Assembly: GCF_000243235.1 (NCBI RefSeq)
Contig: NZ_JH594606.1
Coordinates: forward strand, 1,841,448 to 1,905,447
Source: Gillisia limnaea DSM 15749
GTDB lineage: Bacteria; Bacteroidota; Bacteroidia; Flavobacteriales; Flavobacteriaceae
Direction: 5' to 3'
DNA: 64,000 nucleotides
Position 1 is the stretch's first letter. Each line of letters starts with the position of its first letter. Below the pieces are notes generated by a model, which ran no database searches, was not told the origin of the DNA, and saw only the letters and a program-made list of their open reading frames with translations. A program made the position numbers and the translations under genes. Positions 1 through 64,000 of this stretch are shown one piece after another.

Positions 1-848
1 TCTGTACTTAAAAGTGACTCTAAACTCGCAATAAAAGCAATCGATAAAGCGATAGTGTAAACATCTACATTTCCAATTACTGAAAAATCCGGAAATTGAA
101 AGAAATTTGCGAATTCACCTATTGAATCTGCAACAGGTAAATTCACCAGCTGACTGGAATCCAAGGCGAAATCTGGCAAATAAAATTTAAAAAATTCATT
201 TAAAAAGATACTAATAACCACAGCGGCTAATGCAGATGGGAAGAATTTAAAAAATGTAAATCGTTTTAATGCTGGACGATCCCAACCAATTATTATTATT
301 AAGGATGCGATAGTTATGATAGTGGCGCCATAACTTATTTCCTTAAATATTTTGAGAAGCTCTGTAAAAGTATTGGTTCCATCATAGTTTTGAAAAGATT
401 CAACTCTTTCAAAAGCGCCGGCTACTCCAAAAGCGTGCGGAATTTGCTTCAGGATCAATATAAGCCCAATTGAAGCAAGTATCCCTTTAATCATAGCATT
501 AGGGAAAAAGTAAGCTACCGTTCCTGCTTTTAAATATCCTAAGGCTATTTGCAAAAGTCCGGCAAAAATAACGGCGACCAATACCGCTTCAAAACTACCA
601 AGAGTTTGAATAGCTGTAAATATTATCAAAGCTACACTTGCAGCGGGACCACTAACATTGATACTCGAGTTACTCGAGAAACCCACTACAATTCCACCAA
701 TAATTCCGGCAATAATTCCCGAAAAGAGCGGAGCTCCAGATGCTAAAGATATTCCCAGACACAGTGGCAGGGCAATAAGAAATACTACGAGACCTGCAGA
801 AATATCGGTTACAAAATGTTTTTTAATGAATTCAATATTTTCTTTCAT
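1..848 (-). CDS. SulP-family anion transporter, N-terminal part (cut by window edge)
   Basis: An open minus-strand frame starts at the ATG at 848-846 and runs off the left edge without a stop, giving about 282 residues. The N-terminus reads MKENIEFIKKHFVTD, then a run of hydrophobic segments with the SulP patterns DISAGLVVFLIALPLCLGIS, SGAPLFSGIIAGIIGG and, near the edge, ASLESLLS. These are inner-membrane transporters for sulfate, bicarbonate or other anions; the C-terminal membrane half and any STAS domain lie outside. A beta-carbonic anhydrase gene is 6 kb away, and SulP and carbonic anhydrase genes are often neighbours, so bicarbonate is a reasonable but unproven substrate. Family assignment is firm; substrate is inference. 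Confidence 0.88.
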   Translation of the reverse strand, partial: MKENIEFIKKHFVTDISAGLVVFLIALPLCLGISLASGAPLFSGIIAGIIGGIVVGFSSNSSINVSGPAASVALIIFTAIQTLGSFEAVLVAVIFAGLLQIALGYLKAGTVAYFFPNAMIKGILASIGLILILKQIPHAFGVAGAFERVESFQNYDGTNTFTELLKIFKEISYGATIITIASLIIIIGWDRPALKRFTFFKFFPSALAAVVISIFLNEFFKFYLPDFALDSSQLVNLPVADSIGEFANFFQFPDFSVIGNVDVYTIALSIAFIASLESLLST

Positions 849-1360
849 ATGTAGATGTTTATTGTTTTTTGGTGGTCTCCCGATATCTAGCTATCGGAAG
901 TAATTCGCATATTTTTATCGGTGTTTGTATCGTATCCGCGTTATGCTCATTTCATAATATATAGATATTTTTTGAAAATTCAGAAACCGGGATTGTAAAT
1001 CCAATCGCTTTGAAACTGTTTGCATCCAATTTCAGGAATGCTCCCCGGAACGAATCAAGAACCTCGGGGCAAGCAGCCCGAAAATTACGGGTAAGCCCGG
1101 CGAATGCAATTCATTTCGGGCATCCCGCTATCGGAACGGGGAACCTGCCCGACGGGTTAAACCCTCAATGAGGGATAAAATTTTAAAAGTTGCAAAATTA
1201 CTACATTTTATACGAATAAAGCATAATAAACCCGGAAATGAAAAGACTGAACGAATATGCGTATCATCCAAAGCACGGGGAGCCTTTAACATATAATTGC
1301 AATAAAAAAACTACATTTTTTGTAAATTAAGTCTGATAATCAATGAAATGTCCAACTATT
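849..1360. other. intergenic stretch, mostly repeat-derived
   Basis: No supported gene. It holds a short inverted repeat at 880-897 (CCGATA facing TATCGG) just upstream of the SulP start, then the hairpin-rich dispersed repeat at 1053-1176 (listed separately). A 30-codon open frame at 1238-1330 has no recognisable features and is not called as a gene. Confidence 0.6.
1053..1176. repeat. dispersed GC-rich intergenic repeat, copy A
   Basis: This block shares several exact strings, in the same order, with 15212-15292: AATCAAGAAC, TCGGGGCA, AATTCATTTCGGGC and TTAAACCCTCAATGAGGGAT. It is far richer in GC than its surroundings and can fold: GCCCG faces CGGGC around a GAATG/ATTCATT core, and CCCTC-AAT-GAGGG is a second small hairpin. 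It looks like a REP/MITE-like intergenic element. Copy A carries about 40 bp of extra sequence compared with copy B. Confidence 0.6.
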
Positions 1361-1784
1361 ATGAGAAATTTTATTTTAATATTATGTATAATCGCAATTG
1401 GACTTACCAGTTGAGGGAACGAGAGCAAAACGCTTATCGAGAAACATGACCAGCTTCTCATAGAGAATGACAGCCTAAAGCAGATCAATATGCAATTTCA
1501 GCAAACGCATCAGCGAATGAAAGATACACATGCTCAAATGCAGCAGCAGGTGGAAGCAAAAGGAATAAACAATCCTGATCTTCTGGAAGAACATGCACAG
1601 CACGAAGTAAAGTCTTCGGGAAGACTTCTCTACCCTCAATCTCACCCAAATGGAAACCCAGATCGCTGAAATGCAGGAAGGTCATAACAGCTTAATGGCA
1701 GACCACGAGACTATGCGGGAAGAACACGAGCAGATGGAAAAAGATCATACTATGATGCTCGAGCAGATAATAGCACAAGAGTAA
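1361..1784 (+). pseudogene. broken His/Met-rich coiled-coil lipoprotein gene
   Basis: The frame starts MRNFILILCIIAIGLTS, a lipoprotein signal, but the codon where the lipobox Cys is expected (1412-1414) is TGA, one base from TGC or TGT. After it the frame continues (GNESKTLIEKHDQLLIEND...) as a charged coiled coil, then a net +1 shift near 1615-1635 moves the reading to a frame ending at TAA 1782-1784. The tail repeats His-x-x-Met units (HETM, HEQM, HTMM; earlier HQRM, HAQM). An in-frame ATG at 1343 is an alternative start. One nonsense plus one frameshift mark it as a pseudogene. The intact form was probably a short periplasmic or outer-membrane lipoprotein; metal binding by the His/Met repeats is only a guess. 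Confidence 0.72.
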
Positions 1785-1816
1785 GCTGACGGAAACGTTC
1801 TGAATACTAATTTATA

Positions 1817-1843
1817 AGAGGCAGCCCCAAAAAGGCTGCCTCT
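1817..1843 (+). terminator. Rho-independent terminator
   Basis: A perfect 10-bp stem, AGAGGCAGCC facing GGCTGCCTCT, with a 7-nt loop CCAAAAA, sits 33 bp after the lipoprotein pseudogene stop and is followed by a T-rich run (GCTTTTGTTG). It fits that gene's transcription terminator. Confidence 0.8.
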
Positions 1844-1844
1844 G

Positions 1845-2229
1845 CTTTTGTTGTGAAGCCAATAAACCCGAACAATATTAAGTATTGCTTCCTATAAAAC
1901 TAAGAACGACGCTAAGTTTAAATGCCATTCTAAAAGAGTTTGTCGTGAAAGATAATATTGAAAGACCGTTTCTAAATATTGAGATGATAGACCTTAACAG
2001 GCAGTCTCTACTATTATATAAGAGTTTGGATGATAAAAACAAGAACTATAAAGTTAAATAGTTCCGAAATGCCTAAAACTAAACGACCGAAAATACCGGC
2101 ACAATTTCATCCGAGTTATCCATTCATAAAAGCTTTTCCAAAGTGAGCTGTATAATTCTGATTTTTTTTATTGCCATATCTTATTTTTTAATCAATGCTT
2201 TACTTTTTTTGTTGGAGGTTTTAAGTTCT
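1845..2229. other. intergenic, one unexplained open frame
   Basis: No gene is supported. On the plus strand 1882-2061 is open for 59 codons plus stop, without a start codon, and the translation (for example IERPFLNIEMIDLNRQSLLL) looks protein-like, so it may be the tail of a deleted gene. A 25-codon ATG frame follows at 2069-2146. I do not recognise either. Confidence 0.4.
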
Positions 2230-3345
2230 CTAATTTAAAAACTCTCTAAAATTTTCATTCGTAATTACTTTTACTTCTGTATTATACGTCTCTACAAACG
2301 TTTTGGGGATTTTAACTTTGCTTTTTGGATTCCACTTTATTTCAAATCCAGTTATTTCTCCAGCTTCTTCCTCTACATAATCAATTTCCTGTTGCTGCAC
2401 AGTTCTCCAAAAATAGCCTTTGGATAATGAACCATTATAAGCATTGTACTTTAGACGTTCTGCTATCAAAAAGTTTTCCCAGAGGTTGCCCTTATCCTGG
2501 CGCACTTCTAATGGATTTAAATCGCCAATAATCATGTTTCTAACACCTGTATCGTAGAAGTATATTTTTTGATTGGTCTTGATCTCATTGCGTAGATTTT
2601 TACTGAAACTTGGAAGTTTGAAAATAACATACGCCTGGCAGAGTAAGTCTATATAATTAGAGACAGTTTTTTTATCTATACCCAACAACTGTGCTAACTC
2701 ATTATAACTTACTTCGTTTCCTATTTGAAAAGCTAAAGCACGTAATAATTTTTCTAGTATTTCAGGTTTACGTATTCCACCATAACTTAATAGATCCTTA
2801 TATAAATAGCTATCTGTTAGTTGTTTTAGAATTTCTTTTTCGTCTCCAAAATTATTGATGACATCTGGATACATCCCATATATAATACGCAATTCTAGTT
2901 GTTGTTCAGCTTTGAGATAGCCAACGTTATTTTCAAATTCACCCCAAGAAATAGGATAGAGCTGATATTCCCATTTTCTACCCGTGAGAGGTTCCTGTGT
3001 CTGGTTATTTAACTCGAAAGCAGATGAGCCACTCACAAGTAATTGAACAGATTTTAGTTGATCTGTAATTAATTTTAGGGTAAGCCCTATATTATCTATA
3101 CGCTGTGCTTCATCTATAAACACAATTTTATAGTTCCCAATAATGTTTTTAAGTTGTTCTAAATTCGGATTGGAAATTAATTTTCTCACGGTTGGATCAT
3201 CACCATTCAAAAAGAGATATTCTTTTCCTTCCAGTACCTTATTGAAAAGTGTAGTTTTACCAACTTGTCGTGGACCAATTAATAGAATCGCCTTGCCGGT
3301 TCCAAAACGATTTATAATCTTCTCTTCTAATTCTCTTTTAATCAT
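2230..3345 (-). CDS. AAA+ ATPase with DUF4143 domain
   Basis: The 371-residue protein has a Walker A GPRQVGKT at about residues 24-31, a Walker B-like IVFIDEAQ near residue 75, and a sensor-like LLVSGSSAFEL near 104: the AAA_14 module. Residues of about 170-370 fit DUF4143, including a winged-helix-like stretch (YNELAQLLGIDKKTVSNYIDLL) and a C-terminal nuclease-fold-like region ending with KGYFWRTVQQQEIDYVEE...FEIKW, which resembles the D-ExK pattern of PD-(D/E)XK enzymes. Members of this family are widespread in Bacteria and Archaea, and their role is not settled. It stands alone, next to broken genes. Two palindromes immediately upstream (3351-3396) probably control it. Family firm, function unknown. 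Confidence 0.88.
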   Translation of the reverse strand: MIKRELEEKIINRFGTGKAILLIGPRQVGKTTLFNKVLEGKEYLFLNGDDPTVRKLISNPNLEQLKNIIGNYKIVFIDEAQRIDNIGLTLKLITDQLKSVQLLVSGSSAFELNNQTQEPLTGRKWEYQLYPISWGEFENNVGYLKAEQQLELRIIYGMYPDVINNFGDEKEILKQLTDSYLYKDLLSYGGIRKPEILEKLLRALAFQIGNEVSYNELAQLLGIDKKTVSNYIDLLCQAYVIFKLPSFSKNLRNEIKTNQKIYFYDTGVRNMIIGDLNPLEVRQDKGNLWENFLIAERLKYNAYNGSLSKGYFWRTVQQQEIDYVEEEAGEITGFEIKWNPKSKVKIPKTFVETYNTEVKVITNENFREFLN

Positions 3346-3350
3346 ATTCA

Positions 3351-3396
3351 GGGATTGTAATCCCCAAATATACTATTTTTTAGGGATTGTAATCCC
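3351..3396 (-). promoter_or_regulatory. twin-palindrome operator overlapping a TAnnTTTG promoter
   Basis: GGGATTGTAATCCC occurs twice, at 3351-3364 and 3383-3396, with 32 bp from start to start (about three helical turns). Each is an inverted repeat, GGGATT and AATCCC around 2 bp. Between them on the minus strand lies TATATTTG (3372-3365), a match to the Bacteroidota -7 element TAnnTTTG. Transcription would begin inside the proximal palindrome, about 10-15 nt before the ATPase start codon. The layout is that of a repressor operator; the binding protein is unknown. Confidence 0.6.
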
Positions 3397-3531
3397 CAAA
3401 TTTTAAATTAATCTAAAGATATACTAAGATGATTTTAATCCATTTAAACAAACATTTTTAATATTGTCATAAACCAGGAATGAATTTCCTCCAGCTGTTT
3501 TGTGGTAGGTTTGGTTTCTATCTAATGGCCT

Positions 3532-3552
3532 CATATCTACCAGAACTAACCT
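3532..3552. repeat. 21-bp exact repeat, copy 1
   Basis: The 21 bases here, starting CATATCTACC, recur exactly and in the same orientation at 14212-14232. This copy overlaps the stop codon of the DUF2490 pseudogene. Confidence 0.55.
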
Positions 3553-3920
3553 ATATTGGGAATAACCCTAAATTCCAAATCATATTCATTATCTTGAAGA
3601 CTTTTTAGTATCTCCGAATTGAACGTGAAATAAAACTCTTTAACATCAACTTTTTGCCCTGATAATGGTATTTCGGCACTTAACCTGTATCTTAATCTGA
3701 ATTTGGGAAATTCTTCAGCCGAAAATGTCTAATCATTAGATACCCTGTACGCTACCCGAAAAGTATTTATCTTGGTTTGTAATATAAATTGCTGAATTGC
3801 TCTATAGAATACTGCATCTGGTTCGGTAGGTGTTAATATACCTAAAACAATCCTAGAATTTAAGCCTGTCGTTCTTCCTACCAATGCAAAGAAATCGCTT
3901 AACGAATATTGATAAAATTA
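3546..3920 (-). pseudogene. DUF2490-type outer-membrane protein gene, C-terminal remnant
   Basis: Read on the minus strand, one frame gives FYQYSLSDFFALVGRT, then YRAIQQFILQTKINTFRVAY, a TAG stop, then FRLRYRLSAEIPLSGQKVD, KEFYFTFNSEI and LEFRVIPNIG before a final TAG at 3546-3548. The RLRYRLS...KEFY...EFRV pattern is that of DUF2490 proteins, small beta-barrels thought to sit in the outer membrane. The internal stop and lack of any N-terminus make it a remnant. A second decayed member lies at 6438-6849. Confidence 0.65.
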
Positions 3921-3932
3921 TATGTGTTGCTT

Positions 3933-4415
3933 TCATAGATTAATCTTTGTTGCTTTTTGTAAGAATATATTGTTAGGAATCATAATTTTTTCATTGGTAT
4001 CCGTCTTTAAAATCACATAGAAAAGCCCGATGTCTGACACTTGTCCACTAATATCAAATTCCTTGTCAAGGATAGTAATTGATTCTCCCAATTTGACAGG
4101 ATGGTTTATGAAAATGATTAGCGCTGAAGATAGGTTCGAAAGTATTGACCATTGGGCAACTAATGCTATCCCTACAACGGTTAGAACAGAAGTGACAAAA
4201 GTCAAAAGTTTTGACTGCTCAACGCCCCAAATTGCTACTATTATAATTATAAGAGTTATAAAAATAAATACATTGATAAACTTTAAAATAGGTCTTATTC
4301 TGTATTTTGAATAATTGTATTTATTTTGAATTTTCCCAAGAAATTTCCCAGTTACAAATCTTAAGATAAAGAAGGAAGCAACCGTTATTATTGTTTCAAT
4401 TACTCTAATGTCCAT
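3933..4415 (-). CDS. small MscS-type mechanosensitive channel protein
   Basis: 160 residues, shorter than the 286 of E. coli MscS. An N-terminal hydrophobic helix (about 8-22) and two more (about 47-65 and 70-95) are followed by the start of the beta domain: WSILSNLSSALIIFINHPVKLGE, then DISGQVSDIGLFYVILKTDTNEKIMIPNNIFLQK. The MIPN motif is the usual end of the MscS beta domain; the alpha/beta C-terminal cage is missing. These proteins release solutes on osmotic downshift. It is divergently placed to nothing and lies 98 bp downstream of yitT on the same strand, with a hairpin between. The short form occurs in nature, but truncation cannot be excluded. Confidence 0.82.
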   Translation of the reverse strand: MDIRVIETIITVASFFILRFVTGKFLGKIQNKYNYSKYRIRPILKFINVFIFITLIIIIVAIWGVEQSKLLTFVTSVLTVVGIALVAQWSILSNLSSALIIFINHPVKLGESITILDKEFDISGQVSDIGLFYVILKTDTNEKIMIPNNIFLQKATKINL

Positions 4416-4448
4416 ATGGTGTTTCTTATATGCAAGGTAAGGTTTTGG

Positions 4449-4488
4449 CTATTAGCAGTAGCGTTCCTCCGGGCACTATTGCTAATAG
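4449..4488. repeat. strong inverted repeat between yitT-like and mscS-like genes
   Basis: CTATTAGCAGTAG (4449-4461) faces CTATTGCTAATAG (4476-4488): 13 pairs including one G-T, around a 14-nt loop. On the plus side it is followed by GTTTTG; on the minus side there is no T-run, so it is a poor terminator for the minus-strand yitT-like gene. It could be a transcript-processing hairpin or a small mobile-element end. Confidence 0.5.
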
Positions 4489-4512
4489 GTTTTGTAGATA
4501 ATTTTTCTCGTT

Positions 4513-5370
4513 TTATTTACTCAGATATTTTTTGAGAATTCCACCTTTTACGTTGTTTACATCAAATTCAATGATGAATGCTTTTTCATCTATTTGTTCA
4601 ACCAAACGATACGTTCTGTTAATGTCAATTCTATTGATAACTGTATGGATAATTACTTTTTGGTCTTGGAGACCTCTTCTACCATAACCTTTTGAACCTT
4701 TATAGGTTGTAATTCCTACTCCTATCTCGTCGATTAGTCCTGTTTCAATTTCATCGGATTTTTCAGAAACTATCATCAGGCCGATATAATCTTCAAAACC
4801 TTCGATCATCAAGTCAATGATCTTGGCTGTAATGAGGAAGGTCAATATTGAATACATTGCAACTTCTATTGATATCAAGATGGCTGTGATTGAAAAGAGA
4901 ATAATGTTAAAAAGGAGTATCACCTTTCCAATACTTATTCCAAATCGATTATTGATAAATATTCCAAGTATTTCCGAGCCATCTAAAACAGCTCCGTTTT
5001 TTATGGTTATTCCTATTCCACATCCAAGAAATAAACCTCCAAAAATAGCAATGAGTAGTTTGTCATCGGTTAAAGAAGTGAAGTTCTCGAAATGAATAAA
5101 TATCGCCAATGCTGTAATCGATAAAAATGACTTCAGAACGATTTTTTTAGTCATAGTATTCCATGCTAATAGTAAGAATGGAATGCTAACGATTAATAGA
5201 ACAATAGAAAAATTTAAATTGAAAAGCTGACTTATCAGGATTGCTATTCCAGTCACTCCTCCATCTAAGAATCCATTTGGTAGTAAAAAAGCTTTTAAAC
5301 CAATACTGGCTAATAAAATGCCAATACAAATTTGAAAACTCTCAGAGAATATTTGTTTTACTTTAGTCAT
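4513..5370 (-). CDS. YitT family membrane protein (DUF161 + DUF2179)
   Basis: 285 residues, the family's usual size. Five or six hydrophobic segments fill residues 10-200, with the family's repeat-like patterns LLASIGLKAFLLPNGFLDGG and FGGLFLGCGIGITIKNGAVL. Residues 205-285 are the soluble DUF2179 domain (GVGITTYKGSKGYGRRGLQ...IHTVINRIDI), a ferredoxin-like fold near the cytoplasmic face. The substrate of the family is unknown. Flanked by the decayed TetR gene and, downstream, the small MscS channel on the same strand. Confidence 0.9.
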   Translation of the reverse strand: MTKVKQIFSESFQICIGILLASIGLKAFLLPNGFLDGGVTGIAILISQLFNLNFSIVLLIVSIPFLLLAWNTMTKKIVLKSFLSITALAIFIHFENFTSLTDDKLLIAIFGGLFLGCGIGITIKNGAVLDGSEILGIFINNRFGISIGKVILLFNIILFSITAILISIEVAMYSILTFLITAKIIDLMIEGFEDYIGLMIVSEKSDEIETGLIDEIGVGITTYKGSKGYGRRGLQDQKVIIHTVINRIDINRTYRLVEQIDEKAFIIEFDVNNVKGGILKKYLSK

Positions 5371-5656
5371 TTTCTATTCTTTTTTCATCTAGTTTTTTAA
5401 AAGCTTCATATTACAGGAGCGAGTCGTGAGAGCTCGCGAGTGATAGAAGACTTTGTGCAGAGGGGATTCTAACTAGGCGGTGTTTCGAACCTTCGTAATA
5501 CTGATATTGTAAAAAATTTCAGGATATTGAGGATTGCCCGAAGCTATTCCTTACAAACGCTAAAGGCAGAACCTAACCTTGCATCCGAAGAAAATATTAC
5601 TACAAAAATGGCTACGCGCAACTTGCGAAAAACCGAAATATTAGAAATTACATTTC

Positions 5657-6286
5657 CTATTGCAATAATTTCATTGCAAAATAATTCAACATTTTCTCTA
5701 CTTCAGAATATTTGTTATCCTCCACTTTTATGTCAGTTAGTCTGGGCAAATGTCTGGCAAAATAGATGTGGTTGTTCGACATTTCAAATAAATTGCTGGC
5801 CATAGCATAAGGATACTCGAATTTGGGGTTGATTTCTGAAATTACCCCGGCAACCGTCGCTATAAGTTGTTTGTAATTTCTAAAAAAGCCTTTCCCGTTT
5901 TCCTCATCTACTTCTTTTGTGCAATAGGCTTTAATCCCTTCTGCTATAATCACGCTGTGCAATTTGCTTTTGTCCACATATCCAATGAATAGTGTTATCA
6001 AAGGATGCAGAAACAAAGCAGTTGATGATTATTTCGATCTTTCTCTTTGGATCATCAATATTTAATGTATTTATCTTAATAAGATAGGCAACCCATTCCC
6101 AATATCACGAAACCAGATAGATGAGCACCAGGTGCTTATTTTCAAAATATCTGTAAACAGACGCCTCTGTACTTCCAATTTTTTGTGAAAGCTTTTTAAA
6201 ATAAACGCTTCGAAGCCCAAGACTGAATCTTGAGGATCCTTTAAGTAGAGACCTTCGTTCAGTGCTATTTTGATTTCGACACCCAT
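5657..6286 (-). pseudogene. TetR/AcrR-family regulator gene with three lesions
   Basis: Pieces of one regulator occur in different minus-strand frames. MGVEIKIALNEGLYLKDPQD starts at 6286, then a shift near 6215 gives the helix-turn-helix FKKLSQKIGSTEASVYRYFENKH, followed by YLVS and a TGA (6105-6107) where homologues have Trp. Reading on gives YWEWVAYLIKINTLNIDDPK, and a second shift near 5980-6015 leads to the effector part (LHSVIIAEGIKAYCTKEVDE...HLPRLTDIKVED) ending at 5657. Two frameshifts and one nonsense codon: the gene is dead. Flavobacterial TetR genes of this type often neighbour transporter genes, so it may once have controlled the nearby SulP or carbonic anhydrase gene. Confidence 0.8.
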
Positions 6287-6437
6287 AGTTACTCACTTTG
6301 GATACAAAAATAAGCAATTGAAATTCTTGGAAATACGCTACTTTAAAAGTTTAAGTATTATTTATGATAGTTATACTACCACAAGTAAAAGTATTTATTA
6401 TATTTAATTAAAAATGTGAAACTTTAAAACATTAAAG

Positions 6438-6849
6438 ATGAAAACAATACAAGCCACATATCGAATACTGATCAAAAAACAAAATCTTATGAAAATCGAA
6501 TTTACCAGCAATTTATTACAAGGCAATCATTTGGCAGATTCAACATTCAACGTAGGTACAGATTTGAACAACGGTTTTTGAAGACTATTTCAAGTTAAGA
6601 CTTCGCTATTTTTTAAGTTTTAATGTTGCCCTAAATAATATAAAAATTGGAGACAAAACTGTTTACTTATCGGTCTATAATGAGACTTTTGTGAATACCG
6701 ATCAGAATTATTTCGATAGAAACAGACGTTATGGCGGAATTGGCTACAGGTTTTCTTCAAAACTTAGGTCAGAAATCGAGGTTATGAATCAAACGACAAA
6801 CAATGTGTCCAGAAATCAATTAAATATTATAAACTTTTTCAATTTTTAA
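6438..6849 (+). pseudogene. DUF2490-type outer-membrane protein gene, frameshifted
   Basis: A plus-strand frame reads YENRIYQQFITRQSFGRFNI then RYRFEQRFLKTISS and stops; shifting frame at about 6580 recovers DYFKLRLRYFLSFNVALNNI, TVYLSVYNETFVNTD, RRYGGIGYRFSSKLRSEIE and a normal C-terminal end at TAA 6847-6849. The pattern (QQF, RFEQRF, LRYR, YGGIGYRFS) is that of DUF2490. The signal peptide is missing or in another frame, so the start is approximate. It sits 60 bp before the carbonic anhydrase start. Confidence 0.68.
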
Positions 6850-6909
6850 AAAATCGGAATAGCTGAACACCGAACTACAAGGTAGGCGTCACAATAAAAA
6901 CAAGTTATT

Positions 6910-7653
6910 ATGAAAAAAATGAAAATGCTAACGTTAGTTTTAGCCACATCAGTTTTGGTAGCCTGTAATAATCAGCCAGAACAAAAAACAACGGAGACAG
7001 CAGTAATTGAAGAAAAAGCAAAGCCACTTGTTCAGGAAGTTCTTACTAAAGAACAAAGAGATGCTTTATCACCAGATGATGTCATACAATCGTTTAAAGA
7101 AGGAAACAATCGTTTTATTAATAACGATCTTACTGCAAGAGACCACTCTGAACAAGTTAGAAAAAGTGCTTTAGGGCAGTTCCCGAAGGCCGTTGTTTTA
7201 TCTTGTCTTGATAGCCGAGTCCCGGTAGAAGATATTTTTGACAGAGGTATTGGGGACATTTTCGTAGGGAGAGTTGCAGGTAATTTCGTAAATGAAGATT
7301 TGCTCGGAAGTATGGAATTTGGTTGTAAAGTTGCAGGCGCTAAGCTTATCTTAGTTTTGGGTCACGAATATTGCGGAGCAGTTAAAGCAGCGATTGATGA
7401 CGTGAAATTGGGAAATATCACTGCAATGCTTAGTAAAATTCGTCCCGCGGTTGACAAAGTAACTTATCAGGGAGACCGAACCTCAAAAAATGAAGAATTT
7501 GTGCACAAGGTTTGTGAAAGTAATGTTAAACATACCATAGCTCAAATTAGAGAAAACAGCCCAATTTTAAAAGAACTTGAAGATAATGGACAAATTAAAA
7601 TTGTGGGTGGAATTTATGATATGGATTCAGGTGTTGTTACTTTCATAGAATAA
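6910..7653 (+). CDS. beta-class carbonic anhydrase, lipoprotein-anchored
   Basis: Catalyses CO2 + water to bicarbonate + H+. The 247-residue protein begins with a lipoprotein signal, MKKMKMLTLVLATSVLVAC (Cys19), then a Gln/Thr/Glu-rich linker to about residue 50. The beta-CA zinc site is complete: C99 and D101/R103 in SCLDSR, H152 and C155 in GHEYCG. It also keeps GRVAGNFV and GSMEFG. The signal places it outside the cytoplasm, most likely tethered to a membrane facing the periplasm, unlike the usual cytosolic beta-CA. A SulP transporter gene in the same region would fit bicarbonate handling. No RBS stands out; the ATG at 6910 is the only start that keeps the whole signal. Confidence 0.93.
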   Translation: MKKMKMLTLVLATSVLVACNNQPEQKTTETAVIEEKAKPLVQEVLTKEQRDALSPDDVIQSFKEGNNRFINNDLTARDHSEQVRKSALGQFPKAVVLSCLDSRVPVEDIFDRGIGDIFVGRVAGNFVNEDLLGSMEFGCKVAGAKLILVLGHEYCGAVKAAIDDVKLGNITAMLSKIRPAVDKVTYQGDRTSKNEEFVHKVCESNVKHTIAQIRENSPILKELEDNGQIKIVGGIYDMDSGVVTFIE

Positions 7654-8246
7654 AAACTGTGTAAAAAGCAAATAACGGGCAATCGTGTGAAAAGCATAAT
7701 TTTAGAGACCAAGTAACAAACAACAAAAGCCAACAAGAACGCGTCCCTGTTCCACGCTTCTTGCAGCCAGGACCGCCAGACTGTTTAAAAACCCCACCAA
7801 TTTTAATAAATTTGTTTATTTCTTGTGGGGATGGCTTTCCAGACAATTGGGCTTTTGTAGTATTATCAAGCTATAAACTTTATGGAATGAAATGATCGCA
7901 AACAATCCTGCCGTTATCTTACATTCCCTAGACAAGAAAAACCTGTTAAATTCTTGGGCTAACGTCAAATTTTTTGATATAAAAATGTGGCAAAGACCTA
8001 TAAATAAAAGGTTCCTAAATAAAATTAACTTAATTTGATGTTAGTCAGAATTTAAAAAACATCGTTCTGAAATTACACAATTCGACGAGTTAAAATACTG
8101 AAATAAGGTTGCCTGGAAAATTGAAAAAAAAATTCAAAACTTAAAAGCCATTGTAACCGCAAACTTAACAACCAAGCTTTCATTAAAATTATGGCACAAA
8201 ATCTAAAATTGGTGATTTATATACAATACTGCCAAATTAAAATATT
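7654..8246. other. 593-bp non-coding stretch
   Basis: No gene supported. CCCCAC near 7792 and GTGGGG near 7824 can pair across a 25-nt AT-rich loop. The short minus-strand open frame at 7643-7846 runs into the carbonic anhydrase end and looks random. Otherwise AT-rich with no recognised element. Confidence 0.5.
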
Positions 8247-8747
8247 ATGAAAAAACCATTTTATATATTCCGCTATATTAGTTTAATAGCAGTTATTTGT
8301 TCTTTAATGGGTTCTTTGCTACTTTTTTTTATAGGTGCTTTGAAAACTTATAACGCATTTAGAATAGTGTTTTTTGATTATATCCCGAAAGGGAAAGAAC
8401 ATTTGCATTACATAGATAATGCAACAATATCTATAATGAAATCATTAGATACATTTCTAATAGCTTTGGCACTCTTCATTTTTGCTTACGGTATTTTTTC
8501 ACTATTTATCTCTAATAAAAATGATATTGAGGACAAGGGAGTCTTAAAATGGATTAGTATACCAAATATTGAACATTTAAAAACCGTACTTGCAAAAGTC
8601 ATTATTATTATTCTATTTGTTATTTTTCTAGAAATCGTTATAGAAAATATTAATAATTTGAAATGGGAATTTTTGATAATTCCAATCTCTGTTCTCCTAT
8701 TTGCACTTGGATTAAAATTTTTAAAATCAGATAAAGAGGAGCATTAA
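8247..8747 (+). CDS. YqhA-family (UPF0114) inner-membrane protein
   Basis: 166 residues with four hydrophobic segments (about 9-32, 65-88, 112-132 and 141-158) and the family's layout: FYIFRYISLIAVICSLMGSL at the start, LDTFLIALALFIFAYGIFSLF in the second segment and VIFLEIVIENI in the third. YqhA/UPF0114 proteins are small membrane proteins of unknown function. It stands alone; the ATG at 8247 gives a normal N-terminus. Confidence 0.82.
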   Translation: MKKPFYIFRYISLIAVICSLMGSLLLFFIGALKTYNAFRIVFFDYIPKGKEHLHYIDNATISIMKSLDTFLIALALFIFAYGIFSLFISNKNDIEDKGVLKWISIPNIEHLKTVLAKVIIIILFVIFLEIVIENINNLKWEFLIIPISVLLFALGLKFLKSDKEEH

Positions 8748-8849
8748 AAAACTATTAAGCCAAGAGGAAACAAGGTTTATAAATTATGGTTTGCTCTGTC
8801 TACTCTAAGAAAATTTTACAGGTTTTCCCTGCTGCACAGTTTCATAAGA

Positions 8850-9040
8850 CTACTTTTTTGTAAATACATCTAAAAATTTCCATCCCGTCATGGTGGGCAT
8901 CTTAATGTCAAGGAGTAGAACGGTGGACACTGCCCCATTAATTTTGCCGTAATCCTCTCTTATATAGGCGAGTTCACTGTAATTACCCCGGAAAACTTAA
9001 AAAATTCCTTTCACTTTATTGGAATTGTTCAAAAGCATAC
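8850..9040 (-). pseudogene. response-regulator receiver remnant downstream of the histidine kinase
   Basis: On the minus strand a frame reads RGNYSELAYIREDYGK then STVLLLDIKMPTMTGWKFLD and stops at 8850-8852. LLLDIKMPTMTGW is the phospho-acceptor Asp and following loop of a receiver domain. The Lys-containing C-terminal half is missing and an upstream stop interrupts the N-terminal half. It lies just past the stop of the kinase gene on the same strand, so the pair was probably once a kinase/regulator operon. Confidence 0.68.
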
Positions 9041-9125
9041 CTGTAAGCCAATGCGGCCTTTATCTCAGGAATTAGATAATAGTTCCACAGCACTAGCGGA
9101 TGAGGAAAACTTTTCTTTCAATGAT

Positions 9126-12100
9126 TTATAATGGCAAAGTAAAATAAAATATACTCCCTTTTTCGGGTTCACTCTCTGCCCACATTGTGCCATCGTGCCT
9201 TTCTATGATATTGTGAGATATGTACAACCCAATACCCAATCCCTGAAAATGAGTAGCATGTTCCTCCACCCTGTAATACCTGTCAAAAATTTTATCTAAA
9301 TGCTTCCCTGACATACCCACACCAAAATCCTGAACCGATACTTGAACTTTTTCTTCCTGTTCATCTATTTTCACGAATACTTTATCAGCCTTTGGAGAAT
9401 ATTTTATAGCGTTGGTTAAAAAATTGATCAGCACCTGTTGCAGCCTGCCCCTGTCGCCGGTTATTTGTTGGGAACAGTTGCCGGTTTTTTGTATGCTGTG
9501 GTTTGTTGTGCTGTGCTGAATATTTTCAATTGTTTCATCAACCATTTCATTTAGATCAAACGTAGTTATATTATAATCCAGTTGGCCATTTTGTATTTTA
9601 CTGGCATCTAATAACTCTGTAGCCAGGTCGTTAAGCTTCTCTACGGCTTGATTAACTCTCTTTGCGTATGAAGCAGCTTGATTTTCTTCACTTAATGAAA
9701 GTAGCAGTAACTGAATATACCCTTTAGCAGTTGTAAGTGGTGTTTTCATTTCATGACTGGCAACGCTTATAAATTCATCTTTTTTCTGCTCCGTAATTTT
9801 TTGTTCATGTATATCGGTATTGGTTCCTATCCATCGCTCAATATTTCCGTTGGCATCTTTTACAGGATAGGCACGGGTGATAAACCAACGATATTCTCCG
9901 TCGTGCCTGCGCAGCGGAAAGGTTTGCTCAAATGCTTCGTCTTTTTTCCACGCTTCTTTTACAAACTTCACTAATTTTTTAATGTGGTCTGGATGATGCA
10001 CTTTTTCCCATCCCCAACCTTGCATTTCTTCAACCGTGGTCCCTGTATAATCATACCATTGCTGGTTATACCAATAAATCCATCCGTCAGCATTTGCAAT
10101 CCATGCCAGGTTTTGAATGCTATCAGCAAAAAGGCGAAACTGCTCTTCGCTTGCTTCAATAACTTTTCTTGCATTTACCTGTTGTGTAACCTCCACTCCA
10201 TGAGACAATAATCTTTCAGTATTTCCTTTTTCGTCCATCATTGGCTGCACTACTGAATTATAATAGCCCAAAACCAGTTTGCCAGTACTTTCATTGATTA
10301 TTTCAATAGGAAATTCATTAGCGATGAATAGTTCCCCTGTTGAAAAAACATTTTTAAGAATATCTATTATACCTTGTTGTTCCATTTCTGGAAAATGCTC
10401 TTGAACGGTTTTGCCGATGGTTATTTTTCTGTCAACTAATTTTTCGTATTCGGCATTGACAAATTCATAAATGAACGTATCGCCTTTTACAATGGCAATG
10501 GCTGCAGGAGCATTCATAAACGAATTGTAAAGCACCATGCGCTCCTTGCTTACGCGCTCTTCGCTTTCCCTTATTGCTTCTGATGCTGCTTTTTGCAGGG
10601 TAATATCTGTAGAAGTGGCAATCACTTTAATCAGTCCGCCATTGTCATCATAAATTGGAGATGCCCTGGATAAGAGCCATAAAGATGATCCTGTTTTTTT
10701 ATTGATCAATTGGGAAACAACTTCTGAAGACTTACCGGTTTTGAAAGTAAGCGCTGTTGAATTTTGATCAACAGGCATTGGTTCGCCTTGTTCATTTAAT
10801 ACAGAGAAAGTTTCATATGCCCTTTTTCTCAACTGGGATACATCTTTTTCGGCAAGCACCTCTTCTGTCGTTGCATATCCTATTTGATTTGCGCCATTCT
10901 CATTGAGGTAAAGAATCTTGCCAGTTTTATCAAAATGATAGATGGCCGATGGTACATTCTGCAAAGTGGTTTCAAAAAGTTCACGGGTTTCTTTAATTTT
11001 TTCCTCTGCTTCTTTACGATCTGTAATGTCAACGCTCGCACTGATGTATCCTGCAAAAGTCCCATCTGGGTTAAATCTGGCTGGTACTTTTGCCAATAAC
11101 CAGCGATATTTGCCATATTTATCTAATACCCTGAACTCTAACGTATAACTTTCTTGTTTTGCGAAGGCTGAGAGATAAGTATTAACAACGCGATCTTTGT
11201 CTTCCGGATGGAATAAGTCAGCCCATCCTAACTTGAGTAAATCCTCCATCGGTCTTCCTGTAAGATCCACCCAAGCCTTATTAAAATAGGTAACATTGCT
11301 CGCTTCATCCGCAACTCCAATCAATACTTCAGTAGCCTCTGCCATGGTGCGGAATCTCGTTTCACTTTCCTTTATTGCTTCTGTTGCTGCTTTTTGTTCC
11401 GTAATGTCTCTAAAAGTCCAGGACCAGGCATAGTAGGTTCCATCCTCACCCAATACTGAATAGCCATGACGTTCTATTATTCTGCCATCAAGGTATTCCA
11501 GTTCGTCAACACTTGTCTCTGAGGGATGCTCATACAGCCATTTTACCTTATCAACAAACTGTTGTGGGTTTACCAATTGGGTCATAGCAAAAGCAAGCGC
11601 AAGTTCATCGTCTTTGGAATCAACAATCTCTTTAGGCATACGCCATACATCAATAAAACTCTGGTTGTAGCTAATAATCTTTCCTTTGGCATCTACAAGC
11701 AAAAGACCATCTCTATTGGCTTCATTGTGTGCCTCTAGCAGGGCTTTCCGATAGCGAAGCGTTTCTTCTGCTTCTTTTTGCTCAGTTATATCAAGACTAA
11801 TTCCTGTGAGTGTTTTGGCCTCGCCCTTATCATTGTAATAATATCTTCCAACGGAACGCATGTAACGAACAGTTTCATCATCTGCACGTCTAATGCGATA
11901 CTCCACGTCATAAACTGTATCATTAACTCTTGCTTCTTCTATTTTTTCAAAAGCCAGTTCTTTATCCCTGGGTAAAATAATTTTGTGCCAGTCTTCATAG
12001 GTAAGGTCTGTACGATGCTCATCATATCCCCACATTCTTTTATGCAGGGCACTCCATTCTATTTCTTGTTTTTCTACGTTAAATGACCAAATGCCCACAT

Positions 12101-13211
12101 TTGCCGAATCGGTGGCAAGCGTTAAATGCGTTGCCATTTTTTCTATCGCTTCTGCCGATTTCTTTTGTACGGTAATATCAGCCCTTATTGCAACATACTG
12201 GTAGGGTTTTCCAAGCTCATCCAAAAACGGAACAATGGTAGTATCAACCCAATAGATGGTTCCATCTTTTGCTTTGTTCTTTAATTCACCTTTCCATGTT
12301 TTTCCGTTGGTAATGGTTGTCCATAGATTGCGGATAAAATCCTTGGAATGATAACCGGAATTAATGATGCGATGGTCTTGCCCTATTAATTCCTGGCGGG
12401 TGTATTTTGAAATTGTGCAGAAGTTATCGTTCGCATATTTAATAATTCCTTTCTGGTTGGTAATGGCAACAATGGAGGATTGATCAAGCGCATATTTATA
12501 ATCTGAAATTTCTCTTAAATTTTCTTCGATTTGTTTGCGGGCCTCTGCTTCTACTTCAACTGACTTTGCTGTTGACACCCGCGAGTTTGTTTCTTTTTGT
12601 AAACGGAAAAAGAAAAGTGTAAGCGCAACAATCGAAAATAAAGAAAGTAACAATAAAAAAATGGGGGTGAGGGTGGCGGAACGGTCTTTAACCTGTATGC
12701 GCTGCTCCAGGAATGCATCTTCTGTTTGCAACATGAGCGCAATTTGTTTACGCACTTCGTCCATTTTATTTTTGCTTTCAAGCAAAAGGCTATTTGTGGG
12801 TAAATTTGTGGATTGGTTATTTTTAAAAGATTTAACCGTCTTATTTAGCAATGAATAACGTTCATCAAGAAGTGTTTTAAGCTTTTTTAAATTTTCTCGC
12901 TGCCCGGCATGGTCGCTAATGAGTGAATCAAGCCTAGCAAATACAAGTTTGCTGCGTTTTTCTGCACCGATGGTGGGTTGCAGAAAAACAGAATCGTTAG
13001 TAATAAGATAACCACGCTGCCCGGACTCTGCATCTTTTACATTGGAACGCAATTCAATAATATTATCCTTTACAGCTTTGGTATGCATTACCCTGTCAAC
13101 AGATATATTAAACTGCCTGATCTTATTATAAGAAATAATTGCAATCACAACCAGCACTCCTGTAAGGAGTATAAATAAAAAAGTGGAGGTGTTTTTCGAG
13201 AGTTCTTTCAT
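9126..13211 (-). CDS. CHASE3 / multi-PAS sensor histidine kinase
   Basis: 1361 residues. An N-terminal membrane helix (about 10-27) and a second (about 180-203) enclose a CHASE3 sensor (SNVKDAESGQRGYLITND). Seven PAS domains follow (roughly 230-350, 352-482, 485-607, 612-735, 738-875, 878-1010, 1013-1140), joined by similar DIT.QK.A.E.I linkers. The kinase core is intact: H-box ASHEMKTPL with His1153, N-box LINFLTNAIKYSP with Asn1267, G1 DFGVGM at 1295, G2 GLGIGL at 1324-1329. It should autophosphorylate and pass phosphate to a regulator, but the only regulator next to it is a remnant, so it is probably an orphan or uses a partner elsewhere. Signal unknown. Confidence 0.93.
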   Translation of the reverse strand: MKELSKNTSTFLFILLTGVLVVIAIISYNKIRQFNISVDRVMHTKAVKDNIIELRSNVKDAESGQRGYLITNDSVFLQPTIGAEKRSKLVFARLDSLISDHAGQRENLKKLKTLLDERYSLLNKTVKSFKNNQSTNLPTNSLLLESKNKMDEVRKQIALMLQTEDAFLEQRIQVKDRSATLTPIFLLLLSLFSIVALTLFFFRLQKETNSRVSTAKSVEVEAEARKQIEENLREISDYKYALDQSSIVAITNQKGIIKYANDNFCTISKYTRQELIGQDHRIINSGYHSKDFIRNLWTTITNGKTWKGELKNKAKDGTIYWVDTTIVPFLDELGKPYQYVAIRADITVQKKSAEAIEKMATHLTLATDSANVGIWSFNVEKQEIEWSALHKRMWGYDEHRTDLTYEDWHKIILPRDKELAFEKIEEARVNDTVYDVEYRIRRADDETVRYMRSVGRYYYNDKGEAKTLTGISLDITEQKEAEETLRYRKALLEAHNEANRDGLLLVDAKGKIISYNQSFIDVWRMPKEIVDSKDDELALAFAMTQLVNPQQFVDKVKWLYEHPSETSVDELEYLDGRIIERHGYSVLGEDGTYYAWSWTFRDITEQKAATEAIKESETRFRTMAEATEVLIGVADEASNVTYFNKAWVDLTGRPMEDLLKLGWADLFHPEDKDRVVNTYLSAFAKQESYTLEFRVLDKYGKYRWLLAKVPARFNPDGTFAGYISASVDITDRKEAEEKIKETRELFETTLQNVPSAIYHFDKTGKILYLNENGANQIGYATTEEVLAEKDVSQLRKRAYETFSVLNEQGEPMPVDQNSTALTFKTGKSSEVVSQLINKKTGSSLWLLSRASPIYDDNGGLIKVIATSTDITLQKAASEAIRESEERVSKERMVLYNSFMNAPAAIAIVKGDTFIYEFVNAEYEKLVDRKITIGKTVQEHFPEMEQQGIIDILKNVFSTGELFIANEFPIEIINESTGKLVLGYYNSVVQPMMDEKGNTERLLSHGVEVTQQVNARKVIEASEEQFRLFADSIQNLAWIANADGWIYWYNQQWYDYTGTTVEEMQGWGWEKVHHPDHIKKLVKFVKEAWKKDEAFEQTFPLRRHDGEYRWFITRAYPVKDANGNIERWIGTNTDIHEQKITEQKKDEFISVASHEMKTPLTTAKGYIQLLLLSLSEENQAASYAKRVNQAVEKLNDLATELLDASKIQNGQLDYNITTFDLNEMVDETIENIQHSTTNHSIQKTGNCSQQITGDRGRLQQVLINFLTNAIKYSPKADKVFVKIDEQEEKVQVSVQDFGVGMSGKHLDKIFDRYYRVEEHATHFQGLGIGLYISHNIIERHDGTMWAESEPEKGSIFYFTLPL

Positions 13212-14445
13212 TTTCCGTTGGTTGACGAAGTAAATATAAAAATTATTTCCATGGTTTTGTCAACCGCGTTTTCCCTTAGTTTCTTGCAATCAGTTTGAAG
13301 TCGCTGTGTCGCCCAGGCAGGTCGCTCAACAAGCAAATAAAGATGCTCTTAATAATATATTTTTAAAAAACCTGTGAATCCTAACGTAAGAAATAGCATA
13401 TCTCATAACACCTGGTTTTAGAAATTAGAACGGAAATTCTATTCTTCATAAAATCTTGAACGATTATCAAAGAATAGTAAATCAGAAACATCATATTAAG
13501 ATTAAAAAGCTCCACGATTTAAAAGTAATCCTACCTTTAATAAAAAAATAACCCATATCAGTTTTTTTTTGATTCAAAAACTTTTGTCCGTTTTTAAGGT
13601 TGAATTATTGAAAATTCCCCTGGTGGCCCTGGTGTGCCTTAGGTTTCTCAAAGTATCCTTACTTTGAGCTATGTTATACGTGTTTTATGCAAATTCATAA
13701 ACAAAGTCTCCGGGCTTTGACGTAGTTCATCGATCAATAATTCTCACACCTTAAAATCGACCAGCTCTTGAATAAATCTGCAACAGGATTATCTGTTAAA
13801 GTCACTTCTTCAATCACACTTTTTTAATGTAAATAATGTTCCTCGCTGGAGTAGACATAATCTGTTGCCCGGGGGCAACCCCAGACACACCGGGTTTAAA
13901 TGATGTAGTCCAGCTTTGAGAATTAAAATTTTTCACTGTAAACCTCTTGATTGTGGTCACGAAGTCAGGAGACTTCATCTTTATTTTGATGGTCGTAGAT
14001 AATCATTAATTTAAAGGAAAATAGAGGTGAAATTTACTTTGCGATTCAAAAATTAATTAGCGTATTAATCCTATGTATTCCCTTTGTCCTTTTGAATTGC
14101 TTCCAACAGAGTGCTAGACTTGGATGTCTAATAAATGTCCTAAAGATGTTCAAAAATTTTTATTCACCCAATATCAAAGTGATGAAACACTATCTATTTC
14201 AAAAAGCCCCCCATATCTACCAGAACTAACCTTGCGCGTGGTTCCTGTGCTGTTTAATAGCGTACGTACTTTCTCGTCCCCGAGACAAATGATTTATGAC
14301 CTGCAACCGGCCTAGACATTCGCAGTATATAGAATAAATTTTTCCATGCTAGCATCTGCTCTAACCAATTAAAAATAACCAAAATAGAGATAGAAAAGTT
14401 TTGCCCAAAAAATGTTGTCCTATGTTGTACCCACCTCCAACAAAG
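13212..14445. other. 1.2-kb gene-free, decayed stretch before a tRNA
   Basis: No frame here looks like a protein. It holds a perfect 9-bp hairpin at 13647-13668 (CTCAAAGTA facing TACTTTGAG, loop TCCT), a GAAGTC/GACTTC repeat near 13963-13978, and the second copy of a 21-bp repeat at 14212-14232. The stretch next to the tRNA (14370-14440) may be the eroded end of an integrated element, but no integrase can be recognised. Confidence 0.5.
14212..14232. repeat. 21-bp exact repeat, copy 2
   Basis: Identical to 3532-3552 over 21 bases, same orientation. The flanks differ except for loose similarity just upstream, so it is a short shared piece, possibly the end of a lost mobile element or a recombination scar. 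Confidence 0.55.
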
Positions 14446-14471
14446 AAGGCTCCCGATATCTCGGAAGCCTT
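14446..14471 (-). terminator. terminator of the CAU tRNA
   Basis: AAGGCTCCCGA faces TCGGAAGCCTT around a 4-nt loop, 11 pairs with one G-T, starting 14 nt past the tRNA 3' end on the minus strand. The following CTTTGTTG is only moderately T-rich. Confidence 0.65.
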
Positions 14472-14484
14472 GTCTTTACTAGTG

Positions 14485-14558
14485 TGGTCCCACCTGGACT
14501 CGAACCAGGGACCACCTGATTATGAGTCAGGTGCTCTAACCAGCTGAGCTATAGGACC
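14485..14558 (-). tRNA. tRNA with anticodon CAU (elongator Met or Ile2)
   Basis: A 74-nt cloverleaf on the minus strand. Acceptor GGTCCTA pairs with TGGGACC (one mismatch-like pair at the base), discriminator A; D arm AGCTCAGCTGGTTAGAGC; anticodon stem CCTGA/TCAGG with loop CTCATAA, anticodon CAT; T arm with GGTTCGAGTCC. CCA is not encoded. G1 pairs with C72, and the anticodon stem lacks the three G-C pairs of initiators, so it is not tRNA-fMet. Met elongator and lysidine-modified Ile2 cannot be told apart safely by eye. Confidence 0.93.
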
Positions 14559-14582
14559 GGCTCAATAGGTATAATGAGGGCG

Positions 14583-14613
14583 CAAATTTATGTAATTGCC
14601 GCCTACTCCACAA
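14583..14613 (-). promoter_or_regulatory. promoter of the CAU tRNA
   Basis: On the minus strand TTG (14613-14611) is followed after 20 nt by TAAATTTG (14590-14583), matching the Bacteroidota pattern TTG-N19/20-TAnnTTTG. It lies 25 nt before the mature tRNA 5' end. The clearest two-part promoter in the window. Confidence 0.72.
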
Positions 14614-14684
14614 GCATTTTTATTTATTTTTATCATGTGCTTTTAGCTGCGGTAAAATTCCCGGAATCTTTCTTTGTAACTACC

Positions 14685-15095
14685 TCATTGACTGGAACTT
14701 GCCTCCTGGCATAATTCCACCAAAACCCCATGAGAGGATTTAGGGTGCAAAAAAGCCACAATCTTATTATCGGCGCCGTTTTTAGGCTTTTTCGAGATCA
14801 AAACAAAATCACTTTTCTCCAGCCGTTCAATTTCTGCTTCTATATCTTCTACATCAAAAGCGATGTGGTGAATTCCTTCTCCGCGCTTTTCAATAAACTT
14901 TGCAATTGGACTTTTAGGATTTGTAGCTGCAAGAAGTTCGATCTTGCTGTCTCCAATTTGAAAAAATGAAGTAAGCACTCCTTCGCTTTCCACTTCTTCG
15001 GCCTTATAGGGTTCTATATTGAGCAGGGCCCGGTAAGTTTTATTCGCTTCTTCTATATTTCTAACGGCTATGCCTATATGTTCGATTTTTCTCAT
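14685..15095 (-). CDS. mce: methylmalonyl-CoA epimerase
   Basis: 136 residues of the glyoxalase/VOC fold. It interconverts (2S)- and (2R)-methylmalonyl-CoA between propionyl-CoA carboxylase and methylmalonyl-CoA mutase. Metal-binding and family motifs are in place: IEHIGIAV near the start (His6), FFQIGDSKIELL, GEGIHHIAFDVEDIE, and a C-terminal GVLVELCQ. Length matches the family. No mutase gene is adjacent here. Single-gene unit on the minus strand, divergent from rbfA across a 225-bp gap that holds repeat copy B. Confidence 0.93.
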   Translation of the reverse strand: MRKIEHIGIAVRNIEEANKTYRALLNIEPYKAEEVESEGVLTSFFQIGDSKIELLAATNPKSPIAKFIEKRGEGIHHIAFDVEDIEAEIERLEKSDFVLISKKPKNGADNKIVAFLHPKSSHGVLVELCQEASSSQ

Positions 15096-15211
15096 GGATT
15101 GTTATTAATTATTTTTTATAATTTTATGTAGTACTAACAGAACCACACTTTTTAAGTCCGGATTCCCGATTCTCTGCAGGCTTGCTGCGAGAATCCACTA
15201 ATTTAAGAATA

Positions 15212-15292
15212 AATCAAGAACATCGGGGCAGGCCCGCATGAATGAAATTCATTTCGGGCCGGCCGCGGGGAATTAAACCCTCAATGAGGGAT
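15212..15292. repeat. dispersed GC-rich intergenic repeat, copy B
   Basis: Shares ordered strings with 1053-1176. It can fold with GCCCG-ATGAAT facing ATTCAT-CGGGC around GAA, followed by CCCTC-AAT-GAGGG. It ends 17 bp before the -7 element of rbfA, so it forms the upstream part of that promoter region. Confidence 0.6.
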
Positions 15293-15308
15293 TGAAATTT
15301 AAATATCT

Positions 15309-15316
15309 TACTTTTG
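15309..15316 (+). promoter_or_regulatory. -7 element of rbfA
   Basis: TACTTTTG matches TAnnTTTG and ends only 4 nt before the rbfA ATG (15321). If used, the mRNA would start at or next to the start codon, i.e. be leaderless. Confidence 0.5.
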
Positions 15317-15320
15317 CAGT

Positions 15321-15716
15321 ATGGAAGAAACAAACAGACAAAAGAAAATAGGTGGGGTTCTGCAAAAAGATTTGGCAGAGATCCTGCAAAATCATATCAG
15401 GGATTCAGGAATAACGGGAGTTTTAGTGTCTGTTTCTAAGGTAAAAGTTACCACCGATCTTTCTATTGCGAAGGCTTATATAAGCATTTTCCCATCTAAG
15501 GAAGCTAAAGGTGTATTGGAGGGAATCAACCTTATAAAATCAAAGATCAAGCATGAACTGGCGCAACGAACAAGACATCAGCTGCGAAGAATGCCCGATC
15601 TAAGTTTTTTTATAGACGATTCTCTGGAATATATAGAAAAAATAGACAAATCGATAAGAGGCGAGGAAAACCCAATTTCCGATCCCAATCTTTTGGATCC
15701 CCGGAAAAAATCTTAA
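15321..15716 (+). CDS. rbfA: 30S ribosome-binding factor A
   Basis: 131 residues, a small KH-like protein needed for late 30S assembly and 16S 5'-end maturation. The start ETNRQKKIGGVLQKDLAEIL and the mid-region VLVSVSKVKVTTDLSIAKAYISIF plus RHQLRRMPDLSFFIDDSLEY are standard RbfA. In this phylum rbfA is commonly followed by the FtsX/LolC-type permease gene found here, which starts 1 bp after the rbfA stop, so the two should be one operon. Confidence 0.95.
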   Translation: MEETNRQKKIGGVLQKDLAEILQNHIRDSGITGVLVSVSKVKVTTDLSIAKAYISIFPSKEAKGVLEGINLIKSKIKHELAQRTRHQLRRMPDLSFFIDDSLEYIEKIDKSIRGEENPISDPNLLDPRKKS

Positions 15717-15717
15717 G

Positions 15718-16917
15718 TTGAATTTTTCCCTCTACATCGCCAAACGGTATTTATTTACCAAAAGCAGCAATAATGCGATCAATATCATCACCATTATTGC
15801 CGCAGTCGGCGTTTTTGCGGGAGCCTTCTCTTTATTTATTGTGCTTTCCGGGTTCTCCGGATTGAAAGATTTCAGCTTAACCTTCTCCAACGAATTTGAC
15901 CCCGATCTTAAAGTTTTCCCCTCCAGCGGAAAAACTATCAGTATTTCTGAAGCTGAAAAACAAAACCTATATAAAATCGAGGGGATATCTGCTTCTTCTG
16001 AAGTTGTGGAAGAACGTGTTTTTCTGGATTACAGGTCAAAAAACCATACCGCATTTATAAAAGGTGTGGATGCTTATTACCGAAAAGTGAATAATATAGA
16101 CAGTTCCCTGGTTTACGGAAACTGGCTTACCGAAAGTGATTTTCAGGTAGTGGCAGGCAACGGGATTACCCGGCTGCTCTCCCTTAGTGCCTTCGATTAT
16201 ACCCATTTACTGGAAATTATGGTTCCCAGGCCGGGAAAAGGGCAGGTTAGCGTCCCAACCGATGCTTTCAATAAAGAAGGCGTCGTGGTTACCGGAATTT
16301 ACAGCGTGAATGAAGAATTGGACAGCAAATATATATTTGCCAACATAGATTTTGCGCGAAACTTGCTGGAATTGGAGGAAAATGAAGTTTCGGCTATAGA
16401 AATAAAACTGGCTCCGGGCGCCGATCCAGAAACAGTAACTTCAGAAATTAAAAAGATCCTCAGTCAGGATGTAAGCGTTAAGAACCGTGCCCAGCTTAAT
16501 GAAACGCTCTATAAAATGCTCAATACCGAAAATCTTGCGGTCTACCTTATTTTTACCCTCGTACTCATTATTGCACTTTTCAATGTGGTAGGATCTATCA
16601 TTATGGTGATTCTGGATAAAAGGGAAAATATTAGGACGCTTTATAGTCTTGGTGCTACTGAAAATGCCATTAAAAATATCTTTTTTATGCAGGGAGCGCT
16701 TATGACGATTGTGGGCGGATTTATAGGATTGCTTTTCGCCCTGATCCTGGTTTACCTGCAACTGCAGTTTGATCTTGTAATGATCACACCTTCCCTGGCA
16801 TATCCTGTTAAGATAAAAGCCGAAAATATTATTCTGGTTTTAGTAACTATTGGCATTTTAGGGATGGCAGCCTCCTATATTGCGGCCAGCAGAAGCAAAA
16901 AAGCGCTTCAGGCCTAA
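15718..16917 (+). CDS. FtsX/LolC-type ABC transporter permease
   Basis: 399 residues. N-terminal helix (about 20-45, AINIITIIAAVGVFAGAFSLF) then a large periplasmic domain, then three helices near residues 273-300, 322-348 and 370-390: the MacB/FtsX-core layout shared by the lipoprotein-release permeases LolC/LolE. The start codon is TTG (15718), one base after the rbfA stop; no ATG lies upstream in frame and the first residues (NFSLYIAKRYLFTKSS) are normal for the family. The ATPase partner is not adjacent. Its last 4 bp overlap the end of the convergent dusB gene. Confidence 0.88.
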   Translation: MNFSLYIAKRYLFTKSSNNAINIITIIAAVGVFAGAFSLFIVLSGFSGLKDFSLTFSNEFDPDLKVFPSSGKTISISEAEKQNLYKIEGISASSEVVEERVFLDYRSKNHTAFIKGVDAYYRKVNNIDSSLVYGNWLTESDFQVVAGNGITRLLSLSAFDYTHLLEIMVPRPGKGQVSVPTDAFNKEGVVVTGIYSVNEELDSKYIFANIDFARNLLELEENEVSAIEIKLAPGADPETVTSEIKKILSQDVSVKNRAQLNETLYKMLNTENLAVYLIFTLVLIIALFNVVGSIIMVILDKRENIRTLYSLGATENAIKNIFFMQGALMTIVGGFIGLLFALILVYLQLQFDLVMITPSLAYPVKIKAENIILVLVTIGILGMAASYIAASRSKKALQA

Positions 16918-17906
16918 ACGAATTCGAAGCCAGAGAATTCTCTTTCCACCTCATCAAAAGCTGCAAAAACATCTATAGAATGATCGCTGGTCACCATTTT
17001 TGTACGGAATTCCTTAAAATGCGGGATGCCTTTAAAATAGTTTGTATAATGTCTTCTGGTTTCAAAAACCCCTAATTTTTCGCCTTTCCAGTCTATAGCC
17101 ATTTGAAGATGCTTCCTAGCGGCCTGCACGCGTTCCTCTAATGTTGGAGGGGCAAGATTATTCCCTGTTGCAAAAAAATGTTTCACCTCTCTAAAAAACC
17201 AGGGATATCCAATACTTGCACGGCCTATCATAGCGCCGTCCAATCCGTATTTATCGCGCATTTCCATCGCTTTTTCAGGAGTGTCCACATCTCCGTTCCC
17301 AAAAATGGGAATATGCATCCTGGGGTTGTTCTTAACATCGGCAATAGGACCCCAGTCGGCAACACCTTTGTACATCTGGGCGCGGGTTCTACCGTGAATT
17401 GCGATGGATTTTGCTCCTGCATCCTGCAATCTTTCGGCAACCTCAACAATCCTTATGGAATCCTGATCCCAGCCTAAACGGGTTTTAATGGTGATTGGTA
17501 AATTGGTGTGCTTCACCATGGCTGCGGTTAGAGAAACCATCAAATCGATGTCTTTCAGGATCCCGGCACCGGCTCCCTTGGAAACTACCTTTTTTACCGG
17601 GCAGCCAAAATTGATGTCTATTATATCCGGATTGGATTTTTCAACTATTTCAACCGACTGGAGCATGGATTCCAGGTTGGCTCCAAAGATCTGGATTCCC
17701 ACCGGGCGTTCCTTTTCGTATATATCCAGCTTCATCCTGCTCTTGGCAGCATCGCGTATAAGCCCTTCCGAAGAGATAAATTCGGTATACACCACATCTG
17801 CTCCCTGTTCCTTGCACAATGCACGAAACGGTGGATCGCTCACATCTTCCATGGGTGCTAAAAGCAATGGAAATTCCCCTACATCTATATTACCTATTTT
17901 GGACAA
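16914..17906 (-). CDS. dusB: tRNA-dihydrouridine synthase
   Basis: 330 residues, an FMN-dependent TIM barrel that reduces uridine in tRNA D-loops. Motifs: LLLAPMEDVSDPPFRALC at the start, DINFGCPVKKVV with the catalytic Cys, ITIKTRLGWD, IHGRTRAQMYKG, IFGNGDVDTP and GLDGAMIGRASIGYPWFF. The pattern fits DusB best among the Dus types. The gene converges on the permease gene with a 4-bp overlap and has its own -7 element upstream (17926-17933). Confidence 0.95.
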   Translation of the reverse strand: MSKIGNIDVGEFPLLLAPMEDVSDPPFRALCKEQGADVVYTEFISSEGLIRDAAKSRMKLDIYEKERPVGIQIFGANLESMLQSVEIVEKSNPDIIDINFGCPVKKVVSKGAGAGILKDIDLMVSLTAAMVKHTNLPITIKTRLGWDQDSIRIVEVAERLQDAGAKSIAIHGRTRAQMYKGVADWGPIADVKNNPRMHIPIFGNGDVDTPEKAMEMRDKYGLDGAMIGRASIGYPWFFREVKHFFATGNNLAPPTLEERVQAARKHLQMAIDWKGEKLGVFETRRHYTNYFKGIPHFKEFRTKMVTSDHSIDVFAAFDEVEREFSGFEFV

Positions 17907-17925
17907 ATCAATAAAATTAAGTTTG

Positions 17926-17933
17926 CAAAATTA
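17926..17933 (-). promoter_or_regulatory. -7 element of dusB
   Basis: TAATTTTG on the minus strand matches TAnnTTTG and ends 19 nt before the dusB ATG. Confidence 0.5.
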
Positions 17934-18013
17934 CGAAAAAAAAAGAAAATCTCCCTAACCCCCCGAAGGTGGAATTTATGAAATTGCAATTTGAATGAAA
18001 TAGAATGCCAGAG

Positions 18014-18036
18014 TAAAAAAACTCCCCCTTCGGGGG
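18014..18036 (-). terminator. Rho-independent terminator of the receptor gene
   Basis: CCCCC (18024-18028) faces GGGGG (18032-18036); on the minus strand the hairpin is followed by AGTTTTTTTAC. A related GC-rich string (CCCCCCGAAGG) at 17951-17961 could pair with it over a longer range. It lies just after the stop of the minus-strand receptor gene. Confidence 0.75.
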
Positions 18037-18048
18037 CCGGGGGGCTTT

Positions 18049-20460
18049 TTAGATCCTGTCCCGTTCTGCAGCTTCTATCTGGCGCTGATTGTCACTTAGC
18101 CTGAAATTTCCAAAGTTGTATTTAAATCCAAACCGTACATAGCGCAATTCTTCCTGTGCGAAAAAGGAATTATCCTGATTAAGATATTGGGACGTCAATC
18201 GTGTATTGGTTGTATTCAGCATATCTTCAAAATTAAGGCTTACCTCTGCCCTGTTGTTCCAAAGGGTTTTTCTGAAACCGATAGAAAAAGTAGTCATAGG
18301 CTCCAGCTGATAGGAACCGGAAATAAAATCGGAAACATGCATCAAGAATAGGTTTCCTTCAAAAGTACCATCTTTAGAAAGCGTAAAAACATTATAAATA
18401 TAGGCCTGCACCCCATCTGTTTCGTTCGTGACTTCTGCGTTTCCGCTTTCAACTGCCAAAAAAGTATTTTCCGTGTGAAATAAGGAAGTAAATGCCTGGG
18501 CATACCACCAGCTTGTAATAGACCTTCCGTGAAAAACATCAAGCCCATAGGATTTGTTTTCCAGCAAATTCGTACTCACATTTCTTATAGTTAGATTCCT
18601 GTTATCCTGAAATGCAAGGGTTGTAGGGGTTATCCCGTCATCCTTATAGTAAAGATCAAAGAAATACTGGCCCTTTAGCGTATAATTTAAATTGTAATTG
18701 TTGCTGATCGCCGCTCTTAAATTGGGGTTTCCGGCATTGAAATTATTTTCATTCAGGAAATACCGGAAAGGATTTAAACTCTCATATTTAGGACGGGCAA
18801 TTCGTCTGGAATAATCCAAAGTAAACACATGATCTTCAGATATTTTATGCTGTAAATATGCTGTGGGGAACACTTCAAAATATTCCTGGGTATTGACTTC
18901 TCCAATAGAATTGGAGGTTCCTGTAATATCGGTATATTCCCCTCTAAGCCCTGCTTTAATGGCCCATTTATCCCAGTCCCTGGTGATACTGGCATAACCT
19001 GCATAAATAGCTTCATCATACAGGAAGTTATCAGAAAGCTCTCCAATAAGCTGGCGGTTGTTGCCCTGGGTATCAAAATAATCTATCCCACTTTCAGAAT
19101 TTATCACCGATGATTTTGCTCCCATCTCAAAAGTGGCGCTTCCTATTGGAGTTTGGTAATCCACCTGTGCCGTAAAAATATCGATTTCCTGGGCTGCATC
19201 GGTTAAAAAACTAATCCGGTTTATAACCGCGTCTTGTGGGGAAAAATAGGTGGAAAGCACATCCTGCATGCGCTCCTGGTTGAAATTGGTATAATGAGCT
19301 TCCGCTGAAATTTGAGCTCCCTCGGTTTTCAGGAGGTGCGTAAATTTTAAATCCAGCGCAATATTGTTCTCATCATTTTCGAGTCCGCTTCGGGTAACAA
19401 ATGAAGAATCCAGCTGAAACTGAGCACTCCGTATATCTGTTTCCACCACATTATCAAAAGTCTTGTTAGGTGATAACATCGCATTGGTAGAAAAACTCAG
19501 TGTATTCCGCTCATCTATGGCATAATCTATATTCGCATTGGCATTGTGCGCCTGGGAACGGGTAGTCCTGTTGAAGTCTGTATTCCAACGGGAAAATATA
19601 GCGCCATCCTCATTTATGAAATTGATATAACTGTCGTCATTTTTGAAATCTTTACGCGGACTGAAGCTGTAATTAGCAAAAACATTCAGCTTTTCACTTT
19701 TAAAATAATGGCTGGTCCCAAACTGGTATTTCGGGAAAATGGCCTGGGTATAGGTTCCGTTGATACTTCCTTTATAGCCTGGTGTAATATTGCTGCTGGT
19801 AACTATATTCAAAATGGCACCGCCCTGGGCTTCATATCGCGCCGGCGGATTCGTGATAACTTCAATAGATTTTATATTTGCTGCGGAATAACTTTCCAGT
19901 AGGGTTTGCAGCTCTGATGCAGATAAATGAACTTTCCTGTCATTGATATAAACAGCTACTATATTATTTCGCACCAATAACTGGTTTTGTGTCACAATTA
20001 CCCCGGGAGTTCTTTTTAAAATTTCCCATGAATTCCCCGAAGACAGCGTGGAATTTTCAACGTTGAAAATGAGTCGGTCTATCGTCTTTGTTACCGTTGG
20101 TTTTTTTGCATTGATAGTAATTTCTTTAAGAGCTCCTTCATCTTCCTTTAAAACTATAGGGTTAAGCGTACTGTTTCCGCTTACCGAGATCCGTTTTATA
20201 AAGTTTTCAAAACCAACAAAACTCACAATAAGTACATATTCTTTAGTTAAGATATTTTCAAAGAGATAATCTCCCTGCTCATCTGTAACGGCGCCTTTGT
20301 AAACAGTGGTAGAATCGGTTTCCATCAGGACTACATTTGCGTAAGCAACCCCTTCCTGATTGGGAAATAGTACAGAGCCTTTAACAGAATTCTGTGAAAA
20401 CGTTGAAAATGTAACAAGGGAAATAAGGCAACAAAGTGGGAGGAAATATAGGTGGTTCAT
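18049..20460 (-). CDS. TonB-dependent-receptor-like outer-membrane beta-barrel protein (OMP_b-brl_3)
   Basis: 803 residues. A signal peptide (about 1-22, ending FSQNS) is followed by a CarboxypepD_reg-like beta sandwich (about 25-110: KGSVLFPNQEGVAYANVVL, TDEQGDYLFENI), a plug-like domain (120-220: SGNSWEILKRTPGVIVTQN, SIEVITNPPARYEAQGGAIL) and a long beta-barrel to the C-terminus (RFGFKYNFGNFRLSDNQRQ). This is the 'outer membrane beta-barrel family' common in Bacteroidetes; it lacks a SusD partner and a clear TonB box, so its cargo is unknown. It is next to a GH3 gene on the same strand, 112 bp apart, with its own promoter-like element, so cotranscription is uncertain. Confidence 0.88.
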   Translation of the reverse strand: MNHLYFLPLCCLISLVTFSTFSQNSVKGSVLFPNQEGVAYANVVLMETDSTTVYKGAVTDEQGDYLFENILTKEYVLIVSFVGFENFIKRISVSGNSTLNPIVLKEDEGALKEITINAKKPTVTKTIDRLIFNVENSTLSSGNSWEILKRTPGVIVTQNQLLVRNNIVAVYINDRKVHLSASELQTLLESYSAANIKSIEVITNPPARYEAQGGAILNIVTSSNITPGYKGSINGTYTQAIFPKYQFGTSHYFKSEKLNVFANYSFSPRKDFKNDDSYINFINEDGAIFSRWNTDFNRTTRSQAHNANANIDYAIDERNTLSFSTNAMLSPNKTFDNVVETDIRSAQFQLDSSFVTRSGLENDENNIALDLKFTHLLKTEGAQISAEAHYTNFNQERMQDVLSTYFSPQDAVINRISFLTDAAQEIDIFTAQVDYQTPIGSATFEMGAKSSVINSESGIDYFDTQGNNRQLIGELSDNFLYDEAIYAGYASITRDWDKWAIKAGLRGEYTDITGTSNSIGEVNTQEYFEVFPTAYLQHKISEDHVFTLDYSRRIARPKYESLNPFRYFLNENNFNAGNPNLRAAISNNYNLNYTLKGQYFFDLYYKDDGITPTTLAFQDNRNLTIRNVSTNLLENKSYGLDVFHGRSITSWWYAQAFTSLFHTENTFLAVESGNAEVTNETDGVQAYIYNVFTLSKDGTFEGNLFLMHVSDFISGSYQLEPMTTFSIGFRKTLWNNRAEVSLNFEDMLNTTNTRLTSQYLNQDNSFFAQEELRYVRFGFKYNFGNFRLSDNQRQIEAAERDRI

Positions 20461-20495
20461 TAAAATAAAATTGGAAATTTGGAGTATTTATTAAT

Positions 20496-20503
20496 CAAAT
20501 ATA
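20496..20503 (-). promoter_or_regulatory. -7 element of the receptor gene
   Basis: TATATTTG on the minus strand, 35 nt before the receptor ATG, in a very AT-rich spacer. Confidence 0.5.
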
Positions 20504-20572
20504 GTATTTCTTAAATATATATTAAAATTTGTTATTAATATCTCATTTGTATTTGATTCCCGGGCGTTGTTG

Positions 20573-22396
20573 CTACCGTATTAGGCACCAGGGAACAGGC
20601 TGATTATAAAAATGTTCCTGTAACCATGCCTGCATCTTAAAACAGGGAGTATTCGCATTAAAACTTCCACCCAACCATAAACCATCCCCTTCCCTAAATT
20701 TATTAGCTACACTCACAGGAAGTTTCCCGGAAACCCTGACTTTTCCAAAAATAGCCCGTGCAGCTAAATTTTCGGCCTCCGGAGTATCCTGATACGTGAG
20801 CAGCAATCCCGAAGCTGCTTCTATATTATTTATATCCTTCATCACATAGGGATTCTTAAAAAGAGCGATCACAGAATTTTTCATTTCAGCCAATTCTGAA
20901 ATAAATTTCTGAAGGGAATCAGACATTTTAAGTTTATTATAAGGACGTATTTCTTCATCGTGAATCCCTGTAATTACTATATTGAAAGACTGGAGCTTAT
21001 CTTTTAATGTCTTCAGTTCTTCTTCGGAAGGTTGGTTTGAAACATTGAAATTGGTTGTTTTTCCATACAATCCCATGCTGTTCTGAAAAACAGTAGTGTT
21101 TTCCTTTCCAACAGAAATTACCGCGATTTGCAAAGTGTCTAGTCCCTTAACCGGAATTATTTTTTCGGTATTCTTTAGTAATGTTAGGGAAGCTGCGGCA
21201 AGGTTCCGGTTCAATAATTTTGCTTTGGAAGTATTGAGATCTTCGGTTAAATTCTTAAGAGAGATCGGCACATAATTATCCAGTCCTGACCATTGTTTTA
21301 GGGCAAGAATTTTCCGGCATCTCCGGTCGATCTCTTCCTGACTTATTAACCCCATCTTCACGGCCTGGCTTATTTCGGTGATGGCACGTGGGACATCTTC
21401 TGTAAATTCCAGAAGGTCATTTCCTGCAAGAATGGCGTCTTTATCCACAATTCCGGGGAGATTGTCTTTGGTTACCCCTTTCATATTCATGGCATCTGTA
21501 ACAATAAGGCCTTCAAAACCAAGTTCATCCTTTAATAATTCTGTGATAATCTTAGCGGACAAAGTAGATGGAACCCCGGAAGGATCTAAAGCCGGGATAT
21601 CCAGATGCGCAACCATAACCCCTCCTATTCCTGCTTTTATAAGTTGCCTGAAAGGATAAAGCTCCAGGGTATCCAGCCTTTCCCTGGAATGAAGAATTTG
21701 TGGAAGTGCCAGGTGGGAATCTGTATCGGTATCTCCATGCCCGGGGAAATGTTTGGCGGTGGGAAGCACTCCGTGGTCCTGTAAACCCCGCATATAAGCA
21801 ATCCCCTTTTTAGCGACTTTATACTTGTTTTCACCAAAAGAGCGGTAGTTAATCACGGGATTTTCGGCATTGTTATTCACATCCACAACAGGGGCAAAAT
21901 TTAAATGAAGCCCTACGCGTTTTATTTGCCGGGCGACCTCTGCGCCCATTTTATAAATAATGGTATTGTTTTGAACTGCACCTAAAGCCATTTGAAAAGG
22001 AAAACTAATGGTGCTGTCCAGCCGCATTCCCAGGCCCCACTCGGCATCGATAGCGCCCAATAACGGCACTTTTGAGGCAGCCTGGTATTCATTCATCAGT
22101 TTTGCCTGCCTTACAGGTCCTCCCTGAAAAAATATAACTCCGCCTATTTTTTGTTCATTTATAAGCTTTAAGATTTCCTGTTTATGATCTTCGCCGCGAT
22201 TGGAAAAGGCAGCTACCATGATCAACTGTGCAATGCGCTCATCTGGAGACAAAGTTTCCATAATGGAATCTACCCAGGTGCTGTTTTGATAGTGTAGAAA
22301 TTCCGGGGTTTTTAAAGGTTTTTCCTGCGCATACAGTATGCTGCCGAATAGAAGCATTTTTGATATAAAACAAAGAGAAAATAATCTCATCATCAT
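20573..22396 (-). CDS. GH3 beta-N-acetylhexosaminidase (NagZ-like), short form
   Basis: 607 residues with a signal peptide (about 1-23, LLFGSILYAQ). Releases GlcNAc from muropeptides or chitin-like oligomers. The NagZ active-site loop is present, KHFPGHGDTDTDSH at 215-228 with the catalytic His, and the nucleophile Asp301 is in IVTDAMNMKG. Residues of about 390-570 form the second, alpha/beta sandwich domain. Many Bacteroidetes homologues are about 970 residues and carry a C-terminal beta-lactamase-type domain after this point; here the protein ends soon after the GH3 part (KFREGDGLWLGG...), and nothing of that domain remains downstream. The signal peptide puts it in the periplasm or outside. 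Divergent from the nagB-like gene. Confidence 0.9.
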   Translation of the reverse strand: MMMRLFSLCFISKMLLFGSILYAQEKPLKTPEFLHYQNSTWVDSIMETLSPDERIAQLIMVAAFSNRGEDHKQEILKLINEQKIGGVIFFQGGPVRQAKLMNEYQAASKVPLLGAIDAEWGLGMRLDSTISFPFQMALGAVQNNTIIYKMGAEVARQIKRVGLHLNFAPVVDVNNNAENPVINYRSFGENKYKVAKKGIAYMRGLQDHGVLPTAKHFPGHGDTDTDSHLALPQILHSRERLDTLELYPFRQLIKAGIGGVMVAHLDIPALDPSGVPSTLSAKIITELLKDELGFEGLIVTDAMNMKGVTKDNLPGIVDKDAILAGNDLLEFTEDVPRAITEISQAVKMGLISQEEIDRRCRKILALKQWSGLDNYVPISLKNLTEDLNTSKAKLLNRNLAAASLTLLKNTEKIIPVKGLDTLQIAVISVGKENTTVFQNSMGLYGKTTNFNVSNQPSEEELKTLKDKLQSFNIVITGIHDEEIRPYNKLKMSDSLQKFISELAEMKNSVIALFKNPYVMKDINNIEAASGLLLTYQDTPEAENLAARAIFGKVRVSGKLPVSVANKFREGDGLWLGGSFNANTPCFKMQAWLQEHFYNQPVPWCLIR

Positions 22397-22519
22397 AAAC
22401 TGATTTTTTCGTCGATAGCTTGCTGAAGCAGAAAGGTCTTTCCTGATAATTAAGGCTGAAAATTAAGGCTTTTTTTCTACTTTTAAGAGTTAGGGAATAA
22501 TAACCAAAAAATAACCGGA

Positions 22520-24439
22520 ATGGCAAGATTAAATTTACTTGAAGAAACAAGATATGAGAAACTGCCTGTAACGGTATACCCAGATCAATACGAAGCTTCA
22601 AAAAAAGTTGCCAATAAAATCAAGGAAATCATACTCCAAAAGCAATCTATAGGAAAAAATGCTGTCCTGGGCCTTGCCACAGGTGCCACGCCGGTAGATG
22701 TTTATGCAGAGCTGGTGAAAATGCATAAAGAAGATGGCCTCAGTTTCAAGAATGTCATCACCTTTAACCTCGATGAATATTATCCCATGCAACCAGATTC
22801 AAAGCAAAGTTATGTGGCATTTATGGATGAAAATCTCTTCAGCCATATAGATATTAAAAGGGAAAATATCCATATTCCTGATGGGACACTGCCAAAAGAA
22901 GATATCGCCAATTATTGTCTGGAATACGAAAATAAAATAGAGGAAATGGGAGGAATAGATCTCCAAATCCTTGGGATAGGAAGAACGGGACATATAGGCT
23001 TTAATGAGCCCGGATCGGCCCCAAATTCTGGTACCCGGCTGGTAACCCTGGACGATCTTACCAGAAGAGATGCTTCAAGGGATTTTGGCGGAAAGGAAAA
23101 CGTTCCTACCAAAGCGATCACCATGGGAATTGGTACAATTTTTAAAGCTCGGGAAATCATTTTGATGGCCTGGAGCAGGAAAAAGGCATCAATTATAAAA
23201 AAAGCTGTAGAAGGAGAAATTTCAGGGAAAGTACCGGCTACGTACTTACAACTTTCAGATAACGTGAAATTTGTGCTGGATAGAGAAGCTGCATCAGAAT
23301 TGACCAGGTTTAATACTCCCTGGCTGGTAAAAGATTGTATCTGGGATAAAAATCTAATTAAAAAAGCGGTTATCTGGCTATCTTCTGAAATTGAAAAACC
23401 CATTCTTAAATTAACAGATGAGGATTATAACAGCCATGGAATGGCTCAATTAGCTACTGAACAGGGCCCTGCATACGATATAAATATTGATGTATTCAAC
23501 CAGTTACAGCATAGTATAACGGGATGGCCCGGCGGAAAACCCAATGCCGATGACAGCCAGCGTCCGGAAAGAGCCGAGCCTGCGCATAAAAGATCCCTTA
23601 TTTTCTCTCCTCACCCGGATGATGATGTCATTTCCATGGGAGGTACATTTATCCGGTTGGTAGATCAGGGACATGAGGTGCATGTAGCCTATCAAACCTC
23701 CGGAAATACCGCAGTATGGGACACCGATGTGCTGCGTTATATTGAATTTACCATAGATTTCAATAAAAGTATAGGTCAGGATACCCAAAAACTTAAGGAT
23801 ATTTACTCCAGAATGAGAGACTTCCTGAAAACTAAAAAGCCAAATGAGACCGACCTTCCGGAAATAAGGGATGTAAAGGCCTTCATAAGAAAATCTGAAG
23901 CCTATGCAGGAGCACGGTATGCAGGTTTACAGGATACAAATATCCATTTTATGGCCCTCCCCTTCTATGAAACCGGAAAATCTGAAAAAAATCCCGTCAA
24001 AGCGATCGATGTGGAACTAACTATGGAATTACTTCAGGAGATCAAGCCCCAACAGGTATTTGCTGCAGGTGATTTTGATGATCCGCATGGCACTCATATC
24101 GTATGTTTTAGAATAGTCCTTGAAGCTATGAAACGTCTTCGCGAGACCGAGGAATGGACAAAAGATTGCTGGTTATGGATGTACCGCGGAGCCTGGGATG
24201 AGTTTGAGACACACGATATCGAAATGGCCGTTCCACTCTCTCCTATCGAGGTTCAAAGGAAAAGAAATGCTATTTTTCAACACCAGTCACAAAAGGATCA
24301 TCCTGTTTTCCCGGGAGATGACCAGCGTGAATTCTGGATGAGAGCCCAGGAAAGAAACAGGGAAACCGCAGAGAATTACCATAAATTGGGTCTGGCAAAT
24401 TATGAAGCTATGGAAGCTTTTGTGAGATGGAAATTTTAA
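22520..24439 (+). CDS. NagB-like glucosamine-6-phosphate deaminase fused to a PIG-L deacetylase domain
   Basis: 639 residues in two parts. Residues 15-285 are NagB-like: NLDEYYP with Asp85, and GIGRTGHIGFNEPGS with His158 and Glu163, aligning with E. coli NagB Asp72, His143 and Glu148. The position of E. coli Asp141 is Thr156 here, as I recall for this long subfamily. Residues 355-639 are a PIG-L/LmbE deacetylase: SPHPDDDVISMGG at 363 on (zinc ligands His365 and Asp368) and DPHGTH near 522. One chain could thus deacetylate GlcNAc-6P and deaminate GlcN-6P to fructose-6P, a plausible but unproven idea. No signal peptide: cytosolic. Divergent from the GH3 gene and 280 bp before the amidase gene. 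Confidence 0.9.
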   Translation: MARLNLLEETRYEKLPVTVYPDQYEASKKVANKIKEIILQKQSIGKNAVLGLATGATPVDVYAELVKMHKEDGLSFKNVITFNLDEYYPMQPDSKQSYVAFMDENLFSHIDIKRENIHIPDGTLPKEDIANYCLEYENKIEEMGGIDLQILGIGRTGHIGFNEPGSAPNSGTRLVTLDDLTRRDASRDFGGKENVPTKAITMGIGTIFKAREIILMAWSRKKASIIKKAVEGEISGKVPATYLQLSDNVKFVLDREAASELTRFNTPWLVKDCIWDKNLIKKAVIWLSSEIEKPILKLTDEDYNSHGMAQLATEQGPAYDINIDVFNQLQHSITGWPGGKPNADDSQRPERAEPAHKRSLIFSPHPDDDVISMGGTFIRLVDQGHEVHVAYQTSGNTAVWDTDVLRYIEFTIDFNKSIGQDTQKLKDIYSRMRDFLKTKKPNETDLPEIRDVKAFIRKSEAYAGARYAGLQDTNIHFMALPFYETGKSEKNPVKAIDVELTMELLQEIKPQQVFAAGDFDDPHGTHIVCFRIVLEAMKRLRETEEWTKDCWLWMYRGAWDEFETHDIEMAVPLSPIEVQRKRNAIFQHQSQKDHPVFPGDDQREFWMRAQERNRETAENYHKLGLANYEAMEAFVRWKF

Positions 24440-24719
24440 ATAACCTTCACACCGGATACTACTGAATTTTTGATCTTCATTTCAGCGGAAAAATCTGCTT
24501 ATCATATACGTTGCATGCAAAATTCATGAATAGGAGGAGGGACCAAAGTTTTAGGTAAATATCCTACCGAAGAAGGAAATAGCAACCCGTGTAATTATAA
24601 AAATGAATCAGAAATTGTTCTGAAATTATTCGGGAAGCTGCCTTCCGTGAGGTTCTCTATGCCTCTTTTCTTCTATATATCATTCCAAATCAACGATATT
24701 TGCATTTAAAACATAGACT

Positions 24720-25643
24720 ATGAACATGTTGTTAAGAAGCACCTATTTAATATTTGTAGCCTCCCTGGTGATCTCCTGTGCTACCAACCCTTATGCTGCC
24801 ACCAATAAGATCCATAAAAAACAATCTAAGTTGCTCACAGATCAATTGAATACTTTCCCTACAGAACAGCCGGAAGGCGAAGCTTTATTGCCTTACGGTG
24901 AGCATTGGGCAGGAACTACAAATTTCAATTTGCGCAAGCCAAATTTTGTTATCCTTCATCACACCGCGCAGGATTCTTTAGCTCAAACCCTTACCACTTT
25001 TACCAAAGTTCCTACACAGGTGAGTGCACATTACGTTATTGGAAAGAACGGTGAGATCTATCAAATGCTTAATGATTATTACCGTGCCTGGCATGCCGGG
25101 GCTGGAAAATGGGGAAATACCACCGACCTTAATTCTGCCTCTTTGGGTATTGAACTCGATAACAACGGATTTGAACCTTTTTCTCCACTACAAATCAACA
25201 GCCTGATAAAACTCCTAAAGGTCTTAAAAGAACGGTATAATATTCCGGCAGCCAATTTTATAGGCCATTCAGACATTGCCCCGGGACGAAAAGTAGATCC
25301 TAACCCCAAGTTCCCCTGGAAATTACTCGCAGAAGAAGGTTTTGGCCTTTGGTATGACGAGATTGAGGTGCCGGTGATCGTACTTGATGGAAGGCCCAAA
25401 ACCGGAAACCTCAACATTCCTGTTGTAACTGAGGGGAATATTGTTCCAGAGCCTACTGAAAGTGACCTGGCCACTACAAGCGTTGATCCTAAAATGGCAC
25501 TGCGCATCATTGGCTATGACACCAGCAATATGGAAGCGGCCATTAAAGCTTTCAAGCTGCACTTTATCCAGTCTGAAGTCAATGGCGAACTTAACGCAAT
25601 GGACCTTTTGATCCTGGAAAATTTGTATAAGAAGTATATGTAA
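24720..25643 (+). CDS. N-acetylmuramoyl-L-alanine amidase (AmiD/AmpD-like, Amidase_2) lipoprotein
   Basis: 307 residues. A lipoprotein signal ends at Cys20 (LVISC). The Amidase_2 zinc site is seen: FVILHHTAQDS (first His), FIGHSDIAPGRKVDPNPKFP (second His and the Asp/Cys-like position) and SLGIELDNNG (Glu/Asp region). A C-terminal tail of about 70 residues (DPKMALRIIGYDTSN...LLILENLYKKYM) resembles the peptidoglycan-binding helical domain of AmiD. It cleaves the MurNAc-L-Ala bond in muropeptides, in the outer membrane or periplasm. Same strand as the nagB-like gene but 280 bp away, so probably its own unit. Confidence 0.92.
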   Translation: MNMLLRSTYLIFVASLVISCATNPYAATNKIHKKQSKLLTDQLNTFPTEQPEGEALLPYGEHWAGTTNFNLRKPNFVILHHTAQDSLAQTLTTFTKVPTQVSAHYVIGKNGEIYQMLNDYYRAWHAGAGKWGNTTDLNSASLGIELDNNGFEPFSPLQINSLIKLLKVLKERYNIPAANFIGHSDIAPGRKVDPNPKFPWKLLAEEGFGLWYDEIEVPVIVLDGRPKTGNLNIPVVTEGNIVPEPTESDLATTSVDPKMALRIIGYDTSNMEAAIKAFKLHFIQSEVNGELNAMDLLILENLYKKYM

Positions 25644-25873
25644 ATCTTTGGGGCCTGTTACTTACTTTGCGTGAAATGAAATGCACTTAAATCGCTGATT
25701 ATCTAAGGTTCACAAGGCTTTGTCACTCTTTTTGCCCTTGTGCCTTCGTGGCCGTTTTCGCAGGTAGCTTAAACTCTTTTCGCCTTCACTTTTTTCTTTT
25801 CTGCTTTACATGAAAAAGAAAACTCCTAAATTGTTAGTACACCTGTTTACTGCAGGCAGTTTCACAAATGCTG

Positions 25874-27073
25874 TTAACCTTTCTTACCAAACAACTCTGA
25901 ATTTTCCAGCAGGATGATGTTGGGATCATCTTCAGAGACCAGTCTTTTGGTGCGCAGATATCTGTTGTAGTTGAATTCGTCAAAATCTCTGGCAGTACTA
26001 TCTATAGAACTTACACGCACCCTTCCGCTGGAATGGATAAATTGATTGTTGCCAACCCACATGCCCACGTGTACCACCTTTTCTGAAGTAGTATCTGTGG
26101 CAGGCCTTCCGAAGAAAAGAAGATCTCCTGGGATAAGGTTCTCAAAGTTTCGTGTGGAATCTACCAAAGTACCCGTATGCACCTGCTGCGAAGCATCCCG
26201 GGGGATGATCATCCCGTTGAGGAAAAAGATGGTTTTGGTATACCCGCTGCAGTCTACCCCTTTTGCTGAGGTACCTCCCCACAAATAGGGAAGCCCCATC
26301 AATGCTCTTGAAGTTTTTATAAGGTTCTCTGCGGAAGGATCCAGTTGGGCAATCCATTCATCATACAATTGTGCGGCTTCCTTTTGAATATAGGCTGTCA
26401 CACCGTCTGGGTATTTGACTTTGTAAAAGTTCTCCTGTTCTTCCTGCAGTTCTAAAATGCTTCCTGCCACAAGATCTGTAACCACTGGGGAAGTTGTATT
26501 GGCTTCTTCATAGGCAAACCCAAAAGGCTGTTTAAAGACTACTTTAGAGATGTTCTTCCAGTTCTGGAATTCCTCATCGCTAAGCGTTTCCAGGCCACCA
26601 CCATCTACCCAGGACAGGTATTTATCTGGGGTTTGCACCAAAAACCATTCATTTTCTTCCTTTAAAACTTTGAGCGGAGTTCCTAAAGTAGCCTGGGTGG
26701 CCAGTTCTGCGGAATGTGCAGGATTGGACCTAAGATTGGCTACCGAAATTTTTACCAGGGCATTAGAAGCATTTTCCATCATTTTTCCCGGAAGAAGCTC
26801 AATACTGTCTATGAACACAATATTTTTCTGTTCCAGCCTGGAACGAAGGCTTTGCACAGCTTCCGGAAGGTTGGATTCCCCATTGAGGATCAACCCTCCC
26901 TCATTTCCCATGGCTTCCACCTCAAAACGGGCCACCCTTTTATCTGGCACAAATTCTCCCGAGACCTCAGCAATAACATCCCGGGCAGTTATTAATTTTT
27001 TGTTTTCTTCGGAAGAATTACAACCAAATACCAATACCGCGGTAAGTAAGGTCAAAGCAAGTTTTTTGAACAT
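25874..27073 (-). CDS. SH3/NlpC-P60 cell-wall endopeptidase lipoprotein (YkfC-like)
   Basis: 399 residues. Lipoprotein signal to Cys18 (LVFGC). Residues of about 110-235 hold two SH3-like repeats (VANLRSNPAHSAELATQATL and FAYEEANTTSPVVTDL). The NlpC/P60 catalytic domain follows: Cys275 in GVDCSGYT, His335 in VVHVGMWVG and His347 in FIHSSG. This is the arrangement of gamma-D-Glu-L-diamino-acid endopeptidases such as B. cereus YkfC, which cut after L-Ala-D-Glu. It is 4 bp downstream of the dipeptide epimerase gene, which acts on exactly that product; the two must be co-transcribed. Confidence 0.93.
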   Translation of the reverse strand: MFKKLALTLLTAVLVFGCNSSEENKKLITARDVIAEVSGEFVPDKRVARFEVEAMGNEGGLILNGESNLPEAVQSLRSRLEQKNIVFIDSIELLPGKMMENASNALVKISVANLRSNPAHSAELATQATLGTPLKVLKEENEWFLVQTPDKYLSWVDGGGLETLSDEEFQNWKNISKVVFKQPFGFAYEEANTTSPVVTDLVAGSILELQEEQENFYKVKYPDGVTAYIQKEAAQLYDEWIAQLDPSAENLIKTSRALMGLPYLWGGTSAKGVDCSGYTKTIFFLNGMIIPRDASQQVHTGTLVDSTRNFENLIPGDLLFFGRPATDTTSEKVVHVGMWVGNNQFIHSSGRVRVSSIDSTARDFDEFNYNRYLRTKRLVSEDDPNIILLENSELFGKKG

Positions 27074-27077
27074 AAAT

Positions 27078-28115
27078 CTAAGTTTTTATTGTCCTGTTTA
27101 TCAATTGTACACCGGTGCCGTTCCTATCGGGAAAAACAACTTTTCCATCTAAGATCTTCACACCTTCAGCTATATCATTTTTTAAGAGTAAAGCCCCATC
27201 CATATCTGCATAATCCAGCAAAGGTAGTAAATGCGCAATTGCTGAGATTCCTACCGTAGACTCTGCCATACATCCCACCATAACTTTCATTCCAAGTTCC
27301 TTTGCCTCTGCAATCATCCTTCGGGCCGGTGTGAGGCCGCCACATTTGGTAAGTTTTATATTCACTCCATGGAAATAACCCGCACATCTTGCAATGTCTT
27401 GTTCTGCTATGCAGCTTTCATCTGCAATTACCGGTAAAGAAGAATATTTATATACCTTTTTCATTCCTTCCCAATCCTCTTTCGCTAAAGGTTGTTCTAA
27501 GAATTCTACGTTGAGATCTTTGAGGATCTCAGCATTTTTTATCGCAACATCTGCGGTCCAGGCCGCGTTGGCATCTACTCTAAACACTACGTTGGTGTGC
27601 TTTCTCAATTCTTTAATGATGTCTACATCACCCGCTGTACCCAATTTGATCTTGTAGAGCGGCCAGGGAAAATCCTTCATTTTCTGTACCATTTTCTCAA
27701 CAGTATCAATACCAATAGTATAATTTGATAGTGGAAGCTGTTTCAAATCCAGTCCCCATAATTTGTAAAGCGGAAGGTCTTTCCTTTTCCCGTAAAGATC
27801 GTGCATGGCAATGTCCAGGGCGCATTGTGCAAAAGAATTTTCCTTTAAGTAGGGTTGGGTAATTTCCCAAAGTTCTTCCGGCGTTTTATGAATATTATCC
27901 GCAATTAAAGGTTCTATCTCCTTTATCGCTGCGATCATACCTTCTACGCTAACACCATAGTAGGATATTGCTGCAGCCTCCCCATAGCCTGTATAGGCTC
28001 CATCGGTTAAAGCAACGATGAGGGTTTTTTGAAAATTCCTGGAACCATGGCTTATGGTAAAAGTTTCTTTCAGTTCAAGATCAAATGTGAAAAAATTCAG
28101 CATTGGTTTCATCAA
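27078..28115 (-). CDS. L-Ala-D/L-Glu dipeptide epimerase
   Basis: 345 residues of the enolase superfamily. Converts L-Ala-D-Glu from murein to L-Ala-L-Glu for ordinary catabolism. Active-site parts: YKIKLG with the first catalytic Lys, FRVDANAAW, EFLEQP and VIADES giving the Mg2+ ligands Asp-Glu-Asp, IKLTKCGG with the second Lys, and ADMDG near the C-terminus, the DxD motif that marks dipeptide epimerases. Met5 is the likeliest true start, Met1 and Met2 being alternatives. It is 3 bp downstream of the GHL10 gene and 4 bp upstream of the NlpC/P60 gene. Confidence 0.93.
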   Translation of the reverse strand: MMKPMLNFFTFDLELKETFTISHGSRNFQKTLIVALTDGAYTGYGEAAAISYYGVSVEGMIAAIKEIEPLIADNIHKTPEELWEITQPYLKENSFAQCALDIAMHDLYGKRKDLPLYKLWGLDLKQLPLSNYTIGIDTVEKMVQKMKDFPWPLYKIKLGTAGDVDIIKELRKHTNVVFRVDANAAWTADVAIKNAEILKDLNVEFLEQPLAKEDWEGMKKVYKYSSLPVIADESCIAEQDIARCAGYFHGVNIKLTKCGGLTPARRMIAEAKELGMKVMVGCMAESTVGISAIAHLLPLLDYADMDGALLLKNDIAEGVKILDGKVVFPDRNGTGVQLINRTIKT

Positions 28116-28118
28116 TTA

Positions 28119-29747
28119 TTATCCTCCAACCGAAACTTCGATAAAATTACTTTCATTTCCTGTTCTGTCCACGGCAGTAACTCCAATATCCGTAAGATGA
28201 GACCCTTTTTCATTTTTATTCAGAAGGTATGATAATTCGAATGAATTTTGAGTGCGGTTTAAAATTTCATAATTCCAAACCCCTTTATATTTATAATACA
28301 CTACCCATTTAAAAACCTCATCTATACCCGAATGATCCCAGTTTATTTCGACCTTATCCTGTAAAACTTTTACCTCCACATTAGGAGCTGCTGGCAAAAC
28401 AGCGTTCATCCAAAGACTTGCAGGAACCAGGGCCTCTTTTTGATAAGGACCTTCCAGCAGTGCTTTGGAAACATTTGGATATTTAATAAGCGGACCTATG
28501 CTCCAGTGTACACTTCCTTTGCTTTCCGGTAACATTCCACGGGTGAGCATAATTTGGTTGATAGTTTCATCTACATTAAGCGCATCGCCACCAAAATCTA
28601 TATTTATTCCCGGCCATAAATGGCGGTTTTGCAGATTTTCGCTTTCCCACCATCCCAAAAGCACCGGAAAACTTTGCTTGGTTTGGTTAATTTTCCAATA
28701 TAGCTGCGGGGAATAATAATCTATCCAACCTTCGTTTAACCATAGCCTGGCATCGGCATATAATTCGGTATACTGATCCATTCCTGCAATTGATTTTGGA
28801 AACCCAGGGCGATAAATCCCAAAAGGACTAATCCCAAATTTCACTTGTGGTTTTTCAGCCTTTATCTCATTGTAGATTCGTTGCACGAAGGTATTTACGC
28901 CATCCCTTCTCCAGTCTGCTTTTGATAGTTTTCCACCTGATTTTTGATAGGCTGCAAAACTTGCTGCATCTGGAAAATCTGCTCCTTTATTATAAGAAGC
29001 ATACGGATAAAAATAATCATCAAAGTGGATTCCATCAATATCATAACGCTTCACGATATCCATTACTACCGCAGCGGTATGGTCCTGAGTTCCTTTTTTT
29101 GATGGATCCAGCCAGTACATGCCATTTTTTAACCCTACCACAAGATCTGAATGCGTTTTAACTATTGAGGCATCTGTGATCTTTCCTCCTGTAGAATGGT
29201 GTGCTCTGTAAGGATTTAACCACACATGCAATTCCATTCCCCTGTCATGAGCCGCTTCTATCCAAAAATGTAAAGGATCGTAAAATGGTTCCGGAGCTTT
29301 CCCCTGTTCCCCTGTTAGAAAAAAGGACCAGGATTCAAGCGAACTTTTATAAAGGGCATCTGCCTGTGGCCTCGCCTGAAAAATCACTGCATTATAATTA
29401 TGTTTCTTTAAAAAATCAAGTAAAACAATCGCTTCCCTTTGTTGTTCGCTGGTTGATAAACCCGATTTGCTTGGCCAGTTGATATTGGCTACCGTAGCAA
29501 TCCAGGCTGCACGAAATTCCCGCATTACAAAAGGAGCATTGTTTACGATTTGGACAGGAGTCACCGCTGTTTCCTCCCCGGGAATCTCGTTTATGATCAC
29601 GGATTCCGGGAGTTCTTCCTGTTTTACCGGAGGAATTTCAGAGACCTGGGGTTCTGAAGGTTTTGCAGGAATATTTTTTTTTGATTTACACCCGGCCATT
29701 ACAATCATAAATACCAATGCAATAAGGATAAGTTTTCTATTCAACAT
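28119..29747 (-). CDS. glycosyl-hydrolase-like family 10 (GHL10/DUF187) lipoprotein
   Basis: 542 residues. Lipoprotein signal ending at Cys20 (MIVMAGC). Residues of about 75-390 are the GHL10 TIM barrel: REFRAAWIATVANINWPS, YNAVIFQARPQADALYKS, MELHVWLNPYRAHH, DIDGIHFDDYFYPYA. A C-terminal fibronectin-like part follows (about 440-540: VEINWDHSGIDEVFKWVVYY). The family is thought to act on amino-sugar polymers and is often found beside murein-recycling genes, as here. First gene of a tight three-gene run with the epimerase and endopeptidase. Confidence 0.9.
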   Translation of the reverse strand: MLNRKLILIALVFMIVMAGCKSKKNIPAKPSEPQVSEIPPVKQEELPESVIINEIPGEETAVTPVQIVNNAPFVMREFRAAWIATVANINWPSKSGLSTSEQQREAIVLLDFLKKHNYNAVIFQARPQADALYKSSLESWSFFLTGEQGKAPEPFYDPLHFWIEAAHDRGMELHVWLNPYRAHHSTGGKITDASIVKTHSDLVVGLKNGMYWLDPSKKGTQDHTAAVVMDIVKRYDIDGIHFDDYFYPYASYNKGADFPDAASFAAYQKSGGKLSKADWRRDGVNTFVQRIYNEIKAEKPQVKFGISPFGIYRPGFPKSIAGMDQYTELYADARLWLNEGWIDYYSPQLYWKINQTKQSFPVLLGWWESENLQNRHLWPGINIDFGGDALNVDETINQIMLTRGMLPESKGSVHWSIGPLIKYPNVSKALLEGPYQKEALVPASLWMNAVLPAAPNVEVKVLQDKVEINWDHSGIDEVFKWVVYYKYKGVWNYEILNRTQNSFELSYLLNKNEKGSHLTDIGVTAVDRTGNESNFIEVSVGG

Positions 29748-29823
29748 AGGAATTTATTTGTATAAAATATTTAAGGCGAAGTTATTTTTATTTGTTCAAA
29801 TTTAAAACTAAAAGAACCGTATT

Positions 29824-30642
29824 TTAATCCCTGCTTTTCTTTAATACCTCCCGAACATTTTTATGCTCTTCAAGCAGGTTTTGCGCGATAGTTTCGTCTA
29901 CATTCAGTTCCTCCATGATCATTCGAACGCCGCGTTCTATAAGCTTTTTATTGCTTAACTGCATATCTACCATCTTGTTTCCCTTTACCCTTCCCAGTTT
30001 TATCATAACCGAAGTAGAGATCATATTTAGCACCAGTTTCTGAGCTGTTCCCGATTTCATCCTGGTACTTCCGGTAACAAATTCCGGCCCTACTTCAATT
30101 TCTATAGGATATTGGACCTCTTTTGCCAGAGGGGAATTTTTATTGTTGGTTATACATGCTGTTATTAGTCCTTTTTCCCTGGCTTTCTTTACTCCTCCTA
30201 TAACATAAGGCGTAGTTCCTGAAGCTGCAATGCCAATGACCAAATCATTTTTATTGATTTTGAATTTCTGAAGATCTTCCCATGCACCGTTCGAGTTGTC
30301 TTCGGCATTTTCTACCGCTTTTCTAAGGGCAACATCGCCCCCGGCAATAAGGCCAATAACGACATCATCACTAACCCCAAAAGTAGGAGGACATTCTGAA
30401 GCATCCAAAACCCCAAGCCTGCCGCTTGTTCCGGCTCCAATATAAAATAACCGTCCACCCTTTGCTATTTGCTGCACAATACTATCAACGAGAATCATGA
30501 TTTTGGGAATTTCAGCCTCGATGACCTCTGGAACGGTTTTATCCTCCCTGTTCATATTTCGAAGCAATTCTTCAGTGCTCATCAATTCAAGATCCTGGTA
30601 CCTGGAGCTTTTTTCAGTAGTGGGTTTATTTTGATCACTCAT
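29824..30642 (-). CDS. murQ: N-acetylmuramic acid 6-phosphate etherase
   Basis: 272 residues, SIS-domain enzyme that splits the D-lactyl ether of MurNAc-6P to give GlcNAc-6P and lactate. The whole signature is present: TTEKSSRYQDLELMST, FYIGAGTSGRLGVLDASECPPT with Glu83, and ENAED with Glu114, the two catalytic glutamates at the same numbers as in E. coli MurQ. MKSGTAQKLVLNM is also kept. No signal peptide. Its product is the substrate expected for the nagB/PIG-L fusion. It lies 76 bp upstream of the GHL10 gene on the same strand. Confidence 0.96.
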   Translation of the reverse strand: MSDQNKPTTEKSSRYQDLELMSTEELLRNMNREDKTVPEVIEAEIPKIMILVDSIVQQIAKGGRLFYIGAGTSGRLGVLDASECPPTFGVSDDVVIGLIAGGDVALRKAVENAEDNSNGAWEDLQKFKINKNDLVIGIAASGTTPYVIGGVKKAREKGLITACITNNKNSPLAKEVQYPIEIEVGPEFVTGSTRMKSGTAQKLVLNMISTSVMIKLGRVKGNKMVDMQLSNKKLIERGVRMIMEELNVDETIAQNLLEEHKNVREVLKKSRD

Positions 30643-30819
30643 TATTTACAATATAAATAGTATTGTTTTTCAGGGATAAAACCACTGAAAAAGATTGTTG
30701 CTTTCCTTTCCGGGAAAATTTCCATGATCCGGATGGAAATTTGCGCAAATTGATTCTATGATTCTAACGTTCACAGAGCTTTTTGTATTGCAATTCCATT
30801 GCCGACTTATCCAGGAAAA

Positions 30820-32115
30820 TTATAGGTTTCTCCCTATTTTATGACCTTTTGAGGCAAAAAACAGAATAAAGGCATAACAAGGGATCACGATCCAGTATGC
30901 CTGTTGTGGATCAAACATATCGGCTAAACGTCCATAAAATAAAGGTAAAATTGCACCTCCGGCAATTGCCATGATCAAAAATGAAGAGCCTATCTTGGTA
31001 AATCTCCCCAACCCAGCGATCGCCATTGGCCAGATTGCCGGCCATACCATCGCATTTGCAAGGCCCAGTAAGGAAATCAATAAAACGGAAATAAACCCAT
31101 TGGTATAAATGGCCCCCAAACCTAAAATTATTCCCAGGACGGCCGAGACCTGCAAGGCGCGTTCCTGTGCAATGTATTTTGGGATTGTAAAGATCCCGAT
31201 TATATAGCCTATAATCATTGCGATTAGTGTGTAGGAGGTAAATGCTTTTGCATCCATAAGCGGGATTCCCTGCTCGGCTCCATAGCTTATCACAGTATCT
31301 CCGGCGATGACCTCTACCCCAACATATAAAAACATGGCAAGGGTTCCCAACAACAAATGCGGGAATTGAAAAATATTCTTTTTATTGATATTGGATTTTG
31401 CCACAACTTCATCTTCAGAATCTGTATCTACTTCGGGTAATGGAGAAAAGTAGATCCATACCGCAAGAATGATAAGGACGCCCATCATAATAAGATACGG
31501 GACCACTACCCTTTCCGAAAGTTCATTCAACACAAGTGCCTTTTCAGCAACATCCATCAATTCCAGTTCTTCAATCAGGTTATCTGTATTTTTAAATACA
31601 ATTGCTCCAAGCACTAATGGCGCAAGGGCTCCCGCTACTTTATTACATATTCCCATAATACTTATGCGTTTTGCAGCACTTTCTATAGGACCTAAAATCG
31701 TGATGTATGGATTTGCAGCAGTTTGCAATACCGCAAGGCCGGTTCCCAGAACAAATAATCCCAGCAAAAAGATCTCATAGGTTCGCGTATAAGCAGCCGG
31801 CACAAAAATAAGTGCACCCACGGCCATGACCAACAATCCTAAAGACATTCCTTTTTTAAACCCGGTAACCTTTAAAACCCAGGCCGAAGGCAGGGCCATG
31901 ACCAGGTAAGAAATGTAGAATGCTGTTACCACGAAGTAAGACTGAAAGTTGTTGAGTTCGCAGGCGATCTTAAGATAAGGTACAAGGACTGAATTTAGCC
32001 AGGTTACGAATCCGAAAATAAAGAACAGGGCTCCAATAATAATGATGGAACGATTGGTTCCCTGCCGACTTGTATTTCGGGGAGTTGCAGTACTGGCTAA
32101 AGATTGATCTTTCAT
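30820..32115 (-). CDS. FGHS-type sugar MFS permease, probably for GlcNAc/MurNAc
   Basis: 431 residues with 12 hydrophobic segments in the FucP/NagP pattern: FIFGFVTWLNSVLVPYLK in the first helix, GTGLAVLQTAANPYITILGP in the fourth, LGLANAMVWPAIWPMAI in the tenth. Members import fucose, glucose, galactose or N-acetylglucosamine with H+ or Na+. Its place 178 bp upstream of murQ on the same strand argues for an amino sugar as substrate; this is inference. An acidic cytosolic loop (EVDTDSEDEVV) separates the halves. Confidence 0.88.
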   Translation of the reverse strand: MKDQSLASTATPRNTSRQGTNRSIIIIGALFFIFGFVTWLNSVLVPYLKIACELNNFQSYFVVTAFYISYLVMALPSAWVLKVTGFKKGMSLGLLVMAVGALIFVPAAYTRTYEIFLLGLFVLGTGLAVLQTAANPYITILGPIESAAKRISIMGICNKVAGALAPLVLGAIVFKNTDNLIEELELMDVAEKALVLNELSERVVVPYLIMMGVLIILAVWIYFSPLPEVDTDSEDEVVAKSNINKKNIFQFPHLLLGTLAMFLYVGVEVIAGDTVISYGAEQGIPLMDAKAFTSYTLIAMIIGYIIGIFTIPKYIAQERALQVSAVLGIILGLGAIYTNGFISVLLISLLGLANAMVWPAIWPMAIAGLGRFTKIGSSFLIMAIAGGAILPLFYGRLADMFDPQQAYWIVIPCYAFILFFASKGHKIGRNL

Positions 32116-32536
32116 AGAGAACGGGGGTTTTTATGAACTACCTGTGAGCAAGCCCGCAGGGATAAAAAATATAAATCCTTCCTGAAGTTCAATGAATGCA
32201 TGAGGAAAATTCAACCTACTGTTTGCATTAAAAAATCAGGCGTATTCATCGGTTAAAATTAACTTTCTTTTAGGAAAAAAAACAATCTTTTTCAGTTTTA
32301 TAAGATCCTGGAGAAGTTTCAGCTTCACCTGGGAGTTTTCAACTCTATATTTCTGAATGTATCTTTTCTGGAAGAATGTATGTTCATTAAATTTAGCTGA
32401 AAATAAATCCGCAGAAAGACCGGAAATTCTGCTCCCGCCTTGATAAGAATAATTCTTTAAACACTTATAAAAAAACTATATTTGTAGCTTTAAACTTATG
32501 GCGCTGTTTAAGGGCCACTCACTTTGAAATTGACAG
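32116..32536. other. 421-bp divergent spacer between the permease gene and lepA
   Basis: No gene. AT-rich, with short GC islands. The lepA -7 element (32477-32484) lies at its right end. No clear terminator or riboswitch is seen. Confidence 0.5.
32477..32484 (+). promoter_or_regulatory. -7 element upstream of lepA
   Basis: TATATTTG matches TAnnTTTG, 52 nt before the lepA ATG, in an A-rich run. Confidence 0.5.
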
Positions 32537-34333
32537 ATGAAGAACATACGTAACTTTTGTATAATTGCCCATATTGACCACGGTAAAAGCACCCTGGCAG
32601 ACAGATTGCTGGATTTCACCGGCTCTGTTACCGACCGTGAAAAACAGGAGCAATTGCTGGACAGCATGGATCTGGAGCGGGAACGCGGGATTACGATTAA
32701 GAGCCACGCCATCCAGATGAATTATACCTACAAAGGCGAAGAGTATATTCTAAATTTAATAGATACCCCGGGACATGTGGATTTTTCCTATGAAGTATCC
32801 CGTTCTATCGCGGCCTGTGAAGGTGCTTTGCTTATTGTAGATGCTGCTCAAAGCATTCAGGCACAAACTATTTCCAACCTTTATCTTGCCCTGGAAAATG
32901 ATCTTGAAATTATTCCGGTTTTGAATAAAATAGACCTTCCAAGTGCAAATCCCGAGGTGGTTACAGATGATATCGTGGAGTTACTTGGTTGTAATAAAAG
33001 CGACATTATTCCTGCAAGCGCCAAAACAGGAATTGGTATTGAAGAGATCCTTTCTGCCATTATTGAGCGTATTCCGGCTCCTACAGGAAAACCCGATGCA
33101 CCTTTAAGGGCATTGGTATTTGATTCTGTTTACAATCCGTTTAGAGGAGTTGAGACATATTTCCGTGTATTTAACGGATCGATAAAAAAAGGCCAGCAAA
33201 TAAAATTTGTGGCTACAGATAAAAATTATTTTGCAGATGAGGTTGGAACACTTAGGTTAAAACAATTTCCGCGTCAGGAAATTAAAGCCGGAGATGTAGG
33301 GTATCTTATCACGGGGATTAAAGATGCTCGGGAAGTAAAGGTAGGTGATACCATTACCGATGCAAAAAATCCCACTACCGAAGCTGTTTCAGGTTTTGAA
33401 GATGTGAAACCGATGGTTTTTGCAGGTATTTATCCGGTAGATACCGAAGAATTTGAGGATTTGCGTTCTTCCATGGAAAAATTACAGCTGAATGATGCTT
33501 CGCTAGTTTTTGTTCCTGAAAGTTCTGCGGCCCTTGGTTTTGGATTCCGTTGTGGGTTTTTAGGAATGTTACACCTTGAAATCATTCAGGAAAGACTGGA
33601 GCGGGAATTTGACATGACGGTGATCACTACGGTTCCCAACGTTTCCTATCATGCTTTTACACATAAAAATCCCGATCAGGCGATCCTGGTTAACAATCCA
33701 ACCGATCTTCCAGAGCCTTCCAGCCTTGCTCGGGTGGAAGAGCCTTTCATAAAAGCCAGCATTATCACCAAATCTGATTTTGTAGGCTCTGTGATGTCCT
33801 TATGTATAGAAAAACGAGGACAAATTACGAACCAGACCTATTTAACCCCGGAACGGGTTGAGCTTAATTTTGATATGCCATTGGCAGAAATAGTATTCGA
33901 CTTTTATGACCGGTTAAAAACCGTTTCCAAAGGCTATGCTTCCTTTGATTATTCCCCAATTGGGATGAGAGCTTCCAAATTGGTGAAAGTTGATATTCTC
34001 CTTAACGGAAGTGTGGTAGATGCACTTTCAGCCTTACTTCACGTGGATAATGCGTATGACATAGGTAAAAAAATGTGTGAAAAACTAAGGCAACTAATCC
34101 CCAGACAACAATTTGATATTCCTATACAGGCAGCAATTGGTGCTAAAATTATTTCCAGGGAGACCGTTAAGGCTCTTAGAAAAGATGTTACCGCTAAATG
34201 TTACGGAGGAGATATTTCCCGAAAAAGAAAGCTTCTGGAAAAGCAGAAAAAAGGTAAAAAACGTATGAGACTGGTTGGAAATGTAGAAATTCCGCAGGAA
34301 GCATTTATGGCCGTTTTAAAGCTGAATGATTAA
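32537..34333 (+). CDS. lepA: elongation factor 4 (back-translocating GTPase LepA)
   Basis: 598 residues, the usual length. GTPase motifs are intact: G1 [10 protein letters not shown]2 GITIKSH, G3 DTPGHVDF, G4 NKIDLP, G5 ASAKTG. The C-terminal LepA-specific domain is present ([20 protein letters not shown]). LepA moves stalled ribosomes back or aids 30S biogenesis. It stands alone and converges on the antiporter gene, with a bidirectional terminator between them. Confidence 0.97.
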
Positions 34334-34432
34334 TAAGCTGAAAGATCTTCCTTAAGCAAAGAAAATTCAAATAGACCTTAAAAGCATACTCCAATTTATC
34401 AGTTACCCTGGAGCAAGTTCAAGAGATATGTA

Positions 34433-34468
34433 AAAACCCCTACAGATTTTAAAATCTGTAGGGGTTTT
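34433..34468. terminator. 36-bp perfect palindrome, bidirectional terminator
   Basis: AAAACCCCTACAGATTTT is followed directly by its reverse complement, 18 pairs in all. T-runs appear on both sides, so it can end both lepA (plus) and the antiporter transcript (minus). Confidence 0.88.
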
Positions 34469-34485
34469 ATTTTATTTAAAAAGGC

Positions 34486-36516
34486 TTACTGTGGAAAAAC
34501 CATGATCTTTGCATTTTCCTCAAAATACGTTTCCATTTTTAAAGGGATTTTATCGAGAACTGGCTGGTAGGCCACACTGCCTTTTCTTGCGCTAATAAGC
34601 ATGATAATATCTTCGGGTTGAACATTTTTGGAAATTATAAGGAAGTCTTCCCAGTCATTAAATTCATTAAATTCAAACGGAGCTCTTAAATTTAATTTAG
34701 CTGTAAGTTCCTCAATGGCGGACTGGGTTTTCTTTGTGCCGTTCACAATTATGGGTACACTTAACTCCTCTGAAATTTTAATGACCTTTTTCACCCAAAG
34801 CTCAAAACCCTCCATATCTTCAGATCTTTCGGGAACCGCAAGGATAATTTTTTGATGTGTTGCCCAGGGTTTATCGCTCTGGCAAAGAAATATGGTTTTG
34901 GTAGTATTTTCTATTATACCGCGCATTTTTTCACCTATCACCTTATCTTTCCCGGAGCTTGTAGGCCAGCCCATAACAATTAAATCGGCGATAAGTTCCT
35001 TGGATTTTCTGGAAATTCCGTTGGCAACATCCTGATCTATAGTAGCAGTCACATTTACAGCAGTTTCCGTAGCAGAGGCTTGCTTTATATAATCCTCCAG
35101 CTTTGTTTTTGCCTGAGCGATGTTTAGTTCTGCTTCCTCATCGTTGGGAACAACGGTAAGAATAGAAACCGGATTTATAGAACTTTTATCTTTTATAAGA
35201 ATTGAAAATTCCAACAGTTTTTCAAGATTCACCATATTGGCCAATGGAAGTAAAATACTTTCCATTTTATAACTTTCAGATTCCTTTATCTCCTCCGGAT
35301 TTGTTTCTTTAGCTTCAGCAACCATGATTTTTGAAGCATTTTCAGTTGCTAAAGTTGCAACAATTGAAGTTATTAGTATAAGTATAATGGTTCCGTTTAA
35401 GATGTTGATATCAATTATTTCGGCATTATATCCTACAATAATTACTGCCAGGGTAGCCGCTGCGTGCCCGCTGCTTAAGCCGAAGATCACTTTGCGTTGT
35501 GAGGCGGTATATTTAAAAACGTATTGAGTGAAAAATGCTGCAAGCCATTTCCCTAAGATCGCAACCACAGAAAGCGTAATTGCGACGACTATAGCCATAT
35601 ATCCTCCAAAGATTACGCTTATATCTACCATCATACCTACGCTAATAAGGAAAAACGGAATAAACAGGGAGTTCCCCATAAATTCAATTCTGTTCATAAG
35701 AGCCGAGGAATGAGGAATTAATCTATTAAGGGCCAATCCTGCCAAGAATGCTCCAATAATGTCTTCTACCCCAGCTAATTCAGCCAAAAAAGCAGCAAAA
35801 AACATCACGGTGAGCACAAAAATATAATGGGAGTGTTTTTCTTTTTCAAGCTTGGTGAAAAACCATTTTGCTATTTTTGGTACTACAAAAAACATGATCA
35901 AACAAAAGATCGTGAGAGAGATTACGAGTCGTATCCAGAAATCCAATGTTAAACCACCTTCCTGGGCATTTCCCATAATTACGGCCAGGATAATAAGCAC
36001 GGCGGTATCGGTTAAAATAGTACCACCAACGGTAATTGCCACAGCCTCATTCTTGGAAACCCCCATTTTACTTACAATAGGATACGCTATAAGCGTGTGA
36101 GTTGCAAACATACTGGCGGTAAGAAAACTGGCGTTAAAATCATACCCCAACAAATAGAAACATACTGGAAATCCTATAGCAAGTGGCAATGAAAAGGTGA
36201 AAAGCCCAAAAAGAAAACTTTTATTCCGGTTGATTTTAAATTGATTCATATCGAGTTCCAGCCCGGCGATAAACATAATATAAAGCAGACCTATTTTTGA
36301 AAATAGATCGATCGCTGCATTTTGCTCTAACAGGCCAACGCCAAAAGGACCAATAAAAATACCTGAAATAATCAATACGATTATTCCGGGTATATTGAGT
36401 CTTCTGAATAATATTGGGGAAACCAGAATTATTAGTAGAATTAGTGAAAAAACAAGCACCGGATTGCTAAAAGGCAATTCAAATTCGTGGTATAAAATCT
36501 CTAAAAATTCATCCAT
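34486..36516 (-). CDS. CPA2-type cation:proton antiporter with C-terminal USP domain
   Basis: 676 residues. Residues 1-405 are a Kef/NapA-like membrane domain with about 12 helices: GIIVLIISGIFIGPFGVGLL, the unwound-helix motif and the DTAVLIILAVI stretch. Residues of about 415-560 are a universal-stress-protein domain (MESILLPLANMVNLEKLLEF...ADLIVMGWPTSSGKD), followed by a second alpha/beta domain. Bacteroidetes use such fusions for Na+ or K+ efflux with nucleotide-responsive control. It is 137 bp downstream of the second antiporter gene on the same strand. Confidence 0.9.
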   Translation of the reverse strand: MDEFLEILYHEFELPFSNPVLVFSLILLIILVSPILFRRLNIPGIIVLIISGIFIGPFGVGLLEQNAAIDLFSKIGLLYIMFIAGLELDMNQFKINRNKSFLFGLFTFSLPLAIGFPVCFYLLGYDFNASFLTASMFATHTLIAYPIVSKMGVSKNEAVAITVGGTILTDTAVLIILAVIMGNAQEGGLTLDFWIRLVISLTIFCLIMFFVVPKIAKWFFTKLEKEKHSHYIFVLTVMFFAAFLAELAGVEDIIGAFLAGLALNRLIPHSSALMNRIEFMGNSLFIPFFLISVGMMVDISVIFGGYMAIVVAITLSVVAILGKWLAAFFTQYVFKYTASQRKVIFGLSSGHAAATLAVIIVGYNAEIIDINILNGTIILILITSIVATLATENASKIMVAEAKETNPEEIKESESYKMESILLPLANMVNLEKLLEFSILIKDKSSINPVSILTVVPNDEEAELNIAQAKTKLEDYIKQASATETAVNVTATIDQDVANGISRKSKELIADLIVMGWPTSSGKDKVIGEKMRGIIENTTKTIFLCQSDKPWATHQKIILAVPERSEDMEGFELWVKKVIKISEELSVPIIVNGTKKTQSAIEELTAKLNLRAPFEFNEFNDWEDFLIISKNVQPEDIIMLISARKGSVAYQPVLDKIPLKMETYFEENAKIMVFPQ

Positions 36517-36653
36517 TTGAAAACTTAAGAATTGTTATAAAAATCCCGCTATAAAATTATTCTGAAAAAATATTTGCCGCGGATTTAAAGAATTGAACGA
36601 CAAATTTAACAGTGAATTATCAAAATTTTGACAAAAAATTCATAAAATATAAA

Positions 36654-38498
36654 TCAATGTTTTTCGGCGGCAATTTCTTCTTTTTTAATTTGTTTTCCAA
36701 GATAAACAAGTTGTGAACCTTCGTCTATTTGAATTTCGGAGTTATTGGATGGGATGATCCTAAGTTCGCCTTTTACTCCTTTGATAAATAAGGGTACGAT
36801 ATCGGGATCGGTTTTTGAGATCTCGATCAAGCCTTCATAATGTTGTTTACTGTTGAGCTGGATTTCATTAATTTTAGGATAGTTTCGTGATATTTCGGTG
36901 AGTTTTATATAATCATCGGTATGAGAAAAAAGGCCTTCGGATGGATTTATTTCAGGATCATTCATCTCATCAGAAGAGATCAAACGGTAGGATCCCTTTT
37001 CCCCAAATTGCTTTTTAAACCTGTTAATAGCAGTTTTATTGATGTCACTATTTCCTGTCATGGACATTAAGTATCCAATATCATTTAATTCTATATTATT
37101 AAAAAGATCATCGGCATAAACACTACCCTCAAGGGCATCCAATCCTAACTTCTTAGCTTTTTTAATATTATCGTTATTACTATCAACCAGCACCACGTGC
37201 CTGTTATTATCCTGAAGATATTTTGCAATAAGCCTCGCCATAGAAGAGGCACCAATAATCAAGATCCCTTCTGCATTCTTGACAAACACGCCCACCAATT
37301 TTGCAAATAACCGGGCGGTAGTAGCATTTAGCAATACAGATCCCAAAACCATCATAAATACAAGCGGAGTAATGTATTCTGCTCCGGGAACCCCTTCTTT
37401 TACAAGTCTTAGTCCAAATAAGGAGGCTATACCGGCCGCCACAATTCCACGCGGGCCAACCCAACTTATAAATGCGATTTCATTTATCTTAAGTCCGGAG
37501 TTTATAGAGCTCAATATCACTCCCAGCGGTCTTACAATTAGAATAACCACTCCAAACAATATCAAGGAGTTCCAATTGAAGATTAATTCCAGTTCTTCAA
37601 TTTCAATATTTGCAGCCAGCAGTATAAATAAAATCGAAACCAAAAGAACGCTAAGAGATTCTTTAAAATACAAAAGTTCCTTGATATTGGGCAAGTTTTT
37701 ATTACCCATAACCATTCCCATGATCACTACTGCCAATAATCCACTCTCATGAGCAAAGGTATCTGCCAGTACAAATACCCCAAGTACGGTTGCCAGGATA
37801 AAAACATTTAACAAATAATGAGGGATCACATTTTTCTTGATCAAATAAGCAAGAACATTGGCAAATGCAAATCCAAAGGTAAACCCGAATAAAAGTATTT
37901 TTCCAAACTCACTAAGTGCGGTTGCTGTAAAATCCTGCCCACCTTCAACCCGGATAAATTCGAATACCAAAACGGCAATAAGCGCTCCAATTGGGTCGAT
38001 TAAAATCCCTTCCCATTTAAGGATAGAGGAAACATGTGTTTTAAGAGGGATATTTCTTAAAATAGGAGAAATAACGGTAGGCCCTGTTACAATTATGAGG
38101 GCTGAAAACAGAAAGGAAATTTGCCAGGTAAATCCAAGAATAAAGTGTGCAGCAAGACCCGCACCAAAAAATGTCACCGCGACACCTACACTTATTAGTT
38201 TAATAATAACAGGTCCAATATTGCCCACCTCACTTTTTTTTAAGGTAAGCCCACCTTCAAATAAAATTATTGATATTGCGAGGGAGACGAAGTAAAACAG
38301 ACTTTCTCCAGGAAATAAACCCTCTGTTCCATTCCATATGGGTTCCAGCCATTTCGTACCGTCTTCAGAAATAAGCGTTGAAAAGGGACCAACAAAAAGG
38401 CCTATTAAAATAAGGGGTAAAATTGCCGGTGTTTTTGTTTTCCAGGCCAGCCATTGGGCCAATATTCCAAGTATAATTAATCCTGCAAGCTCTACCAT
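36654..38498 (-). CDS. CPA1-type cation:proton antiporter with RCK-like domain
   Basis: 614 residues. Residues 1-395 are an NhaP-like membrane domain (PAILPLILIGLFVGPF, SIILFEGGLTLKKSEV, WEGILIDPIGALIAVLVFEF: the ND/DP ion-binding region). Residues 400-520 are a TrkA-N (RCK) Rossmann fold (EGILIIGASSMARLIAKYLQ) with an acidic beta2 end (VVLVDSN). The usual GxGxxG reads GASSMA, so NAD(H) binding may be weak or changed. A TrkA-C-like tail (540-610) follows. Likely Na+ or K+/H+ exchange for pH and salt balance. Convergent with nothing; its 5' side faces the MBL-fold gene. Confidence 0.9.
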   Translation of the reverse strand: MVELAGLIILGILAQWLAWKTKTPAILPLILIGLFVGPFSTLISEDGTKWLEPIWNGTEGLFPGESLFYFVSLAISIILFEGGLTLKKSEVGNIGPVIIKLISVGVAVTFFGAGLAAHFILGFTWQISFLFSALIIVTGPTVISPILRNIPLKTHVSSILKWEGILIDPIGALIAVLVFEFIRVEGGQDFTATALSEFGKILLFGFTFGFAFANVLAYLIKKNVIPHYLLNVFILATVLGVFVLADTFAHESGLLAVVIMGMVMGNKNLPNIKELLYFKESLSVLLVSILFILLAANIEIEELELIFNWNSLILFGVVILIVRPLGVILSSINSGLKINEIAFISWVGPRGIVAAGIASLFGLRLVKEGVPGAEYITPLVFMMVLGSVLLNATTARLFAKLVGVFVKNAEGILIIGASSMARLIAKYLQDNNRHVVLVDSNNDNIKKAKKLGLDALEGSVYADDLFNNIELNDIGYLMSMTGNSDINKTAINRFKKQFGEKGSYRLISSDEMNDPEINPSEGLFSHTDDYIKLTEISRNYPKINEIQLNSKQHYEGLIEISKTDPDIVPLFIKGVKGELRIIPSNNSEIQIDEGSQLVYLGKQIKKEEIAAEKH

Positions 38499-38819
38499 TA
38501 TGTGAAATTATTGATTGGTATTTTAAAAAAAAATTGAATTTGCCGTAAAATTAATGTTTATAATAAAACTTTAGGGACTTAAACCCTGTCAAGTTAAGCT
38601 TTTGAAAAACAAGCTTTCTATTATTGAAATGTATGTTAAATATTCCCGGGAGATTCCAAAGTCTTGATAAATGTCTAATGGTTTTAGTAATTTGCGGCTA
38701 TAAATAAATTACCCCAAAGCATGCTCACGAGGTATTGACAAGGAAAAAACACCCAAAATCTCGATGGAATCAAGCCCAAACGGGTTGGTTAATAATCGGG
38801 GATTAAAAAATTAATTTTC
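38499..38819. other. 321-bp divergent spacer
   Basis: No gene or conserved element seen. AT-rich. AGCTTTTGAAAAACAAGCTT near 38597-38616 could form a small hairpin. Confidence 0.45.
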
Positions 38820-39683
38820 ATGAAATTATACCCAATAGAAGCAGGAAATTTTAAACTGGATGGAGGAGCCATGTTTGGCGTTGTTCCAAAAACTATCTGG
38901 AACCGCACAAATCCAGCAGATGAATCTAATTTAATAGATATGGCCGCGCGCTGTTTATTGATAGAAGACGGGGATAAATTAACCCTTATCGATACAGGAA
39001 TGGGGGATAAACAAAGCGATAAATTTTATGGATACTATAATCTTTGGGGGGACGAGTCTATAGACAACTCCCTAAAAAAATATGGTTTTCACAGAGACGA
39101 TATCACTGATGTTTTTTTAACCCATCTCCATTTTGATCATTGTGGAGGCTGCATTCAATGGAATAAGCAAAGAACGGGCTATGAACCTGCATTTAAGTAT
39201 GCGCGTTTTTGGAGCAACAAGGACCACTGGTTATGGGCAACCGAACCCAATGCCAGGGAAAAAGCTTCCTTTTTAAAGGAAAATATTATTCCTATAAATC
39301 AAAGCGGAAGACTTCATTTTATAGAAAAAGATCCTTCGCAACAATTCACCAATGTACCCAATTTAGGTTTTGGTGTATTTTTTGCAGATGGGCATACCGA
39401 GAAACAAATGATCCCAAAATTGGAATATAAAGGAAAAACCATCGCTTTTATGGCAGATTTGCTTCCTACCGCGGGCCATATACCTTTGCCGTATGTGATG
39501 GGTTATGATACCCGGCCTCTAATAACTTTATCCGAAAAGGAGTTGTTTTTGAATACCGCGGCAGATGAGGGTTTTTATTTATTTCTCGAACACGATGCTC
39601 ATAATCAAATAATAACCGTAAAACACACTGAAAAAGGTGTTAGACTGGATCAAACCTTTACCTTTAATGAACTTTTTGAATAA
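38820..39683 (+). CDS. metallo-beta-lactamase-fold hydrolase
   Basis: 287 residues. The zinc motif HxHxDH is THLHFDHCGG (His102, His104, Asp106, His107), with later ligands expected in FFADGHTEKQ, AFMADLLPTAGH and LEHDAHN. TLIDTGMGDK precedes it. Of the MBL superfamily it resembles the lactonase/AttM-like group in outline, but the substrate cannot be named. No signal peptide. The start ATG at 38820 gives KLYPIEAGNFKLDGGAMFG, normal for this group. It precedes the S8 peptidase gene by 74 bp, perhaps in one transcript. Confidence 0.88.
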   Translation: MKLYPIEAGNFKLDGGAMFGVVPKTIWNRTNPADESNLIDMAARCLLIEDGDKLTLIDTGMGDKQSDKFYGYYNLWGDESIDNSLKKYGFHRDDITDVFLTHLHFDHCGGCIQWNKQRTGYEPAFKYARFWSNKDHWLWATEPNAREKASFLKENIIPINQSGRLHFIEKDPSQQFTNVPNLGFGVFFADGHTEKQMIPKLEYKGKTIAFMADLLPTAGHIPLPYVMGYDTRPLITLSEKELFLNTAADEGFYLFLEHDAHNQIITVKHTEKGVRLDQTFTFNELFE

Positions 39684-39757
39684 TGCAAGTCTTTATCAGG
39701 CGCTTTTCTTTGGATAAATCACGTTGAAAATTAACAAACAACAATAAAAATTAATAT

Positions 39758-41437
39758 ATGAAAATACCGGTTTTTAAACCTCTACTTCTTACAAGTCTAG
39801 TCTTATCACTAGCCGGATGTAGCAGCACTTCCTCTTCAATTCTTTCCACTCCCATTGAAAATATAGATGAACTTCCTTTAAAGGTGATCCCTTTAACCGA
39901 TTCTCAGCTAAAATATTGGGGTGAAGCAGACCTTTCCACCGATACAATTCCGGGAATGAGCGTAAACAAGGCTTATAATGAAATTATTAAAAACAAAACC
40001 GGAGCTTCGGTTATTGTTGCCGTGATAGACAGCGGAGTTGATATTACTCATGAAGATCTAAAAAGCGTTGTTTGGGTAAATAAAGATGAAATTCCCAACA
40101 ATGGTAAAGATGATGACAATAACGGGTACATCGATGATATTCACGGCTGGAACTTTTTGGGGGATGCTGTAAAAGAAAATATGGAATACACTCGTATTTA
40201 CAAACGCCTAAAACCTATCTATGACGGCAAACCTGCCAGTGCTATAAGCACTGCAAAACGCGAAGAATTTGCGCTTTATCAACGTGCTAAGGCAGAGCAT
40301 GAAAAAGAGTATAATGAAACCGTTCAATCCAGGGATCAATACCAACAAATAAAAGAGCAATTGGTTCCCGCGCACGCTGCGGTATCTTCAAAATTAGGAA
40401 AAGAGGATTATACAAAGCAGGAATTAGCGGCAATGCCTGCAGAAACAGACCAGATGAAAAATTATAAAGGGATGTTAATGCAAATCCAGAACAATGTGAA
40501 TGAAAACATTCCGGAAGCCATTAAATTGTTGGAAGAGGGACTTACCTATTTTTCAGACCGGTTGGATTCACATTTTAACCTTCAGCTTGACGGAAGGGCA
40601 GTAGTAGGGGATAACCCATACGATATTACCGATACAAAATACGGGAATAACCAGGTTGCAGGTCCTACAAAAGATAAGGAAGATATTAAACATGGTACAC
40701 ACGTAGCAGGAACAATTGCTGCCAAAAGAAACAATAACATTGGAATAAACGGAATTGCAAATAATGTGAAAATAATGGTTTTACGAGCCGTTCCCGATGG
40801 AGATGAATACGATAAAGATATTGCACTTGCCATACGTTATGCAGTAGATAACGGTGCCAAAATAATAAATACCAGTTTCGGAAAATATTATTCTCCAAAT
40901 CCGGAATGGGTAACCGATGCTATTATCTATGCAGCTGAAAAGGATGTCCTGATCGTGAATGCATCTGGAAATGAAGGTTTGGATCTTGAAACCAAAAGGG
41001 TATATCCAAATGACCAGCATCCCGGTGCCCCTGCGGAAATATCAAATAATCTTTTAAGTATTGGAGCGCTTAATTATGAATACGGATCTGACCTTATAGC
41101 AGGATTTTCAAATTATGGTAAAACCAATGTGGATGTGTTTGCTCCCGGAGTAAAAATTTGGTCCACCACTCCAAACAATACCTATGAGTATTTACAGGGA
41201 ACTTCTATGGCTGCTCCGGCAGTTTCAGGCGTAGCTGCCGTTATCCGGTCATTTTATCCAAAATTGACCGCACAACAGGTAAAACAGATAATTATGAATA
41301 GTGGTATTTCTACAAATGCCACCGTGCTTGTGGGAGAAGGAAAAAGTCAGAAAAAATTCAAAGATCTTTCCGTTTCGGGAAATATGGTTAATTTATACAA
41401 CGCATTAATTTTAGCAGATAAAGTTTCAAAACAGTAA
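39758..41437 (+). CDS. S8 subtilisin-like peptidase, lipoprotein
   Basis: 559 residues. Lipoprotein signal ending at Cys21 (LSLAGCSS). Catalytic triad Asp91 (AVIDSGVDITHEDL), His312 (HGTHVAGTIAA) and Ser483 (GTSMAAPAVSG). Asp and His are 221 residues apart; about 150 residues (140-290), helical and charged, are inserted between them. DDDNNGYIDDIHGWNF is a likely Ca2+-binding stretch. Expected on the outer membrane or cell surface, degrading proteins. It is 3 bp upstream of the M1 peptidase gene, so the two form an operon of secreted peptidases. Confidence 0.94.
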   Translation: MKIPVFKPLLLTSLVLSLAGCSSTSSSILSTPIENIDELPLKVIPLTDSQLKYWGEADLSTDTIPGMSVNKAYNEIIKNKTGASVIVAVIDSGVDITHEDLKSVVWVNKDEIPNNGKDDDNNGYIDDIHGWNFLGDAVKENMEYTRIYKRLKPIYDGKPASAISTAKREEFALYQRAKAEHEKEYNETVQSRDQYQQIKEQLVPAHAAVSSKLGKEDYTKQELAAMPAETDQMKNYKGMLMQIQNNVNENIPEAIKLLEEGLTYFSDRLDSHFNLQLDGRAVVGDNPYDITDTKYGNNQVAGPTKDKEDIKHGTHVAGTIAAKRNNNIGINGIANNVKIMVLRAVPDGDEYDKDIALAIRYAVDNGAKIINTSFGKYYSPNPEWVTDAIIYAAEKDVLIVNASGNEGLDLETKRVYPNDQHPGAPAEISNNLLSIGALNYEYGSDLIAGFSNYGKTNVDVFAPGVKIWSTTPNNTYEYLQGTSMAAPAVSGVAAVIRSFYPKLTAQQVKQIIMNSGISTNATVLVGEGKSQKKFKDLSVSGNMVNLYNALILADKVSKQ

Positions 41438-41440
41438 ATT

Positions 41441-43279
41441 ATGAATAAAATTTTAATAGTCCTCACAGTTTTATCCGGATTCTGGGCCTCTGCCCAAAAC
41501 AATATTTCTTATTGGCAACAACAGGTTGATTACAAGATGGAAGTGGATATGAATGTTGATAATTACCAATATACCGGAACCCAGGAACTGGAATACACAA
41601 ATAATTCCCCGGATACCTTAAAAAAGGTATTCTACCACTTATTTTTTAACGCCTTCCAGCCTGAAAGCGAAATGGACGTAAGATCCAGAACAATTGCAGA
41701 TCCTGATAGCAGGGTTGGGGATCGTATCTCTAAACTATCTAAATACGAACAAGGATTTTTAAAGATAAATTCCCTTACGCAAAACGGAAAAACCTTGTCC
41801 TATAAAGAAGTTGGGACCATCCTTGAGGTAGCATTGGACAAACCTATACTTCCTGGAGAAAAGACAACTTTTAACCTGGAATTTACAGGACAGGTGCCGG
41901 TGCAAATTCGTCGTTCTGGAAGAAATAGTTCAGAAGGGGTTGCACTTTCAATGACCCAGTGGTATCCAAAAATAGCTGAATATGATTTTGAAGGATGGCA
42001 TGCAGATCCTTATATAGGAAGAGAATTCCACGGAGTGTGGGGAGATTTTGACGTTAAAATAACCATCGATAAAAGCTATATTCTAGGTGCAACAGGATAT
42101 TTACAAAATCCACAGGAAATAGGATATGGTTACGAAAAAGAAGGTGCCAAAGTAAATCGTAAAGGTGGTAAAAAACTCACCTGGCATTTTATAGCGCCAA
42201 AGGTGCACGACTTTGCCTGGGCTGCAGATCCTGAATATATTCACGATAAAAGAACCGCTGCAGATGGAACAGTACTACATTTTCTTTATAAAAATAACCC
42301 TGATATAAAAGAAAACTGGAAAAATCTTCAGCCTAAAACAGAAGCTTTATTGCTGTACTTTAACGAACACATTGGGGAATATCCCTGGGATCAATATTCT
42401 GTTATCCAGGGTGGTGACGGTGGAATGGAATATGCAATGCTTACCCTTATTACCGGAGAACGTACTTTTGGAAGTTTGGTAGGAGTTACCGCTCACGAAC
42501 TTGCACACGCCTGGTTTCAGCATTTAATGGCAACCAACGAGAGCAAGCACGAATGGATGGATGAAGGATTTACTTCTTATATCTCCAGTCTTGCAATGAA
42601 TGAGGTTATGGAAGAGAACAAAGAAAACCCCTTAGAGGGAACCTACCGCGGTTATACCAGGTTGGCTACCTCTGGAATTGAACAGCCACAGTCTACCCAC
42701 TCAGACAGGTACCAATTAAATGCTGCTTATGGAACCAGTGCCTATTCAAAAGGTGCTATATTCCTTTCTCAACTTGGATATGTTATTGGAAAAGAAAACC
42801 TTCAAAAAACAATCCATCGTTATTACGAGGAATGGAAATTTAAACATCCTACACCAAATGATGTTATAAGAATTGCTGAAAAAGTATCCGGAGCTCAACT
42901 GGGCTGGTATTTAACCGACTGGACCCAAACGACCAATACGATAGACTATGCAATAAAAGAAGTTACTGAAGCTGAAGGTGAAACAACAAATGTTACGCTT
43001 GAAAGAATTGGCCTGATGCCGATGCCTATAGATCTAAAAGTGGTTTATAAGGATGGAACCGAGGAATTGGTTTATATCCCATTGAGGATGATGCGCTGGC
43101 AAAAACCAGCAGAGAATGCTACCAAAAGAATTGTTGCAGAGGATTGGGCCTGGGCATATCCAACCTATACTCTCAAGTTGAATAAGCCCAAAGCTCAAAT
43201 AAGCAAAATCATCATTGATGATTCCCAAATGATGGCGGATATCAATCGTGAAAACAATGTTTATGAGTTAAAGGAATAA
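41441..43279 (+). CDS. M1-family metallopeptidase, secreted
   Basis: 612 residues with a signal peptide (about 1-18, FWASAQN). Zinc site HELAH at His352-His356 with the third ligand Glu375 (WMDEGFTS). The substrate-binding motif, GAMEN in most aminopeptidases, reads GGMEYAM, as in the Bacteroidetes secreted M1 group. The C-terminal part (about 500-612) is beta-rich. It should trim N-terminal residues from peptides in the periplasm or outside, fitting with the S8 gene 3 bp upstream. A strong terminator follows. Confidence 0.94.
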   Translation: MNKILIVLTVLSGFWASAQNNISYWQQQVDYKMEVDMNVDNYQYTGTQELEYTNNSPDTLKKVFYHLFFNAFQPESEMDVRSRTIADPDSRVGDRISKLSKYEQGFLKINSLTQNGKTLSYKEVGTILEVALDKPILPGEKTTFNLEFTGQVPVQIRRSGRNSSEGVALSMTQWYPKIAEYDFEGWHADPYIGREFHGVWGDFDVKITIDKSYILGATGYLQNPQEIGYGYEKEGAKVNRKGGKKLTWHFIAPKVHDFAWAADPEYIHDKRTAADGTVLHFLYKNNPDIKENWKNLQPKTEALLLYFNEHIGEYPWDQYSVIQGGDGGMEYAMLTLITGERTFGSLVGVTAHELAHAWFQHLMATNESKHEWMDEGFTSYISSLAMNEVMEENKENPLEGTYRGYTRLATSGIEQPQSTHSDRYQLNAAYGTSAYSKGAIFLSQLGYVIGKENLQKTIHRYYEEWKFKHPTPNDVIRIAEKVSGAQLGWYLTDWTQTTNTIDYAIKEVTEAEGETTNVTLERIGLMPMPIDLKVVYKDGTEELVYIPLRMMRWQKPAENATKRIVAEDWAWAYPTYTLKLNKPKAQISKIIIDDSQMMADINRENNVYELKE

Positions 43280-43318
43280 ATTGATATAGAAAGTCTTTTT
43301 AATAAGTCCTACTAAAAG

Positions 43319-43357
43319 AAAAATCCGTTTTGGGAATTCCCGAAGCGGATTTTTTTA
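43319..43357 (+). terminator. Rho-independent terminator after the S8-M1 operon
   Basis: AAAAATCCG faces CGGATTTTT with an inner GGGAATTCCC stem and a T-run of seven. Placed 40 bp after the M1 stop and 25 bp before rnpA. Confidence 0.85.
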
Positions 43358-43381
43358 ATTTAGCTGTCTAATAATTCAACC

Positions 43382-43771
43382 ATGAATGAAAAGTTTCCTT
43401 CTTCAGAAAAACTGAAAAGCAAAATCCTTATAGACCGCTTATTTTCAGAAGGAAGATCTATAAAAAATTTCCCCTTAAAGCTCATTTATCTACCCCTAAA
43501 AGAACCTTCAAAAACCTGTAAAACAGGGGTTTCGGTTCCTAAAAGAAATTTTAAAAGAGCTGTGGACCGCAATTATTTTAAGCGATTAATGCGTGAAACT
43601 TTCAGAAAAAATAAATATCTTGTAGAAAGCAATCCGGAACAAAAATATGCGATGATGTTTGTTTATACCACCGCTAAAAAATTTGATTATCATCAAATAA
43701 ATACCTGTTTGATCCAGATTTTGGAAAAATTAAAAGAAAAGGAGGCATCTCATGAAAAAATCAATAATTAA
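43382..43771 (+). CDS. rnpA: ribonuclease P protein component
   Basis: 129 residues, small and basic. Helps RNase P RNA cut tRNA 5' leaders. The RNR motif region is clear: KTGVSVPKRNFKRAVDRNYFKRLMRETFRKNK, with FPLKLIYLPL before it and MFVYTTAKKFDYHQI after. It is not next to rpmH, as it is in many bacteria. Its last 20 bp overlap the start of the S41 peptidase gene, so the two are translationally linked. Confidence 0.95.
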   Translation: MNEKFPSSEKLKSKILIDRLFSEGRSIKNFPLKLIYLPLKEPSKTCKTGVSVPKRNFKRAVDRNYFKRLMRETFRKNKYLVESNPEQKYAMMFVYTTAKKFDYHQINTCLIQILEKLKEKEASHEKINN

Positions 43772-45386
43772 AACAATTGGAATTGCGGTTCTTGGAATTG
43801 CCGTTCTTATTGGAACCACAGGTTTTAAATCTGATTTTTTTGCAATCGCAAAACAGTTGGAGATCTTTACAACCCTGTTCAAGGAGCTAAACATGAATTA
43901 TGTAGATGAAACCAATCCCGCAGATTTGATGGATACGGCCATAAAGGCAATGCTGGAAGATCTGGATCCCTATACAAATTACTGGAATGAGCAGGATGTG
44001 GAAGCAGCAAGAATGAATACTGCAGGTGAATATCAAGGTATAGGAGCTGCGGTGAGGATACGGGAAGACAAGTTTACCATCATGGAAACCTACAAAGATT
44101 TTCCTGCAGATAAAGCTGGTTTAAAGCCGGGAGATGAAATAATACAAATCGATGGAATCGCTGTAAAGGATTTCAAAGAAGATGCGGGACAACTGCTTAA
44201 CGGAGCTCCAAATTCTGAAATAACCCTTACCTATCTCCGGCAGGGGAAATCCCAATCTACTACCTTAAAAAGAGGAACTGTTGCACTTAAAGCTGTTCCC
44301 TACTATCAATTGTTGGAAGACAAGACAGGTTATATTGTTTTAAGCCGGTTTAATGAAAATGCTTCTAGTGAAACTATTAAAGCCCTAAAAGATCTGGAAA
44401 GTCAGGGAGCAAATAAGATCATTCTCGATTTGCGGGGAAATCCAGGCGGGTTATTGAGTGAAGCTATTTTGGTGAGTAATATTTTTCTTGATAAAGGTCA
44501 ATTAATCACCGCTACAAAATCTGTGATAGAGAAATACAATAAAGAATATTTTACTCCAAATGAGCCCATCAATACTAAAATTCCATTAACTGTTCTGGTA
44601 AATGGGCGAAGCGCATCTGCAAGTGAAATTGTTGCAGGGGCAATACAGGATCTGGACCGCGGGGTAGTGGTAGGTGCCAGAAGTTTTGGAAAAGGACTGG
44701 TACAGCGACCAAAGGAGCTTGCATACGGAACTCAGTTAAAATTGACAATCTCACGTTATTATACACCCAGCGGAAGATGTATTCAGGCATTGGATTATAG
44801 AGAAAGGGATACCCAAGGAAATGCAGTAAGGACCAGAACAGAGGATTATAATGAGTTTAAAACAAGAAGCGGAAGAAGTGTTTTCGACGGAGGTGGAATC
44901 CTGCCGGATGTAACTTTAAAGACTTCAGAATATAGTGCAATAACTAATGCATTGCTGGCTAGCAATGCACTTTTTGATTTTGCTACAACCTATTATTATT
45001 CGCATAAATTGGAAAATCCTGAAAGTTTTCATTTTAGTGATGCAGATTATAATAAATTCAAGGAACATCTAAATAAAACAGGATTTAGTTACCAAACCAG
45101 GACGGAAGTGGAACTTAATAAAGCTATGATCACGGCTAAAAAAGAGGGTTTTGAAGAGGAAACTATTGATAATTATAAGGAAATATTGGTAGAAATAGAA
45201 GCGGCTAAAAAAGAAGAACTCGATGCTAAAAAGCCAGAGTTAGTCAGTTTATTAACAGATGAGATTATTAAAAGATATTTTTATCAGGAGGGATTGTATG
45301 AATATTATGTAAAACATAATCCTGAAATTCTTGAAGCCAGGGACATCCTTAATAATCAACAGCGTTATAAGGCTATTTTAAAGTAA
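43752..45386 (+). CDS. S41 (CtpA/tail-specific) carboxyl-terminal peptidase
   Basis: 544 residues. N-terminal signal anchor (about 3-24, IIKTIGIAVLGIAVLIGTTGF). A PDZ domain lies at about 85-170 (GEYQGIGAAVRIREDKFTI, DKAGLKPGDEIIQIDG). The S41 core has GYIVLSRFNENAS, LDLRGNPGGLL, Ser289 in SASASEIVAGA and Lys314 in FGKGLVQ, matching the Ser-Lys dyad of E. coli Prc in spacing (25 residues). A helical tail to residue 544 follows. It trims proteins in the periplasm. Its start overlaps rnpA by 20 bp in another frame. Confidence 0.93.
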   Translation: MKKSIIKTIGIAVLGIAVLIGTTGFKSDFFAIAKQLEIFTTLFKELNMNYVDETNPADLMDTAIKAMLEDLDPYTNYWNEQDVEAARMNTAGEYQGIGAAVRIREDKFTIMETYKDFPADKAGLKPGDEIIQIDGIAVKDFKEDAGQLLNGAPNSEITLTYLRQGKSQSTTLKRGTVALKAVPYYQLLEDKTGYIVLSRFNENASSETIKALKDLESQGANKIILDLRGNPGGLLSEAILVSNIFLDKGQLITATKSVIEKYNKEYFTPNEPINTKIPLTVLVNGRSASASEIVAGAIQDLDRGVVVGARSFGKGLVQRPKELAYGTQLKLTISRYYTPSGRCIQALDYRERDTQGNAVRTRTEDYNEFKTRSGRSVFDGGGILPDVTLKTSEYSAITNALLASNALFDFATTYYYSHKLENPESFHFSDADYNKFKEHLNKTGFSYQTRTEVELNKAMITAKKEGFEEETIDNYKEILVEIEAAKKEELDAKKPELVSLLTDEIIKRYFYQEGLYEYYVKHNPEILEARDILNNQQRYKAILK

Positions 45387-45474
45387 AAATGAAATTAATT
45401 GTGTTCATTAATCATTATTTATACTTCAATAATACCTAGTTATGCCACTCTTATATAAATGATAAAAGGTTCCC

Positions 45475-45918
45475 TCAGGTACCTTTTATCATTGCAATAT
45501 GTGGTATACCATCTTCCAGATATCCTTCCCCTGATTGAATAAAACCGTGAGTTTCATAAAACCTGATTAAATATTGCTGCGCAGAGAGCTTGATATTATT
45601 ACTCCCGTATTGGTTTTTTATTTGGTTTATGGAAGCTTTCATAATGTCGTGTCCAAATCCATATTTTCTATACTTGTATTTTACAATCACTCTGCCAATA
45701 GCTGCTTCATCAAAATAGTATCCCGGTTCAAAACAGCGCGTATAAGCCACCAGTTCATCTCCTTCAAAACCCATCACGTGGATCGCTTTGCTGTCTTTTC
45801 CATCGATATCCTGGTATACGCAGTCCTGTTCTACCACAAAAACCTCAGACCTTAACTGCAAGATCTTATAGAGCTCATCCAAATTAAGTTCCTTAAATGT
45901 TTTTATTTTTATATTCAT
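45475..45918 (-). CDS. GNAT-family N-acetyltransferase (ElaA-like)
   Basis: 147 residues. ElaA-type features: LYKILQLRSEVFVVEQDCVYQDIDG near the start, AIGRVIVKYKYRKYGFGHDIM as the acetyl-CoA pyrophosphate loop (here RKYGFG rather than RGxGxG/A), and LSAQQYLIRFYETHGFI. Substrate unknown. It is 45 bp downstream of rpiB on the same strand and may share its transcript. Confidence 0.9.
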   Translation of the reverse strand: MNIKIKTFKELNLDELYKILQLRSEVFVVEQDCVYQDIDGKDSKAIHVMGFEGDELVAYTRCFEPGYYFDEAAIGRVIVKYKYRKYGFGHDIMKASINQIKNQYGSNNIKLSAQQYLIRFYETHGFIQSGEGYLEDGIPHIAMIKGT

Positions 45919-45963
45919 TTACAAAAGCAATTAAATAGTAGTTATATGGATAAAGGGCCTTAT

Positions 45964-46398
45964 TTATTTTACCAACGGAATTTTTGCAACCCTATTTTGA
46001 TGCCTACCTCCTTCAAAATTTGTGTTTAGAAAAATATCTACCATATCAATTGCCTGGGTTTGTGAAACAAACCTGGAAGGAATGCTTAAAATATTAGCAT
46101 CATTATGCTGCCGCGCAAGTTTGGCTATTTCAGTACTCCAGCACAAAGCACAACGAATTCCCTGGTGTTTATTGGCGGTCATAGAAGCTCCATTTCCGCT
46201 CCCACAAATAATAATTCCTAAATCAACTTTTCCGTTTTCAACATCACTGCCAACAGGATGAACAAAATCCGGATAATCTACACTTTCTTCGGAGTTGGTA
46301 CCATAATTAACAACCTCTATTCCTTTAGATTCAAGATAAGCCATTATAGCATGTTTGTATTCGGTTCCTGCGTGATCGTTTCCAATTGAAATTGTCAT
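45964..46398 (-). CDS. rpiB: ribose-5-phosphate isomerase B
   Basis: 144 residues, LacAB/RpiB fold; interconverts ribose-5P and ribulose-5P in the pentose phosphate path. Motifs: ISIGNDHAGTEYK, VDYPDFVHPV, LGIIICGSGNGASMTANKH with the CGSG phosphate loop, and HNDANILSIPSRFVS. The Cys in IICGSGNG is the usual RpiB catalytic base. A -7 element lies 21 nt upstream. Divergent from rnr across a 1.1-kb gap. Confidence 0.95.
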   Translation of the reverse strand: MTISIGNDHAGTEYKHAIMAYLESKGIEVVNYGTNSEESVDYPDFVHPVGSDVENGKVDLGIIICGSGNGASMTANKHQGIRCALCWSTEIAKLARQHNDANILSIPSRFVSQTQAIDMVDIFLNTNFEGGRHQNRVAKIPLVK

Positions 46399-46418
46399 AA
46401 CTATGATTTTTAGTTTAG

Positions 46419-46426
46419 CAAAGGTA
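46419..46426 (-). promoter_or_regulatory. -7 element of rpiB
   Basis: TACCTTTG on the minus strand matches TAnnTTTG, 20 nt before the rpiB ATG. Confidence 0.55.
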
Positions 46427-47075
46427 AAAAATGGCTTGTTAACTGAAATTTTTTTGATTGTTAATTACTAACTGCACTTCCCTTATTTTAAAGACTTTGA
46501 AAATATTGACAAATTGTGGATAACCTTTAGTTAGAATCTAACAACCAAATTTGGATAAGTCGGTAAAATTTAGAATAGAAAAAATTAACCCTGGAAAGCA
46601 AATTATAACTCTGTAATTTTTGGACAACTTATGAGCGTCAAAAATGCCATTATGAACATCAAAAAAAAATTAAATTTCACATTTTTATATTAACAAAATT
46701 ATATTAACCAATGTTAAGTAAACCTTAAAAATATATCAAAATCAGGAGGTTGAGACTTTATAGTTTTGTTAACAAGTCGAAATCAAATGTTCGTAATGAA
46801 AAATCCAATTTTAATTCAAAAAAGTTATGCTACAAATTAACAAGCCATCATAAGCATCAGTTTTAATTTTAGAAAAAGAATAAAAATGAAATCTATATTA
46901 TATATGTTAACAACTAAAGTTTCTGTGAGTGAGAAGGTAGGTAGGTAATTATTTCAAACCATCGATATTATAGACGTTACTAATTTTAAACTTTCCAATA
47001 ATTACAGGGCTTTAAGGTTCAAAAGAGGTTTTATTCTAATTTACTTTGCCAAAAATCCAGTAGATAAAATCAATT
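46427..47075. other. AT-rich gap with DnaA-box-like 9-mers, candidate origin of replication
   Basis: No protein gene is supported in the gap between divergent rpiB and rnr, apart from a possible 61-codon gene at 47076-47261. TGTGGATAA at 46515-46523 is an exact reverse-complement DnaA box (TTATCCACA); TTTGGATAA at 46550-46558 differs by one base, and TTTGGACAA near 46619 by two. Long A/T runs follow, fit for strand opening. The parS-like sites 15 kb to the right support closeness to an origin. An exact DnaA box also occurs inside the GH3 gene, so single matches mean little. Tentative. Confidence 0.3.
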
Positions 47076-47261
47076 TTATTGAAAATTAATTAGGCTATTT
47101 TTATTAAGTAAACTAATTTGCTTCGAATTGTTAATTAGCTGTATTTCTGTAAACGATTTTTTATTTAAAGTTTTATTTACAAGGGCAACTATCCCTATTA
47201 CTCCCAAAAGGAAAATAAGAAAAAACAACAACGATATTTTAGAGGCTTTGCTCAAAATCAT
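47076..47261 (-). CDS. possible small single-helix membrane protein
   Basis: A 61-residue frame, ATG at 47261, with one hydrophobic segment at about 9-30 (ISLLFFLIFLLGVIGIVALV) and a polar tail (KQISLLNKNSL). It could be a real small membrane protein or the leftover N-terminus of a histidine kinase, whose first helices look similar. No homologue is recognised. It is divergent from rnr with 231 bp between starts. Confidence 0.35.
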   Translation of the reverse strand: MILSKASKISLLFFLIFLLGVIGIVALVNKTLNKKSFTEIQLINNSKQISLLNKNSLINFQ

Positions 47262-47492
47262 AATGTTTTCTTACAAAATTGAGGGGAATTTTTTGAAGAT
47301 ATATTAGTATAAATTTAAGAAAATTTTAATAAAAAACAAATGTTTTATTTAAAAAGTAATTTACCAACTATTTGTCTATCAGTGGAGTCCTTTTGTTTAT
47401 TGGGTTTTACAATAATATATACTTAACAAAACTTTAGCTGCTTAACAATCTAAAGTCACATAATAGCTGTAATTTTATGCTTTATTAAATTT

Positions 47493-49703
47493 ATGAAGAA
47501 GAAAAAAAGTAAATCGAATACATCCGGAGGCAAGGATAATTTTTCTAAAAGCATTCTGGATATCCTAAGAAAATCACCTGAAACCACTTTTAATTATAAA
47601 CAAATTGCTGCAAAACTCGGTTTAGATGACCCTGGTTCAAGAAATAAAATTATAAGAGTACTGGCGCAGCTTGCAGCTAAAAAGCAAATTAAGGAAGAAG
47701 ATAGGGGAAAATTTAAAATTGAGGCAAATCTGGAATATTATACCGGTGTACTTGATATGACCACGAAAGGTTTTGGTTATGTTGTGGTAGAAGAACTGGA
47801 AGATGATGTTTTTATACCTCAAAATGCTTTGAACAAGGCACTAAATGGGGATGAAGTAGAAATTTATATTTACAATAAGCGAAACAAAAGAAAATCGGAA
47901 GGGGAAGTTGTCAAAATCATTAAGCGAAAACGAACAGAATTTGTAGGAATTCTCCAACTGAAGGAGAATTTTGGTTTTGTAGCCATTGCCGATCCAAAGA
48001 TGTCTACGGATATCTTTGTTCAGAAAAATAAAATTCTTGATGCGCAGGATGGTGATAAAGTAGTTGTTATTCTCGAGGAATGGCCTGAAAAGGCTGATTC
48101 TCCTTTTGGAAGAATAAAGGAAGTATTGGGAAAACCTGGAGAGCACCAAACAGAAATGCATTCCATTTTAGCACAATATGGCTTGCCCCATGAATTTCCG
48201 AAGGAAATAGAAGATTTTGCCAACAGCATTGATACCACTATAAAAGATGCTGAAATTAAAAAGAGAAGAGATTTAAGGGAAACTCTTACGTTCACCATTG
48301 ACCCGCAAGATGCTAAGGATTTTGATGATGCATTGAGTTTTGAAGTACTTAAAAATGGAAATTACAATATAGGAATACATATAGCTGATGTTTCCCATTA
48401 CCTTTTGCCGGGAACAGTCTTAGACCAGGAGGCCTATGAACGGGCAACCTCTATATATCTTGTAGACCGCGTGGTGCCTATGTTGCCGGAAGTACTTTCA
48501 AACAATGCCTGTTCATTACGCCCTAATGAAGAAAAATATACTTTTTCAGCCATTTTTGAAATCGATACTGAAGGCCATTTAATCGATCAATGGTTTGGAA
48601 GAACGGTTACAAATTCCGATTATAGATTTGCCTATGAAGAGGCACAACATATCATTGAAACAAATCAAGCTGAGATTCCTGGTGAAATTTCTATTCAGGA
48701 AAGCGGGTATAGGGTAAACGATGATGTGGTTTCGGCCATAACAACCATGAACGATCTCGCAATAAAAATGCGCGAAAGAAGGATGAAAGCCGGAGCTATT
48801 TCTTTTGATAAAGTGGAAGTTAAATTTCAGTTAAGTGAAACCAATGAACCTGTTGGAGTATATTTTAAAACTTCAAATGAGGCTAATAAGCTTATTGAAG
48901 AATTTATGCTTTTGGCTAATAAAAAAGTGGCAGAGTTTATTGGAAAACAAACACCGAAAAAGACTTTTGTATATCGTTGTCACGATGAGCCGGATGAGTC
49001 TAAACTTAATTCGCTACAAACGGTTATTTCAAAATTTGGATATAAAATAGATCTAAAGGATAAAAAATCGATCGCCAATTCCCTCAATACGCTCTTAAGT
49101 GATGTACAAGGTAAAAAGGAGCAAAATATGGTAGATACACTTACCATAAGGACTATGAGTAAGGCGTACTACAGCACCAAGAACATAGGTCATTACGGTT
49201 TGGCATTCGATCATTATTCTCATTTCACCTCTCCTATTAGAAGATATCCGGATGTGATGACACATAGGTTGCTTCAGGAGTACCTGGATAATAAACCATC
49301 TGCTAAAGAAGAAGAATACGAGGAAAAATGCAAGCATAGTAGTAATATGGAAAGCCTTTCTACGAATGCTGAAAGAGACTCAATAAAATTCATGCAAGTT
49401 AAATTTATGCTGGATCACCAGGAAGAGGAGTTTCTAGGTGTTATTTCAGGAGTTACAGAATGGGGTATTTATGTGGAGATCGAAGCTAATAAATGCGAAG
49501 GAATGGTTAGACTTAGAGATATTAGGGATGATCATTATGAATTTGACGAGGAACAATATGCTATTGTTGGTAGAAAAACCAAAAATAAATATACGCTTGG
49601 AGATGAAGTGTATGTGAGTGTAAAAAATGCCGATTTGGTAAAAAGGCATTTGGACTTCAATTTGGTAGGAAGTAAAAAAAGTGTGGAGAAAACGGATTCA
49701 TAA
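47493..49703 (+). CDS. rnr: ribonuclease R
   Basis: 736 residues. Order: basic lead with a winged-helix (about 18-65, FNYKQIAAKLGLDDPGSRNK), cold-shock domains (about 75-225, GFGYVVVEELEDDVFIPQ, GFVAIADPKMSTDIFVQ), the RNB catalytic domain (about 265-590) with ITFT-type start and DPQDAKDFDDALSF holding the metal-binding Asp cluster, and an S1 domain at about 645-725 (FLGVISGVTEWGIYVEIE). Processive 3'-5' exoribonuclease that degrades structured RNA and takes part in ribosome quality control. First gene right of the AT-rich gap. Confidence 0.96.
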   Translation: MKKKKSKSNTSGGKDNFSKSILDILRKSPETTFNYKQIAAKLGLDDPGSRNKIIRVLAQLAAKKQIKEEDRGKFKIEANLEYYTGVLDMTTKGFGYVVVEELEDDVFIPQNALNKALNGDEVEIYIYNKRNKRKSEGEVVKIIKRKRTEFVGILQLKENFGFVAIADPKMSTDIFVQKNKILDAQDGDKVVVILEEWPEKADSPFGRIKEVLGKPGEHQTEMHSILAQYGLPHEFPKEIEDFANSIDTTIKDAEIKKRRDLRETLTFTIDPQDAKDFDDALSFEVLKNGNYNIGIHIADVSHYLLPGTVLDQEAYERATSIYLVDRVVPMLPEVLSNNACSLRPNEEKYTFSAIFEIDTEGHLIDQWFGRTVTNSDYRFAYEEAQHIIETNQAEIPGEISIQESGYRVNDDVVSAITTMNDLAIKMRERRMKAGAISFDKVEVKFQLSETNEPVGVYFKTSNEANKLIEEFMLLANKKVAEFIGKQTPKKTFVYRCHDEPDESKLNSLQTVISKFGYKIDLKDKKSIANSLNTLLSDVQGKKEQNMVDTLTIRTMSKAYYSTKNIGHYGLAFDHYSHFTSPIRRYPDVMTHRLLQEYLDNKPSAKEEEYEEKCKHSSNMESLSTNAERDSIKFMQVKFMLDHQEEEFLGVISGVTEWGIYVEIEANKCEGMVRLRDIRDDHYEFDEEQYAIVGRKTKNKYTLGDEVYVSVKNADLVKRHLDFNLVGSKKSVEKTDS

Positions 49704-49933
49704 TTCTATGGTTTTCTGAAAGTTAGGCGGGATTAATAAGAAAATTACTTTTTATAAGGATTGCAATGGTTTATACCGGCCTATAGTATTTAAAAAATAA
49801 ATAATCTGAATAGATTTTTCATTTAGAAATAACCAAGGGGCGCATAGGCTTAATTATCTTTTTAAAAACCTTCCGTTGGAATTGAATAGGAGAGCAGCTT
49901 TGCAGGGCAGCTAATATTGATAAACTAAAACCT

Positions 49934-49941
49934 TATCTTTG
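49934..49941 (+). promoter_or_regulatory. -7 element of the lysE-like gene
   Basis: TATCTTTG matches TAnnTTTG, 18 nt before the ATG at 49960. Confidence 0.5.
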
Positions 49942-49959
49942 TAGAAATCACATTTGTGT

Positions 49960-50688
49960 ATGTTTCAAGATATTTTGGCCGCCATACCCCTGGGAATTTT
50001 CTTGGCTTTTTTACTTGGACCCGTGTTTTTTGTTTTGTTGGAAACAGCTGCGATTAAAGGGTTCAGAGCTGCATTTTCTTTCGATTTGGGGGTAATTTTG
50101 GCTGATATTGTTTTCCTTTTTATAGCATATTTTAGTACTTCAAAGTTACTTTCAAGTTTAAAAAACGACCCTGCACTGTTTATTTTTGGAGGAATGATCC
50201 TTGCCACCTATGGTTTAATGTCGTTTATACAAACAAAAAAATCGCTTCCTCTTGAAGATGAGCTCCCTGAAGTACGTAAATTGAATAGAAGTGATTATTT
50301 TGGGATGGCAGCAAAAGGTTTTCTTCTAAATTTTATCAATATTGGAGTATTGGGATTCTGGCTAGGATTGATTATAGTTTTTGGTCCTACCCTTAATATG
50401 GAAACGAACAGGATTACTGTATTTTTTGGTACTATTCTTATCACTTACCTTGTTATAGATATTGTTAAAATACTTCTGGCTAAAAAGCTGAATAGAAAAT
50501 TAACACCCAACCGCATTTATTTAATGAAGAAGGGCATCAGTATATTAATGATCATTTTTGGGGTGATCTTAATTGTTAGAGGTGTTTTTCCAAGAAGGGC
50601 TGAAAAATTACAGGAACGAATTGACATTATTCAACCTGAAAACGTGGTCTTTATATTCTCTAAAGATTCAAAAATTTACTTTTCTTAG
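49960..50688 (+). CDS. LysE-family amino-acid exporter
   Basis: 242 residues from the ATG at 49960. A TTG two codons earlier (49954) is possible but the ATG gives the usual MFQDILAAIPLGIFLAFLLGP beginning. LysE/RhtB features: PLGIFLAFLLGPVFFVLLET in the first helix, GFRAAFSFDLGVILADIVF next, then GFLLNFINIGVLGFW in the middle. About six hydrophobic segments. The C-terminal tail (about 205-242) is polar. Substrate unknown. About 250 bp after rnr, with its own promoter element. Confidence 0.9.
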   Translation: MFQDILAAIPLGIFLAFLLGPVFFVLLETAAIKGFRAAFSFDLGVILADIVFLFIAYFSTSKLLSSLKNDPALFIFGGMILATYGLMSFIQTKKSLPLEDELPEVRKLNRSDYFGMAAKGFLLNFINIGVLGFWLGLIIVFGPTLNMETNRITVFFGTILITYLVIDIVKILLAKKLNRKLTPNRIYLMKKGISILMIIFGVILIVRGVFPRRAEKLQERIDIIQPENVVFIFSKDSKIYFS

Positions 50689-50790
50689 AGGGAAATATAA
50701 TTTCTTTGAGCGCTTCTAAAATTAAAAAAAAACCTTGGTAAACATCTTCATTTCAAAAAATTGTCAACTTCCTGATTATAAGAAATAAAA

Positions 50791-50815
50791 AAAACTTCCC
50801 GTAAAGGAAGCTTTT
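50791..50815 (-). terminator. terminator of tRNA-Cys
   Basis: CTTCC (50795-50799) faces GGAAG (50806-50810), extended by A-T pairs; on the minus strand it is followed by eight T. It lies just past the tRNA-Cys 3' end. Confidence 0.85.
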
Positions 50816-50817
50816 TG

Positions 50818-50888
50818 AGGCATCGAGCGGATTCGAACCGCTGTACGAGCTTTTGCAGAGCTCTGCCTAGCCACTCGGCCACGATGCC
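50818..50888 (-). tRNA. tRNA-Cys (anticodon GCA)
   Basis: A 71-nt cloverleaf on the minus strand: acceptor GGCATCG/CGATGCC, discriminator U as needed for CysRS, D arm GGCCGAGTGGCTAGGC, anticodon loop around GCA in CTCTGCAAAAG, T arm AGCGGTTCGAATCCGCT. CCA not encoded. A -7 element lies 16 nt upstream and a terminator right after. Confidence 0.96.
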
Positions 50889-50903
50889 ATTAAATTTGGT
50901 TGG

Positions 50904-50911
50904 CAAATGTA
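50904..50911 (-). promoter_or_regulatory. -7 element of tRNA-Cys
   Basis: TACATTTG on the minus strand, 16 nt before the mature 5' end, with TTC (for TTG) 19 nt further upstream. Confidence 0.6.
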
Positions 50912-50940
50912 ACAAAATTTTCCGTTTTTTGAACAAAAAA

Positions 50941-51297
50941 CTATCGGGATTTCGTTCTACACACACTTACCAATTCTACATCCCCACCAATAGGAGGGTT
51001 TATTTTTGATACACAGACCTTTACTTTTTTTACAAGATCCAATTCTGATAAAGTTCTTACAAGAATACGTTCGGCAACTGTTTCTAATAATTTAGAGCGA
51101 ATGGCCATCTCTTCTTTTGCTATTTTGTTGAGATGAACGTAATCTATGGTATCGTCCAGAGAATCGGTTTCAGCCGAAAGAGACAAATCACCGTGCACTG
51201 TTAGATCTACGCTGTAATCGCTTCCAATTTTCCCTTCTTCGTCTAAACAGCCGTGATAGGAGAAGGTTCTTATATTTTTTAATTTAATGGTTCCCAC
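50941..51297 (-). CDS. folB: dihydroneopterin aldolase
   Basis: 118 residues; splits 7,8-dihydroneopterin in folate synthesis. Features: IKLKNIRTFSYHGCLDEEGKIG with the active-site Tyr/His/Glu region, IDYVHLNKIAKEEMAIRSKLLETVAERI, and a final VCVSKINPPIGGDVELVSV with the catalytic Lys. Start is GTG (51297-51295); no ATG is available in frame and the GTG gives the standard N-terminus. A -7 element lies 11 nt upstream, so the leader is very short. Confidence 0.94.
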   Translation of the reverse strand: MGTIKLKNIRTFSYHGCLDEEGKIGSDYSVDLTVHGDLSLSAETDSLDDTIDYVHLNKIAKEEMAIRSKLLETVAERILVRTLSELDLVKKVKVCVSKINPPIGGDVELVSVCRTKSR

Positions 51298-51308
51298 AAT
51301 TTTTTATA

Positions 51309-51316
51309 CAAATGTA
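51309..51316 (-). promoter_or_regulatory. -7 element of folB
   Basis: TACATTTG on the minus strand, ending 11 nt before the folB GTG start codon. Confidence 0.5.
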
Positions 51317-51582
51317 AAACCCTGCAACTTAATATGTTCTAAAAACTTCATTTTTCGATCTTTATAGTTCCGTTTATTCGCTCATTGACGGTTTAATTTC
51401 CGGTCCCTGGTTATGGGGATGCTTGGAAATTTAAAAATGTTTTCCAATTCACATCTCCTGAGTTTGCCCGGAGGTTCTCGATTTCTTTAGGATTTATCAG
51501 GATTTATGGCTGTTCCTTGCTTTAACTTGTTTATTTAGCTTCCTTCGAGCTCATGGATTAGTATTCCCGAGCGAATTTTTGA

Positions 51583-51590
51583 TAACTTTG
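51583..51590 (+). promoter_or_regulatory. -7 element of glnS
   Basis: TAACTTTG matches TAnnTTTG, 26 nt before the glnS ATG. The rest of the 319-bp folB-glnS spacer shows no other element. Confidence 0.5.
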
Positions 51591-51616
51591 CCAACTATTT
51601 TTTATCCAGAATTATT

Positions 51617-53296
51617 ATGAGTGAAGTAAAGAAATCCCTCAATTTTATTGAGCAAATTATAGAAGAAGATCTAAAGGAAAATTATTCAAGAGAACAATTG
51701 AAATTTCGTTTTCCTCCCGAACCCAACGGTTATTTACATATTGGCCACGCAAAATCCATTTGTCTTAATTTTGGATTAGGAGAGAAATATGGTGCTCCGG
51801 TGAATCTTCGGTTTGATGATACCAATCCAATTAAAGAAGAACAGGAGTTTGTAGACTCAATCAAAGAGGACGTTTTATGGCTCGGTTTCAAATGGGATAA
51901 AGAATGCTATGCCTCCGATTATTTTCAGCAGCTTTATGATTGGGCTGTTCAAATGATCAGGGATGGATATGCTTATGTAGATAGCCAGCCTTCTGCGGTT
52001 ATGGCAGAACAAAAGGGAACTCCAACTCAGCCAGGGGTGAATAGTCCATTTAGGTCCAGAACTATTGAAGAGAACCTTGATCTTTTTGAAAAGATGAAGA
52101 ACGGAGAAACTGAAGAAGGAGTTCATGTGCTTCGGGCTAAAATAGATATGGCTTCAAAAAATATGCTAATGCGGGATCCTGTGATGTATAGGAGCTTACA
52201 TAAAAAACACCACCGTACAGGGAACAACTGGATGATCTACCCTTTGTACGATTGGGCCCATGGACAAAGCGATTTTACAGAACAGGTTTCCCATTCTCTT
52301 TGTACACTTGAATTTGTTATGCACAGGGAGCTTTATAATTGGTTTTTAAAGGTGATTGACACCAAGGATCAATTAAACCCTAAACAAACCGAATTTGCAC
52401 GTTTAAATTTGAGTTATACGGTGATGAGTAAACGCAAACTTGCAGAACTGGTAAATAAAAATATAGTATCGTCCTGGGATGATCCCCGAATGCCTACCAT
52501 ATCCGGATTGCGAAGGAGGGGATATACACCTGCTTCCATCAGGAAATTTGCGGAAACAATTGGAGTGGCAAAACGCGATAATGTTATTGATGTTTCCCTG
52601 CTTGAATTTTGTATACGCGAAGATTTGAATAAAATTGCACCGCGTGTTATGGGTGTTTTAGATCCTGTGAAATTGGTAATTACCAATTATCAGGAAGAAA
52701 AGGAAGAGTGGCTTGAAACCGAAAACAACCCTGAAGATGAATCGGCAGGTACCAGAGAAATTCCTTTTTCAAAAGAACTTTATATAGAAAGGGAAGATTT
52801 TAAGGAAGAAGCCAACAGGAAATTTTTCAGGCTTAGCCTTGGCAAGGAGGTAAGGCTTAAAAGCGCATATATTATCAAAGGGGAGAAGGTCGTAAAGGAT
52901 GAAAACGGAGAGATCATTGAAATTCATTGTACCTATGATTCCCAAAGTAAAAGCGGAAGCGGTACAGAGGAATCTTTAAGGAAGGTTAAAGGAACTTTGC
53001 ACTGGGTTTCTGTAAAACACGCTGTTGAAGCAGAGATAAGGCTTTACGATCGCTTATTTAACGTGGAATCACCAGATACAGATAAAGAAAAAAGTTATAT
53101 GGAATTTATAAATCCCGATTCCTTACAAATCGTAAGAGGATATGTTGAACCCGGGTTAAAAGCTGCCGGTGTTTCAGAAAAATTCCAGTTTCAGCGAATT
53201 GGATATTTTAATGTCGATAAGGATACTACGGAAGACAAGCTTGTTTTTAACAGAACCGTTGCCTTACGTGATTCCTGGGGGAAACAAAACCAGTAA
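51617..53296 (+). CDS. glnS: glutamine--tRNA ligase
   Basis: 559 residues, close to E. coli GlnRS (554). Class I motifs: PEPNGYLHIGHAKSICLNFG holds HIGH, and VMSKRKL is the KMSKS equivalent. DDTNPIKEEQEFVDSI, LYDWAHGQSDFTEQVSHSLC and DPRMPTISGLRRRGYTPASI are the GlnRS/GluRS-type signature blocks. The C-terminal anticodon-binding beta-barrels (about 340-550) are complete. With gltX also present (56413-57930), the cell charges Gln directly and does not rely only on the amidation route. Confidence 0.96.
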   Translation: MSEVKKSLNFIEQIIEEDLKENYSREQLKFRFPPEPNGYLHIGHAKSICLNFGLGEKYGAPVNLRFDDTNPIKEEQEFVDSIKEDVLWLGFKWDKECYASDYFQQLYDWAVQMIRDGYAYVDSQPSAVMAEQKGTPTQPGVNSPFRSRTIEENLDLFEKMKNGETEEGVHVLRAKIDMASKNMLMRDPVMYRSLHKKHHRTGNNWMIYPLYDWAHGQSDFTEQVSHSLCTLEFVMHRELYNWFLKVIDTKDQLNPKQTEFARLNLSYTVMSKRKLAELVNKNIVSSWDDPRMPTISGLRRRGYTPASIRKFAETIGVAKRDNVIDVSLLEFCIREDLNKIAPRVMGVLDPVKLVITNYQEEKEEWLETENNPEDESAGTREIPFSKELYIEREDFKEEANRKFFRLSLGKEVRLKSAYIIKGEKVVKDENGEIIEIHCTYDSQSKSGSGTEESLRKVKGTLHWVSVKHAVEAEIRLYDRLFNVESPDTDKEKSYMEFINPDSLQIVRGYVEPGLKAAGVSEKFQFQRIGYFNVDKDTTEDKLVFNRTVALRDSWGKQNQ

Positions 53297-53397
53297 TTCT
53301 TAGGGAAATCAAGGTCTGGCGAGCCAATTAAGAATATTTTGGGAAAGGAAGTTTACATATTAACCGGTTGTTAACAGAAGAAACCTTAGTTTTAAGT

Positions 53398-53405
53398 TAA
53401 TTTTG
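53398..53405 (+). promoter_or_regulatory. -7 element of the YtxH operon
   Basis: TAATTTTG matches TAnnTTTG, 34 nt before the ATG at 53440. Confidence 0.5.
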
Positions 53406-53439
53406 TGCAATAAATAATCAATTAAAATCAGAAATAATT

Positions 53440-53814
53440 ATGGCAAATACAGGAAATACCTTATTGGCGTTAATAACAGGTGCAGCTATTGGAGCAGCTG
53501 TTGGGTTGTTATATGCTCCGGAAAGTGGAGATGAAACCCGCAAAAAAATAAGTAAAGAAACCAAAAAAGCGCAGGAAGAATTTAATAAAAAATATAAGGA
53601 AACTTCCTCCAATTTGAGCTCAAAAGCTAAAAAAGCCCGCAAAGATTTTGAATCCCGCCTTGAGGAAACCTTATCTTCAGCCAGCTATAAAGCAGATGAA
53701 ATATTGGCAGCAATGGAATCTAAGCTTGAGGATCTTAGAAAACAAAATGCCAAATTGAAAAAAGACGTTAAAACTGATTCCGCGTCAGACATCCCAGATA
53801 GAGCTATAATATAA
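53440..53814 (+). CDS. YtxH domain-containing protein
   Basis: 124 residues. An N-terminal Gly/Ala-rich hydrophobic stretch (LLALITGAAIGAAVGLLYAP) followed at once by ESGDETRKKIS is the YtxH hallmark; the rest is a charged, Lys/Glu-rich coiled coil. Such proteins are membrane-attached and often stress-induced. First of three closely spaced genes (gaps 5 and 9 bp) that look like one envelope-stress operon. Confidence 0.87.
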   Translation: MANTGNTLLALITGAAIGAAVGLLYAPESGDETRKKISKETKKAQEEFNKKYKETSSNLSSKAKKARKDFESRLEETLSSASYKADEILAAMESKLEDLRKQNAKLKKDVKTDSASDIPDRAII

Positions 53815-53819
53815 GTATA

Positions 53820-54170
53820 ATGGCTTTTGAAAAACTAACCAACAGTATTCAGGATCTTAATGATAATATTCGCGCACTGGGACATAGTAGTGCGGAATAT
53901 TATAAGTTAGATTTATACAAGAAAATAATAAGAGGAGTTATCTTCATTGTTAATATGATGTTGATTGGTTTTATATGCCTTATTGCACTTTTATTTTTAT
54001 CTATTGCCGTTGCAATTACTATTGGAGAAGCTATAGGTATACCTAGTGCAGGATACTATATTGTAGGAGCATTCTATTTGCTTATACTTATTTTTATATG
54101 GGTATTTGGGAAGGATTATATACGAAAGATCATCCTTATTAAATCCTCCAGGACTTTCTTTAACGATTAA
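53820..54170 (+). CDS. holin-like membrane protein (phage holin family, superfamily III type)
   Basis: 116 residues. Short amphipathic N-terminus, two hydrophobic segments (about 38-65 and 76-98) with the pattern FICLIALLFLSIAVAITIGE and YYIVGAFYLLILIFIWVFGK, and a basic C-terminus (KDYIRKIILIKSS). This is the 'phage holin family / putative holin-X' type found in chromosomal operons with YtxH proteins; lysis is not its expected role here. 5 bp after the YtxH gene. Confidence 0.82.
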   Translation: MAFEKLTNSIQDLNDNIRALGHSSAEYYKLDLYKKIIRGVIFIVNMMLIGFICLIALLFLSIAVAITIGEAIGIPSAGYYIVGAFYLLILIFIWVFGKDYIRKIILIKSSRTFFND

Positions 54171-54179
54171 AGCATTGTA

Positions 54180-54410
54180 ATGAAAGAGTATAGTTCATTT
54201 GATGAAATAGAACGTGATCTGAAGATTTTAAAATTACAGACCCAAATAGATAAAGAGGAGATAAAGTTAAGTTATGAACTTACCAAATATAACATTTCTC
54301 CGCTTCGTCTTATTGGAAGTATGGTTGGCTCTGTGATTCAAAAAGCCCTCGTTTTAAAAGGGGTCTCAAAAGTATTTGGTTTAAAGAAAGTAATAACTTC
54401 AACCCGTTAA
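54180..54410 (+). CDS. small conserved protein (DUF6327-like)
   Basis: 76 residues. A charged N-terminal half (FDEIERDLKILKLQTQIDKEE) and a weakly hydrophobic C-terminal half (PLRLIGSMVGSVIQKALVLKG). I recognise it as the third member of the YtxH/holin-like trio common in Flavobacteriaceae, probably DUF6327; the domain name is from memory. Function unknown. 9 bp after the holin-like gene; a terminator follows at 54583. Confidence 0.72.
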   Translation: MKEYSSFDEIERDLKILKLQTQIDKEEIKLSYELTKYNISPLRLIGSMVGSVIQKALVLKGVSKVFGLKKVITSTR

Positions 54411-54582
54411 ATTTTAAACTAAACAGTGGGTTTTATTCACCGATGACTGAGCGGGAGTTTGTCTAAATTCTGAATATCTCTTCGCATTGATATGCCTTGT
54501 GAGCTTGCTCTTTGGTAAAAGAATTATCCGGATATCAGATTTTTAAAATAAGTCTACACTATAAAATAGTAGGGCATATTTT

Positions 54583-54606
54583 AAAAATCCAATAGCCGGA
54601 TTTTTT
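54583..54606 (+). terminator. Rho-independent terminator of the YtxH operon
   Basis: AAAAATCC (54583-54590) faces GGATTTTT (54598-54605) with a 7-nt loop and a T-run. It lies 170 bp after the operon and just before the convergent SPFH gene end. Confidence 0.65.
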
Positions 54607-54614
54607 ATTGATAA

Positions 54615-55595
54615 TTATTCTTCTGTACCTGGATCCCGATACCTTCTTTCCTTCTTTTTATTCTGAAGGTATATATTTTCAGCATTTTTTTTCTTCATAG
54701 CTTCCCCAATTTGATTGGATGCTGTAAAAGAGGCAATCATATTATTAAGCATATCACTTCCTGCCTGTGGGGAATTAGGGAGTAAAATTAGATTGCTGTT
54801 AGTATGCTCTCCAATGGCCTGTAAGGTATCATAATGTTGGGTTACAACAATTAAAGCCGAAGCTTCCTGAGAATTGATCCCTACTTTATTCAAAACATCT
54901 ACGCTTTCTTCCAAACCTCGTGCGATCTCCCTGCGCTGGTCTGCAATTCCCTGTCCTTGTAATCTCTTGCTTTCGGCTTCTGCACGAGCTTTAGCCACTA
55001 TTTTGATTCGTTCAGCCTCTGCTACGTATTCTGCCGCAACTTTTTCCCTTTCCGCAGCATTTATCCTGTTCATTGCAGATTTTACCTGTGCATCGGGATC
55101 TATATCTGTAACCAGGGTTTTTATAATATCATACCCATAATCCTGCATAGCTTGATTTAATTCCCTTTTCACCGCATTTGCAATGTCATCCTTTCTTTCA
55201 AAAACATCATCCAGTTTCATTTTTGGAACTTCAGCCCTCACTACATCAAAAACATACGAGGTGATTTGGTCGTTGGGATTTTCTAGTTTATAGAAGGCAT
55301 CATAAACATTGGTTTTCATAACCTGGAACTGCACAGAAATTTTTAGTTTTACAAACACATCATCCTTGGTCTTGGTTTCTACCAGAACATCCAGTTGCTG
55401 AACTTTTAAATTAATACGTCCTGCAATTTGGTCTATTATAGGAACTTTAAAATGTAAACCCGAATTGCTGATACTTCTAAATTTACCGAATCGCTCTATA
55501 AGGGCGGATGTTTGTTGTTTCACGGTAAATATTCCCGTAAACAGGATAATAAGTGTAAATACAATGATGATGGGGATAAGAATTGTTGCAAGCAT
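54615..55595 (-). CDS. SPFH/band-7 (stomatin-like) membrane protein
   Basis: 326 residues. One N-terminal helix (about 4-24) then the SPFH domain (FTVKQQTSALIERFGKFRSI, SGLHFKVPIIDQIAGRINLK, VDVLVETKTKDDVFVKL-like core) to about 185, then a charged coiled coil (AAEREKVAAEYVAEAERIKI) and a C-terminal oligomerisation region. Such proteins scaffold membrane microdomains. No NfeD partner is adjacent. Ends close to the convergent YtxH operon terminator. Confidence 0.9.
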   Translation of the reverse strand: MLATILIPIIIVFTLIILFTGIFTVKQQTSALIERFGKFRSISNSGLHFKVPIIDQIAGRINLKVQQLDVLVETKTKDDVFVKLKISVQFQVMKTNVYDAFYKLENPNDQITSYVFDVVRAEVPKMKLDDVFERKDDIANAVKRELNQAMQDYGYDIIKTLVTDIDPDAQVKSAMNRINAAEREKVAAEYVAEAERIKIVAKARAEAESKRLQGQGIADQRREIARGLEESVDVLNKVGINSQEASALIVVTQHYDTLQAIGEHTNSNLILLPNSPQAGSDMLNNMIASFTASNQIGEAMKKKNAENIYLQNKKKERRYRDPGTEE

Positions 55596-55670
55596 AGTAG
55601 TTAGAATAAATTTAGTTGCATAATATACTAATAATTGAGCTACTTTAGATTATTAAAGATGTTTTAAAAT

Positions 55671-56342
55671 ATGCAGAAACTTAAAGTATTTTTGGGTGCG
55701 GCGGTTATGATTTGTGCCCTTGCTGTAAATGCACAAAACAGGTATGGAGATTCCTACAACCGGCTTGGAATTCAGGCTGGGATCACCTATGGAGGGGTTA
55801 ATAGCGATGATTTTAATACTTATAAAAATACAGGATTTATGGCTGGTCTAACTACCCGTGCCGCAGTTTATAATAATTTTATCATTATCTACGGGGTTAA
55901 TTTCTATGAATTCAATACCGGAATAAATATCAAGGAAACTCCTACTTCTCAATCTTCAGCGGCCGATTTTAAGACTACAGGAGTCCAGATAAATCTTTTT
56001 GGAGGCCACAAGATCATTGGGGAACACTTAAGCTTTGAAGCGGGTCCTGTGCTTCAAATAAATAGTAAATTGAAACCTGAAAAGGAATTTGAGAATTATT
56101 TTATAGAGGGATATGATCTTCAGGCTGAAGATCTCGAAGAGATTTCCAGGGTAAACTTCAATGTTGCAGGAAATATATCGGCGGGTTTCCGGGATGTAAA
56201 ATTCTGGTTTCAATATCAATACGGCGTGAATAATATTTTTAGCAAACTAAATTCTGAAGGGCTTGAAAATAAAGATTCTCGTGCTGCTAATCTAAATGGT
56301 CATTTGGGATTAGCAACAGCGGGAATTGTAGTTTATTTTTAG
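55671..56342 (+). CDS. PorT-like outer-membrane beta-barrel protein
   Basis: 223 residues with a signal peptide (about 1-21, ALAVNAQN). The rest alternates polar and hydrophobic residues as in an 8-strand barrel (RLGIQAGITYGGVNSDDF, FMAGLTTRAAVYNNFIIIYG, NLNGHLGLATAGIVVYF at the end). The last residue Phe is typical of outer-membrane proteins. OMP_b-brl_2 family; function unknown. Divergent from the SPFH gene. Confidence 0.82.
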   Translation: MQKLKVFLGAAVMICALAVNAQNRYGDSYNRLGIQAGITYGGVNSDDFNTYKNTGFMAGLTTRAAVYNNFIIIYGVNFYEFNTGINIKETPTSQSSAADFKTTGVQINLFGGHKIIGEHLSFEAGPVLQINSKLKPEKEFENYFIEGYDLQAEDLEEISRVNFNVAGNISAGFRDVKFWFQYQYGVNNIFSKLNSEGLENKDSRAANLNGHLGLATAGIVVYF

Positions 56343-56412
56343 TCCCATCAAAATCAGGGATTTTTCTTCCTTATAACAAAGCTCGCAAGCTTGCTACAGG
56401 GATTGGATTTAT

Positions 56413-57930
56413 CTATTTAAGAGTACTTACAGCGTACTTAATCCGCTTTAGGGTTTCTTCTTTTCCTAACATTGCAACAATTTCAAAAACATCGGGACCT
56501 TGCATTGCACCTACAAGAGAAAGCCTGAAAGGTTGCATCACTTTTCCAAAACCAATTTCATTTAATGCGATCCAGGATTTGACCTCATTCTGGATGTTTT
56601 CAGCTTCAAAAGTTTTGATTTCTGAGATGGTTTGGGTTAGTTTTTCCATGATCTCTGCACTGTCCTCTTTCCAGGCCTTTTTTGCAGATTTTTCATCAAA
56701 TTCTTTAGGTGCCTCAAAGAAATAACTTCCTAATTCCCAGAAATCGTCCACAAAAACCGCACGCTCCTTTAAAAGGTTCACCACTTCTATAACATATACG
56801 AGGTTAAAAGAAATCTCTCTTAATTCCAGTATTCTCTGAAACTCCTTTGCCAGATCATAGTCTTGTTTCAATTGCAAATAGTGTTGCTGAAACCATTTTG
56901 TTTTTTCAGGATCAAATTTGGCCCCAGATTTATGAACCCTGGATATTTCAAAGGCTTCAACCAATTCATCCAGGCTAAAAAATTCTTGTTCCGTACCCGG
57001 ATTCCATCCCAGGAGACTTAGCATATTTACAAGAGCTTCCGGAAGGTAATTTTCTTCACGATATCCCGCTGAAATCTCACCCGTTTTAGGATCTTTCCAT
57101 TCCAAAGGAAATACAGGGAAGCCCATTTTATCTCCATCGCGTTTGCTTAATTTTCCTTTTCCCTCAGGTTTCAAAATAAGAGGTAAATGGGCGAATTTTG
57201 GAGCTGTCCATCCAAATGCCCGGTAAATCAATACGTGAAGAGCAAGGGAAGGAAGCCATTCCTCACCGCGAATCACGTGCGAAATTTCCATTAAATGATC
57301 ATCAACAATATTTGCCAGATGATAGGTTGGCATACCATCACTTTTAAAAAGCACTTTATCGTCTAAAACAGCGGTGTCTATTTCCATATTCCCCCTAATT
57401 TCGTCGTGAAGCTCCAGCGTTTCAGATTCCGGCGCTTTAAAACGAATTACATAAGGTACATCTTGATCCAGGTTTTCCCTTACTTTATCTTCAGATAGGG
57501 ATAAGGAATTATTCAGTTTTAGGCGGTTATGCCAGTTGTATATAAAGGTTTTTCCTTTTTCTTCGTGATCCTTTCGGTGCTCTTCCAATGCTTCTGAAGT
57601 ATCAAAGGCATAATAGGCATTACCGGTTTCTATTAATTTATCTGCATATTCTTTATATAAATGTGCGCGTTCACTTTGGCGGTATGGACCATAATCTCCC
57701 TCTTTTCCGGGGCCTTCATCATACGGGATTCCGCACCAGTTTAGGGCATCGATAATATATTGCTCGGCGGCTTCCACGAACCTGTTTTGGTCTGTATCCT
57801 CTATTCTTAAAAGGAAATCTCCGTTGTGTTTTTTTGCGAATAAATAATTATATAATGCTGTTCTTACACCACCTATATGTAAAGGTCCTGTTGGACTTGG
57901 TGCAAAACGTACGCGTACTTTAGCTGACAT
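56413..57930 (-). CDS. gltX: glutamate--tRNA ligase
   Basis: 505 residues from the ATG at 57930. A longer frame reaches 57951, but its TTG lies inside the -7 element, so the ATG giving SAKVRVRFAPSPTGPLHIGG is preferred. Motifs: HIGGVRTALYNYLFA (HIGH site), EGKGKLSKRDGDKMGFP (KMSKS site), EDTDQNRFV, and a helical anticodon-binding C-terminus. Length is normal for bacterial GluRS. Confidence 0.95.
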   Translation of the reverse strand: MSAKVRVRFAPSPTGPLHIGGVRTALYNYLFAKKHNGDFLLRIEDTDQNRFVEAAEQYIIDALNWCGIPYDEGPGKEGDYGPYRQSERAHLYKEYADKLIETGNAYYAFDTSEALEEHRKDHEEKGKTFIYNWHNRLKLNNSLSLSEDKVRENLDQDVPYVIRFKAPESETLELHDEIRGNMEIDTAVLDDKVLFKSDGMPTYHLANIVDDHLMEISHVIRGEEWLPSLALHVLIYRAFGWTAPKFAHLPLILKPEGKGKLSKRDGDKMGFPVFPLEWKDPKTGEISAGYREENYLPEALVNMLSLLGWNPGTEQEFFSLDELVEAFEISRVHKSGAKFDPEKTKWFQQHYLQLKQDYDLAKEFQRILELREISFNLVYVIEVVNLLKERAVFVDDFWELGSYFFEAPKEFDEKSAKKAWKEDSAEIMEKLTQTISEIKTFEAENIQNEVKSWIALNEIGFGKVMQPFRLSLVGAMQGPDVFEIVAMLGKEETLKRIKYAVSTLK

Positions 57931-57948
57931 AATTGTGAATTTTAAGTA

Positions 57949-57956
57949 CAAAGGTA
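57949..57956 (-). promoter_or_regulatory. -7 element of gltX
   Basis: TACCTTTG on the minus strand, 18 nt before the gltX ATG. It decides against the longer upstream start. Confidence 0.6.
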
Positions 57957-58106
57957 ATGGATTCTAAAGGTTTTCACCATTTTTATAGCCTGTTAGGAGA
58001 AAGCATCTTTTTGCATTTTTTAAGGATCTCATCTTCATAGAAAGAAATATGGGAAAGTTATAAGAAATTCGTAGTTTTAATACCGGGAAAGGAAGGCGGA
58101 AAAATC

Positions 58107-61100
58107 ATGGAGGATTTCAATTTTATTCAGCAGAAGTTATCAGCATTTATAAGAAGATTTTATATAAATGAATTGCTGAAGGGCAGTATTTTGTTCTTTT
58201 CTATCTGGCTTTTTTATCTAATACTTATTCTGCTTATCGAATACTTTTTCTGGTTGGCACCCGCCGGCAGAAGTTTACTCTTTTGGATATTTATAGTGGT
58301 TTCTGCAGGATTGTTATTTAAGTTCATTTTGGTTCCGCTGGCTAAGCTCTTTAAATTATTAAAAGGGATAACCCTGGTAGAAGCTTCCAGAATGGTAGGA
58401 AAGCATTTCCCTGAAGTAAACGATAAGCTGCTTAATGTACTGCAATTACAAAATTCTACTGAAAAATCGGATTTGTTGCTTGCAAGCATCGCTCAAAAAT
58501 CCCGGGAATTAAAACCTGTACCTTTTATATTTGCCGTTAATTTTAAATCCAGTCTTAGGTATTTGAAATATGCCGCATTTCCGGTTATCATTATTCTTGC
58601 TTTTTTGCTCACAGGGAATTCTTCGGTTTTTTCAGATAGTTATTCCCGCGTGGTCCACTATAAAACCATCTATGAACCACCGGCTCCTTTTTCCTTTATT
58701 TTAAATAATGATGAATTTTTAGTAGAAGAGGGGAAGGATCTTAAACTGGAAGTTAAAACCAGTGGGAAGCTGGTTCCGGAAACAATCACGATCCATTATA
58801 ATGGGGAGATGTATTATTTAAAATCTTTTGGAGTCAATGAATTTGAATATGATTTCCGCGGAATTAAAGAAGACGTAGAGTTTTATTTGAGCTCTAATAA
58901 TGTTAGATCGCGGAATTATAAAATCGAGGTTTTGGCGGTGCCTAAATTATTGGATTTTCAAATGCATCTCGAGTATCCAAAGTACATCCAAAAGAAATCT
59001 GAAACAGTTAAAGGAACGGGAAATGTAAATATCCCTGAAGGCACAAAGGTTTCCTGGGAGCTAAACACAAAATCTACAGATGAGGTTGCTTTTGTTTTAA
59101 AGGACAGCACGATTCAGTTTGGTAGGAAGGATGCCAGTTTTAGTCTCACCAAACCTGTATATTCAAATTTTGAGTACAAGATCAAAACTTCAAATTCCCG
59201 GGTAAAAGATCATGAGATGCTGGAATATTCTATTTCTGTAATAAAGGATCAGTTTCCACAGATAACGGTAGAACATAAAATTGATAGTATTGACGGGGAA
59301 AGTCTTTATTTCTTCGGAAAGGTTTCAGATGATCACGCAGTTTCTGCCCTAAATATGGTTTATTATACTGATAATGAAGAGGATAAAGCTGAAAAAATCG
59401 AAATTTCAATAGAGAATCAGGTTTTTAATGAATTTCTTAGCTCATTTCCCGGAAATTTATCTTTGGAAAAGGGAAAAGAGTACAATGTTTATTTTGAGGT
59501 TTTCGATAACGACGGAATTCGGGGAGCTAAGCGAAGCAAAAGTGAAATTTTTAATTTCAGGGAAAAATCTGATAATGAGATCGTAGAAGAACGGCTTCAG
59601 CAACAGGAGGAATCTATAGAAAATCTAACACAGAGTCTTGATAAAATGCAGCTTTCAGAACAGGAATTAAAGGAACTTTCCCAGCTTCAGAAACAAAAAG
59701 AGCAGCTTAATTACAACGACAGGAAAAAACTAGATAGTTTTTTGGAGCGCCAAAAGCAACAAACAGAAATGATGAAGAATTATTCTGAAAAGTTGAAGCG
59801 AAGTCTGGAGGATAAAGTTGGGACTAAGGAAAGCAGCGAGTTTAAAGAGGAACTTAAAGAAAGGTTGGAACGGAATGAGAAACGGCTTCAGGAAAGCGAA
59901 GCCTTACTGGAAGAATTGCAAAAATATTCGGATAAGATCAGTCGGGAGGAATTAACCGAAAAGCTTGAAAAACTCTCCAAACAAAACAGCACCGAACAAA
60001 AGAACCTCGAGCAACTCCTGGAGTTGACCAAGCGGTATTACGTTCAGGAAAAAACCCAAAAACTTGCAAACGATCTAAGCGAATCAGCTCAGAAGCAGGA
60101 GGCTTTAAAAGATCAGGATTCATTAAATTCTGTCGAAAATCAGGAAGAAATATCAAAGGAATTTGAAGAATTTCAGAAACAGATGGAGGTGTTGGAAAAG
60201 GAAAATGAGAATTTAAAGAAGCCGATGGATCTTGGAAGGGAAGAGGAAAAGGAAGAGGAAATTAAGGAAGAGCAACAACAGGCGGAAAAAAATCTTGAAA
60301 ATAATAAGGCAGAGGATGCCGGAAAGAATCAGCAGAAAGCCGCAGAAAAAATGAAGGAGATGAGTAAGAAAATGAAAGCTTCTCAAATGATGGCTCAGGG
60401 GGAACAACTAAATGCCAATATTGAAAGTATGCGGCAAATTCTTAGTAACCTAATTGTTTTTTCCTTTGAACAGGAAGATTTACTACTTAATTTCAGGGAT
60501 ATAAGGATCAACAATCCTGGGTACGCCAAGGAATTGAGGAAGCAGCAGGTTTTAAAGGAACACTTCCGCCATATAGACGATAGTATTTTTTCTCTGGCGC
60601 TAAACAATCCAATGATCACAGAGAAGATCACCTCCAAATTAACAGATATTGAGTTCAATATAGATAAATCTCTGGAACGTCTTGCTGAACATCAATTACC
60701 GCAGGGTACTGCGAGTCAACAATACGTGATGACAGGAACCAATGAGCTGGCTTTAATGCTGAGTGATGTTTTGAGCAATATGCAGGAAATGGCAAATCCG
60801 CAGCCAGGATCTGGTGGGGATGGAAAAGGAATGCAGCTTCCCGATATAATTCAATCCCAGGAACAGTTAAAGGAAAAAATGCAGCAGGGAATGTCTCAGG
60901 GTAAAGGAGAGGAACCCAAAGAAGGTGAAGGAAAAGATGCTAAAGACGGAAATCAAAATGGAGAGGAAAAGGGAGCGGATAAATTGGGCGAAGAGATGAG
61001 CGGTGAGTTGTATGAGATATTCAAAGAACAACAAATGCTTAGGCAGCAACTGGAAGATGCGTTAAAGGAGCGTGGTTTGGATAAGAAAAATTCCGGTTTG

Positions 61101-61406
61101 TTAAGGGAAATGGAGAATTTGGAAAGGGATGTGCTTGAAAAAGGATTTAATACGGAGACGCTCGAAAGGATGAACCGGATCGTGCATAGATTGCTTCAAC
61201 TTGAAAGTGCCGTGATGGAGCAGGAGGAAGAGGAAAGGAGAACTTCCAGAACTAATGAGAATATTTATGAGAACCGTGCTAAAGACCAAATCATTAGGGC
61301 AAAAGAATATTTTAATTCTACAGAAATTTTAAACAGACAAACCTTACCTTTGCGCCCTGTTTATAAAGAAAAAGTAAAGCGGTATTTTGAAGGAGTCGAA
61401 AATTAA
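58107..61406 (+). CDS. DUF4175-family large membrane/coiled-coil protein
   Basis: 1099 residues. Two helices near residues 25-50 and 55-78, a third near 150-170, then beta-rich Ig-like domains (about 190-490). From about residue 490 to 900 it is a long Glu/Lys/Gln-rich coiled coil, then a Gly/Glu/Lys-rich low-complexity stretch (QGMSQGKGEEPKEGEGKDAK) and a helical end. This is the DUF4175 layout, conserved in Bacteroidetes and of unknown function, presumably in the envelope. Its last 20 bp overlap the ybeY start. Confidence 0.9.
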   Translation: MEDFNFIQQKLSAFIRRFYINELLKGSILFFSIWLFYLILILLIEYFFWLAPAGRSLLFWIFIVVSAGLLFKFILVPLAKLFKLLKGITLVEASRMVGKHFPEVNDKLLNVLQLQNSTEKSDLLLASIAQKSRELKPVPFIFAVNFKSSLRYLKYAAFPVIIILAFLLTGNSSVFSDSYSRVVHYKTIYEPPAPFSFILNNDEFLVEEGKDLKLEVKTSGKLVPETITIHYNGEMYYLKSFGVNEFEYDFRGIKEDVEFYLSSNNVRSRNYKIEVLAVPKLLDFQMHLEYPKYIQKKSETVKGTGNVNIPEGTKVSWELNTKSTDEVAFVLKDSTIQFGRKDASFSLTKPVYSNFEYKIKTSNSRVKDHEMLEYSISVIKDQFPQITVEHKIDSIDGESLYFFGKVSDDHAVSALNMVYYTDNEEDKAEKIEISIENQVFNEFLSSFPGNLSLEKGKEYNVYFEVFDNDGIRGAKRSKSEIFNFREKSDNEIVEERLQQQEESIENLTQSLDKMQLSEQELKELSQLQKQKEQLNYNDRKKLDSFLERQKQQTEMMKNYSEKLKRSLEDKVGTKESSEFKEELKERLERNEKRLQESEALLEELQKYSDKISREELTEKLEKLSKQNSTEQKNLEQLLELTKRYYVQEKTQKLANDLSESAQKQEALKDQDSLNSVENQEEISKEFEEFQKQMEVLEKENENLKKPMDLGREEEKEEEIKEEQQQAEKNLENNKAEDAGKNQQKAAEKMKEMSKKMKASQMMAQGEQLNANIESMRQILSNLIVFSFEQEDLLLNFRDIRINNPGYAKELRKQQVLKEHFRHIDDSIFSLALNNPMITEKITSKLTDIEFNIDKSLERLAEHQLPQGTASQQYVMTGTNELALMLSDVLSNMQEMANPQPGSGGDGKGMQLPDIIQSQEQLKEKMQQGMSQGKGEEPKEGEGKDAKDGNQNGEEKGADKLGEEMSGELYEIFKEQQMLRQQLEDALKERGLDKKNSGLLREMENLERDVLEKGFNTETLERMNRIVHRLLQLESAVMEQEEEERRTSRTNENIYENRAKDQIIRAKEYFNSTEILNRQTLPLRPVYKEKVKRYFEGVEN

Positions 61407-61818
61407 TTTTTATTCGGAAAATGAGTTCCAACTGGATCATGAGAAATCTTATGGAATTTGGATAGAAGGTGTAATTGAATCGGAAGGCAAAAAGCTGGAA
61501 GAGATTAGTTATATTTTTTGTAATGATGATTATATGCTGGATATAAATATGAAATATCTGGACCATGACACCTATACCGATATCATTTCTTTTGATTATT
61601 CTGTAGGGAATATACTACAGGGCGATATTTATATAAGCACGGAACGGGTTGAGGAAAATTCAAGGGAATTCAATGTTAGTTTTGAGGAAGAATTGCGACG
61701 GGTTATAATCCACGGGGTTTTGCACCTTTGTGGATACAAAGACAAAAGTGAAGAAGAATCCACTTTGATGAGAGGTAAAGAAGAGGAAAAACTTAAATTG
61801 TTCCACGTGGAACAATAG
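61387..61818 (+). CDS. ybeY: endoribonuclease YbeY (rRNA maturation factor)
   Basis: 143 residues. The zinc motif region reads IIHGVLHLCGYKDKSEE: the first two His ligands are at H-x3-H, but the third, His in E. coli (GYDH), is Asp here. I recall GYKD as usual in Bacteroidetes. It keeps the VGNILQGDIYIS block. YbeY acts in 16S 3'-end maturation and ribosome quality control. Start is a TTG at 61387, overlapping the DUF4175 gene by 20 bp; no ATG fits. Its last codons (LFHVEQ, stop) are part of a parS-like palindrome. Confidence 0.92.
   Translation: MKESKINFYSENEFQLDHEKSYGIWIEGVIESEGKKLEEISYIFCNDDYMLDINMKYLDHDTYTDIISFDYSVGNILQGDIYISTERVEENSREFNVSFEEELRRVIIHGVLHLCGYKDKSEEESTLMRGKEEEKLKLFHVEQ
61799..61814. 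promoter_or_regulatory. parS-like site 1 (ParB/Spo0J binding), inside the end of ybeY
   Basis: TGTTCCACGTGGAACA is a perfect 16-bp palindrome and differs by one base from the consensus TGTTNCACGTGAAACA; it is the form known from Pseudomonas. It spans the last ybeY codons TTG TTC CAC GTG GAA CAA. Confidence 0.85.
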
Positions 61819-61834
61819 AAAATAAAGAAGTTAT

Positions 61835-63706
61835 ATGTTTGATAAGGAATATGATGTAATTGTGGTAGGAGGCGGTCACGCCGGAAGTGAGGCAGCAGCA
61901 GCAGCGGCCAATATGGGAAGCAGCACCTTGCTTATCACCATGAATCTTCAAAATATTGCACAAATGAGTTGTAATCCCGCTATGGGCGGAATTGCAAAGG
62001 GACAAATTGTTCGCGAAATTGATGCCCTTGGTGGTTATAGCGGATTGGTGAGTGACACCAGTGCCATTCAGTTTAAAATGCTCAATAAATCCAAAGGTCC
62101 TGCCATGTGGAGCCCCAGGGTTCAAAGTGATAGAATGATGTTTGCTGAACACTGGAGATTGCGGCTTGAGAATACTGCAAATCTTGATTTTTATCAGGAA
62201 ATGGTGGCCGGTTTAATCGTGGAAGAAAATAGAATAGCCGGGGTGCGAACTTCTCTTGGACTTGAAGTAAGGGCGAAATCTGTGGTGCTTACAAACGGTA
62301 CATTTTTAAATGGCCTCATTCATATTGGAGATAAAAATTTTGGTGGCGGTCGGTCAGGGGAAAGAGCTGCTACGGGAATAACAGAAGAACTTGTTCAGCT
62401 TGGATTTGAATCCGGCAGAATGAAAACCGGAACACCTCCGCGAGTTGATGGGCGTTCATTGGATTATTCAAAAATGGTGGATCAACCCGGTGATGAAATT
62501 CCTTCCAAATTCTCTTATCTGGATGAAACAAAACCTCTGGCAAAACAACGTTCCTGTTTCATGACATATACCTCCAATGAGGTGCATAATATATTGAAAG
62601 AAGGTTTTGACCGTTCTCCAATGTTCAACGGTAGGATTAAAAGTATTGGGCCAAGATATTGCCCGTCTATAGAAGATAAGATCAATAGGTTTGCCGATAA
62701 GGACAGGCATCAATTATTTGTTGAGCCTGAAGGTTGGAATACGGTAGAGATGTATGTAAATGGGTTTTCAACTTCCCTTCCTGAAGATGTTCAGTACAAA
62801 GCTTTAAAATCTGTAGCCGGATTTGAAAAAGTGAAATTTTTTAGACCGGGATATGCTATTGAATACGATTATTTTCCACCTACTCAGTTAAAGCATACCC
62901 TGGAAACAAAATTGGTTGAAGGCTTATTTTTTGCCGGTCAAATCAATGGAACTACCGGTTATGAGGAAGCAGCCTCCCAGGGTTTGATGGCCGGTATAAA
63001 TGCCGCGCTAAAAGTTCAGGAAAGAGATCCTTTTATTTTGAAAAGAGACGAAGCTTATATCGGGGTTCTGGTTGATGATTTAATCACAAAAGGAACCGAG
63101 GAGCCTTACCGGATGTTTACTTCCAGAGCAGAATACAGGACGTTGCTTCGGCAGGATAATGCCGATTTCAGGTTAACTGAAAAATCCTATAAATTAGGGT
63201 TGGCTGGTGAAAAAAGGATGCGAAAAATGGAAGAGAAGAAAGAGAAATCTTTTGGGTTCGTGAATTTTTTAAAAGAAACAAGTGTGGTTCCAGAATTTTC
63301 AAACCCTGTTTTAGAGTCAAAAGATTCTGCCGTAATGAAACAAAGCGATAAGATTTTTAAGATCTTTTCCAGACCAAATATTACGATGGAGGATGTTAAA
63401 ACATTTCCCGGGGTAAAGGAATATGTAGCAGAACATGATTTGAATGAAGAGATGCTGGAGCAAACTGAGATTCAAATAAAGTATTCCGGATATATAGATA
63501 AGGAAAAGAATAACGCCGATAAGTTACATCGTTTAGAAGAGGTTAAGATTCCTAAAAATTTCGATTATTCTCACATTAAATCCATGTCTTATGAAGCTCG
63601 TGAAAAGCTGAATAGGATCCAACCTGTTACAGTGTCCCAGGCTTCAAGAATAAGCGGTGTGAGTCCTAGCGATGTTTCGGTTCTATTGGTTTATATGGGA
63701 AGATAA
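61835..63706 (+). CDS. mnmG: tRNA uridine-5-carboxymethylaminomethyl modification enzyme MnmG (GidA)
   Basis: 623 residues. With MnmE it makes the cmnm5 group on U34 of tRNAs. FAD-binding start YDVIVVGGGHAGSEAAAAAA, then MSCNPAMGGIAKGQIVREID, ALGG, GPAMWSPRVQSDR, the central GGGRSGERAATGI and the C-terminal helical part (SGYIDKEKNNADKLHRLEEV, IQPVTVSQASRISGVSPSD). Complete and normal. It starts 16 bp after ybeY and is flanked by two parS-like sites; mnmG is often near the origin in bacteria. Confidence 0.97.
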   Translation: MFDKEYDVIVVGGGHAGSEAAAAAANMGSSTLLITMNLQNIAQMSCNPAMGGIAKGQIVREIDALGGYSGLVSDTSAIQFKMLNKSKGPAMWSPRVQSDRMMFAEHWRLRLENTANLDFYQEMVAGLIVEENRIAGVRTSLGLEVRAKSVVLTNGTFLNGLIHIGDKNFGGGRSGERAATGITEELVQLGFESGRMKTGTPPRVDGRSLDYSKMVDQPGDEIPSKFSYLDETKPLAKQRSCFMTYTSNEVHNILKEGFDRSPMFNGRIKSIGPRYCPSIEDKINRFADKDRHQLFVEPEGWNTVEMYVNGFSTSLPEDVQYKALKSVAGFEKVKFFRPGYAIEYDYFPPTQLKHTLETKLVEGLFFAGQINGTTGYEEAASQGLMAGINAALKVQERDPFILKRDEAYIGVLVDDLITKGTEEPYRMFTSRAEYRTLLRQDNADFRLTEKSYKLGLAGEKRMRKMEEKKEKSFGFVNFLKETSVVPEFSNPVLESKDSAVMKQSDKIFKIFSRPNITMEDVKTFPGVKEYVAEHDLNEEMLEQTEIQIKYSGYIDKEKNNADKLHRLEEVKIPKNFDYSHIKSMSYEAREKLNRIQPVTVSQASRISGVSPSDVSVLLVYMGR

Positions 63707-63714
63707 AAACAGAT

Positions 63715-63730
63715 TGTTTCACGTGGAACA
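63715..63730. promoter_or_regulatory. parS-like site 2 (ParB/Spo0J binding), after mnmG
   Basis: TGTTTCACGTGGAACA matches TGTTNCACGTGRAACA and differs from site 1 by a single base. It starts 9 bp after the mnmG stop, 1.9 kb from site 1. Confidence 0.85.
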
Positions 63731-63775
63731 ATTTTGAAATATGTTTTATTTTAAAAAAGTACAGCAATAAATTCA

Positions 63776-64000
63776 ATGATAGAATCCGGTATACAAAATA
63801 AAAATTCAGTTTTTATCTCGTGTAAAGATCATACGGTTTCAAAGGAACAATTCGATTTGTTATTTGACCCTGAAAAACAAATGCTTGCTACTTTTCCCAA
63901 ACCTGATTTAAAAAAAATCCCCGGATATTACAAAAGCGAAGATTACATTTCACATACCGATTCCAAAAAATCTTTGATAGAGAAGATCTATCATCAGGTT
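63776..64000 (+). CDS. class I SAM-dependent methyltransferase, N-terminal part (cut by window edge)
   Basis: An ATG at 63776 opens a frame that runs off the right edge after 75 codons. It reads FISCKDHTVSKEQFDLLFD, then KPDLKKIPGYYKSEDYISHT and DSKKSLIEKIYHQV, the N-terminal zinc-ribbon-free lead of methyltransferases that commonly follow mnmG in Flavobacteriaceae (from memory). The SAM-binding domain is outside, so the call rests on N-terminal pattern and place. Confidence 0.6.
   Translation, partial: MIESGIQNKNSVFISCKDHTVSKEQFDLLFDPEKQMLATFPKPDLKKIPGYYKSEDYISHTDSKKSLIEKIYHQV

Follow-up and report, generated by a model that had tools for sequence, protein, structure and literature searches.

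A probable peptidoglycan salvage locus with a NagB-PIG-L fusion in the flavobacterium Gillisia limnaea

The region from 20573 to 32115 of the window (the whole stretch of DNA analysed, 64,000 nucleotides of Gillisia limnaea DSM 15749 contig NZ_JH594606.1) holds eight ORFs, all of which are open according to the ORF list. Profile searches, which covered the ten proteins encoded between 16914 and 32115, assigned all eight products to the families that the original prediction, made from the letters of the sequence, had placed together at this span. These genes, an adjoining outer-membrane protein gene and a gene fossil are as follows:

18049..20460 (-), outer-membrane beta-barrel protein (CarboxypepD_reg + OMP_b-brl_3), from the profile scan
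20573..22396 (-), GH3 NagZ-type beta-N-acetylglucosaminidase, exported, 607 aa, from profile, motif and structure matches
22520..24439 (+), NagB + PIG-L fusion, 639 aa, without visible export signal, from NF002557
24720..25643 (+), AmiD/AmpDh2-type N-acetylmuramoyl-L-alanine amidase, lipoprotein, from profile and structure matches
25874..27073 (-), SH3b-NlpC/P60 endopeptidase (YkfC-type), lipoprotein, from profile and structure matches
27078..28112 (-), L-Ala-D/L-Glu epimerase-type enolase-superfamily enzyme (MR_MLE), from profile and structure matches
28119..29747 (-), GHL10 (Cwp19-type) putative glycan-cleaving lipoprotein, from profile and Cwp19 matches
29824..30642 (-), MurQ, MurNAc-6-phosphate etherase, from TIGR00274 above its cut-off
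30706..30816 (-), GH20 beta-hexosaminidase gene fossil, from a 37-residue stretch matching the GH20 of locus L007
30820..32115 (-), GluP/NagP-type MFS sugar permease, from TIGR01272

By strand, the genes fall into at least three blocks (the outer-membrane protein and GH3 on the minus strand, NagB-PIG-L and AmiD on the plus strand, and NlpC/P60, epimerase, GHL10, MurQ and MFS permease on the minus strand); the salvage cluster is not one operon. A scan for Bacteroidota-type promoters returned no convincing intergenic promoter. Export signals are present on four products, as had been predicted: read from the sequence by eye, without a signal-peptide program, GH3 carries a signal peptide, and AmiD, NlpC/P60 and GHL10 carry lipobox cysteines (VISC, VFGC and MAGC, respectively). 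A comparable N terminus is found in many orthologs; elsewhere, either the frame is broken or the ORF is listed with a start that is too far upstream.

The GH3 product matches PF00933 with 269.7 bits and, although it does not reach the cut-off of the NagZ equivalog NF003740 (137 versus 207), contains the NagZ motif KHFPGHGxxxxDSH. Its nearest solved structures by sequence are N-acetylglucosaminidase 6k5j, followed by 3sql and YbbD (3bmx), the YbbD alignment spanning residues 43 to 580. The KH-PGHG-DSH and TDA-NM motifs are conserved in 23/23 GH3 proteins, that of the window included, orthologs below 550 aa (locus ends cut, frames broken) having been dropped beforehand; two of the 22 orthologs retained overrun the locus end (749 and 802 aa). 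Minimum lengths were applied to every family in this motif alignment, which comprised all of the eight proteins except the MFS permease, and active-site motifs are kept in all seven. AmiD exceeds the cut-off of Amidase_2 (PF01510; 119.9 versus 26) but not that of AmpD (NF008758; 102.4 versus 143), finds its nearest solved structures in AmpDh2/AmiD, and has His80, His183 and Asp193, which are conserved in 29/29 proteins. In the NlpC/P60 protein, whose nearest structures by sequence (3npf/3pvq) are labelled ‘dipeptidyl-peptidase VI’, Cys275, His335 and His347 are conserved in 39/39, window included.

The K-x-K/D/E/D/K motif of the epimerase is likewise conserved (85/85, window included). This protein remains below the cut-off of the L-Ala-D/L-Glu epimerase model NF011708 (149 versus 343) and scores better against, yet also below the cut-off of, the N-acetyl-D-Glu racemase DgcA model NF042940 (222 versus 400), such that the sequence does not settle whether the predicted substrate is a dipeptide or N-acetyl-Glu. 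Its nearest solved structure, 3iji, is listed as a muconate cycloisomerase, and we take it to be a Bacteroides dipeptide epimerase. The GHL10 domain was recognized with 205.4 bits against a threshold of 27.9, and the protein aligns to Cwp19 with 239 bits across 355 residues. MurQ surpasses the TIGR00274 cut-off (324.5 versus 302 bits), its Glu83 and Glu114 being conserved in 13/13 proteins, window included.

Comparison with relatives indicates that the window represents a compact form of the locus with two visible losses. One is the GH20 fossil, which shares 54% identity with residues 380 to 416 of the GH20 of the sister locus L007 (Salinimicrobium xinjiangense) and scores 46.6 bits, as against 19.6 at most across 200 shuffles. 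The other is the shortened GH3, which is without the C-terminal beta-lactamase-like domain found in its orthologs, the homology to the L007 GH3 stopping at 20666; it could be decaying, and a full-length GH3 paralog (44%) is encoded at C2:163143. The same type of outer-membrane protein also adjoins GH3 in L007, L098, L100, L102 and L103, and certain relatives have SusC/SusD, a sodium symporter and a NagC-like regulator in addition. SusC/SusD-like genes occur in at least 5 of 12 same-genus loci, and the SusC/SusD of relatives had no match across the window at E 1e-3. Because L098, L100 and L105, from other members of the genus, are likewise compact and lack SusC/SusD, this layout is not peculiar to the strain; the missing SusC/SusD need not be a loss, and both a full and a compact version of the locus exist within one genus. 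With regard to a Bacteroidota peptidoglycan PUL, MurQ and muropeptide-cleaving enzymes are found together, without a SusC/SusD pair in the locus. The fossil, the shortened GH3 and the fuller loci were beyond what a reader of this sequence alone could see.

GHL10, epimerase and NlpC/P60 are clustered in 12/12 same-genus loci, and in 13 of 20 Pontibacter loci the epimerase gene is flanked by those of NlpC, AmiD, GH3 and NagB-PIG-L; in the wider set, few loci (7/80) include MurQ. A strong epimerase match was present in 12 of the 15 other same-genus genomes, the three without one having a completeness of 77 to 82%; loci were taken from 10 of those 12, and the other two, G006 and G014, were equated with L005 and L003 because their contig coordinates agree. 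The chance of seven further genes lying within 10 kb of MurQ is approximately 1e-16, a crude estimate that assumes each to be single copy. As that assumption is false (the genome contains four GH3-type matches and two NagB-PIG-L copies), recurrence in relatives is the better argument.

The original prediction considered a sugar kinase to be missing and proposed a search for MurK or AnmK genes elsewhere. That absence proved to be merely local, both kinase types being present in the genome, and a true lack of a kinase in the organism was rejected. AnmK, encoded at G000:C2:1389728, surpasses its equivalog cut-off (522.9 versus 436). The structures nearest to the MurK/NagK-type kinase at C2:288277 are PG1100 (1zbs), which is the closest and is an uncharacterised protein, MurK (8oqw, 8ow9), and then 1zxo and K1058 (8oqk, 8ow7); 8ow9 is MurK with MurNAc and 8ow7 is K1058 (PMC10465942). 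In L007, a ROK kinase gene adjoins that of the MFS permease. AmpG was not found in the genome with the single model applied, TIGR00901 (the best match was partial and reached 20.8 bits, the cut-off being 350), which was positive in 5 of 14 control genomes, Bacteroides ihuae among them. A homolog of NamZ, which we take to be the same as YbbC, is present elsewhere in the genome.

The original prediction is partly supported: its gene calls were right, a kinase is not missing from the genome, and muropeptide salvage with extracytoplasmic breakdown offers the best reading of the locus. We consider it probable, judging from the gene content, that peptidoglycan is cleaved outside the cytoplasm and its sugars taken up without AmpG, to be processed by MurQ and NagB-PIG-L; the substrates, step order, localisation and sugar of the permease are what we infer from the genes, motifs, export signals, synteny and genome inventory. 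Outside the cytoplasm, the GHL10 lipoprotein would cleave glycan strands, with 1,6-anhydroMurNAc ends as the probable result, following which the AmiD lipoprotein would remove stem peptides, the NlpC/P60 lipoprotein would shorten these to L-Ala-D-Glu, and the exported GH3 would separate GlcNAc from (anhydro)MurNAc. The amino sugars are presumed to enter through the MFS permease rather than AmpG. The predicted import of sugars is matched by a GluP/NagP-type permease (TIGR01272, 324.4 versus 202.6 bits; the N-acetylglucosamine transporter model NagP, NF046060, scores 414 against a cut-off of 625), whereas for the predicted import of dipeptides no importer was identified. The kinases encoded elsewhere (AnmK; MurK/NagK-type) may then yield MurNAc-6-P and GlcNAc-6-P, MurQ would convert MurNAc-6-P to GlcNAc-6-P, and NagB-PIG-L would convert the latter to fructose-6-P, the PIG-L half perhaps acting as deacetylase; an imported dipeptide would be converted by the epimerase. 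Such a scheme represents a possible AmpG-free murein salvage route in a flavobacterium.

The fusion exceeds the NF002557 cut-off over residues 5 to 639 (1054.6 versus 384 bits), and its NagB and PIG-L motifs are conserved at most positions in 27/27 fusions. The NagB half has Thr at the position aligned with Asp141 of E. coli NagB; the NagB structure 2bkv has Asn there and 27/27 aligned fusions have Thr, and a dead deaminase on this account was rejected. NagA was not found in the G. limnaea genome, and it is also missing from 63 of 83 genomes of the order that carry NagB-PIG-L (per-genome counts, kinship ignored, with up to six candidates scored per genome), from which it follows that the fusion may carry out both steps. 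Since many flavobacteria thus possess the fusion without a recognisable NagA, GlcNAc-6-P must be deacetylated by something else, for which the PIG-L domain of the fusion presents itself as the obvious candidate. Conversely, 20/20 genomes of the order with NagA-like proteins (16 above the cut-off; four near-complete matches of 199 to 224 bits that fall short of the 225.65 cut-off) carry the fusion as well, and in three of them (G063, G184 and G269) the two genes adjoin, so the PIG-L half may have another role. We tentatively propose, as a possibility that falls well short of an even chance, that the fusion is bifunctional, PIG-L deacetylating GlcNAc-6-P and NagB deaminating GlcN-6-P, and that it replaces NagA across much of Flavobacteriales; if so, it would complete an AmpG-independent route here, with peptidoglycan broken down to sugars and dipeptide ahead of import. 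The AlphaFold model (mean pLDDT 72.2, pTM 0.54) is too uncertain for domain geometry. Among titles and abstract openings, and in passages of PMC5127042 and PMC5583593, no work on the function of the fusion was found. For F. johnsoniae, passages of a study on chitin use report that NagB could not be expressed, that its deletion was without effect, and that a NagA is predicted (PMC5127042).

A general GlcNAc (chitin, glycoprotein) locus that acquired peptidoglycan genes, with sugars derived mostly from other polymers, would account for the GH20 of L007 and its fossil in the window, as well as for the GluP/NagP-type permease, NagB and the NagC-like ROK regulator of relatives. We regard it as unlikely, given that chitin offers no obvious role for MurQ, the amidase, NlpC/P60, the epimerase or GHL10 and that the window retained its peptidoglycan genes while losing GH20. 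Decay to a locus whose pathway no longer functions, as the GH20 fossil and the GH3 cut to 607 aa might suggest, is also unlikely: none of the eight ORFs is interrupted, active-site motifs are retained in the seven proteins that were aligned, and the same compact layout recurs in the three congeners noted above.

A narrower form of the salvage reading, and one compatible with it, is that the locus only recycles products of the cell's own wall turnover and does not serve feeding, which has somewhat less than an even chance of being correct. The window contains no SusC/SusD-like match to the proteins of relatives, and no large-fragment importer is left alongside the genes; however, an OMP_b-brl_3 protein still adjoins GH3, other TonB systems may serve, and SusC/SusD-like genes do accompany the locus elsewhere in the genus. 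Acidic residues after the lipoprotein cysteine can be a sign of surface export, and those shortly past the cysteine of the NlpC/P60 lipoprotein may be such a signal.

Returning to salvage in the broader sense, the GHL10 protein may be compared with Cwp19 and with DigH, which we take to be a GHL10 protein as well. In two Planctomycetota loci, GHL10 is accompanied by GH3, a DD-carboxypeptidase-type protein and a permease that resembles AmpG but scores below the model cut-off, which points to a salvage role of GHL10 proteins in two phyla. Cwp19 is a lytic transglycosylase (PMC6016235) that shares the GHL10 domain with the protein encoded here; Cwp19 is a surface autolysin of C. difficile and DigH a division enzyme (PMC12288456), whereas the protein in question is a predicted lipoprotein in a probable salvage locus.

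As fuller versions of the locus occur in relatives, systems of this kind are for the most part known already, and a very similar gene set is published for a mussel symbiont. The murein-metabolism gene cluster described for the Urechidicola symbiont of Idas mussels, also of the Flavobacteriaceae, shares murQ, nagB, an L-Ala-D/L-Glu epimerase, an ampD-type amidase and GH3 with the window, together with a glycoside hydrolase assigned there to family 10, which we count as a further likeness (PMC10199937). In that account, two SusCD pairs, AmpG, DacA, BioF, GH18 and GH171 are named for the symbiont, none being among the proteins encoded at 16914 to 32115, while the NlpC/P60 enzyme of the window is not listed. 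T. forsythia has a nine-gene cluster (Tanf_08345-08385) with MurT, MurK, MurQ and AmpG (PMC7670621), MurT being termed MFS (PMC5790795); both organisms place MurQ beside a sugar transporter and encode a MurK-family kinase, but the G. limnaea cluster is without a kinase, AmpG was not found in its genome, and its AnmK has no predicted equivalent in T. forsythia (PMC7670621). Finally, the murQ-murR-murP-amiE-nagZ-ybbC cluster of B. subtilis, as outlined in PMC5061867, resembles the window in combining MurQ with a NagZ and an amidase that both act extracellularly; it includes ybbC, whereas the NamZ homolog of G. limnaea lies outside the locus, and in place of a PTS and MurR, neither of which is among the proteins at 16914 to 32115, G. 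limnaea has an MFS permease and separate kinases.

The eight reading frames of the original prediction, a muropeptide salvage cluster at positions 20573 to 32115, were borne out in both position and named family by the ORF listing and profile matches. The four enzymes proposed to be exported also look exported from their sequence and from ortholog N-termini, GH3 with a predicted signal peptide and AmiD, NlpC/P60, and GHL10 as predicted lipoproteins. On the minus strand, NlpC, the epimerase, GHL10, MurQ, and the MFS permease follow one another with successive gaps of 4, 6, 76, and 177 bases (taking the ATG at 28112 as the epimerase start); AmiD and NagB-PIG-L occupy the plus strand, and beyond them lies GH3, on the minus strand. 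The cluster is, therefore, composed of at least three strand blocks and is not a single operon. Acidic residues soon after a lipobox cysteine can act as a surface-export signal, and those observed shortly after this cysteine in the NlpC/P60 lipoprotein (window 25874 to 27073) and several Gillisia-type orthologs possibly represent such a signal.

Relatives in Gillisia, Salinimicrobium, and Christiangramia harbor the same genes in more complete loci, together with varying combinations of extra ones, namely SusC/SusD, a NagC-like ROK regulator, GH20, a long GH3, a sodium:solute symporter between GHL10 and the epimerase, a NamZ-type protein (L004 by Pfam, L097 by similarity), and a membrane protein without a Pfam match which we take to be NagX. 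GHL10, the epimerase, and NlpC are grouped in all 12 same-genus loci examined (10 retrieved plus L003 and L005), the symporter separating GHL10 from the epimerase in several of them, accompanied in L101 by one further ORF. The full form, with SusC/SusD-like genes, is found in L003, L005, L097, L099, and L101; a compact form flanked by Dus/OMP and LepA in L098, L100, and L105 (a short contig); and mixed or cut layouts in L096, L102, L103, and L104. The window represents the compact form plus AmiD and NagB-PIG-L. Among 80 epimerase-bearing loci, many of them short or distant, phmmer (E at most 1e-10) placed NlpC nearby in 29, AmiD in 24, NagB-PIG-L in 22, and GH3 in 22 (and in one more, judging by its C-terminal portion), with lower counts for GHL10 (9) and MurQ (7). 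Pontibacter lies outside the Flavobacteriaceae, and its 20 loci carry NlpC (19), AmiD (18), GH3 (15), and NagB-PIG-L (14), with all four in 13; the association thus extends over two families. In one Pontibacter locus (L014:7779-13434), the stretch from AmiD to NlpC holds, next to the epimerase, genes for a DUF819 membrane protein, a BioF-like enzyme, and a DD-carboxypeptidase-type protein of family S13.

The window shows two losses, marked by a GH20 remnant and a shortened GH3. A 37-residue stretch between MFS and MurQ matches the GH20 of the Salinimicrobium xinjiangense sister locus L007 at 54% (46.6 bits, against 19.6 bits for the best of 200 shuffles), and L007 has an intact GH20 gene at the equivalent position. 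The window GH3 comprises 607 amino acids; 20 of 22 orthologs span 979 to 1059, the remaining two running past the locus end. The C-terminal piece of the L007 GH3 (L007:17104-20043), which is a PF00144 beta-lactamase-like domain by Pfam, is matched by all 22. A full-length GH3 paralog (44% identity) is encoded elsewhere in the genome.

GHL10 is best accounted for by Cwp19, described as a lytic transglycosylase yielding anhydromuropeptides and also reducing-end products (PMC6016235); anhydromuropeptide products of this type agree with the presence of AnmK in the genome. Gene company in two Planctomycetota loci, in which GHL10 occurs with GH3, the epimerase, a beta-lactamase/DD-carboxypeptidase-type protein, a permease resembling AmpG (188 and 165 bits, under the cut-off of 350), and a DgcN-like protein likewise under its cut-off, supports a putative salvage role. 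A DgcN-like (DUF1611) protein shares the locus with the epimerase in 15 planctomycete loci, the family check covering L046 and L053:

L033, L044, L046, L047, L048, L050, L051, L053, L055, L057, L059, L064, L065, L066, L067

It was not seen in planctomycete L056, which begins 213 bases before the epimerase, nor near the epimerase in any Bacteroidota locus examined. The planctomycete epimerase-type enzyme may act on N-acetyl-Glu.

The remaining pathway genes are, as judged from sequence, present elsewhere in the genome (3.97 Mb, two contigs). The sugar kinase reported as missing is indeed absent from the locus, but AnmK (equivalog cut-off met) and a BadF-type kinase are encoded elsewhere. The latter aligns best with uncharacterized PG1100 (1zbs) and T. 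forsythia MurK (8oqw, 8ow9), followed by 1zxo and K1058. Opposite MurK Ser133-Pro134-Leu135, described as accommodating the lactyl group (PMC10465942), it has Asn-Ser-Leu in the HMMER alignment, without a bulky Glu or His. The genome also encodes two ROK proteins, NamZ, a second NagB-PIG-L, and a paralogous sodium symporter (56%). A second amino-sugar locus (G000:C2:2412000-2435106, L106 and onward, in the same genome) harbors a ROK kinase, a NagC-like regulator, SusC/SusD-like genes, and PIG-L/LmbE-type proteins, one of them family-checked; the second NagB-PIG-L copy lies just past it. A TIGR00901 search of the genome did not find AmpG, nor was NagA found there, the best match being partial (30.9 bits versus a cut-off of 225.65).

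Among 294 Flavobacteriales genomes of at least 95% completeness, NagA exceeded its cut-off in 16, with near-complete matches below it in 4 more, and NagB-PIG-L exceeded its own in 83. All 20 NagA genomes carry the fusion, and 63 fusion genomes, the window's own included, lack NagA. All 27 of 27 aligned fusions keep the PIG-L motif HPDD and the DPHGTH stretch unchanged, and the closest relatives of PIG-L with a solved structure are diacetylchitobiose deacetylases (a weak match, E about 7e-5). Because of this NagA gap, the invariant motifs, and these relatives, the fusion may plausibly contain a GlcNAc-6-P deacetylase; adjacency of the NagA and fusion genes in three genomes counts against full redundancy.

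The window's own features are its compact, AmpG-free layout and its NagA gap. The kind of system to which it belongs is already known, given that a very similar gene set, mostly described as murein metabolism, is reported for a Flavobacteriaceae symbiont of Idas mussels (PMC10199937), a MurT-MurK-MurQ-AmpG cluster for T. forsythia (PMC7670621), and MurQ alongside extracellular NagZ and AmiE for B. subtilis (PMC5061867).
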